NCBI RefSeq assembly: GCF_024220515.1
Contig: NZ_JAMXOT010000091.1
Location: forward strand, 1 to 32,932
From: Oscillatoria sp. HE19RPO
GTDB taxonomy: Bacteria; Cyanobacteriota; Cyanobacteriia; Cyanobacteriales; Laspinemataceae
Direction of reading: 5' to 3'
Length of the DNA stretch: 32,932 bases
Shown: positions 1 through 32,932 of the stretch, in pieces
Numbering within the stretch: position 1 is the stretch's first letter
Layout of the letters: every line of letters begins with the position of its first letter
Program-made: the position numbers and the translations under genes
Notes under the pieces: generated by a model
What the model saw: the letters and a program-made list of their open reading frames with translations, nothing else
The model's database searches: none
Told to the model about the DNA's origin: nothing

Positions 1-138
1 GGCTCAATGCCTTCGGGCAGAGAGAATAGCGGCAATTGGCACCGCCTTGATTGCCGAAAGGCTACGGCTGAGTAGGGTTTAGCAGTCTTACGACTGCCTT
101 CTAAAGAATCCCCGTGTCTTTAGACCGGGGAGTGTCAA
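1..138 (+). mobile_element. Right end of an IS200/IS605-type element
   Basis: The reading frame beginning at base 3 ends in LNAFGQRE and a stop at 27-29, which resembles the C-terminus of a TnpB-type protein; this is a weak match. Downstream lies a subterminal hairpin at 110-130. The arms CCCCG and GTCT pair with AGAC and CGGGG, with a single unpaired T at 115 and a tiny loop. It is followed closely by TCAA at 135-138. A bulged-T hairpin near a TCAA cleavage tetranucleotide is the known right-end architecture of IS200/IS605 elements, which carry no inverted repeats and make no target duplication. The rest of the element lies upstream of the window. The end fuses directly to a truncated DUF4336 gene. 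Confidence 0.6.
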
Positions 139-302
139 AACTCCCCATTCCGCAGACGCACCAGAGTCATGCGAGTGGGGAAAGGAATAGACGTGCCATA
201 CATCGCCATCTTAACAATGGGTCCATCGGCAATCCAGATATTCTCATCCACAGCTTTCAGGGTGCCAATCGGTTCATAGAGCGCAAAATCAGGTTGAGTC
301 AT
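135..302 (-). pseudogene. DUF4336 protein, 3'-truncated by IS insertion
   Basis: From Met at 302 the product reads [20 protein letters not shown], then a segment ending [17 protein letters not shown]. This matches the N-terminal signature of cyanobacterial DUF4336 proteins (metallo-beta-lactamase-like fold, function unknown), which normally run to more than 200 residues. Only about 55 residues remain. The last Phe codon and the TGA stop are supplied by the end of the IS200/IS605 element at 135-138, so the gene was cut by that insertion. The longer frame from 422 adds 40 residues that overlap the upstream gene and do not look native, so I prefer 302. The fragment is unlikely to be functional. 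Whether the remainder lies beyond the element cannot be seen here. Confidence 0.7.
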
Positions 303-396
303 CGCACTTGTCCTTCGGTAAGGGTTGGAAAGCGGATAGAACGGTTCTTGCAACCGTTTTTCAACACAATTGAGGAGGGGGAGCAAAATGTCAGAT

Positions 397-1422
397 TTAT
401 CGGAGTTGAATTTCGGCCCCAATCACCCGAGAGTCATCTAACTGGTTACCAACGACCCTTAAAGTTGGCGATTGGGCGGTGTTATGAATGTCATAGCGCT
501 GATTGTTTTTAAAGGTGTTTTTTCCGGAAACGGTTTCTGTTCCTAAATCGGGCTGAGATTCCCCGATCGCCACTAATCCATCCCGGCTATTGTTGGCAAT
601 CACATTCTCTCGCAAAATCGGACGGGATGAATGAGAAATCACCAACCCATCAATATTATCACGAATCTGATTATTTACTACTAAGGGGGTAGAATTTCCC
701 CCAATCGCCAAACCAAATCCGGTATTTTCGATTAAGTTATCTCGAATTTCTCCTGCTGCTTCATGGGTGAGTGAAATTCCATTACCGCTATTTTCAAAGA
801 TGCGGTTATTCTCAATCGTCGGCGTTCCGGTTCCGGTGACAAATATTCCTTCGCGGCCACTTTTTGTAAGGGTACTATTGCGAATGTTCGGATTAGTAGA
901 TTCTACCCAAATTCCCGTTCCCGATTGATCCGGATTGATGACAGTGATGCCCGCGATTTCTGTGCGATCGCCGGGGAGAAGGGTAACTTTTTGTTTCCCC
1001 CAGGTGGGACTGAGGTAATCGCCGCCTCCGATAATCGCTACCCCTTCCCCCTGCTGTCTTTCGTTCCCTCGCAGGGTCACCCCTGGTTTGATTTTCAAGG
1101 GGAAGGTTTCTCCAGTTTCTGCGCTATATTCTCCTGGCGCTAATTGGATCACTGTTCCCGGAGAGGATTGGGTTAAAGCGTAGGCGATCGTCCGAAAAGG
1201 TTGGGTTTCTATCTCTCCTGCGGAAGGGGTATCGGTTCCCTGGGTGGAGTCTACATAAAGAATTTGCTTAAATGCTGGAGTGCGTTTGGGAAACTGTGGA
1301 GATTGTCTGTCAACGGAGGGATTTTCTGTCACGGGTCCTTCGTTGGGATTGACAATGAAAATACAGCCACCTAGAGAGAATGCGAACAAGGCGAGGGTCA
1401 GAGGTTTGAGTCGATTCAACAT
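397..1422 (-). CDS. DUF1565 / right-handed beta-helix lipoprotein
   Basis: A 341-residue envelope protein of unknown activity. The first 20 residues form a lipoprotein signal: MLNRLKP, a hydrophobic core, then the lipobox LGGC with Cys20 as the lipidated residue. After a short linker (residues 21-50), residues 51-130 match the DUF1565 start (YVDSTQGTD, then PFRTIAYAL and [11 protein letters not shown]). From about 140 onward there are repeating turns of the type [13 protein letters not shown] and [15 protein letters not shown], typical of pectate-lyase-like parallel beta-helices. Such proteins usually sit on the outside of the cytoplasmic or outer membrane and may bind or cleave polysaccharide. 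No catalytic residues can be assigned. Its stop lies 94 bases upstream of the DUF4336 start on the same strand, so the two may once have been co-transcribed. Confidence 0.8.
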
Positions 1423-1822
1423 TTTTCTTTACTTTTCCTTAAACGATTAATCAAAGGGTTTGATTTACCCCATAAGTGGGGGTTATAGTCTCGACTATTT
1501 TAGGAGATGAAAGTTGCTTTCAGTGGCACTTGAGGGAAGGTTAGGGCGTCTGGAAAATCGGAAGGGCAAGACGAGGGAGCCGGAGGTGAATCCCTAATGG
1601 CACAATCCTAGCATCAAAAAAGCACCTCAGATTTTATAGTGATGGCGATCGCCACAGACTGTGTTGTAAATCACAGCAATTTCTGACGGCGATCGCATGG
1701 GTTTAGAGATATCGATCGGGATCTGTTGTGTCTTCGATCGCAAGTTGAATTAGATCTCGATCGCCCCCCATTCTTTAAAAAAGCTTCATAATAAAAGTAG
1801 AGAATTTAAGGAATAAAATGCT
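1423..1822. other. Intergenic region, HIP1-rich
   Basis: These 400 bases separate the divergent lipoprotein and small-protein genes and should hold promoters for both. Several GCGATCGC or GATCG-containing sites cluster at 1640-1765. No coding frame, RNA gene or strong hairpin was recognised, and no sigma70 box was clear enough to place. Confidence 0.6.
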
Positions 1823-2050
1823 ATGAATCCCTCTATTAAACTTCTGCCCCATGCGATTTCAGAACTGATGGCCCAGGTGAGCGCCACCCGGAAAATTACC
1901 CTAGCCGATCGCTATGGATTGATGGCGGCTATTTTAGAAGACTCTCTGGATGAAGAAGATAGATTTTCAATTGATAGACTCCTGCGAGCTTTACGGCGAG
2001 GGCGACTCCAAATCGTTGATGAAATTTCTTCTTTGCTCTGTAGTGGGTGA
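1823..2050 (+). CDS. Small conserved cyanobacterial protein
   Basis: A 75-residue soluble, highly charged, probably all-helical protein with segments such as LPHAISELMAQVSAT, LADRYGLMAAIL and FSIDRLLRALRRGRLQ. I recognise the overall pattern as a small protein common in cyanobacteria, often annotated as hypothetical, but cannot name a function. An AAGGA element at 1808-1812 sits at a suitable distance from the ATG. It has no transmembrane segment or metal motif. Its size and helical character resemble the antitoxin halves of some modules, but no toxin partner is adjacent, so that reading is only a possibility. Confidence 0.6.
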   Translation: MNPSIKLLPHAISELMAQVSATRKITLADRYGLMAAILEDSLDEEDRFSIDRLLRALRRGRLQIVDEISSLLCSG

Positions 2051-2143
2051 GGGTAGGCGATCGCTATCCAGCATTCTTGCCCTTGAATAGAGCTTATGGC
2101 ATCTACCCTCTCAAGTTTTAGGCTAAAACCTGAACCCAAGCCT

Positions 2144-3160
2144 TTATTCCACTGCGGGTTCTAAGAGTTGAATGATCCCCAGGTTCGCATCAATTTCCAC
2201 CTCAACTCCCACCGGAACCGTAAATTTATCTCTAATATGACCGATCGCTGACCCATACCAGGCGGGAATTCCCAAGGGGCGGATCCAATCGGATAACACT
2301 TGGGGTAAGGTCAACGAAGGTTCATCGCCTTCCCCCGCTTCACAGCGAGTACATTCGGCAAAAATAAATCCGGAAATTTTATCGAGAATTCCGGCTAATT
2401 TTAACTGGGTTAACATTCGGTCTACCCGATAAATATCTTCCCCTATTTCTTCGACAAATAAAATTTTATTTTCCCAATCAGGCAAATAAGCCGACCCGAC
2501 CATTGCGCTTAAAACGGATAGATTTCCTCCCACTAATTGACCTCGGGCTTTACCTCCGGTGAGAGTTTGAGGGCGGGTCACGGGAGGATTTTGCATCCGC
2601 ACAGGTTCGGCATCCAGTAACAGACGTTGAACGTAATTGACCGAAAATGGATTCCAAACTGAGGTGGCAACGGGACCATGAAAGGTAATAATGCCACTGC
2701 GGGCATAAATGGCGAGTAATAATGAGGTAATATCGCTATAACCCATAATAATTTTGGGATTTGAGCGGATGAGTTCATAGTTTAATAAGGGCAAAATGCG
2801 ATTACAACCCCAACCCCCGCGCATGGTTAACAATGCTTGAACTGAGCGATCGGCAAACATAGCATTCACATCCGCAGCGCGATCGGCATCTTGACCCGCG
2901 AGATAGCCATATTCATCGAGTAAATGGGTTCCTAACTTGACATTTAATCCCAAAGCGGCTAATTGTTTGCGAGCATAGTCAATATCTTCTTGTACAATCG
3001 GACTAGAAGGGTTAATCAAACCCACGGTATCCCCGACTTTTAGACGAGGGGGTTTCAGGATAGAGGGAGCGTTAGCTGTAGCAATTGTCGTGCCGGGGAT
3101 CACAGAGGCGATCGCGCTCAGTCCGCAGAGTGTGAGAAAATGACGGCGATTCCAGAACAC
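2144..3160 (-). CDS. Exported S66 family LD-carboxypeptidase
   Basis: A 338-residue serine peptidase of the S66 (LdcA/MccF) family, which cleaves the L,D-bond at the end of murein tetrapeptides during peptidoglycan recycling; a few relatives hydrolyse microcin-type nucleotide peptides. The start is GTG at 3160. Residues 1-30 are a signal with a twin-arginine-like NRRHFLTL motif and a hydrophobic stretch, so it is probably periplasmic, unlike cytoplasmic E. coli LdcA. Family landmarks: GGWGCNRIL (115-123), nucleophile Ser142 in GYSD, HGPVATS (161-167), the acid in VEEIGE (Glu237/238) and His308 in GHIRDK. All three catalytic positions are present and the length is normal. It is a single gene, divergent from the XRE regulator region. 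Confidence 0.88.
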   Translation of the reverse strand: MFWNRRHFLTLCGLSAIASVIPGTTIATANAPSILKPPRLKVGDTVGLINPSSPIVQEDIDYARKQLAALGLNVKLGTHLLDEYGYLAGQDADRAADVNAMFADRSVQALLTMRGGWGCNRILPLLNYELIRSNPKIIMGYSDITSLLLAIYARSGIITFHGPVATSVWNPFSVNYVQRLLLDAEPVRMQNPPVTRPQTLTGGKARGQLVGGNLSVLSAMVGSAYLPDWENKILFVEEIGEDIYRVDRMLTQLKLAGILDKISGFIFAECTRCEAGEGDEPSLTLPQVLSDWIRPLGIPAWYGSAIGHIRDKFTVPVGVEVEIDANLGIIQLLEPAVE

Positions 3161-3499
3161 TTTAAAATCCGCTCAGTTTTATAAAGGGAAAACAGATCAA
3201 AGAGATCTTGTTTATTATAAAGGATTGCGATCGCCTTCACGGAACAAGGGTCAAAGGACCCTTGTTCCGCATTGTGATTGGCGGTTTTTTCCTGTCGTGG
3301 GACTTCAAAAATTTCGATGACAAACCGCCTACTTTACCCCTTGGACCCCTATGAGATCGCGGCTAAACTCGGGTATTTCAGCACCCTCAGCAGCAGGGAA
3401 TGGTTGAAAATGGCAGTTGACTCTTGTCAATCATCCAGTTTCCGATTATCCTATTTTAGCCTTTAGCAATTTAAGGTAGAATAACAAGGAGGTCTCTGG
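3161..3499. repeat. Intergenic region with a perfect 13-bp hairpin
   Basis: The sequence at 3240-3269 forms a perfect 13-bp stem (arms CGGAACAAGGGTC and its complement) closed by a 4-base loop. It has no T-run, so it looks like a dispersed hairpin repeat rather than a simple terminator. The rest of the 339 bases carries the divergent 5' regions of the S66 peptidase and the XRE gene. The small open frame at 3278-3466 has no recognisable similarity. Confidence 0.55.
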
Positions 3500-3772
3500 G
3501 TGAATAAGTCAGTTTTTACAGAAAAATATACGCGGTTTCGGCGACTGCTAATCGAGATTCGGCAATCGAGTAAGTTAACCCAGGTGCAAGTGGCTCAAAG
3601 ACTGCATAAACCCCAGTCTTTCGTCTCGAAGTACGAACGAGGGGAACGCCGTTTAGATGTGGTGGAGTTTCTGGAAGTGGCTAAAGCACTGGAGGTGAAT
3701 CCCTCAGAGTTGCTGACTCAACTTGATCGCCCAACTGTAGAGCAAGGTTCCACAAACCTTGGTGAATTTTGA
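3500..3772 (+). CDS. XRE-family HTH regulator
   Basis: A 90-residue DNA-binding protein made almost only of a Cro/C1-type helix-turn-helix. Residues 13-70 cover it, with LTQVQVAQRLHKPQSFVSKY as the helix 2-3 region, then ERGERRLDVVEFLEVAKALE and NPSELL as the closing helices. The start is GTG at 3500, chosen because a strong AAGGAGG lies at 3486-3492. Proteins of this size act as simple repressors, antitoxins, or R-M control (C) proteins. It lies some 1.1 kb from the R-M pair on the opposite strand, so a control role is possible but unsupported. No target gene is evident; the next gene encodes an unrelated membrane protein. Confidence 0.85.
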   Translation: MNKSVFTEKYTRFRRLLIEIRQSSKLTQVQVAQRLHKPQSFVSKYERGERRLDVVEFLEVAKALEVNPSELLTQLDRPTVEQGSTNLGEF

Positions 3773-4010
3773 ACGCGGCGATCGCTCAATCGCCTGAGCT
3801 TCAATGAGTCACTTGTTCCATCTTTAGTCAAGTCTTCAGGGATTTGAACATCCGGAACTTTTTCAGCCAAGCAATTCGGGAATGAGGCGGGGTGAAGCAC
3901 AGAGGCAACCCCAATTCCACCGGATTCTATAGAACAGAACTGAAAGGCGATCGCTCGCGCTTAACCTCTGCACAATCCTCACTCATTCTGTAAAAGACAG
4001 AGGCGATTTT

Positions 4011-4859
4011 ATGTTAAACCTGATTCAAAAAGTGTTTTTTACTTCTGGATTAAACAAATCTTACCTTCTTTTATTTTTAATGCTATTTTTGAGTATATTT
4101 TCTTCCTACTCTTGTATTAATGGATTTTGGATAGATCGGGAAATCTGTGGGGTTTGGTTAGAGGAGCTATCCATTAACTTAATTGCAGAAGTTACGGGAA
4201 TATTACTGGTTTTATTTTCGGTTAACAAAACGGTTCGAGAAAATCGTGAAAAAGAAAAAAATAAATTTAAAGAAATCGCGTTTAGGGGACTAAAATTGAC
4301 GATTACAAAACAAATTTATTTATTTTTTGAAATCCTCAAGGCTTCAACTTCCCAAAAGCCCGACAAAACATATCAAAAACTAGAGGATTTATTTGATGAT
4401 ACTTATTTTCGGGAAGTTCAGAACTTAGACTTGTTAACAATGGCTCCCGTTTTAACCCCAGCAGGGGAACCAATGGACTGGTTAGATTACCTCGTTTATG
4501 AAAGCCTTAACCTACGCACAGCCTTGGGTCGAGTGGTCGATCGCTATGCCTTTTACTTGGAATCCGAGGTGGTGGATTTAATGGAAGAAATGACCGATGC
4601 CAGCTTTATTCGCTTCCTTACCTCCCTTTGGGAAGCCAAGCGCTTAAACGGATTAACCTCCAAGGGAGATTTACTGTTTGCCTGTGAGGAGATGTTCCGT
4701 GAGTATGCCGATTCCTTGGTCAAGTTAGTTAAATTTTACAATGCAAACGTCACCAGCGATCGGCAAATCATCATCGATGAGCAGCAATGGCAGGAATGGT
4801 GGAACCATAAAGGTAGACCGCAGTTAGGAGACAGCCGCATCAAAATCGAAATTCAGTAA
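4011..4859 (+). CDS. Two-TM membrane protein of unknown function
   Basis: A 282-residue protein that I do not recognise. Residues 18-37 (YLLLFLMLFLSIFSSYSC) and about 53-70 (SINLIAEVTGILLVLFSV) are two hydrophobic helices separated by a short Cys- and Trp-containing loop. The remaining ~210 residues are charged and look helical and cytoplasmic, beginning with a basic stretch (KTVRENREKEKNK). There is no enzymatic motif. It ends 28 bases from the stop of the convergently transcribed DNA methyltransferase gene. Its early codons are AT-richer than its 3' half. Membrane proteins of this layout sometimes accompany defence loci, but nothing here shows a link. Confidence 0.6.
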   Translation: MLNLIQKVFFTSGLNKSYLLLFLMLFLSIFSSYSCINGFWIDREICGVWLEELSINLIAEVTGILLVLFSVNKTVRENREKEKNKFKEIAFRGLKLTITKQIYLFFEILKASTSQKPDKTYQKLEDLFDDTYFREVQNLDLLTMAPVLTPAGEPMDWLDYLVYESLNLRTALGRVVDRYAFYLESEVVDLMEEMTDASFIRFLTSLWEAKRLNGLTSKGDLLFACEEMFREYADSLVKLVKFYNANVTSDRQIIIDEQQWQEWWNHKGRPQLGDSRIKIEIQ

Positions 4860-4887
4860 ACGGGTAAAAACGGGTTGATTTTCAGCG

Positions 4888-5766
4888 TTACAAAACCCAG
4901 TCTAAATTTCGACCAATTAACAGTTCGCTCATTTTAGCATGATGAGTATTTTTCATCGCTACCGTCCGGGTGGCAAAGCCAAATCTTTGAGCCAGTTCGC
5001 CCAGGGACTCAACATGATCATAAGTCATCAGGAAATCTCCAGCTAGACCACTGCACACCCGAAATAATTCTTCGTGGTTTAACTCGGAATGGGTATAGAG
5101 TCGCCTCCCAGCTTTTTTTCCCGCTGCAGTGTAAGGGGGGTCGATAAAAAAGACCACATCCGGTCGATGGGCATTTTGTAATAAAACTTCCATCCCATCT
5201 CCCTGGATAAAAGTCAGGCGATCGCGAACTTTGACAATATCCAAAATTCTTTTTTTTAACGTTTCTGGATACCAGCGGGATTGAAGACCTTTCCCCTTTT
5301 CTCCCGCTTTAATTTTACCCGCACCTGCTGCTAAAATTCCCCCATGATTGACTCGATTTTTTAAAAGGGTCTGAAATGCTTTGTCTTTCCGAGACAAGGG
5401 AGACTGGTTAAGAATCCGGTTGACCGATTCTAAGGAAAATTCAAAGTCAACAATTTCCTCGGCTAAACCAACCCCATCCCCGTTGATAATCGTCTGCCAA
5501 ACTGCGGACACTTGGTCATCCAGTTCCACCATTGTCACCTGTTCAGTCAAATCTTCAAAAGCTAGGGTTAAACTCACAATTCCACCTCCGGCAAAAGGCT
5601 CGATTGATTCACTCGGTTTAAAGGGTTGACTGGCTAACCATTGCCGAATTCGAGGGACTAACCATGTTTTTCCCCCGGGATAGCGGAAAGGACTCCGCAG
5701 GGGGACTGATGACACATTGACAATGCGATCGCCTGGGATTGTTTCAAACAGAGAAAGTTGACGCAT
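4888..5766 (-). CDS. D12-class (Dam-like) adenine-N6 DNA methyltransferase
   Basis: A 292-residue DNA N6-adenine methyltransferase. PFRYPGGKTWL (26-36) and EPFAGGG (56-62) form the SAM site of the D12/alpha class. DPPY (209-212) in VVFFIDPPYTAAG is the catalytic motif that flips and methylates adenine. The family includes Dam, M.DpnII and many type II partners. Here it follows a NotI-family nuclease on the same strand, so it most likely protects host DNA from that enzyme. Without the MITE that separates them, the two genes would be about 39 bases apart, consistent with an original operon. Since this class methylates adenine, the recognition site should contain A. The gene is full length with all motifs intact. 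Confidence 0.9.
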   Translation of the reverse strand: MRQLSLFETIPGDRIVNVSSVPLRSPFRYPGGKTWLVPRIRQWLASQPFKPSESIEPFAGGGIVSLTLAFEDLTEQVTMVELDDQVSAVWQTIINGDGVGLAEEIVDFEFSLESVNRILNQSPLSRKDKAFQTLLKNRVNHGGILAAGAGKIKAGEKGKGLQSRWYPETLKKRILDIVKVRDRLTFIQGDGMEVLLQNAHRPDVVFFIDPPYTAAGKKAGRRLYTHSELNHEELFRVCSGLAGDFLMTYDHVESLGELAQRFGFATRTVAMKNTHHAKMSELLIGRNLDWVL

Positions 5767-5785
5767 CAGAACATTAAAATGATAG

Positions 5786-6012
5786 AAAAAACGGGGAGCA
5801 TCTCAATTTGTTCAAGAGACCTAACCGCCGGTGCCCCCTTCCCTGTCTAGGGAAGGGGGAGCCGGAAGGGGGAGTCTCAAAGCCCCTCCCGCAATAAAAA
5901 AATTTCCTTATTCTCCCTCTCCTCGTAGGAGAGGGCCGGGGGAGAGGTGGGGAGGGGTTTGGGGAGAGGTCAGACTGGTTTTTAGGCAAAATTGAGATGC
6001 TCCCAAAAAACG
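5786..6012. mobile_element. MITE with 8-bp target duplication inside the R-M operon
   Basis: The element occupies 5794-6004. Its ends are near-perfect inverted repeats, GGGAGCATCTCAATTTG at 5794-5810 and CAAAATTGAGATGCTCCC at 5987-6004. The interior has two short G+C-rich hairpin units, one around 5830-5870 and one around 5905-5960. The identical octamer AAAAAACG directly precedes (5786-5793) and follows (6005-6012) the element, a clean 8-bp target site duplication. No transposase is encoded; the open frame across it is an artefact. It must be mobilised in trans by an IS family that makes 8-bp duplications, and the family cannot be named from the ends alone. It separates the nuclease gene from its methyltransferase. 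Confidence 0.9.
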
Positions 6013-6024
6013 AGACAAGAGGAC

Positions 6025-6894
6025 TCACAGAAGGTCATTCACAGTCGGAGCATCCGGAGGATTTTCCAGCTTATTATCTAATTTTTCTTGTAAGGAATCT
6101 AAAAAGTCTTCGATAGGACCCACTTCCGGAGTTGCAATTTTATCGAGAGCCGGTTGAAATAAGGTGTAAATCGTCTGGACTCGCTTCAAATGATAGCGTT
6201 GGCTAACCAAATCCCTCTCTAAGTCATAAATTAACCACGCAATTTCAGCTTCTTGTTCGCAGACTTCAGGCAGGGTGGGAAGAATATTATAGAACCCTTT
6301 ATGTAGGGCAACAGCTTGTTTTTTCCTCCAATTTTTTAAAATCCCTCCTTTATAAAGGAGTTGAGGAACTAACCGCTTTCGGGAAGATGATAAATAGTCG
6401 GGGCGAGGATAGTTTTTCTCTCTACTCCAGTCCATGTTATATCGATTGGTTGGATCCTCCATATAATATTCAAAAGACCGGCGAATGTTGCCGGAAATAT
6501 AGACAGACTGGACTTCTAATGCACCAAAATCAATGACTCGACCTTGACTATCGTAGGCGACTAATACTAAGTCAATATTACCAGCCGATTGTCCATTTTT
6601 ATCGTTGAGGCGAGTTTCAGCCAGAGAGGTCCAAGCTGTGTTGTCCGAAAAAAAGAATGCGGCTGCATCCTCTGCAATCAACCAATCCTCCCGAAAGCGA
6701 ACGGGACAAGTAATTGCCAGGTCCTTCCCGGCGTAAATACTACAAACCCCTAACGGATCATTGGCTTTATCCTTCGTACAAGAGGGAACTTTGTTATTGT
6801 AGGGGCAAAGCCGATGTTTCCGATAGCGTTCCGCTTCAGGGGATAAGTTGTCTATGGGAAATCCAAAAACTTCTGCCAGGGGATGTTTTGACAT
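6025..6894 (-). CDS. NotI-family type II restriction endonuclease
   Basis: A 289-residue restriction nuclease. The N-terminus (HPLAEVFGFP, then RLCPYNNKVPSCTKDKANDP and GVCS) is the signature of the NotI family. Cys30, Cys39, Cys51 and Cys63 match the four-cysteine iron-binding fold known from the NotI structure. The nuclease core is a PD-(D/E)xK variant: Asp108 in GNIDLV and Glu127-x-Gln129 in GALEVQS. The Glu-x-Gln form is also, as I recall, that of NotI. It is shorter than NotI (about 380 residues), lacking mainly C-terminal sequence. It is upstream of and co-directional with the adenine methyltransferase. Its recognition site is unknown; it probably differs from GCGGCCGC because the partner methylates adenine. 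Confidence 0.88.
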   Translation of the reverse strand: MSKHPLAEVFGFPIDNLSPEAERYRKHRLCPYNNKVPSCTKDKANDPLGVCSIYAGKDLAITCPVRFREDWLIAEDAAAFFFSDNTAWTSLAETRLNDKNGQSAGNIDLVLVAYDSQGRVIDFGALEVQSVYISGNIRRSFEYYMEDPTNRYNMDWSREKNYPRPDYLSSSRKRLVPQLLYKGGILKNWRKKQAVALHKGFYNILPTLPEVCEQEAEIAWLIYDLERDLVSQRYHLKRVQTIYTLFQPALDKIATPEVGPIEDFLDSLQEKLDNKLENPPDAPTVNDLL

Positions 6895-7696
6895 AGAGTG
6901 ATATTTGCTTGAATTTAGATTAAATTAGCCAGGGAAATGATGGGCTTACTCGTCTTTGGCAAACTAGATAAGCTCAGGATAAAGTTTGATTTTACTGATT
7001 TTAATGGCTTTTAAAGTCAATGTTTTACCTAAAAATCTGGAGAGGACTGTCGCCTCAATGTGGTCCGTATTGTAACCATCATAACAAAGATGGGTTTGCC
7101 AGAGCCGATCGCCGGAGTGAATGGAATGTCAGGAGGCGATCGCCTATCAAATCCCGCATCTACAAAACCTGGGGGGTATCAGTTTTAACCGTGGGATCGG
7201 AAAAAAGAGCAGGACTTACGCAGATTTTGATAACCCCACCTAAATGTAGAGGAGTGTAGAGGAATGTAGAGGCGATTCGCGAATCGCCTCTACATTTAGG
7301 GTTTGATTTTAAAGAGTGCGTAAGTCTTGACGGGGTGAGGAGGTTTGCTCAATTCTCCTGGAGGCGTGGATCTGAGCAGATGTTGTCAGGGAACAGTCCT
7401 CTTGATTTAATCCGGTATTGATGCTCTTGGTGGCAAATGTAGGACCCCCAGGGTTCTACTCATGGGCAACCGATTAGGGCCAAATATCCCATTTTTGCTC
7501 CTAATCAGGGTAGGGTGAACCGGCGCTGGAGAGGCGATCGCACCGAATGCAGTCCAATTCATCCCGTTGACTCCAGTCACTGTCTGACTTAACCGTTAAA
7601 ATTGGCGGCGAGTTTTTCATCGGGTTAAAATTGATACAACTTCACTTTTTTTCTGCAACTATAACTAATAGATGTCGTAGCGTTCAGGTTAGTGAT
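6895..7696. other. Intergenic region holding one MITE copy
   Basis: About 800 bases between the nuclease promoter side and the IS630 fragment. It contains the family-A MITE at 7213-7326 (listed separately) and scattered GCGATCGC sites. The open frame at 7020-7259 has no recognisable homologue and runs into the MITE. No RNA gene or further repeat was recognised. Confidence 0.5.
7213..7326. repeat. MITE family A, copy 1
   Basis: Terminal inverted repeats GACTTACGCA (7213-7222) and TGCGTAAGTC (7317-7326) are perfect over 10 bp. The centre (7265-7294) is a perfect 30-bp palindrome with TGTAGAGGCGATTCG arms. Just before it, the unit TGTAGAGGA is tandemly repeated, so the left palindrome arm appears three times at roughly 11-bp spacing from 7254. 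Related copies lie at 12997-13094 and 17328-17412, with a relic at 22269-22299. Confidence 0.85.
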
Positions 7697-8158
7697 ATGG
7701 CCGGGGTCCTCAAGCTCGATATCCGAGAAAGTATTGAAGAACTTAAAAGCCTTCTGGCTAAACAAACCACAGCGAGAGGTCGAGAAAGAGTTCAGGCTTT
7801 ATATTTATTAAAAATCGGCCAAATTAAAACCCTCAAAGAGCTTTCTATTTTATTAGGACGAGATACTGCAACGATTTATCGGTGGTTCCAAAAATACAAA
7901 AACCAGGGCTTACAAGGAATGCTGTCCATTAAAAAAGGCCAAGGCCGAAAACCAGCCATTCCTCCGAATACAATTGAACGATTAAGACAAAAACTCCAAG
8001 GACCTGAACGATTTAACAGTTATGGGGAAGTCAAGCGATGGTTGAAGGAAGAATGTGGGGTGGAAGCTTCTTATAAAGTGGTCCATGAAACCGTTCGTTA
8101 TAAACTAAAATTTAAACTCAAGCCCCATCGCAAAAAACGGGTCAAGGCGTCAAACTAA
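7697..8158 (+). pseudogene. IS630-family transposase, N-terminal HTH fragment
   Basis: From ATG at 7697 a 153-residue protein contains the two-part helix-turn-helix of IS630/Tc1-mariner transposases: LKTLKELSILLGRDTATIYR-type recognition helix, KYKNQGLQGMLSIKKGQGR linker, and the winged second HTH KRWLKEECGVEASYKVVHE. The protein ends at KPHRKKRVKASN, where the DDE catalytic domain should begin. No DDE domain is found in the following 110 bases before the next gene. Some IS630 elements have a split orfA/orfB with a frameshift, so this could be a surviving orfA, but without orfB it cannot transpose. An alternative start at 7631 adds 22 residues and is less likely. It may retain DNA binding. 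Confidence 0.7.
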
Positions 8159-8266
8159 ATCCCCGAATTCAAGCCACTCTTTGACCCGATTTTGAGCCGG
8201 GTGACGGGCAAGAGGAGGGTCCGGTTATCCCTTGCCAGTCAGGGGATTAACTGTCCCGTTAAGGTG

Positions 8267-8995
8267 TTACCCTTCTGAATTCATCCCGGCTATAAATCCG
8301 CGTCGGGCGTGCGATCGCATATTATCTGCGCGCAGTTCCATCAAACAGACTAACTCATCCCCCTTGCCATAGTCTGGATTGCGGTCTAAAAAGTAGCGAA
8401 CATCGGGTTTATCTTCATATCCCTCTTTAATATCCGCCCAACTTCCGCGCAGATGTCCTCGGGAAACGGGAAAGCGAATCAGTCCGGTTTTAGGGTCATA
8501 ATCTGGACCAAATTTATTCTCAGCTAAATAGTCCATCAGCCGTTGCATTTCTGGCGGCGTCGGATAGCGATAGTTTGGATAAAACTGATGAGCAAATAGG
8601 GGTAAATATCGATAAGTTCGGTAGCCTTTAACAATCAGAAACCAATATAAAGGCACCGTCGGGGACTGAGCTTTAATTTGACCGGCTAATCGGCACCAAG
8701 CTAAAGGGAGTGTTTGTTCGCCCCAATAGTCCCGATGCACGATAGTATCCCCGGAAAAAACAGCGCGTCTGGCTTGTGTCTCAAATTCAAATTCCCAGAC
8801 TGCTACAGTAGAAAAACCCTGCAATCTTTTTTGGGAATCCCACAAGGCAATGATGTAATTTTTATGGTTTAAATCTTCATGAAAAATATCTAAACTTGTG
8901 CCTTCATAATAAATTTCATATAAATCATACATGGTTTGACGTAGTTTTTCATCAACGTGATGTTGACAGATAATTTCTGCGACTAGCTTGCTCAT
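8267..8995 (-). CDS. Conserved cyanobacterial protein, possibly GNAT-like
   Basis: A protein of about 242 residues when started at the Met at 8995 (MSKLVAEIICQHHVD); a frame from 9046 would add 17 residues. I recognise it as a family found in cyanobacteria without an assigned function. MYDLYEIYYEGTSLDIF, then LWDSQKRLQGFSTVAVW and RRAVFSGDTIVHRDYWG resemble the strand-turn-strand core of GNAT acyltransferases, and YWFLIVKGYRTYRYLPLF could be the segment after it, but no acetyl-CoA loop (Q/RxxGxG/A) is clear. No signal peptide or transmembrane helix is present. It lies alone, and its 3' end is near the IS630 fragment. The function is left open. Confidence 0.65.
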   Translation of the reverse strand: MSKLVAEIICQHHVDEKLRQTMYDLYEIYYEGTSLDIFHEDLNHKNYIIALWDSQKRLQGFSTVAVWEFEFETQARRAVFSGDTIVHRDYWGEQTLPLAWCRLAGQIKAQSPTVPLYWFLIVKGYRTYRYLPLFAHQFYPNYRYPTPPEMQRLMDYLAENKFGPDYDPKTGLIRFPVSRGHLRGSWADIKEGYEDKPDVRYFLDRNPDYGKGDELVCLMELRADNMRSHARRGFIAGMNSEG

Positions 8996-9570
8996 AAGGA
9001 ATTGATTGAATAAACGAGAGGAAAATAAATTGGAAAAACTGGTCAACCGTAGCCCAAAAAATTTAGAGTTTCCTTGGATTGGGAAAGAGGTTTAATTTCC
9101 TTCAAAATGCACCCTATCAGTTTATCAAAAACCCTGGGAAGATGCGGGAGTAGTGCAGGGTAGCCGCTAAAAACCGGGGTGCGATCGCCCCTTGGCTTAC
9201 CATTGCTAGGGGACCCACGGGAAAGGGCTTCCCTAAACCAGACTCCAGAGAGGGGAATCCCGGGGAAGGATTGGGCAAAATGGGTACTCCCCTCGCGCTC
9301 GTTTAGGGCTACAATTTGAAAACAGCACTGAGGCCATTAGGGTTTGCCAGAGTAGATATTCGGAATCCGGATCTGTTCTTCAAGACGGGAAGCGCTAGAA
9401 ACTGGATGGGAGCCGTTTGAAGGGAAGGGAAAAATCGGGCAACCCATACCCTGAGAGAACTTGATAGAATTGTTAAGAGTTCCAGAGATTAAAAAAGGGT
9501 TCAAATTGGATCAAAACGGACAAATCAGGGTGACACTGAAGAAGTTGAAAATTCAGAACTTGAAACGTCA
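8996..9570. other. Intergenic region, nothing recognised
   Basis: About 575 bases between two divergent genes, so promoters for both should lie here. It is moderately G+C-rich with one GCGATCGC at 9181-9188. I see no coding frame, hairpin or repeat in it. Confidence 0.5.
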
Positions 9571-11883
9571 ATGAAACGGGTTGCACTACTAATCGGAATT
9601 GGTCAACATGAAGCGGGAGAGGAGGAAGACCCTGGTCTACCGCCCCTGCCTACAGCGAAACAGGATGTATCTGCGATCGCCCAAGTATTGCAGCATCCAG
9701 AACAGGGCGGATTTGCCCCTGCTGATGTCCAACAACTCATCGATCCGGACTTGCAAAGTATTCGGTCCGGCATTGAGGTCCTATTGCGCGATCGCCAACC
9801 CGAGGACTTGGTATTGCTGTATTTTTCCGGTCATGCGATCGCCGACGCCACGGGATCGCTGTATTTTGCCACAAAGAACACGACCCTCAAAAACCTCACG
9901 AATACCGCGATCGCAGCAGACTTCTTGCAAGCACTCTTGTACACCAGCGTCGCCCAGCAACAAATTATCATCCTAGACTGCTATTTCAGTGGGGGGACGG
10001 GTTTAGTCGATGTTAAACAGCAATTGGGCGGCTATGGAAAAGCCATTCTCACCGCCTCCACCACCTTTCAATCCCTGAACCGTTGGGGCGATCGGATCGC
10101 TCATCCCAATCCCGCCATCAACTGTCTCGACTATTCCGCCAAACAACATCATCTGGGACTCTCCACCTACACCGCCTACTTGATCGAAGGCATCGAAACT
10201 GGGGCCGGGGATCTAAATCGCGATGGCACAATCTCTCTGGACGAATTGCATCACTACGCCAGTCAAAAGGTGCAAATCATTGCTCCCGCCTTGCAACCGG
10301 CGATCTACGCACTCCCGGAAATCGGTGCAGTCGCCCTGGCTAAAGCCCCCCAAGATAACCCTCACCTGACCTACCAACTAGCCGTTGAAAATTTTCTCGG
10401 ACGCAGTGGCGGCAATCTCTCCTTACTCAGCCTCCGGAGTCTAGAAATTCGCCGAGAAAGCCTTGGTATCTCTGCCACAGATGCCCTGATTATTCAAGAA
10501 AACGCCCTAAAACCCTATCGACAGTACCAAACCAAATTACAACTCTATAAAACCGTCGTTAGATCCGTAATGCAGCTTCAGGACCTGCCTTTGAGTCCCG
10601 AAATCGAGGAAGATTTGCTCCATTTACGTCGGGATATTCTCGGCCTCGGGGAACTGGATGTCCGGGTCATTGAAGAACCTCTGTATCCCTCGGACCTGGA
10701 GAAAAGTTTTCCAACCTTGATGCTTGCCTGGGCGAGTATAACTGTAGTTCTGGTCTTAGGAAGTTATTCTATATATAAGTACCTGACTGCCCCAGACCCC
10801 TCCCCGGCCATCTCGACCTGGCTGGAAGCCATTCCGATCCCTTCGTTTTCCTTAGCGACTCCTGACCCCAGTTCCGAAGCGGAACCGAAACCGGAACCCG
10901 AAACTCAACCGCGACGACCCCCGAAGAAAACACTCAGACCCCTACCCCCCCGTCCCCAGGCGGTCCCGTTTCAGGTCCCGACAGAGGACCCGATGGTACT
11001 GACGGGTCATGTCGGTCCGGTTCAAGGACTGGCAGTCGATCCCCAAGGGACTCTGCTGATTAGTGGGAGTTGGGACAATACCGTGAAGATTTGGGATTTA
11101 GAAACCGGGGAAGTCCGAGAAACCCTCAGATCCGATCGCCCGAGTGTGATTCGAGATGTGGCCCTTGACCCTTATACTCAACGCTTTGCCAGTGCCAGGG
11201 ATGACGGGACCATCGAGATTTGGCAACTCGATCGCCAAGGGTCGGATCTGACGGTGGAGTTAGAACAACGCATAGCCGGTCATTCCGGGCCGGTTTACGC
11301 CCTCGCCATCAGTCCCGATGGACTTACCTTGGTGAGTGGATCTCAAGATAATACGATTAAAATTTGGGCCATAGAAACAGGGGATCTCCTCCATACCCTG
11401 ACGGATCATCGAGGACCCGTGCGATCGCTCGCCATCACTCCCGATGGACAAACCCTGATTAGTGGTGCCGGAGATGCCACCATTAAAATTTGGGACCTGG
11501 AAACCGGCGAGTTGCAAAATACCCTCACGGATCATACTCGTTTGGTCCGAGGACTGGCGATCGCCCCCGATGGCAAAACTCTCGCCTCTGCCAGTTGGGA
11601 CCGCACTGTAAAAATTTGGAATCTCACAACCGGCGAGTTACAAAATACTCTCATGGGTCATACGGATTTAGTTGTTTCTGTAGCGATTAGTCCCGACGGT
11701 TCCACCCTCGTCAGTGGCAGCGATGATGACACCATTAAACTCTGGGATTTGTCTACTGGAGAGGAACTCGCCACCCTCACCAATCACCGCAGTGATGTGT
11801 TTTCCCTCGTCTTTAGTCTGGATGGCACAACCCTTGTTTCTGCTAGTTGGGACCAAACCATCCAAGTCTGGCGATCGCCTTAG
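9571..11883 (+). CDS. Membrane-anchored metacaspase with EF-hand loop and WD40 propeller
   Basis: A 770-residue C14-family (caspase-like) peptidase. Residues 1-250 are the caspase fold: KRVALLIGIG at the start, catalytic His88 in LLYFSGHA and nucleophile Cys137 in ILDCYFSGG, both intact. Residues 214-225 (DLNRDGTISLDE) fit a canonical 12-residue EF-hand loop, with acidic or polar ligands at positions 1, 3, 5, 9 and 12, suggesting calcium control as in metacaspases. After a helical region, about 380-402 is one transmembrane helix, then a Pro/Glu-rich linker (409-472). Residues 476-770 form seven WD40 units with GH and WD landmarks, enough for one closed propeller. The propeller is probably a sensing or docking domain. 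It is a single-gene unit; related fusions are common in multicellular cyanobacteria. Confidence 0.92.
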   Translation: MKRVALLIGIGQHEAGEEEDPGLPPLPTAKQDVSAIAQVLQHPEQGGFAPADVQQLIDPDLQSIRSGIEVLLRDRQPEDLVLLYFSGHAIADATGSLYFATKNTTLKNLTNTAIAADFLQALLYTSVAQQQIIILDCYFSGGTGLVDVKQQLGGYGKAILTASTTFQSLNRWGDRIAHPNPAINCLDYSAKQHHLGLSTYTAYLIEGIETGAGDLNRDGTISLDELHHYASQKVQIIAPALQPAIYALPEIGAVALAKAPQDNPHLTYQLAVENFLGRSGGNLSLLSLRSLEIRRESLGISATDALIIQENALKPYRQYQTKLQLYKTVVRSVMQLQDLPLSPEIEEDLLHLRRDILGLGELDVRVIEEPLYPSDLEKSFPTLMLAWASITVVLVLGSYSIYKYLTAPDPSPAISTWLEAIPIPSFSLATPDPSSEAEPKPEPETQPRRPPKKTLRPLPPRPQAVPFQVPTEDPMVLTGHVGPVQGLAVDPQGTLLISGSWDNTVKIWDLETGEVRETLRSDRPSVIRDVALDPYTQRFASARDDGTIEIWQLDRQGSDLTVELEQRIAGHSGPVYALAISPDGLTLVSGSQDNTIKIWAIETGDLLHTLTDHRGPVRSLAITPDGQTLISGAGDATIKIWDLETGELQNTLTDHTRLVRGLAIAPDGKTLASASWDRTVKIWNLTTGELQNTLMGHTDLVVSVAISPDGSTLVSGSDDDTIKLWDLSTGEELATLTNHRSDVFSLVFSLDGTTLVSASWDQTIQVWRSP

Positions 11884-12113
11884 TTCAGGATCAAGGAAGG
11901 GGAAGATAGGGAGAGAAAGAGAAAGGCGAGTCTCCCCTCTCCTCCGATGCTAATCCAGTCAAGGCAGGAATAAATGTTGAATTCCTGGAGGGATTTTGCC
12001 ATTCTGAAAACCCTCTAATACCGAACTTTTGTAATGGAAATCCCAGAGTGCAGTACGCCATAGATTAAAATCAACTCAACAGCAGTTAATCACAACATCA
12101 GGAGACATTGACC

Positions 12114-12833
12114 TTGGCTACACTTGGGGTTAATATTGACCACATTGCCACGATTCGACAAGCACGGGGGACCGTAGAACCGGATCCCGTTGCGGCAGCC
12201 GTCCTAGTCGAACTCGCCGGTGCCGATGGAATTACCGTGCATTTGCGCGAAGACCGCAGACATATTCAAGACCGGGACGTGCGTTTGCTGAGGGAAACAG
12301 TCCGGACCCATTTAAACTTAGAAATGGCGGCGACGGACGAAATGGTAAAAATCGCCCTGGATATTAAACCCGATTATGTGACCTTGGTTCCGGAACGACG
12401 AGAAGAACTGACCACGGAAGGCGGATTGGATGTTGCCGGACAACGCGATCGCATGGAAGGGGTGGTGGATACCTTACAATCTGCGGGAATTCCCGTCAGT
12501 TTATTTATTGATGCCGAACGCGCTCAAATTGAAGCCTCGGTTGAGGTCAAAGCGCAATTTATCGAACTGCATACCGGACAATATGCCGAAGCCAAAACCG
12601 AAGCCGAACGCGATCGCGAATTAGCTATTTTAGCCGAAGGCTGTAATCAGGCCATCTCTTCCGGGTTGCGCGTTAATGCCGGACATGGACTCACCTATTG
12701 GAATGTCTATCCGATTGCCAAACTGTTAGGAATGGAAGAACTGAATATCGGTCATACCATTATCGCTCGTGCTGTTCTAGTCGGACTAGATCGGGCGGTT
12801 CGAGAAATGAAACAAGCGATGCAAGGCCAGTGA
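12114..12833 (+). CDS. pdxJ: Pyridoxine 5'-phosphate synthase
   Basis: PdxJ condenses 3-amino-2-oxopropyl phosphate with 1-deoxyxylulose 5-phosphate to give pyridoxine 5'-phosphate, the last ring-forming step of DXP-dependent vitamin B6 synthesis in the cytoplasm. Family blocks are all present: [12 protein letters not shown] near the start, [38 protein letters not shown] and [12 protein letters not shown] place the start at the TTG at 12114, giving [10 protein letters not shown] as in other cyanobacteria, 239 residues, with GGAG at 12101-12104 nine bases upstream. The TTG at 12108 is an alternative but is only three bases from the same GGAG. No operon partner is evident. Confidence 0.95.
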
Positions 12834-12932
12834 TTAACCCTACAGCAAAAACAGGGTTTATCTTCAAGGGTGGCTTTTTGGAGCTAATTTTTAATTAAAA
12901 TTTCCTGATTTTGTCTGCGGACAAGGGTTGAC

Positions 12933-12960
12933 AATTTACCGGGAATATTCCCGGTAAATT
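12933..12960. repeat. Perfect 28-bp palindrome downstream of pdxJ
   Basis: Each arm is AATTTACCGGGAAT read on its own strand, with no spacer. In RNA the central bases would form the loop of a stable hairpin. It is followed by TGCTTG, not a T-run, so a terminator role is uncertain. A dimeric repressor site or cruciform is an alternative. It is unrelated in sequence to the MITE that follows 36 bases later. Confidence 0.7.
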
Positions 12961-12996
12961 TGCTTGTAAACAGCAGCGAATAAAGGGCTTAAACCG

Positions 12997-13094
12997 GACT
13001 TACCCATCTGTTGAAAATCCACCCATCAATGTAGAGGCGATTCGCGAATCGCCTCTACATTGATGGGTTAACGTTAAAGATTGCGGAAGTTCGG
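12997..13094. repeat. MITE family A, copy 2
   Basis: The left end GACTTACCCA (12997-13006) matches the family end. The right end (about 13081-13094) is degraded. The centre is a perfect 48-bp palindrome at 13021-13068 (outer arm ACCCATCAATGTAGAGGCG), extending the 30-bp core shared with the copies at 7265 and 17351. Confidence 0.85.
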
Positions 13095-13368
13095 TTAAAA
13101 TCTAGGGGATTTTCCGATAAAATCAAGGGATAAAGTGCAGTTATCTGGATTGATTTTGGCGGGATCATCTCATCTAGCCAAGGGGGGAAAACCTTCAGCG
13201 ATCGCCAGGGAGACGGATCCGGTGTTCCAGGGAACCCCGGGGATAATTTTGAGAAACTTTAGCAAGAAAATCCTCTAGGTTTAGGATTCGGGGTTGATTT
13301 TTTTTCCGCATGAGTTACTTTAATGTTGTACGATACTCGATCGAGACTTGTACAAGCCAATCACCACC

Positions 13369-13692
13369 ATGCAAACTTATCATTACGTTCTAGCAAGCCA
13401 AAAATTCTTATTAGAGGAAGAACCGTTTGAAGAGGTGCTCAAAGAACGGACGAGACATTACCACGAAACCGAAAAAGAGATTGATTTTTGGCAAGTGAAC
13501 CAACCCGCCTTTCTGGAAGCGCCAGAAATGGCCGAAGTGAAAGCCAAATGTCCTCAACCCTCCGTGGCGGTGATTTCGACCAATCCGCAATTTATCACCT
13601 GGTTAAAATTGCGTCTGGAATATGTATTGACCGGCCAATTTCAGGCCCCCTCTGAGACCATTCCCGATCCATTAGCCTCCCAAGAGAGTTAA
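13369..13692 (+). CDS. ycf54: Ycf54, Mg-protoporphyrin monomethyl ester cyclase accessory protein
   Basis: A 107-residue soluble protein matching Ycf54 (DUF2488). Landmarks are YHYVLASQKFLLEEEPFEEV, then LKERTRHYHETEKEIDFW, QPAFLEAPE and FITWLKLRLEYVLTGQF. Ycf54 binds the aerobic cyclase AcsF (CycI) and is needed for formation of the isocyclic ring of chlorophyll; loss blocks protochlorophyllide formation. The start at 13369 (MQTYHYV) matches known family starts; an upstream TTG at 13348 would add seven residues. Its presence marks the genome as an oxygenic phototroph. It is followed 54 bases later by a secreted-protein gene in the same direction. Confidence 0.93.
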   Translation: MQTYHYVLASQKFLLEEEPFEEVLKERTRHYHETEKEIDFWQVNQPAFLEAPEMAEVKAKCPQPSVAVISTNPQFITWLKLRLEYVLTGQFQAPSETIPDPLASQES

Positions 13693-13746
13693 AGAATTCG
13701 TTAAACTGCCTGATTAATACTTGGAGAGAGACCCGGGATCATAACT

Positions 13747-14418
13747 ATGCGGCTATCCCTAGGAAACTATTTGAAGCGATCGCACTCCTGGCTGAGTCCA
13801 GCATTCTTAGTCCTGAGTGGATTAACCCTGTTCACCCCAGCTACGAATGCTCAACCGACCTATCCAGCCTGTCAACCCCCCCTCCCAGACGAGTATCTGG
13901 TCCTGGTCCCCACGGCCACAGTTGTGGATCAGGACCAGATTCGGCGATTGATTCCCGGGGCGATCGAGACCACGGTTTGTAACTACGTCAATGAAACCGT
14001 CACCCGTCTGGGGGGGTTTGGAAGGGCGGATCAGGCCCAAGAATGGGCGCAGTATGTCAATTCTCAAGCCGGAATTGTCGCTTATGTAGTCGGTCCTGCG
14101 GGTGTGGCGGCTACCCCCAGTCCTCTCCCAGTCGTCCCCTCGGCAGGGGCCTACAATCCGCAGCCTTTAGGAAACGGTTATGCCGTCTTGGTGGATTTTT
14201 TCAGTAATCCCCAAGTCGCTGGGGAGTTGTGGCAAATCTTAAGAACCGATATCGGATTAGTGTCCTATGGACAACGGCCTTATCTGTTAGCCGAATTGAC
14301 CGATCAACAAAACAGGGCCAATCAGATTTTGCAAACCCTGAGCGATCGCGGTTTTTTTGCCACCGTCGTGGATAGCCGAAACGTGATTTTATTAGACGAT
14401 GCCGTTCGCTTGGACTAA
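13747..14418 (+). CDS. Secreted cyanobacterial protein with two SPOR-like halves
   Basis: A 223-residue protein with an N-terminal signal peptide (basic NYLKRSH, hydrophobic core, probable cleavage after TNA near residue 35), so it is probably periplasmic or exported. The mature part has two similar halves: one with EYLVLVPTATVVDQDQIRRL and a following Cys (C78) that could pair with C42, the second with GYAVLVDFFSNPQVAGELWQ, ending FFATVVDSRNVILL. The spacing of YxVxV, a helix and a final VxxV strand recalls SPOR or ferredoxin-like folds. This is inference from pattern only. The family occurs in other cyanobacteria without an assigned role. Confidence 0.65.
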   Translation: MRLSLGNYLKRSHSWLSPAFLVLSGLTLFTPATNAQPTYPACQPPLPDEYLVLVPTATVVDQDQIRRLIPGAIETTVCNYVNETVTRLGGFGRADQAQEWAQYVNSQAGIVAYVVGPAGVAATPSPLPVVPSAGAYNPQPLGNGYAVLVDFFSNPQVAGELWQILRTDIGLVSYGQRPYLLAELTDQQNRANQILQTLSDRGFFATVVDSRNVILLDDAVRLD

Positions 14419-14424
14419 TACAGT

Positions 14425-14463
14425 CTCCGGGCCCCTCTCCAAGACATGGGGAGGGGCCCGGAG
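14425..14463. terminator. G+C-rich hairpin between convergent genes
   Basis: Arms CTCCGGGCCCCTC (14425-14437) and GAGGGGCCCGGAG (14451-14463) pair perfectly over 13 bp around a 13-base loop, seven bases after the stop of the secreted-protein gene and 40 bases before the end of the convergent PAP2 gene. There is no T-run, so it may act as a barrier hairpin for both genes. Confidence 0.6.
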
Positions 14464-14503
14464 GTGGCTCAAACAGATTTCGTCCCTAATCAGTTCGGGG
14501 TCG

Positions 14504-14959
14504 TTAATAGGTCTGACCTGCGATATAGGCAATACAAACCCCTAAAAGTGCCCCGACAATCACCTGAAACGGAGTGTGACCGAGGAGTTCCTTTAAGCGG
14601 GCTTCATTCAAATCGTGGTCATCGCTAAAAAACTCATCCACAATTTGATTGAGAATCCGAGCTTGCTTGCCCGCCGCTTGCCGGACTCCGGCGGCATCAT
14701 ACATCACGATCACCGCAAAAATTGTAGCCAGAGCAAACTCGGTACTGTTCCAGCCTGCGGTTTGCCCGATGCCGGTTGCTAACGCGGTAACCAAGGCTGA
14801 ATGAGCACTCGGCATTCCGCCCGTTTCAACCAGAACCCGAAAATTAAACTTGCGATTTTTTGCCAATTCGATCGCTAACTTCGCTGATTGAGCGATCAAA
14901 CAGGCTAGGGTTGCAACCAGCAGCACGCGGTTGTCGATGATATTGCCGATCTCCTGCAT
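14504..14959 (-). CDS. Divergent PAP2 (DUF212) membrane phosphatase-like protein
   Basis: A 151-residue integral membrane protein of the divergent PAP2 family, related to acid phosphatases acting on lipid or isoprenoid phosphates. Landmarks are GGMPSAHSALVTALATGIG, AVIVMYDAAGVRQAAGKQA and a C-terminal GHTPFQVIVGALLGVCIAY. Several hydrophobic helices are evident. The gene begins 15 bases after the crtE stop on the same strand, so the two are co-transcribed. This arrangement is common in cyanobacteria and suggests a role near isoprenoid diphosphates, for example dephosphorylation, which has not been shown as far as I know. Confidence 0.9.
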   Translation of the reverse strand: MQEIGNIIDNRVLLVATLACLIAQSAKLAIELAKNRKFNFRVLVETGGMPSAHSALVTALATGIGQTAGWNSTEFALATIFAVIVMYDAAGVRQAAGKQARILNQIVDEFFSDDHDLNEARLKELLGHTPFQVIVGALLGVCIAYIAGQTY

Positions 14960-14974
14960 GGTGTTTTGCGCCTT

Positions 14975-15901
14975 TTAATGACTGCGGTTGGTGATAAAGT
15001 CCGCCAGGGAGACGAGGGGGAGAGCTTTATTTCCAAAACTCGCCAATTCTGCCTTAGCCTGCTCAATTAATGATTGAGCCTGCCGAGTCGATTCTTCTAA
15101 CCCCCAAATACTCGGATAAGTTGCCTTTTGCGCTTGCAAGTCTTTTCCTGCGGTTTTGCCCAACTCTTCCTGAGTCTTCGTAATATCGAGAATATCATCA
15201 ATGATCTGAAAGGCTAACCCAATATTTTGGGCATAGCGGGAGAGTCGTTGCACATCTTCATCAGAAGCGCCTCCTAAAATCGCCCCACAAACCACACAGG
15301 CTTCTAATAATGCCCCAGTTTTATGGGTGTGGATAAAATGGAGCGTTTCTACCGTAGTGTCTAGCTTGCCTTCGCATTGGATATCCACGACTTGACCCCC
15401 AACCACGCCATCGGCACCAAACGCATGAGCTAAGTGGGCGATCGCCTTTAAAACCCGAGGTGCCGGAACGTTCTGAGTTTGGTTTGCCACCACTTCAAAG
15501 GCATACACCAACAACCCATCCCCGGCCAAAATCGCGATATCATCCCCGTAAACCTTATGATTCGTCAGCTTACCCCGACGGTAATCATCATTATCCATCG
15601 CTGGAAGGTCATCATGGATTAAGGACATGGTATGCACCATTTCCAAGGCACAAGCGGTTGGCATCGCCATATCCACCGTACCCCCCACCAGTTCACAACT
15701 GGCTAAACACAAAATCGGACGCAGACGCTTGCCACCCGCCAACAGGGAATAGCGCATCGCTTCATAAATTGTTTCTGGGGGCTTGATTGGCAAAGATTGG
15801 TCCAGTGCAGCTTCGACCAAAGCCTGCCGTTCCCCTAAATACGTTGATAAATCAAATTCGGATTGTTTCCTAACGGAATTCGTATCATTGGTTAAAACCA
15901 T
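14975..15901 (-). CDS. crtE: Geranylgeranyl diphosphate synthase
   Basis: A trans-prenyltransferase making GGPP for carotenoids, the phytyl tail of chlorophyll, tocopherol and quinones. The first aspartate-rich motif lies in [15 protein letters not shown] and the second in [17 protein letters not shown] and [10 protein letters not shown] are further family marks. The start at 15901 ([10 protein letters not shown]) gives 308 residues, the usual length, and is preceded on the coding strand by a purine-rich GAGGAAGGAAGGG. The frame from 15943 adds 14 residues not typical of the family. It is co-transcribed with the divergent PAP2 gene, with folD 306 bases upstream on the same strand. Confidence 0.95.
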
Positions 15902-16207
15902 CCCTTCCTTCCTCGTACTTGTCTGATGATCTGACGATTCCACCGCACCGAGGCGGTTGGCGTTGATTTGGCGTTGATGATGAGCTTACGCTGCTTTTGA
16001 CACCATTTACAAGTTATCTAGGCTACTTACCCTCACCCTGGCAACCGGGCTAACTTTGGCCGCTTGCTGCTGCTTGAGTCTCAAACTATTGTAAGGGTTT
16101 GAGGTATTTTTACCACTTGAATTTTTTAGAAAAAGATGGCGCGAAACCAGGAGTTCTAAGGGCCTGATTTTCGCTCCCTCAGAACTCCCTCGGTGAAAAC
16201 TCCCGGT
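15902..16207. other. Intergenic region between folD and crtE
   Basis: About 306 bases containing the crtE leader and the folD 3' end. No conserved hairpin, repeat or frame was recognised. Confidence 0.4.
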
Positions 16208-17086
16208 TTACTCTAATCCTAAGCGCCGGATATAACTCTCTACGGTATTCTGTAACAACAGGGTCACGGTCATGGGTCCAACCCCCCCTGGAACTGGGGT
16301 AATAAATCCCGCCACTTCTTTTACCGAGTCATAGTTGACATCCCCGGTTAGCCGAGATTTTCCCTCATAATCGGTGACACGGTTAATGCCAACATCAATG
16401 ACGATCGCCCCGGGTTTGACCATATCAGCGGTAATCAGTTCGGGACGTCCCACTGCCACCACCAGAATATCGGCATTGCGGGTAATTGCGCCTAAATCCG
16501 GCGATCGCGAATGCGCCATTGTCACGGTTGCATCCCCTGCCAACAACATTAAGGCGATCGGTTTACCCACTAGGATACTGCGCCCGACAATCGTTGCCTG
16601 TTTGCCTTTGGGATCAATTCCATACTCTCTCAGCAGGGCCATCACTCCGGCAGGGGTGCAACTACATAATCCCGCCTCCCCCCGCAGCAACCGGCCCAAA
16701 TTCACCGGGTGCAATCCATCCACATCTTTATCGGGATCGATATGATTGATGGCAGCAACCATATCAAGATGATTCGGTAACGGCAGTTGCACCAAAATTC
16801 CATCGACGCGATCGTCCTCGTTGAGTGCGGCGATCGCCTCCATCAATTCTTCTTGCGTCGTTTCCGTGGGGAAATGCCGTCCGTATGAGGCGATTCCAAC
16901 TTTCCCACAGGAGCGTTCCTTATTGCGAACATAAGCAGCAGAGGCGGGATTATCCCCCACCATCAAAACCGCCAACCCAGGCGGGCGGCTGGCTTTCTGC
17001 GCTAACCCTTCCACCTGCGATCGCAGTTGGCCTTGAATCTTTTCAGCGACGGCTTTCCCGTCTATAATAACGGCTGTTTTGGTCAT
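16208..17086 (-). CDS. folD: Bifunctional methylene-THF dehydrogenase / methenyl-THF cyclohydrolase
   Basis: FolD (292 residues) interconverts 5,10-methylene- and 10-formyl-tetrahydrofolate with NADP, supplying one-carbon units for purines and fMet in the cytoplasm. Landmarks: [17 protein letters not shown] with the catalytic Lys, [27 protein letters not shown], and the Rossmann segment [18 protein letters not shown]. The C-terminus has [18 protein letters not shown]. All elements are intact. It is a single-copy housekeeping gene in the neighbourhood with crtE that is typical of cyanobacteria. It is about 7 kb from folB/folK, so no operon link exists. Confidence 0.96.
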
Positions 17087-17504
17087 GATAGGCTTGGGAG
17101 TTGCTCGAACACTCCGGCTACAGCGGTGAATATTGCTCTGTTAATTGTCTCATAGTCTGTAGCGGGGTCATTGGTCATTTGTCATTTGTCATTTGTCCTT
17201 GGGGGATGTTCGTAGTAACGACTTCAGTCGTTATCCCCCGTTCGTAGTAACGACTTCAGTCGTTGCTCTCGTGTCATGGCTTTGCCATGACACGAGCATT
17301 TTACAGTTTAAGCACCTGCTCCCGCAAGACTTACCCATGAACCCAGTTTCTGTAGAGGCGATTCGCGAATCGCCTCTACATTTAGGGTTTATTATTAAAG
17401 ATTCTGTAAGTCCGGTCCCGGACTGGAGGCAGAGCCTCCAAAGAGGCATTACTGGGCAGATCCCAGTAACGAGAAAGCGTGGAAAAGATGACAATTTATC
17501 CTCC
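17087..17504. repeat. Repeat-rich intergenic region upstream of folD
   Basis: Within 418 bases: (1) GTCATTTG/GTCATTG heptads at 17167-17202; (2) two identical 24-bp copies of TTCGTAGTAACGACTTCAGT+CGTT at 17209-17232 and 17241-17264, spaced 32 bp, each with an internal AACGAC/GTCGTT hairpin; (3) a 13-bp-stem hairpin with a TTT loop at 17268-17296; (4) the third family-A MITE at 17328-17412; (5) GGAGGCAGAGCCTCC and TTACTGGGCAGATCCCAGTAA inverted repeats at about 17424-17470. The combination looks like a hotspot for non-coding repeat insertion. Confidence 0.75.
17328..17412. repeat. MITE family A, copy 3
   Basis: The left end GACTTACCCA (17328-17337) and the right end GTAAGTC (17406-17412) are inverted over the GACTTAC part. 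The centre at 17351-17380 is the same perfect 30-bp palindrome as in copy 1. The right half, TTTAGGGTTTATTATTAAAG, is shared with copy 1. Confidence 0.85.
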
Positions 17505-18761
17505 CTATTTAAGATTTAAAATCACCTCTCGCGCCACCGCTTCCACCACATTAATACTCACCGAATTTCCCAACTGATAATAAGCCCGATCGCCCTTCGG
17601 ATGCAAAATAAACTCATCGGGAAATCCCTGCAACCTCGCCGCCTCCCGGGGAGTAATTCTCCGCACTCGCCCCTGATGATACACCCCCAACCGATTGGCA
17701 TCACTCGCCACCAACGTCACCGCAATTTTTTCAGGATCTAAAAACTTATAAACCTCAAAAGAAAAATTACCCGAAACCGGCTTATATTTCCCCTCCACAA
17801 GTTTCAGATAATTCTTCCCCACCAAAGACCCTAAAATCTCCTCCAACTTCGGAGACTCAAAAAACGTAGCAATTTGCTCCTGACTCAGCAACTTCCCATC
17901 TTGCTCTTTTCCAAACTGACTATTGCGCCGCTTCAGGATAAACCGATTCATCAACTCAATTTCATCCGCACTACATTCCCCACGCAACCCCAACTCCCAA
18001 GAATGAATCGAATTCCCCCCGCGATAGTCAATTAATCGCATCCCATGCAACCGATTCAAATCTCCATCTAATCGCTTCTCTAAAGCCCTAACAAATTCCC
18101 CTGAACAATCATAATGCGACGGCGGATTATCTTCTAAAATATCCGCCACAGTTACCGAGTTCGTAGCCGAATTCCCTAAAGAAAATTGTTGGCGGTGATA
18201 CGAATGAGAATCTTTCGGACCGGGGTCAGAAACTAACCGATAGTTAGGAACAGCATTTAACAATCCCACGAGATAAACCCGCAAACGATTTTGGGGTAAA
18301 TCAAAATTAGCACTATTTAGCACAAAAACATCAAAACTATAGCCTCGAGCTTCCAACTCATGTTGAATTATTTTAATGGTATTTCCCCCATCATTGGTTA
18401 ACAACCCCCGCACATTTTCAAACAAAAACGCTTGAGGTTGATAGGTATCCATTAACCGAGTAATCTCAAAAAATAGGGTTCCTCTCGTATCCCCAAATCC
18501 GGCCTTTTTTCCCGCAGCGGAAAACGACTGACAGGGAAACCCCGCTAATAAAACATCATGAGGCGGCAGCTTTTCCAGAATCCGGATATCACCTTGGGGA
18601 GACTCACCGAAATTTTGTTGATAAACCCAACTAGAATCTGCCTTAATTTCGCAACTCAAAACACAGTGAGTTTTGAAAGCAAGTTTTTCGGCTGCTTTCT
18701 CAAAGCCTAACCTCATGCCACCAATACCCGCAAATAAGTCAACAAAGCGGATAGTTGTCAT
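17505..18761 (-). CDS. DNA (cytosine-5) methyltransferase, apparently solitary
   Basis: A 418-residue C5-cytosine methyltransferase. Motif I is FVDLFAGIGGMRLGFE, motif IV is LLAGFPCQSFSAAGKKAGF with the catalytic Cys, motif VI is FLFENVRGLL, motif VIII is DLPQNRLRVYLVG, and motif X is YQLGNSVSINVV. The target recognition region lies at about 200-360. It methylates one cytosine in a short site that cannot be read from the sequence. No nuclease gene is adjacent: both sides are repeats, then folD and putA. It therefore looks like an orphan methylase or the survivor of an R-M system. Its ATG (18759-18761) lies within GTCATTTG-type repeats, which also supply an AAGGA about ten bases upstream. Confidence 0.93.
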   Translation of the reverse strand: MTTIRFVDLFAGIGGMRLGFEKAAEKLAFKTHCVLSCEIKADSSWVYQQNFGESPQGDIRILEKLPPHDVLLAGFPCQSFSAAGKKAGFGDTRGTLFFEITRLMDTYQPQAFLFENVRGLLTNDGGNTIKIIQHELEARGYSFDVFVLNSANFDLPQNRLRVYLVGLLNAVPNYRLVSDPGPKDSHSYHRQQFSLGNSATNSVTVADILEDNPPSHYDCSGEFVRALEKRLDGDLNRLHGMRLIDYRGGNSIHSWELGLRGECSADEIELMNRFILKRRNSQFGKEQDGKLLSQEQIATFFESPKLEEILGSLVGKNYLKLVEGKYKPVSGNFSFEVYKFLDPEKIAVTLVASDANRLGVYHQGRVRRITPREAARLQGFPDEFILHPKGDRAYYQLGNSVSINVVEAVAREVILNLK

Positions 18762-19041
18762 TTGTCATTTGTCCTTGGTCCTTGGTCATTTGTTGTTTGG
18801 ATTAATGACTATTGACCAATGACCAATGACCAATGACATCGGGTCATTTGTCCTTGGTCATTTGTTGTTTGGATTAATGACTATTGACCAATGACCAATG
18901 ACCAATGACATCGGGTCATTTGTCCTTGGTCATTTGTCCTTTGGATTATTGACCAATGACCAATGACCAATGACCAATGACCAATGACCAATGACTATTG
19001 ACCAATGACCAATGACCAATGACCAATGACCAATGACCCAT
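18759..19041. repeat. Heptad (CAATGAC)n array with a 72-bp higher-order unit
   Basis: The whole interval between the methyltransferase start and the putA stop is repeat DNA. The left part has GTCATTTGTC/CTTGGTC motifs, the opposite-strand form of the right-hand GACCAATGACCAA motifs. A 72-bp unit beginning CTTGGTCATTTGTTG starts at 18781, again at 18853, and partly again at 18925. From about 18947 to 19041 runs a near-pure (CAATGAC) heptamer array interrupted by CTATTGA. These are the short tandemly repeated repetitive (STRR) sequences known in filamentous cyanobacteria. Opposing arms allow large hairpins. No leader or spacers are present, so it is not a CRISPR array. Confidence 0.95.
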
Positions 19042-19052
19042 TACAAACCCGG

Positions 19053-22031
19053 TTAATCTACGCCCTCAATCGGCGCGAATCCTTGCCGCTGGACGTTTTC
19101 ACTCACATGACGGGGTTCTAAAAATTGCAAGAGGTAATCCGGTCCCCCTGCTTTAGAACCCACTCCAGACAGTTTAAATCCACCAAAGGGTTGCCGCGCG
19201 ACGATCGCCCCGGTAATCCCTCGATTAATATAGAGATTCCCCACCTCAAACTCAGCGTAGGCGCGATCAATATGAGAAGGGGTGCGCGAATATAACCCGC
19301 CAGTGAGGGCAAAATTCGTCCCATTGGCAATGGCTAACGCTTCATCGAAATCTTTAGCCCGAATCACCGATAATACGGGACCAAAAATCTCTTCTTGGGC
19401 GATCGCCGCATCGGGTTTCACATGACTAAAAATCGTGGGTCCAATAAAATAGCCGGTTTCTGGAACTTCCATTTCTAGGACTAATTCCGCCTCTGCTTTC
19501 CCTTTAGCAACATAGCCTTGAATGCGATCGCGCGCATTGGCATCAATCACGGGTCCCACTTGGGTACTCGGTTCCTCTGCCACTCCCACATTCAGCGATC
19601 GCGTGGCTGCAACTAACCGATTCACAAAAGTTTCATACACAGGTTCTAACACAATCACCCGCGAACAAGCCGAACATTTCTGTCCACTATATCCAAACGC
19701 CGATTGCACTACCCCCGCCACTGCTGGATCGAGGTCCGCACTTTCATCCACAATCACCGCATTTTTGCCACCCATTTCGGCAATCACCTTTTTCAGGTGT
19801 TTTTGTCCCGGTTGCAAAATCGCCGCTTCTGCATAAATTTGACAGCCGACTTCTTGGGACCCGGTAAACACAATGGTATTCACATCAGGATGTTTCACCA
19901 GATGAGAACCTACGCTTGAACCTTTACAAGGGACATATTGAAAGACTCCCGAGGGAATTCCCGCTTCGACTAAAATCTCTGCAAATTTAGCAGCAATTAC
20001 CGATGAAACTTCCGCCGGTTTTAACAAGGTGCAATTTCCCGCCACTAGGGAAGCAACTGTCATCCCAACGGGAATGGCAAAGGGGAAATTCCAGGGAGAA
20101 ATGACAACGGTAATTCCCCGAGGTTGATAATGATAGCGGTTGGTTTCTCCGGCGACATCGTAATTCACGCCGCTATTGAGTCGTTCCATTTCCGAGGCAT
20201 AATAGCGACAAAAATCAATTCCCTCGGAGATTTCGGCATCACATTCCCGTAAGGGTTTGCCGACTTCTAATACCATCCAAGCGGATAATTCATGGCGGCG
20301 TTGTTCCATTAAATCTCCGGCTTTGCGAAGCAAGTTCGCCCGATCGCCTGCGGGGGTGGTTCGCCATTGGGTTAAGGCGGCTTTTGCAGCGGCGATCGCC
20401 TGATCCGCTTGTTCCACAGACATTAACCCAATTGTGCCAATCACTTCGCTGGGATTGGAGGGATTAACGGAGTTTACGGTATTCGGTGCATTAACGCGAT
20501 CGCCATTAATTAACGGCAAATAAATTTTACCCAATTGTTGACGAACTGAGGCTAATGCGGCTGCTGCTTCTTCCCGTTCTTTAATCTTGGCATAATCGCG
20601 ATCGGGTGCAGCATTGGGTAAGGCTTTGTTATGAATGGCGATCGTCTCATCCCCATCCGGTTGCGGGGGACCAATTAAACTTTCAATCGGGCGATCTTCC
20701 TGACTTTGCCGCACAAATGAACTATTGGCGGTATTTTCCAACAAGCGGCGAATTAGATACGCCATCCCCGGGAGTAAATCCCCATAAGGACAATAAACGC
20801 GCACCCGATATCCTTGTTGTACCAAGGCTTTAGCGAGTTTATCTCCCATGCCGTAAAGCACTTGCATTTCAAAGCGACGGCGCGGGATATTCAGGGTTTG
20901 GGCAATGGCGATCGCATGGGCTTGCGATCGGACATTATGAGACCCGATTGCGGCATACAAATATTCATGATTTTCTAGCAGCAACTCGGTCATTTCTTCA
21001 AAGTTAACATCGGTTGCTGCTTTGTCGTTATAAACAGGCTGCGGCCAATGTTTTTGAATGGCTTTAATGGTTTCCTGGTCCCAATATGCCCCTTTCACCA
21101 GACGCACCGTTACTGGATTTCCCCGTTCTTTGGCCCAGTCAATCAATCCTTGCAAATCTTGTTTGCTATCGCGTAAATAGGCTTGCAAAGTGACTCCAAT
21201 ATCTGTGCGACTGCGGAATTCTTCTTCCATCAGCAATCGCTTAAGAATGGACAGGGTGAGGTCTTTATAATGATACTGTTCCATATCAAAATGGACCGCT
21301 GCACCCACTGCTTGGGCGTGACGCAGGAGGGTACGAATGCGATCGATAACCCGCGCTTCACTGCCCTCCGCATCAATCGGGTCAAATTGGGAATAAAATG
21401 CTGTTAATTTGACAGAAACCTGCACTTGGGGAATAGTTTCCCCATCGGCTTCATCAATTTGAGGAACTTTAGACCATTTTTTAGCAACATCGGTGAGTTG
21501 CGTCATCAAATCTAGGTAGCGTTCCAGATAAGATTGCGCCTCAGCTTCGGTAATCACTGCTTCCCCAAGCAAGTCCATTGTAAAGGACATTTTGTCTTTG
21601 CGAAGACGTTCAATGGTTTTCAGGGCTTGCTTAATGTTTTCCCCGGAAATGTATTTTTGTGCCAGGGTTTCTACGGCAGTGGATACGGTGGTGGCGGCAA
21701 TTTGACCCGGAACTGAGTCGCCTCCACTAAACCCAATTAGTTTTTTGAGGCTGTCAGGGAGTTCGACTTCCTCGACGGTTAAATATTCTTGTAAGTGACG
21801 GGCAATTTCGGGTTTGCTTCGTAAGGCGGGGAGACAGTCAATAAAGCGAAATAGCTGGACCCGTAGACCGGGGTTGCTCATCGCCCAATCGAGTATTTTA
21901 TCATCCCAGCGCATTTGGTCTTGCAATTGGGCGAAAAATGAGCGCTTTTCCTGGGTTGCCGCCAGGAGTTGCTTGGCAATTTCTTGAGTTTTGGCTTCGT
22001 AGGTTCTGTTGTTGGACGCTTGTACTACCAC
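19053..22031 (-). CDS. putA: Bifunctional proline dehydrogenase / P5C dehydrogenase
   Basis: A 992-residue PutA-type enzyme oxidising proline to glutamate in two steps. Residues about 1-470 are the FAD-dependent proline dehydrogenase barrel, with VSVKLTAFYSQ (206-216), VRLVKGAYWDQE (309-320) and the substrate-binding RRLLENTANSSF (428-439). Residues about 500-992 are the NAD-dependent aldehyde dehydrogenase: SPWNFPFAIP, EMGGKNAVIVD, Cys786 in GQKCSAC as nucleophile, and EEIFGPVLSV. There is no N-terminal ribbon-helix-helix domain, so unlike E. coli PutA it should not repress its own gene. It is slightly shorter than the minimalist bifunctional PutA enzymes. It stands alone between the heptad array and a decayed IS. 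Confidence 0.95.
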   Translation of the reverse strand: MVVQASNNRTYEAKTQEIAKQLLAATQEKRSFFAQLQDQMRWDDKILDWAMSNPGLRVQLFRFIDCLPALRSKPEIARHLQEYLTVEEVELPDSLKKLIGFSGGDSVPGQIAATTVSTAVETLAQKYISGENIKQALKTIERLRKDKMSFTMDLLGEAVITEAEAQSYLERYLDLMTQLTDVAKKWSKVPQIDEADGETIPQVQVSVKLTAFYSQFDPIDAEGSEARVIDRIRTLLRHAQAVGAAVHFDMEQYHYKDLTLSILKRLLMEEEFRSRTDIGVTLQAYLRDSKQDLQGLIDWAKERGNPVTVRLVKGAYWDQETIKAIQKHWPQPVYNDKAATDVNFEEMTELLLENHEYLYAAIGSHNVRSQAHAIAIAQTLNIPRRRFEMQVLYGMGDKLAKALVQQGYRVRVYCPYGDLLPGMAYLIRRLLENTANSSFVRQSQEDRPIESLIGPPQPDGDETIAIHNKALPNAAPDRDYAKIKEREEAAAALASVRQQLGKIYLPLINGDRVNAPNTVNSVNPSNPSEVIGTIGLMSVEQADQAIAAAKAALTQWRTTPAGDRANLLRKAGDLMEQRRHELSAWMVLEVGKPLRECDAEISEGIDFCRYYASEMERLNSGVNYDVAGETNRYHYQPRGITVVISPWNFPFAIPVGMTVASLVAGNCTLLKPAEVSSVIAAKFAEILVEAGIPSGVFQYVPCKGSSVGSHLVKHPDVNTIVFTGSQEVGCQIYAEAAILQPGQKHLKKVIAEMGGKNAVIVDESADLDPAVAGVVQSAFGYSGQKCSACSRVIVLEPVYETFVNRLVAATRSLNVGVAEEPSTQVGPVIDANARDRIQGYVAKGKAEAELVLEMEVPETGYFIGPTIFSHVKPDAAIAQEEIFGPVLSVIRAKDFDEALAIANGTNFALTGGLYSRTPSHIDRAYAEFEVGNLYINRGITGAIVARQPFGGFKLSGVGSKAGGPDYLLQFLEPRHVSENVQRQGFAPIEGVD

Positions 22032-22268
22032 GGCTGACTTTACCCTTTTTTGAGGCTACACGACGGGTCAGGTCTCCGACGCGATCGCGCCTTTGACTGC
22101 CAAATTCAATATTATAGCTTTTTTTGAAGTTTTGTTCAAGAATAATTCCAGTTGGAAGATGAAAGTTTCTAGCATTTCTACTCAGGTTACTGAGAAATTT
22201 TAGCTCGATTTAATGCAATAAATAAGTGATAATTGTTGGAAAATAGCACGGACGGATTGCTTCTAGAA

Positions 22269-22299
22269 CTGTCGGGCGATTCGAGAATCGCCCCTACAG
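22269..22299. repeat. Relic of MITE family A core
   Basis: A partial palindrome of the form CTGTCGGGCGATTCGAGAAT followed by CGCCCCTACAG resembles the family-A core with several substitutions. No family-type ends flank it. It lies just outside the IS that begins at 22331. Confidence 0.5.
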
Positions 22300-22672
22300 A
22301 GATTGGGTTCGGTTGGGAAATATGATTAAGTAGGGTTTGCTGAAAAAGTTATAAAAAGCAGGGGGGTAAATGAACAAGAGGCCCATCTTCCTGCACCAAT
22401 AAACATAGCTTTGTCCAAATTTCCCTTCAATTTCGTTGCGAATGCGCTCGTCTTCTTGGGAAAAGTTTTTTAGCTTGAAGGCTGACTTGGGTTCGCGGTC
22501 TCCCTAATGGAGGACCACGCTCGCCTAATTCCTCTTTCTTTACACCAAGCTCGATTGACTCAGGTGCGATAAATTTTATCAGCGTGAACCGATTCCGGGT
22601 AAACTCCCGTCAATTCTTTGTACGCCTCTACTTGACTAATAAAATCTCCACTTTCATTATACTTTTCCCTTC

Positions 22673-22796
22673 TTATACGGAATCCGGTTGGAATCGGTCT
22701 ATCAAAACCCACAGGCTGAAGCCTGGGGCCATACGGACAAAGCCCGCCTGCGCGGGCTCAAAGCGAAAACCGACTTTTACCAACCGGATTTGGTAT
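22673..22796. repeat. MITE family B inside the IS
   Basis: Imperfect terminal inverted repeats: TATACGGAATCCGGTTGG on the left and CCAACCGGATTTGGTATTA on the right. The interior has AGGCTGAAGCCT and AGCCCGCCTGCGCGGGCT hairpins. It interrupts the transposase sequence and abuts the next MITE directly. Confidence 0.65.
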
Positions 22797-22934
22797 TAGA
22801 CCTCTTGCAAAATTCTAAAAAGCCCCCGGTGGAACTAAACATTTATTCCGCTGGCCTCCCCCTTGGGAAGGGGGACGGGAGGGGGATAATCAGGGGGGTT
22901 GGGGGGATCAATCCGTTATTTTGCAAGAGGTCTA
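22797..22934. repeat. MITE family C inside the IS
   Basis: Perfect 17-bp terminal inverted repeats TAGACCTCTTGCAAAAT (22797-22813) and ATTTTGCAAGAGGTCTA (22918-22934) enclose a G+C-rich centre with CCCCCTTGGGAAGGGGG-type hairpins. If the ends are counted from AGACCTC, a 3-bp ATT flank is repeated on both sides. It splits the transposase reading frame just before the C-terminal part. Confidence 0.85.
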
Positions 22935-24067
22935 TTATTTTTCGAGGAATAAATATCCTTCTACACAACTGACTGATAATTTGGCTCCGAATTCCGTAGG
23001 ACTTCCTGATTTACCTCGGACGATTGGACGGACATGAGGTTGTGTTAAACTGACAATCCGATGGTCGATTCTTTTTTGATTATTTGACCACATCAAATCC
23101 TGTTGACGATAAATTCCGACTGAGACTAATAAATTCCTGTATTGCCTTCTGCTTAAGAGTTTTAGACTGGCATTTTGAACGATTAACTTGTCAATATGCG
23201 CCAAATTTAGTTTGATATATTGCAGTTTTTTTTAACGGCTTCTCTCCTTCGTTTTCCCGAGAGTTTCCTATTTTTAGAAAATTTTAAATAATCTTTTCTG
23301 GCCTTTTTTCTGTAATTTCTCTGTTTTTTGTCTAGGTTATCCTTCAAGGATTTATATAAGAGGTCTATGATGCTTTCGGTAGTTTTTCTCGCGCTTATTT
23401 AATAGGTTCACATCCGTGGGGTATTTGATATCCCCTGGGGCAACCGTTACATCCATTAATAGCCCGCCTCTATTTCCTTGTGGTTTTTAGGCTTCTTCTA
23501 ACTTTTTTGTGCTGGGGTTTTCCGGATTAAATTCTAGGCTTTGTTGAACAATTTTGAAATTAATTTTTTGAAGCAGATCCGGACTAATTTTTTGACAAAA
23601 ATGAACCATCATTGAAGGGTCAAAAGGTGCTTCATCTTGATAACTATTTCGTCCAATAAAATACTGTAAATAAGGATTTTATTGGATTTGTTTAACTGCT
23701 GTAATGAGCTTCAATTTTTATTTGATGATTAAAGCGGCCAGGGCTATCCTAAAAGATTTGGCTGGCGCTCCCATGTCTTCTGAGAAATTCTGGGCATATT
23801 CTGCCTCAAAGAAGGACCACGGAATTAGCTTCGACAGAACAATCCACCGATTTTCTTCACACCGCTGCCCTAATGAGGGAAGTTCAAAGGCTTCTTCTGG
23901 TCCCAGAGGGTTTTGTGATTTTCGATACATTTTCCCTTCACCGATGCACAACACTTTCCAATTTTACCGCTTTTTCCTGTATTTTGTGTCCGGGCAAGAC
24001 TTCTACAAGCCTTGTACAGTAAGCTTGTTGCTTTTTTTCAGCAAGCCCTATCTATAATGTTGCTCCT

Positions 24068-24457
24068 TTAAAACGACTCTTCCTTCGAGCGGATAATTTC
24101 CACGGCAATTTGACCGGGAAAATTGGGAATGGGTGGTGAAACTTTGGTGAGGCGAACGCGAATTTTGCTGACGCGATCGCATTCGAGAACCGAACGGCCA
24201 ATCTGCGTTGCCAGATATTCGATTGTATTTACTTTAGACGTTTCGATGCAATTTTGCACCCGCTCGACCACTTGCCGATAATCCAAAGTCTCTTCCAGCA
24301 GATCGCTCTTTCCCACCGCCAATAAATCTACCCACAGGGTCAAATCTACGTCAAACCATTGGCCGAGAAACCGCTCCTCAGCAAAATACCCCGTATAGCC
24401 GTAATACCGCAGCCCCGTTATTTCGAGCGCGTCCATTTTTTCCACAGATTTGTCCAT
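24068..24457 (-). CDS. folB: Dihydroneopterin aldolase
   Basis: A 129-residue FolB converting 7,8-dihydroneopterin to 6-hydroxymethyl-7,8-dihydropterin and glycolaldehyde. Landmarks: LEITGLRYYGYTGYFAEER at the start, LDYRQVVERV, the pterin-binding Glu in TIEYLATQIG, and the catalytic Lys in RLTKVSPPIPNFPGQIAVEI. The start at 24457 has a CAGGA-like element upstream; Met at 24436 (MDALEIT) is an alternative giving 122 residues. It lies 76 bases downstream of folK on the same strand, so the two consecutive steps are probably one transcript. It may feed both folate and the adjacent pterin-like cluster (inference). Confidence 0.94.
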   Translation of the reverse strand: MDKSVEKMDALEITGLRYYGYTGYFAEERFLGQWFDVDLTLWVDLLAVGKSDLLEETLDYRQVVERVQNCIETSKVNTIEYLATQIGRSVLECDRVSKIRVRLTKVSPPIPNFPGQIAVEIIRSKEESF

Positions 24458-24533
24458 TTTATCCTGAATTTTATCACGGTTTCATAGCCGGATTTTAAAA
24501 ATTTCCCCACTTCCCGTCATAAAAGTAGAATTT

Positions 24534-25031
24534 CTAGCTTAATTTCAGGGGTAAGCTGACGCCAGAGCGATCTACTTTTTCAAGCAGTTGAGCGATCGCC
24601 TCTCCCGAAACAGGGTCGATCCAGTTCGGAACAATTTCTGCCAAGGGTACTAAAACAAACGCCCGTTCTCTCATGCGCGGGTGTGGGAGTTGCAATTCGG
24701 ATGTTTCCAGAATTAAATCCCCAAATAAAAGAATATCTAAATCTAAGGTTCGCGGTCCCCAACGTTCTTGACGGATGCGACCAAACTGCCGTTCAATGTT
24801 GAGCAGAACCTTAAGTAGTTCTTGAGGATTGAGCTGTACTTCTAACAGAGCGCAGCCGTTGAAGTAATCGGGTTGTGACGGGCCTATGGGTGCAGTTTTG
24901 TACCAAATTGATCGCTTTTTTAACTCAATTCCCGGAGTGCGATCGAGAATTGCCAGGGCAGATTCTAAGGTAGATCTGGAGTCACCCAAATTACTGCCAA
25001 GGCCGATCGCCGTCATTGTACTCGTTAGCAT
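24534..25031 (-). CDS. folK: 6-hydroxymethyl-dihydropterin pyrophosphokinase (HPPK)
   Basis: A 165-residue HPPK transferring pyrophosphate from ATP to 6-hydroxymethyl-7,8-dihydropterin, giving the electrophile used by dihydropteroate synthase. Landmarks: AIGLGSNLGDS near the start, WYKTAPIGPSQPDYFNG, the catalytic loop region RQERWGPRTLDLDIL with the magnesium aspartates, and LPHPRMRERAFVLVPL. The protein is complete. It precedes folB in a two-gene unit, and its upstream side faces the 2OG-oxygenase gene of the divergent cluster. The last ~250 bases of this gene are duplicated, with divergence, at 32314-32561. Confidence 0.95.
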   Translation of the reverse strand: MLTSTMTAIGLGSNLGDSRSTLESALAILDRTPGIELKKRSIWYKTAPIGPSQPDYFNGCALLEVQLNPQELLKVLLNIERQFGRIRQERWGPRTLDLDILLFGDLILETSELQLPHPRMRERAFVLVPLAEIVPNWIDPVSGEAIAQLLEKVDRSGVSLPLKLS

Positions 25032-25317
25032 GACAAGTTTTCCTCCAATCCGGTGTAGGTTTATCGCTTATAGGACTGATGCAAATTTTCAGATCTAGCA
25101 ATCCGCAATCCTCACGGACAATCGCCCCCCGGGAAAGCGATCGGGTTTAAGCCCTTGACGTAAAAAACGCATACAGCTTTAGGATCTCTAGTATGACTAA
25201 AGCTTAGGGATTTCTCTAGACCAGTTCTCCGGTTTTGACTTCCTGATGCTGCAACAAGTGCTATTTTAGTAGAAGACAACCTGGTTTCCAAAATTTTAAC
25301 TTATATGAACGCAATAA

Positions 25318-26247
25318 TTATTTTAATTCCTTAGCCCTTCCCGCTCCTTCATAGGTTTCCCAAATTGATGCAAAATTTTTCAACATCACTTCTTGAGAAC
25401 TAATTTTTTCCTTTGTGCCCAATGGTTCGATGATAGTCTCAATATTTGGATACACAAAGAAGGGAATTGATATGCGACTAGACCTGGAGTGAGTGTGAAT
25501 CACTTCATGGGGCGTACTGACAAATAAGCCATTCGTCCATAGTTGTAACATATCCCCCAAATTAATGACCAACGCATTTTTCATACAGGCTGCATCTATC
25601 CATTCTTGTTTAGCATGAACTTTCAAAGAAGGTTCGGGAAAGTATTCTTGGATCAAAACAGTAAAAATTCCGTTATCCGTATGTTTTCCGGCTCTCCCAA
25701 ACCCAGCGGGATAATAAATCGTGCGATGAATTAATACCGGATCCGTAAAATATTTCTCGAACCAGTTCGGTTGTAATCCTAAAGCCAAAGCCAACCCTTT
25801 GAGTAATTTAGGGACAACTTTTGTCATAATTTCATTCTGTAGGCGATAGTGAGCGCTGGCAAACCCAGGAGCTATGCCCTCATCAGGCACGAGGGTTGGC
25901 CCGGTAAACGGTCGATCGCAAAGTTCTTTTTCTATACCGAAGTCAAAAACTTCTTTAGGATCGAAACCGACTTCTTGATGCAGAAATTCTCCATATAACG
26001 GGACGTAACCTCTGGAATTTTTTGGATAAACTTTTTGGAGTTCTTGGCGGTAGTTGAGTTTGATTTCTTCCGGGAGTTCAAAAAAAATTCTTGAGGCAGA
26101 AATGGTCTGATTGACGACGGCTGGGGGAACTCCGTGATTAATGAGATAAAAAAAACCATGTTCGTAACAGGCGTCGTATAGTTTCTTAACTTCGCGCTCG
26201 CTCGGTTGAGCTAAATCTGACAGAGAAATTATGGGTAGAGTCTTCAT
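25318..26247 (-). CDS. 2-oxoglutarate/Fe(II) oxygenase, isopenicillin-N-synthase-like
   Basis: A 309-residue non-haem iron oxygenase of the isopenicillin N synthase / plant 2-ODD superfamily. The N-terminal DIOX_N part has LPIISLSDL and YEHGFFYLINHGVP. The double-stranded beta-helix carries the iron ligands His189 and Asp191 in GKHTDNG and His247 in STPHEVIH, and Arg258-x-Ser260 in RSSRISIPFF to bind 2-oxoglutarate. These enzymes hydroxylate, desaturate or cyclise small molecules. The substrate is unknown. It is the last gene of the leftward arm (dehydrogenase, methyltransferase, oxygenase), 111 bases after the methyltransferase, and 286 bases from folK. A late tailoring step on a pterin-like product is my inference. 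Confidence 0.9.
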   Translation of the reverse strand: MKTLPIISLSDLAQPSEREVKKLYDACYEHGFFYLINHGVPPAVVNQTISASRIFFELPEEIKLNYRQELQKVYPKNSRGYVPLYGEFLHQEVGFDPKEVFDFGIEKELCDRPFTGPTLVPDEGIAPGFASAHYRLQNEIMTKVVPKLLKGLALALGLQPNWFEKYFTDPVLIHRTIYYPAGFGRAGKHTDNGIFTVLIQEYFPEPSLKVHAKQEWIDAACMKNALVINLGDMLQLWTNGLFVSTPHEVIHTHSRSSRISIPFFVYPNIETIIEPLGTKEKISSQEVMLKNFASIWETYEGAGRAKELK

Positions 26248-26358
26248 AAATTAGTGGATTCATTTGTTAAATTACGCAATTTTCGGGGTCAAATAAATAT
26301 GGTATAGCGCGTGCGACTTTCTCCATTACCCCAACGTCCATTACAGCTTACCTGTGGA

Positions 26359-27042
26359 TTAACAAACGACAAAACCCCAATAATGAGCGCCTTCTTCTAT
26401 GATATAAGGACTATTCATCTCGTAGCTGAGGAGCTTGACTTTCCCTTCTTCCTGCAAGCCGTCACAAACTTTTTGAAAATCGCTACTTTCGTAATAACTT
26501 TTGCGGGTACTGACGACAACCCAGCCACCCGGTTTAGTCACTCGGATGAGTTCTAAAAGGGCAGTGGGGGGCACATGACCCAGGGTGAATACACCGCAAC
26601 AAATTGTCGCATCGTACTGATTGTCCTTGTACGCTTTATTTTTGCGGGTCATATCGATGCTACTATTGAGCGATCGGTAAACACCTGTTTTTTCGGCTTT
26701 CTGTATCATTCTGGGAGACAAGTCAAACCCATCAATGTTGTGATAACCTTTCCGATGGAGTGCCACACCCACTAAACCCGTACCGCACCCTGCATCCAGG
26801 ATTTCGATGTGGCGATCGCTGGAATCTACCACTTGTATTCCATTGTGACTTTCCAGTCTTGCAAAATAATCGACAATGTATTCCGGGCCTAAATATTTTT
26901 CATTAAACACATCCCGGTTGTAAGTGGGAGCCCATTTATTGTAGTAACCCCGTATTTTTCCGGGAATGCCGGACAGAGCGTGAGCTTCTTTTATCGCATC
27001 AAAACTTTCAATTCTTTCAATTTCTATCGCTTTATTTTTCAT
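26359..27042 (-). CDS. SAM-dependent methyltransferase, METTL27/WBSCR27-like
   Basis: A 227-residue class I methyltransferase. Motif I is ILDAGCGTGLVGVAL (81-95), followed by the acidic residue of motif II in GFDLSPRMIQKA (Asp107). ICCGVFTLGHVPPTALLELI and KPGGWVVVSTR are the later strands. The N-terminal YYNKWAPTYNRDVFNEKYLG is typical of the WBSCR27/METTL27 branch, whose small-molecule substrates are unknown. The start has only a weak purine element. It is the middle gene of the leftward arm, 166 bases after the dehydrogenase. It could O-, N- or C-methylate the product of the neighbouring enzymes; the substrate is not deducible from sequence. Confidence 0.9.
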   Translation of the reverse strand: MKNKAIEIERIESFDAIKEAHALSGIPGKIRGYYNKWAPTYNRDVFNEKYLGPEYIVDYFARLESHNGIQVVDSSDRHIEILDAGCGTGLVGVALHRKGYHNIDGFDLSPRMIQKAEKTGVYRSLNSSIDMTRKNKAYKDNQYDATICCGVFTLGHVPPTALLELIRVTKPGGWVVVSTRKSYYESSDFQKVCDGLQEEGKVKLLSYEMNSPYIIEEGAHYWGFVVC

Positions 27043-27208
27043 TATGATGTTCTTTCAGTCTCCACTACTTTTAGTTGATTGTCTGTTTACTTTCCCACGC
27101 TGAATTCTCTAAAAAAACTCTAAAAAAGCCAAGTGCTAGTCACCGATCGCGACACCAAGCGCCCACCCAGCCTAAACAGCCTTCTTAGAATTACACTTGT
27201 CTCTGTAT

Positions 27209-28549
27209 TTAAGCCACCTCCTGCTGGGCCGATGCTTCCAGTACCGCCATCATTTTCATTAAGCTGGGTATTTTCAGATTTATGTCCAAATTCATCTGCT
27301 TAACTTGACAAATAATGCCGGGATTGGGTTGATAGCTTTGGTGATTATCGAAAACCCAACTTTTACCACAACTCCATCGGATTGTCTCAGTGACAAGATC
27401 TAAACTCAATCCCATATTTTTGCCGAGTTTATATGCTTCTTGTAGGACGACATAATTGACATAAGCCATCAACTCTGTAAGTAATTCTGCAAGTTCGACC
27501 GAACCCGTATCTATATTCACTATAGGGGGTTTTTCATAATGCAGTTGATAGGGAAACGGTTTGACTCGTCCATATTTATCTGTTACTAAAACATCTGAAC
27601 GGACGTAATTGGGGTTTGCTCCATATCGAGACGGAGCGGTATAGCCCGGTATCCTCAATTCTAGATTGTTTTCTTCTTCAACCAATTTACTTATCGTCAT
27701 GTGACCGACTTGGGAATCGTATTGTTGACCGGCTTGACGATACCGTTCTTCTACGATTCTACCAATCGGTATTGCCACATTCAGTTCATCTGCTAACTTT
27801 ACCGTTAAGTCCGTATCCTTGACGGTAATTTCTAACGTACAAGACCTGTCATAGCTCCCATCAAATATAAAAGGTGAAAATTGCTCGGCTACACAACTAT
27901 ATCCTTTTGAGGCCAGGATAAATTCCCACATCCATTTTAAGCCAATGCCATGAGCTTGAGCGATAATAAAAACTTCGGACAGCACGATTGCTGCTGCATA
28001 AAATAGCGAATTCGTTAGCAACTTTACGGTCTGGGCTTTGCCGATATTTTCATCAACAAAAAATGAGATTTGCCCCATCGCCTCCAAAACATCTTTGCTT
28101 AAATCGTAACCTCTGCGATCGCCACTGACGTAAAAACTGACATTCCCAAAATCCACTCCCATGTGCGACAAATTGCTCAGGGGGGCTTCCAAACTATAAA
28201 TTCCTCGTTCTGCGGCTACATCGGCAATATGTTTGGTATTGTGATAATCGGTAGTTGATGTGTCAATCCATGTAGTACCCGCCTGCATTCCTTCAATTGC
28301 ACCATTTTCGCCTAACATATTTTCTAACACATGATGAGGCAAGGGCAAACAAGTAATGACAACGTCGCAGTTTCTAGTCGCTTCTTTGGGAGTATCGACC
28401 CATCTGGCTCCTGCCGCGACTACTGTTTCTGCTGCTTGTTTGTATTTGTCGTAAACGTTAACGGAGTAGCCTTTTTCTAGCAATTTAAAAATCATCGGGC
28501 GACCCATTGCACCCGTCCCAATGAAGCAGACCCTGTTCATTTTATTCAT
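27209..28549 (-). CDS. Over-long beta-hydroxyacid dehydrogenase (HIBADH-like)
   Basis: A 446-residue NAD(P)-dependent dehydrogenase of the 3-hydroxyisobutyrate/6-phosphogluconate family, about 150 residues longer than usual. The cofactor loop is FIGTGAMGRPM (9-19). Lys176 and Asn180 in KLLTN match the catalytic Lys and Asn. The substrate motif normally DAPVSGG is EAPLSNLS here (121-128). After the standard helical domain (165-290) and a linker, residues 350-446 look like a second helical domain: VELAELLTELMAYVNYVVLQ, with EAYKLGKNMGLSLDLV aligning to SEVFIIAQAHGIGL of the first. GGAG lies five bases before the ATG. It is the first gene of the leftward arm. Confidence 0.88.
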   Translation of the reverse strand: MNKMNRVCFIGTGAMGRPMIFKLLEKGYSVNVYDKYKQAAETVVAAGARWVDTPKEATRNCDVVITCLPLPHHVLENMLGENGAIEGMQAGTTWIDTSTTDYHNTKHIADVAAERGIYSLEAPLSNLSHMGVDFGNVSFYVSGDRRGYDLSKDVLEAMGQISFFVDENIGKAQTVKLLTNSLFYAAAIVLSEVFIIAQAHGIGLKWMWEFILASKGYSCVAEQFSPFIFDGSYDRSCTLEITVKDTDLTVKLADELNVAIPIGRIVEERYRQAGQQYDSQVGHMTISKLVEEENNLELRIPGYTAPSRYGANPNYVRSDVLVTDKYGRVKPFPYQLHYEKPPIVNIDTGSVELAELLTELMAYVNYVVLQEAYKLGKNMGLSLDLVTETIRWSCGKSWVFDNHQSYQPNPGIICQVKQMNLDINLKIPSLMKMMAVLEASAQQEVA

Positions 28550-29076
28550 CTGGTCTCCAGTATTCGTTTTGAGAATTAAGATAAAAACTTACTTTTTCAT
28601 CACCTTTACCGTTTTTAGGGTATCAATCTGCGGTAGCTAAACCTGGAAATGATGCCGAACTCGATGCATTGGCCGAGGGATAAAGTTTTTTCTACTTTTC
28701 CCCCAATTTTCTGTCTAGTTTTCATCGCCCTACGACATAACCTAGCTCCCCAACTCGCGAATTTGCGCGATCGCATCTGGTGAATCTCCTCCCTCGACAT
28801 CGAACTGTCAGTATTGAGAGGGGATTCCTCTCGGTCCTAGGGAGCCAGCCGAAGCCAATCTTCCATTTTCCCCATTGGAAATCTCCGGTTGGCGATCGCA
28901 AGAGTGCAGATGTAGTTTACCATAACCCCATCAGCCTCGCGCAACAGCTACAGATATAGCCCCTTGGAGAGCGGCAGTACAGTGGATCTCTGCCCGCCCA
29001 TTCGCGATACTCTGGTTGACTGACAAATCCCAAATACCCTAATCTAATTGCCGACCAAGCACTTTCATGAAAAACA
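28550..29076. promoter_or_regulatory. Divergent promoter region of the cluster
   Basis: These 527 bases separate the leftward (dehydrogenase) and rightward (Nudix) arms, so both transcripts should start here. It holds two GCGATCGC-like sites (28767 and 28892 areas). I see no clear operator repeat and could not place a convincing -35/-10 pair. A 61-codon minus-strand frame at 28615-28800 has no similarity and is not accepted as a gene. Confidence 0.45.
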
Positions 29077-29556
29077 ATGCAAAATCAAACCCCCATCGTC
29101 CCTTTAACCGTTCAAAAACAATTTCCCTTGCCTACTGTAGGCGCATTGGTTGCTAACCGGAAGAGACAAGTTTTGATTGTGAAAACGACTAAATGGACGG
29201 GCAGGTGGGGCGTACCGGGCGGTAAAGTAGAATGGGGTGAAAGCTTAGAATCGGCATTGCTCAGAGAGTTTCAAGAAGAAGTGGGTTTAGAGTTGAGTGA
29301 AATCCGCTTTGCCTTATTACAAGAAGCCGTGAAAGATCCACAGTTTTTGTATGAAGCCCATTTTATCATGGTAAATTATTATGCAGTGTCAGAAAGCGAG
29401 GCGATCGCGCCCAACGAGGAAATTGAAGAATGGGCATGGGTGACTCCCGAAGAAGCCCTTTCATATCCCCTAAATACCTATACTCGGGTGTTGATTGAAG
29501 ACTATCTCCACAGGGAAATCAATTCTGTACAAAGCAACCATCAAGAACCATGCTGA
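29077..29556 (+). CDS. Nudix hydrolase
   Basis: A 159-residue Nudix pyrophosphohydrolase. The Nudix box is exact at residues 49-71: Gly49, Glu55, then REFQEEVGL (63-71), fitting GX5EX7REUXEEXGU. The fold also shows VGALVANRKRQVLIV before it and EEWAWVTPEEALSYPL after it. Such enzymes cut X-linked nucleoside diphosphates; one branch (FolQ/NudB type) removes pyrophosphate from dihydroneopterin triphosphate, the step before FolB. The context with folB, folK and a DHPS-like gene makes that assignment attractive but unproven. Its TGA overlaps the SDR start (ATGCTGA at 29550-29556), indicating translational coupling. Confidence 0.92.
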   Translation: MQNQTPIVPLTVQKQFPLPTVGALVANRKRQVLIVKTTKWTGRWGVPGGKVEWGESLESALLREFQEEVGLELSEIRFALLQEAVKDPQFLYEAHFIMVNYYAVSESEAIAPNEEIEEWAWVTPEEALSYPLNTYTRVLIEDYLHREINSVQSNHQEPC

Positions 29557-30269
29557 AAAAAGCGCTTGTCACCGGCTCGGCAAGAGGAATAGGCAGAGCG
29601 ATCGCTCTGAATCTAGCCACCCAAGGATTTGATATCGCATTTCATTACAATAAAAGCGCTGACTTAGCAACACAAGCCGCTCAACAAGCCGCAACCTTTG
29701 GAGTCAAATCCATTGCCCTACAAGCCGATATTACCAACCCAGAAGCGGCTCGATCGCTCGTGGAAAAGGCAGGAGAACAACTTGGTGGCTTATCAATGGT
29801 TGTTAATAATGTGGGCAACTATGTGGAAAAACCGATCGCCCAAACTTCCTTGCAGGAGTGGCATGAAATGCTAGATTCCAACCTCAATGCCACCTTCTAT
29901 GTCACTCAAAGCGCAATTCCTTACCTCAAAGCAGCCGGTTGGGGAAGAATCGTGAATTTTGCCTATGCGGCTGCCCAACATTCGATCGCCGGGAATCAAG
30001 AAACCGCCTATAGAATTGCTAAAATGGGGATTATTCTTTATAGTAAATCTTTGGGAAAAGAGTTGATTGGCGACAACATCACCGTCAATGTCGTGTCTCC
30101 AGGCGTGGTAGAAAATTCGATAGGTTTAGAGGAAACTATCCCCCTACTGCCCGCTCAGCGAGCGGCAACTTTGCAAGAAATCTGCAATGCAGTGGGGTTC
30201 TTTATCAGTCCAGCATCGGATTACATTACCGGCCAAATTTTGGAAGTAGCTGGGGGCTGGATGTTATAA
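29550..30269 (+). CDS. Short-chain dehydrogenase/reductase, atypical active site
   Basis: A 239-residue SDR with TGSARGIG (8-15) for NADP(H), NNVGN (86-90), and Tyr154-x3-Lys158 in AYRIAKMG. The usual catalytic Ser, three residues after the Asn in RIVN(I/M)SS, falls on Tyr139 in RIVNFAYAAAQ, so the serine appears missing. Pteridine reductases (PTR1) also lack it, having Asp at that place. The end TGQILEVAGGWML is standard. FabG-like enzymes reduce keto groups, and PTR1/FolM relatives reduce dihydropterins. Given its coupling to the Nudix gene and the DHPS-like gene 99 bases downstream, reduction of a pterin or a side-chain ketone is a reasonable inference. Confidence 0.9.
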   Translation: MLKKALVTGSARGIGRAIALNLATQGFDIAFHYNKSADLATQAAQQAATFGVKSIALQADITNPEAARSLVEKAGEQLGGLSMVVNNVGNYVEKPIAQTSLQEWHEMLDSNLNATFYVTQSAIPYLKAAGWGRIVNFAYAAAQHSIAGNQETAYRIAKMGIILYSKSLGKELIGDNITVNVVSPGVVENSIGLEETIPLLPAQRAATLQEICNAVGFFISPASDYITGQILEVAGGWML

Positions 30270-30368
30270 CCGGGCTGCGATCGCTTCCCCTACATTTTGC
30301 TAAATTCGTCTTGCAATTGTAACATTTTTTCATGTAAACTTACTATTATCGATTTCAGGAGGTTCAAA

Positions 30369-31274
30369 ATGCTGACACTCAAAGATCTTTATGAAGTATA
30401 TGAGAAACATCAGGAGGATTATGATGTTCAGGTAGAAGAGTTCACCATTGGAAATAAACATTTTAACTTTAATTCTCAACCCAGTATTTTAGGAGTGATT
30501 AATCTTTCTGTGGATTCTTGGTGGAATCATTCAATTTGTTATACCACAGAACAAGCAGTGCGTCGAGGTAAGGTGTTAACGGCTCAAGGTGCTGACATCA
30601 TCGATATTGGTACGGAAGCGAGTTCAAAAAATACCCAGAGAGTGGATGAGTTGAAACAAACAAGTCAGTTGTTGCCTCTGCTGGAAACGTTCCATCAAGA
30701 AGGTATTTTGACTTCAGTTGAAACTTATTATCCTGAAGTTGCTAAAGAATGTTTGAAATGCGGTGCCAATGTCATTAACTTTATTGGCATCGAAAACAGC
30801 GAAGAAATGTATCGAGTCGTGGCTGATTTTGATGCAGCGATCGTTATCTGCTATCTCCAAGGAAAACACCCGAGAGATTTAGGTGAATTCGACTTTAATT
30901 TAGCTGAGGATCCAATCGATGTTTTATATGATTATTTTGGCAAAGAAATAGAAAAAGCGACTAAAGTTGGCGTCAAGAAAATTTTTGTCGATCCGGCAGT
31001 GGGTTTGGGTTACAGCAATTTCTACTATCAATACAAATATGTAGCCAGTCGGATGAAATATCAAATCGGCATGATGTTAAATGCTTTTCGACTGAGAAAG
31101 TTAGGGTTTCCCGTTTTCAATCACATTCCCGAAGCCTTGGAAGTGTTTGGAGAGGAAGTCAGAACGGCTCAAGTTTTTGCTGGCGTATTTGCCGCATTAG
31201 GAAAAACCGATATGCTCAGAACCCATGAAGTGGCTAAAATTAAAGCGATGTTAGAAATTATGAGTCTCATCTAA
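30369..31274 (+). CDS. Dihydropteroate-synthase-like pterin-binding protein
   Basis: A 301-residue TIM-barrel of the DHPS/pterin-binding superfamily. The start at 30369 is fixed by AGGAGG at 30358-30363; a frame from 30297 would add 24 residues without sense. Pterin-site positions are kept: Asn45 in GVINLSVDS, Asp79 in DIIDIGTEAS, Asn137 in ANVINFIG, Asp208 in FVDPAVGLG, and the C-terminal Arg274-x-His276. But Asp of SVDT is Glu118 (SVETYYPEV), the DPG(I/F)GFGK Lys is lost, and the SRKS loop that holds Ser and Lys for p-aminobenzoate is replaced by FPVFNHIPEA (237-246). It is thus unlikely to be the housekeeping FolP. It may join a pterin to another nucleophile, or bind methyl-tetrahydrofolate like MetH/AcsE domains. 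Confidence 0.88.
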   Translation: MLTLKDLYEVYEKHQEDYDVQVEEFTIGNKHFNFNSQPSILGVINLSVDSWWNHSICYTTEQAVRRGKVLTAQGADIIDIGTEASSKNTQRVDELKQTSQLLPLLETFHQEGILTSVETYYPEVAKECLKCGANVINFIGIENSEEMYRVVADFDAAIVICYLQGKHPRDLGEFDFNLAEDPIDVLYDYFGKEIEKATKVGVKKIFVDPAVGLGYSNFYYQYKYVASRMKYQIGMMLNAFRLRKLGFPVFNHIPEALEVFGEEVRTAQVFAGVFAALGKTDMLRTHEVAKIKAMLEIMSLI

Positions 31275-31344
31275 AATTGTTCGCTCTAAAAGGGGTTCAT
31301 CGCAACAGCAGAAACCAACCAATCTGGAATTGACGAGGATAGAG

Positions 31345-32304
31345 ATGAAAAGAGCGATCGCGATTATCGGAGGCGGAGCGGCGGGTATGTCTTGCGCGCT
31401 CTGGTTGAAACATCTCGGTTTTTACCCGATTCTCATCGACAAACGCGATCGTCTAGGAGGCTCGCAAAATATTAATCCTTTTCACAATACATGGTATTTG
31501 GGAATGTATGGCAAGACAGGAAAGGAGATGGCGGGTGACTTTTGCCGCCATATTGAGGTGGAATCGATCCCGACTCTGTTAGGCGATCGCGTGCAAACCA
31601 TTACCCGGAACGGGGATTTTAAGCTTCGCACGGGAAAGCATGAAATTACAGTACAAGGGATAGTGATTGCCACAGGTCAACGATTTAAAAGAGAAGAAGC
31701 GATCGCAGAAATTCCCGGAAGCGATCGGCTGACTTTATCAAAATCGGTGTATTTTAATCCGGGGATAATTCCGATAACTCACGGACAAGTTGTCGCGATT
31801 GTGGGTGGGGGCGATAACGGACTCTCGCTCGCCACAATGCTGGCAGATACTGCGAAACAGGTTCACCTATTCGTCCGCTCTGAAATCCGAGCATTCGGGA
31901 GCTATCAACAACAGGTTTTTGAATATATAAAGGCGGGTAAAATTACCCTGCACAAACCGGCCAACATTCATCGCTTTGAACTGTGCGGCGATCGCATTGA
32001 TATGGCTTTTCAAGCCGGAAATAACTCGGAACAAGAACTACGGGTTGACTCTCTGTGCTTTCGTCTGGGGTTTACACCCAATGCAGAGGAGATCGTTCAA
32101 CTGTTCGAGAAAGGCGGCGTGGGTTGTCTCGAACTCAATCCCCAGGGATATATCAAAACCGATGAATTTCTGCGTACCTCAATTCCGAAGGTTTACGCGG
32201 CGGGAGACGTGACAAATCCTCGCGACCCTTGCGTAGCAACAGCCGTCGCTGCCGGTGCCATTGCAGCGCGAAGCTTGGACGAGGATTTGCAACGAGAACT
32301 GTAG
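31345..32304 (+). CDS. TrxR-like FAD/NAD(P)H oxidoreductase without CxxC
   Basis: A 319-residue two-dinucleotide-fold flavoprotein of the thioredoxin reductase class. FAD binding: AIIGGGAAGMSCALWL at the start and VYAAGDVTNP near the end. NAD(P)H binding: VVAIVGGGDNGLSLATML. The redox CxxC that thioredoxin reductases carry in the NAD(P)H domain is absent, as in ferredoxin-NADP reductase-type and natural-product oxidoreductases. The start at 31345 follows GAGGATAGAG; a TTG at 31330 would add five residues. It is the last gene of the rightward arm, 70 bases after the DHPS-like gene. It could oxidise or reduce a small molecule, or pass electrons to a partner; the substrate is unknown. Confidence 0.9.
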   Translation: MKRAIAIIGGGAAGMSCALWLKHLGFYPILIDKRDRLGGSQNINPFHNTWYLGMYGKTGKEMAGDFCRHIEVESIPTLLGDRVQTITRNGDFKLRTGKHEITVQGIVIATGQRFKREEAIAEIPGSDRLTLSKSVYFNPGIIPITHGQVVAIVGGGDNGLSLATMLADTAKQVHLFVRSEIRAFGSYQQQVFEYIKAGKITLHKPANIHRFELCGDRIDMAFQAGNNSEQELRVDSLCFRLGFTPNAEEIVQLFEKGGVGCLELNPQGYIKTDEFLRTSIPKVYAAGDVTNPRDPCVATAVAAGAIAARSLDEDLQREL

Positions 32305-32313
32305 TTTACTTCA

Positions 32314-32561
32314 TGGGTAAGCTCACGCCAGAGCGATCGACTTTTTCAAGCAGTTGAGCGATCGCCTCTCCCGAAACAGGGTCGATCCAATTCGGAGCAA
32401 TTTCTGCCAAGGGTACTCAAACAAACGCCCGTTCTTTCATGCGCGGGTGCGGGATTTGCCATTCCGATGTTTCCAGAATTAAATCCCCAAATAAAAGAAT
32501 ATCTAAATCTAAGGTTCGCCGTCCCCAACGTTCTTGACAGATGCGACCAAACTGCCGTTCA
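32314..32561 (-). pseudogene. folK 3'-fragment, second copy
   Basis: These bases are colinear, without gaps as far as I can align them by eye, with 24548-24795 of the intact folK, and only about one base in fifteen differs. The stretch around 32475-32515, covering the GPRTLDLDIL-coding region, is almost unchanged. The fragment lacks the first half of the gene and ends abruptly where the IS fragment begins, so it is non-functional. It has the same orientation as the intact gene. The small frame at 32346-32528 is a shadow of it, equivalent to the same shadow frame in the real folK. Confidence 0.9.
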
Positions 32562-32932
32562 ATACGGATTTTCTTGGATTTGTTCAACTGCTGTACTAAT
32601 ACCCAATTTTTCTTTGATGATTAAAGCGCTCATTGCTATCCGAAAAGATTTGGCTGGTGCCCCCAATACTTGCAGAAAAATTTTGGGCATATTCTGACTC
32701 AAATTCAGACTCCCGGAATTAGCTTGGATAGAACTATCCACCGATTTTCTTCACACAGCTGGCCCTGAAAGGGTAGTTCAAAGGATTCTTCTGGCCCCAA
32801 GGCATTTTATGATTTTTGATACATTTTTCCTTGAATAATGCACAATAATTTCCAATTTTACCTCTTTTTCCTGTCTTTTGTGTCCGGGCAAGACTTCTAC
32901 AAGCCTTGTAACATCAGCATTTCGCTTTTTTT
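32562..32932 (-). mobile_element. Fragment of the same IS5/IS1182-like element, second copy
   Basis: This sequence matches 23672-24030 of the decayed IS: minus-strand peptides LGAPAKSFRIAMSALIIKE and EEIQENPY-type VEQIQENPY are the transposase N-terminal region, followed by the same untranslated segment (GTCCGGGCAAGACTTCTACA) near the element end. The inner boundary at 32562 lies inside the transposase gene, fused to the folK fragment. The outer end runs past the window. It carries stop codons and is dead. It has the same orientation as the left copy. Confidence 0.85.

Follow-up and report, generated by a model that had tools for sequence, protein, structure and literature searches.

The 32,932-nucleotide stretch of Oscillatoria sp. 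HE19RPO DNA analyzed here (the window) carries seven genes for small-molecule enzymes in two divergent arms beside folB and folK, raising the question of whether these genes encode a single pterin pathway, as proposed in the initial annotation, or belong to more than one. The seven genes, their family assignments, and the 527-bp gap between the arms were all borne out by reading frames and Pfam, and folB and folK were present next to them with scores over the NCBIfam cut-offs. The features are as follows.

24068..24457, minus strand: folB (dihydroneopterin aldolase), extra copy; TIGR00525, 79.1 bits (cut-off 72.15)
24534..25031, minus strand: folK (HPPK), extra copy; TIGR01498, 144.9 bits (cut-off 54.1)
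25318..26247, minus strand: 2OG-Fe(II) oxygenase, DIOX_N type; Pfam DIOX_N/2OG-FeII_Oxy
26359..27042, minus strand: class I methyltransferase; Pfam
27209..28549, minus strand: 446-aa beta-hydroxyacid dehydrogenase; PF03446 (NAD_binding_2) and PF14833 (NAD_binding_11, two stretches)
28550..29076, no strand: divergent intergenic region, 527 bp
29077..29556, plus strand: Nudix hydrolase; PF00293 (NUDIX)
29550..30269, plus strand: SDR, TmpR-type dihydropteridine/dihydrofolate reductase; NF012208, 374.1 bits (cut-off 325)
30369..31274, plus strand: DHPS-like protein, proposed pterin pyrophosphate transferase, clade I; PF00809 (Pterin_bind), E 3.7e-29, residue test, tree
31330..32304, plus strand: FAD/NAD(P) oxidoreductase related to thioredoxin reductase, without CxxC; PF07992 (Pyr_redox_2)
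32309..32569, minus strand: third folK, a broken remnant; 88% match to residues 77-163 of the window folK, interrupted by TGA

The listed DHPS-like reading frame (30297-31274) opens at TTG 30297, and the inner ATG at 30369 is favored as the start because orthologue starts point there. The intergenic region at 28550-29076 gave no Rfam match up to an E value of 1 and contained no repeats of at least 20 nt. The reading favored here, with moderate confidence, is that the right arm together with folB and folK would represent a horizontally moving cyanobacterial route to a non-folate, C6-substituted tetrahydropterin, the left arm (oxygenase, methyltransferase, and dehydrogenase) being a different module.

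The DHPS-like gene is carried by 35 of the 388 genomes in the order, spread over 18 of 149 genera (among the carriers are Prochloron, Okeania, Hormoscilla, and others), and by none of seven congeners. A TmpR-type SDR lay beside it, within 0.9 kb, at 35 of 36 loci (here and below, the window is included), and folK lay within 6.4 kb at 29; at the seven loci without folK, the DHPS-like gene is within approximately 1.2 kb of a contig end. Other partners at the 36 loci were an EgtD-like methyltransferase (16), QueD (12), Nudix (20), and folB (12). The last two counts are low and weigh against the favored reading, as does the location of a Nudix relative on another contig in several carriers (e.g. 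G651, G580, G622). Gene order was shuffled, with many arrangements across loci. The co-occurrence search proposed in the initial annotation revealed Nudix, SDR, and DHPS-like genes with folB and folK to be a recurring, rearranged gene set across genera, an arrangement far from chance. The TmpR-type SDR was present in all nine cluster genomes and in none of 13 others (p = 2e-6, uncorrected for relatedness), and all six congeners tested were without it. Furthermore, folB, DHPS-like, and SDR genes lie in a row on a plasmid of the alphaproteobacterium Roseibium.

The window DHPS-like protein scored 112.6 bits on the DHPS equivalog profile TIGR01496 (cut-off 162.6), on which the Roseibium protein reached 127.4 bits, and 39.6-61.6 bits on the curated Sul profiles (cut-offs 475-600). 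Relative to congener FolP, its N-terminus is approximately 17 residues longer, with 26% identity. Roles for most of the DHPS positions compared are described in PMC3098144 and PMC10328974. The family shares with canonical FolP the Pterin_bind domain, folB and folK as partners, and the pterin-pocket residues Asp56, Asn115, and Asp185 (E. coli numbering), which were kept in 37 of 37 proteins, with Glu (32) or Asp (5) at the Asp96 position. Asn22 was likewise kept in all 37, and Arg255 and His257 in all 36 rows with letters there, the G700 row ending earlier; these three are assigned to the pyrophosphate side. In contrast, the p-aminobenzoate-side residues Arg63, Lys221, and Ser222 each occurred in 0 of 37, compared with Lys221 and Ser222 in 10 of 10 and Arg63 in 9 of 10 valid rows of canonical FolP. 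An independent profile alignment, in which SRKS was also lost, agrees on the Lys-Ser loss. The earlier claim of a lost p-aminobenzoate loop holds in part: Arg63-Pro64-Gly65 is rewritten and Lys221-Ser222 is lost as well, but the loop is not deleted and the aligned length is unchanged. Since Lys221 also touches O4/N5 of the pterin (PMC3098144), its loss could reflect an altered pterin (e.g. tetrahydro) instead of, or besides, an altered nucleophile, which counts against the favored reading. The same applies to the tree, in which the branch of the Roseibium protein falls between the cyanobacterial DHPS-like proteins and canonical FolP. An AlphaFold model from eight sequences (mean pLDDT 41.6) was too poor to use.

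The SDR profile, NF012208, is titled "TmpR, bifunctional dihydropteridine reductase/dihydrofolate reductase" and is named after the Tm8-3 enzyme; the glycine motif and YxxxK were present in 39 of 39 cluster SDR rows longer than 220 aa. The flavoprotein occurred at 10 of 36 loci, the window's among them, and all ten members lacked CxxC, which sets it apart from ordinary thioredoxin reductases. Of 340 genomes, 17 had the EgtD-like methyltransferase, and every one of these is a DHPS-like carrier. By profile scores the cluster methyltransferase is classed as EgtD-like, not EgtD: the G320 member reached 64.8 bits on the EgtD profile TIGR03438 (cut-off 290.9), and the G028 member 71.1 bits on PF10017 (cut-off 23). 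Eleven of the 36 loci showed no member of the three methyltransferase groups, a point against the favored reading; several of the 11 are cut by contig ends, and the window is counted among the 11, its own methyltransferase not having been merged into the three groups.

The window genome holds two folB genes, the other on contig C148; one each was found in five of six congeners searched and none in the sixth, G001. The window folK is 66.7% identical to the other folK of the genome (contig C214), which itself matches the folK of two congeners at 90%. The window folK shares 74.7-78.9% identity with its six closest relatives among cluster folK, 63-67% with the other cluster rows listed, and 68% with G007, suggesting that it was probably acquired together with the cluster. 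In seven other cluster genomes, the sole folK found is the one at the cluster. The alternative raised initially, that folB and folK are chance neighbours, was discarded because both are extra copies here and the only folK found in those seven genomes sits at the cluster. The Nudix missed the FolQ/NudB cut-off (NF006961, 21.4 vs 103 bits). Five congeners have a member of the same Nudix subfamily 1.2-1.4 kb from folB, and G012 has one 86 bp from folK; none of these genomes carries the cluster. From gene context, the window Nudix is probably the dihydroneopterin triphosphate pyrophosphatase (FolQ), and it is a candidate enzyme for the FolQ step of cyanobacterial folate synthesis, which is so far uncharacterised.

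A joint pathway of all seven window genes, in which the left arm would make or modify the partner joined to the pterin, appears improbable. Of 388 genomes, 18 carry the dehydrogenase, and 12 of these also have the DHPS-like gene (Fisher p = 5e-10, uncorrected for relatedness), and Okeania clusters hold other 2OG oxygenases, methyltransferases, and PanD within the pterin set. The window has neither the EgtD-like nor the c8 methyltransferase, and its own methyltransferase, distantly related to the C-terminal half of an Okeania tandem methyltransferase, could take that place. However, six of the 18 genomes are without the DHPS-like gene, which was absent from the stretch at all 11 other dehydrogenase loci fetched (from 11 of 17 other genomes), including eight genomes with both genes; in G508 they share a contig but are separated by 3.3 Mb. 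Relatives of the 2OG oxygenase (61-74%) lie near the dehydrogenase at 8 of the 11. The oxygenase, methyltransferase, and dehydrogenase form a separate module, found at other loci in other genomes, and since this arm stands apart from the DHPS-like gene at 11 loci, one seven-gene pathway is not supported. What stands of the initial pterin-pathway proposal is the conserved pterin set, with p-aminobenzoate-side residues lost and the pterin and pyrophosphate side kept. Among the loci read, the two arms meet only in this window, as chance neighbours might, but the probability of chance is negligible: SDR and folK adjacency recurs across many genera in shuffled orders, the TmpR-type SDR and EgtD-like genes strictly co-occur with the DHPS-like gene in the genomes searched, and for folK, SDR, and DHPS-like the chance reading has been refuted.

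A second folate branch is unlikely; here the DHPS-like enzyme would still take p-aminobenzoate, bound in an unusual pocket, with the TmpR-type SDR acting as dihydrofolate reductase, for folate under inhibitors or with FolA missing. The TmpR-type enzyme Tm8-3 does reduce dihydrofolate (PMC3675766). FolA passed its cut-off in a single genome of 22, which is not the window's. Canonical folP was not found in G030, in G042, or in the window's draft genome, where a contig end coincides with the site at which a congener keeps it (approximately 1.2 kb past tpiA); the missing folP also counts against the favored reading. On the other side, a canonical-type second FolP match was present in four of seven DHPS-like genomes examined (the window genome among the seven), congeners lack both the DHPS-like gene (0/7) and TmpR (0/6 tested), and we know of no role in folate synthesis for the strictly co-occurring EgtD-like methyltransferase. 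Furthermore, the sulfonamide-resistant Sul1-Sul4, which are likewise divergent, mobile DHPS with a remodelled second site, use p-aminobenzoate and keep Lys (Sul1, Sul2) and Ser (Sul2) according to PMC10328974, whereas the family here has lost both along with Arg63. It is also improbable that the DHPS-like protein works without the pyrophosphate electrophile, binding (methyl-)tetrahydropterin for one-carbon or methyl transfer like the MetH pterin domain, or serving as a pterin sensor. The shared Pterin_bind superfamily, the methyltransferases in the gene set, and the loss of Lys221, donor to N5 of dihydropterin (PMC3098144), would fit such a role. Against it stand the retained Asn22, Arg255, and His257 and the position of folK, maker of the pyrophosphate, as the commonest partner after the SDR. 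The MetH of the window genome, the one MetH from which absence of the C-terminal Arg/His pair in MetH/MeTr was judged, has Pro/Ala at these two positions.

Under the favored tetrahydropterin route, the FolQ-like Nudix, FolB, and FolK would produce 6-hydroxymethyl-7,8-dihydropterin pyrophosphate from dihydroneopterin triphosphate. This electrophile would be bound by the DHPS-like enzyme in DHPS fashion, the pyrophosphate departing to give a pterin cation, and the rebuilt second site of the enzyme would offer a nucleophile other than p-aminobenzoate, which is probably not the partner. The TmpR-type SDR would reduce the conjugate to its tetrahydro form, often with methylation as well: a methyltransferase of interchangeable type may make or finish the partner, EgtD-like with clade II DHPS-like proteins and other types with clade I. 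More tentatively, and with considerable doubt, the set may supply cyanobacteria and some alphaproteobacteria with a third class of one-carbon or redox cofactor in addition to folate and methanopterin: a tetrahydropterin with a side chain derived from a methylated amino-acid-type partner, made by a DHPS family in which p-aminobenzoate has been exchanged, with two enzyme clades for two partners. DHPS is among the oldest antibiotic targets and, to our knowledge, is known with p-aminobenzoate-type amines only; a recurring family that retains the pterin side but has a rebuilt amine side would broaden known pterin chemistry. Such a family would point to a novel pterin from Prochloron, Okeania, Hormoscilla, and others, and the gene set could bring to light a new natural product or vitamin-like cofactor.

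Among known systems, actinobacterial FolP2 is likewise an additional DHPS-like protein that stands apart from folate synthesis. According to PMC1971073, a folP mutant is not complemented by M. leprae FolP2, and FolP2 clusters with cell-wall genes, whereas the set here brings its own electrophile supply and reductase; 2vp8, a PDB chain named dihydropteroate synthase 2, was no closer to the DHPS-like protein than other DHPS. The Photorhabdus pepteridine cluster also dedicates pterin genes (pteridine reductase, pyruvoyltetrahydropterin synthase, and pteridine pyrophosphokinase) to a tetrahydropterin natural product but uses NRPS-like acyl transfer, and "dihydropteroate" is absent from the text (PMC5384830). 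Non-folate cyanobacterial pterins are represented by pterin glycosides (PMC13259868), whereas no glycosyltransferase is among the annotated shared cluster families here. The SDR shares with TmpR/Tm8-3 a score over the curated cut-off, and its tie to a DHPS-like biosynthetic set suggests a dihydropterin conjugate as native substrate, providing a testable native setting for a reductase otherwise encountered as a trimethoprim-resistance find.

The window comprises the entire contig C44 of the Oscillatoria sp. HE19RPO draft genome (G000, 511 contigs). Checking of the reading frames confirmed the initial annotation for all seven genes, for the strand of each, and for the divergent gap of 527 bp, and the gene families named there were borne out by Pfam and NCBIfam. 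The seven genes and the adjoining folB and folK are as follows.

24068-24457, minus strand, folB
24534-25031, minus strand, folK
25318-26247, minus strand, 2OG oxygenase
26359-27042, minus strand, methyltransferase
27209-28549, minus strand, 446-aa dehydrogenase
28550-29076, 527-bp gap
29077-29556, plus strand, Nudix
29550-30269, plus strand, SDR
30369-31274, plus strand, DHPS-like
31330-32304, plus strand, flavoprotein

A riboswitch was looked for in the 527-bp gap and none was found. In NCBIfam the SDR scored 374 bits, above the curated cut-off of 325 for TmpR (NF012208, bifunctional dihydropteridine/dihydrofolate reductase), and the DHPS-like protein scored 112.6 bits, below the DHPS equivalog cut-off of 162.6. 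The CxxC motif of thioredoxin reductases is missing from the flavoprotein and occurs in 0 of 10 cluster members.

At E <= 1e-49 the DHPS-like gene was detected in seven of 59 genomes, the own genome included (G000, G053, G055, G030, G035, G028, and G042). A profile built from ten DHPS-like proteins gave five carriers among 388 genomes of the class and, at E <= 1e-40, 35 among 388 genomes of the order, representing 18 of 149 genera. Named carriers are Prochloron didemni, four Okeania MAGs, a Hormoscilla MAG, and UBA2566. With the profile search at E <= 1e-40, the gene was found in none of the seven congeners and none of the six other family members listed.

Gene neighborhoods were compared over 36 loci, i.e. 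34 of the 35 order carriers plus G061 and G320 from the class search; G674, a broken fragment, was excluded. With the window counted, the partners were the SDR (35 loci), folK (29), Nudix (20, excluding the same-contig Nudix of G405, where 1.7 of 6.7 kb was covered), an EgtD-like methyltransferase (16), folB (12), a QueD/PTPS-family protein (12), the flavoprotein (10), c8 (7; one of three methyltransferase groups at cluster loci), a MurL-like PP-loop protein (7), and SurE (6). Distances from the DHPS-like gene are at most 0.9 kb for the SDR and 6.4 kb for folK. At the seven loci without folK (G042, G405, G504, G610, G435, G518, and G700) the DHPS-like gene is about 1.2 kb or less from a contig end, and a genome search of G405 found no folK anywhere. 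Gene order and strand vary greatly among the cluster loci, suggesting that linkage was selected for and not merely inherited.

The conserved co-occurrence called for in the initial annotation was thus found, the DHPS-like gene accompanying the SDR and folK across many genomes. The only folK found in G055, G030, G035, G028, G396, G061, and G320 is the one at the cluster. At E <= 1e-60, NF012208 was matched in all nine cluster genomes vs none of 13 others (p 2e-6, ignoring relatedness), and among 340 genomes of the order, the 17 with the EgtD-like methyltransferase subfamily are all DHPS-like carriers (relatedness ignored). The gene set very probably constitutes a dedicated pterin pathway. A search of titles and abstract starts in the open-licence full-text literature returned no paper on this gene set, which is no proof of absence. 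The closest families are known; the combination of genes and the second site of the DHPS family are new to us.

Recurrent linkage and co-occurrence across genomes led us to set aside the possibility that folB and folK are chance neighbors; both have extra copies in G000, a second folB on contig C148 and a second folK on contig C214. A housekeeping FolP role for the DHPS-like gene was likewise tested against the co-occurrence and linkage data and set aside. PF00809 matched only the DHPS-like protein and MetH (recognized by eye) in G000, and G030 and G042 also carry the DHPS-like gene with no canonical-type match. G053, G055, G028 (single-contig), and G035 carry it together with a second, canonical-type match, 25-28% identical to the query and resembling FolP of other genomes in identity level. 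In the congener G004, folP follows tpiA by about 1.2 kb (by eye); in G000, contig C380 breaks off among repeats at tpiA, and folP and the gene following in the G004 order were not found. The missing folP is most simply explained by an assembly gap, and its true absence from G000 is possible. A FolA-type DHFR scored above cut-off in only one of 22 cyanobacterial genomes searched.

To characterize the active site, residues were compared in 37 DHPS-like sequences (34 cyanobacterial genomes contributing 36 rows, plus Roseibium; two of the 36 loci, G042, whose copy is interrupted by a stop, and G696, with a 229-aa frame, fall outside this count) and 10 canonical FolP rows, representing nine distinct genes (C_L015 is the same as C_G004folP; C_L016, on the wrong strand, was dropped). 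Columns were taken from the alignment, and the E. coli numbering and motif mapping are those we assume to apply to them. Asn22, Asp56, Asn115, and Asp185 are retained in all 37 DHPS-like proteins, and Arg255 and His257 in all 36 rows with letters there. The Asp96 column holds Glu in 32 and Asp in five, and the Thr62 column Thr in 31 and Ser in six. Arg63, Lys221, and Ser222 occur in 0/37; the canonical rows have Lys221 and Ser222 in 10/10 and Arg63 in 9/10 (one Lys). A separate profile-profile alignment likewise placed no Lys-Ser at 221-222 of the DHPS-like protein. In DHPS, Arg255 and His257 bind pyrophosphate; the DHPS-like family has both, unlike the MetH of G000, which lacks the Arg/His pair.

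Passages of PMC3098144 (renumbered here) describe the equivalents of Asn115, Asp185, Asp96, and Thr62 as touching the ligand in the Burkholderia DHPS product complex; in that enzyme the Lys221 equivalent contacts pterin O4 and N5, the Ser222 equivalent holds the p-aminobenzoate carboxylate, and the Arg255 equivalent packs against the pterin and forms a pair with Asp56. In E. coli DHPS a sulfonamide lies between Lys221 and Arg63. Sul1 and Sul2 retain the Lys, and Sul2 also the Ser, according to a passage of PMC10328974, whereas the DHPS-like family lacks both. Retention of the pterin- and pyrophosphate-side residues with loss of Arg63, Lys221, and Ser222 predicts that the protein binds pterin pyrophosphate and has had its second site remodelled. 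Such an enzyme would bond the pterin to a new nucleophile, and a transferase acting on a partner other than p-aminobenzoate is the moderately favored reading. Since Lys221 also touches the pterin, it is possible that the change concerns the pterin itself. An AlphaFold model of the DHPS-like protein, built with eight sequences, was of low confidence, with a mean pLDDT of 41.6 and a pTM of 0.40, too low to weigh on the pocket either way.

The DHPS-like tree (midpoint-rooted, with the wrong-strand row C_L016 still included) resolved two cyanobacterial clades, I (14 rows, the window among them; support 99/99) and II (21 rows; 98/100). D_G474 belongs to neither and branches close to the drawn root; Roseibium branches between the cyanobacterial proteins and canonical FolP. 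Clade II is the sole clade in 19 genomes, of which 17 carry the EgtD-like gene and none c8; among 12 with clade I only, six carry c8 and none was seen to carry the EgtD-like gene, G061 being outside that search and G444, G457, and G435 possibly outside too. Both clades stand in tandem in G504 and G657 (loci L095 and L099), each DHPS-like gene paired with an SDR. The three methyltransferase kinds are mutually exclusive, no locus of the 36 having two. Two DHPS-like clades and two METHYLTRANSFERASES would fit two partner molecules, one per clade. In Okeania G651 and G622 the set further includes PanD and two kinds of protein with family matches below cut-off: a tandem methyltransferase similar in its first half to sarcosine/dimethylglycine methyltransferases, and relatives of gamma-butyrobetaine dioxygenase. 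These additions suggest that the partner of the pterin could be a methylated amino acid or a betaine.

A distantly MurL-like protein, 445-498 aa long and bearing CxxC and SGGKES-like motifs, occurs in 7/36 clusters (L025 10529-11953 and six more), all clade II except G515. The 474-aa cluster member had no Pfam match at 1e-5, scored 76.7 bits against a MurL cut-off of 700, and had no PDB relative (one match, E 0.7).

The single seven-gene pathway drawn in the initial annotation was unsupported. The 446-aa dehydrogenase is present in 18/388 genomes, and the DHPS-like gene was absent from all 11 stretches fetched from the 17 other dehydrogenase loci. Relatives of the window methyltransferase and of the window oxygenase each occurred in eight of the 11, and many of the 11 hold an enolase-superfamily protein and an alcohol dehydrogenase of the Zn type (both named by eye from sequence). 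Window 25318-28549 and L128-L138 thus represent a module of its own that recurs across genomes, its members being the 446-aa hydroxyacid dehydrogenase, the 2OG oxygenase, the methyltransferase, the Zn-alcohol dehydrogenase, and the enolase-superfamily protein. Of the 18 dehydrogenase genomes, 12 are also DHPS-like carriers (Fisher p 5e-10, relatedness ignored), so a loose functional tie between the left arm and the DHPS-like set is possible.

The second copies elsewhere in G000 indicate that the window folB and folK are extra copies. Neighbors of the C214 folK match those of the G004 folK in length and order (678/679, 341, 500, 648/644, and 227 aa, judged by length), and the C214 folK is 90% identical to folK of the congeners G004 and G007. 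Identity to the window folK is 66.7% for the C214 copy, 74.7-78.9% for the six nearest cluster folK, and 63-68% for the remaining listed rows, G007 included. By these identities the window folK is from outside the genus and probably arrived together with the cluster; folB may likewise have come from outside. A third folK, broken, lies at 32309-32569 just beyond the right end of the flavoprotein gene and matches residues 77-163 of the window folK at 88%; in Hormoscilla (L039) this convergent position is taken by an intact folK. The C214 folK (L057 121-516) is only 131 aa and diverges from congeners near the contig end, which may reflect truncation or an assembly artefact. A folD (THF dehydrogenase/cyclohydrolase) lies at window 16208-17086, about 7 kb left of folB.

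The Nudix subfamily is present in 49/340 genomes, cluster-free ones included. By match coordinates in seven cluster-free genomes searched for folB and folK, it lies near one of them in six: 1.2-1.4 kb from folB in G002, G003, G004, G006, and G007, and 86 bp from folK in G012. In draft G001, Nudix and folK are on different contigs and no folB was found. The second Nudix (C281) and second folB (C148) of G000 are also on different contigs, and the Nudix is on another contig in several carriers (e.g. G651, G580, G622), which counts against a fixed place in the cluster. The window Nudix scored 21.4 of the 103 bits required for NudB. A passage of PMC7133116 describes the FolQ step as uncharacterised in Synechocystis. 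Proximity to folB or folK makes this Nudix subfamily a good candidate for the cyanobacterial dihydroneopterin triphosphate pyrophosphatase (FolQ).

Outside the cyanobacteria, a 49-kb plasmid of Roseibium porphyridii carries folB (below its equivalog cut-off), a DHPS-like gene, and an SDR in a row (L115 13489-15645), adjoining hydroxyproline-type catabolic genes. Its DHPS-like protein (32.5% identity over 97%, E 8e-47) was the only clear plasmid relative among the rows listed, the nine others listed, of at least 5000 records, having 25.5-27.8%; used as the query, it retrieved no further plasmid at E <= 1e-25. Its SDR is closest to the PRK09134 family (below cut-off), unlike the TmpR-type SDR of the cyanobacterial cluster. 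No relative was encoded in any of 142 viral pattern stretches. Phages gave eight records at E <= 1e-15, with about 30% identity to the Roseibium query among the five listed.

Elsewhere in the window, no direct repeats of at least 20 nt were found in 22031-24067, where positions 22736-22759 gave one match to a CRISPR direct-repeat family, slightly below the gathering score. A D12-class DNA methyltransferase adjoins a NotI-family restriction endonuclease at 4888-6894.
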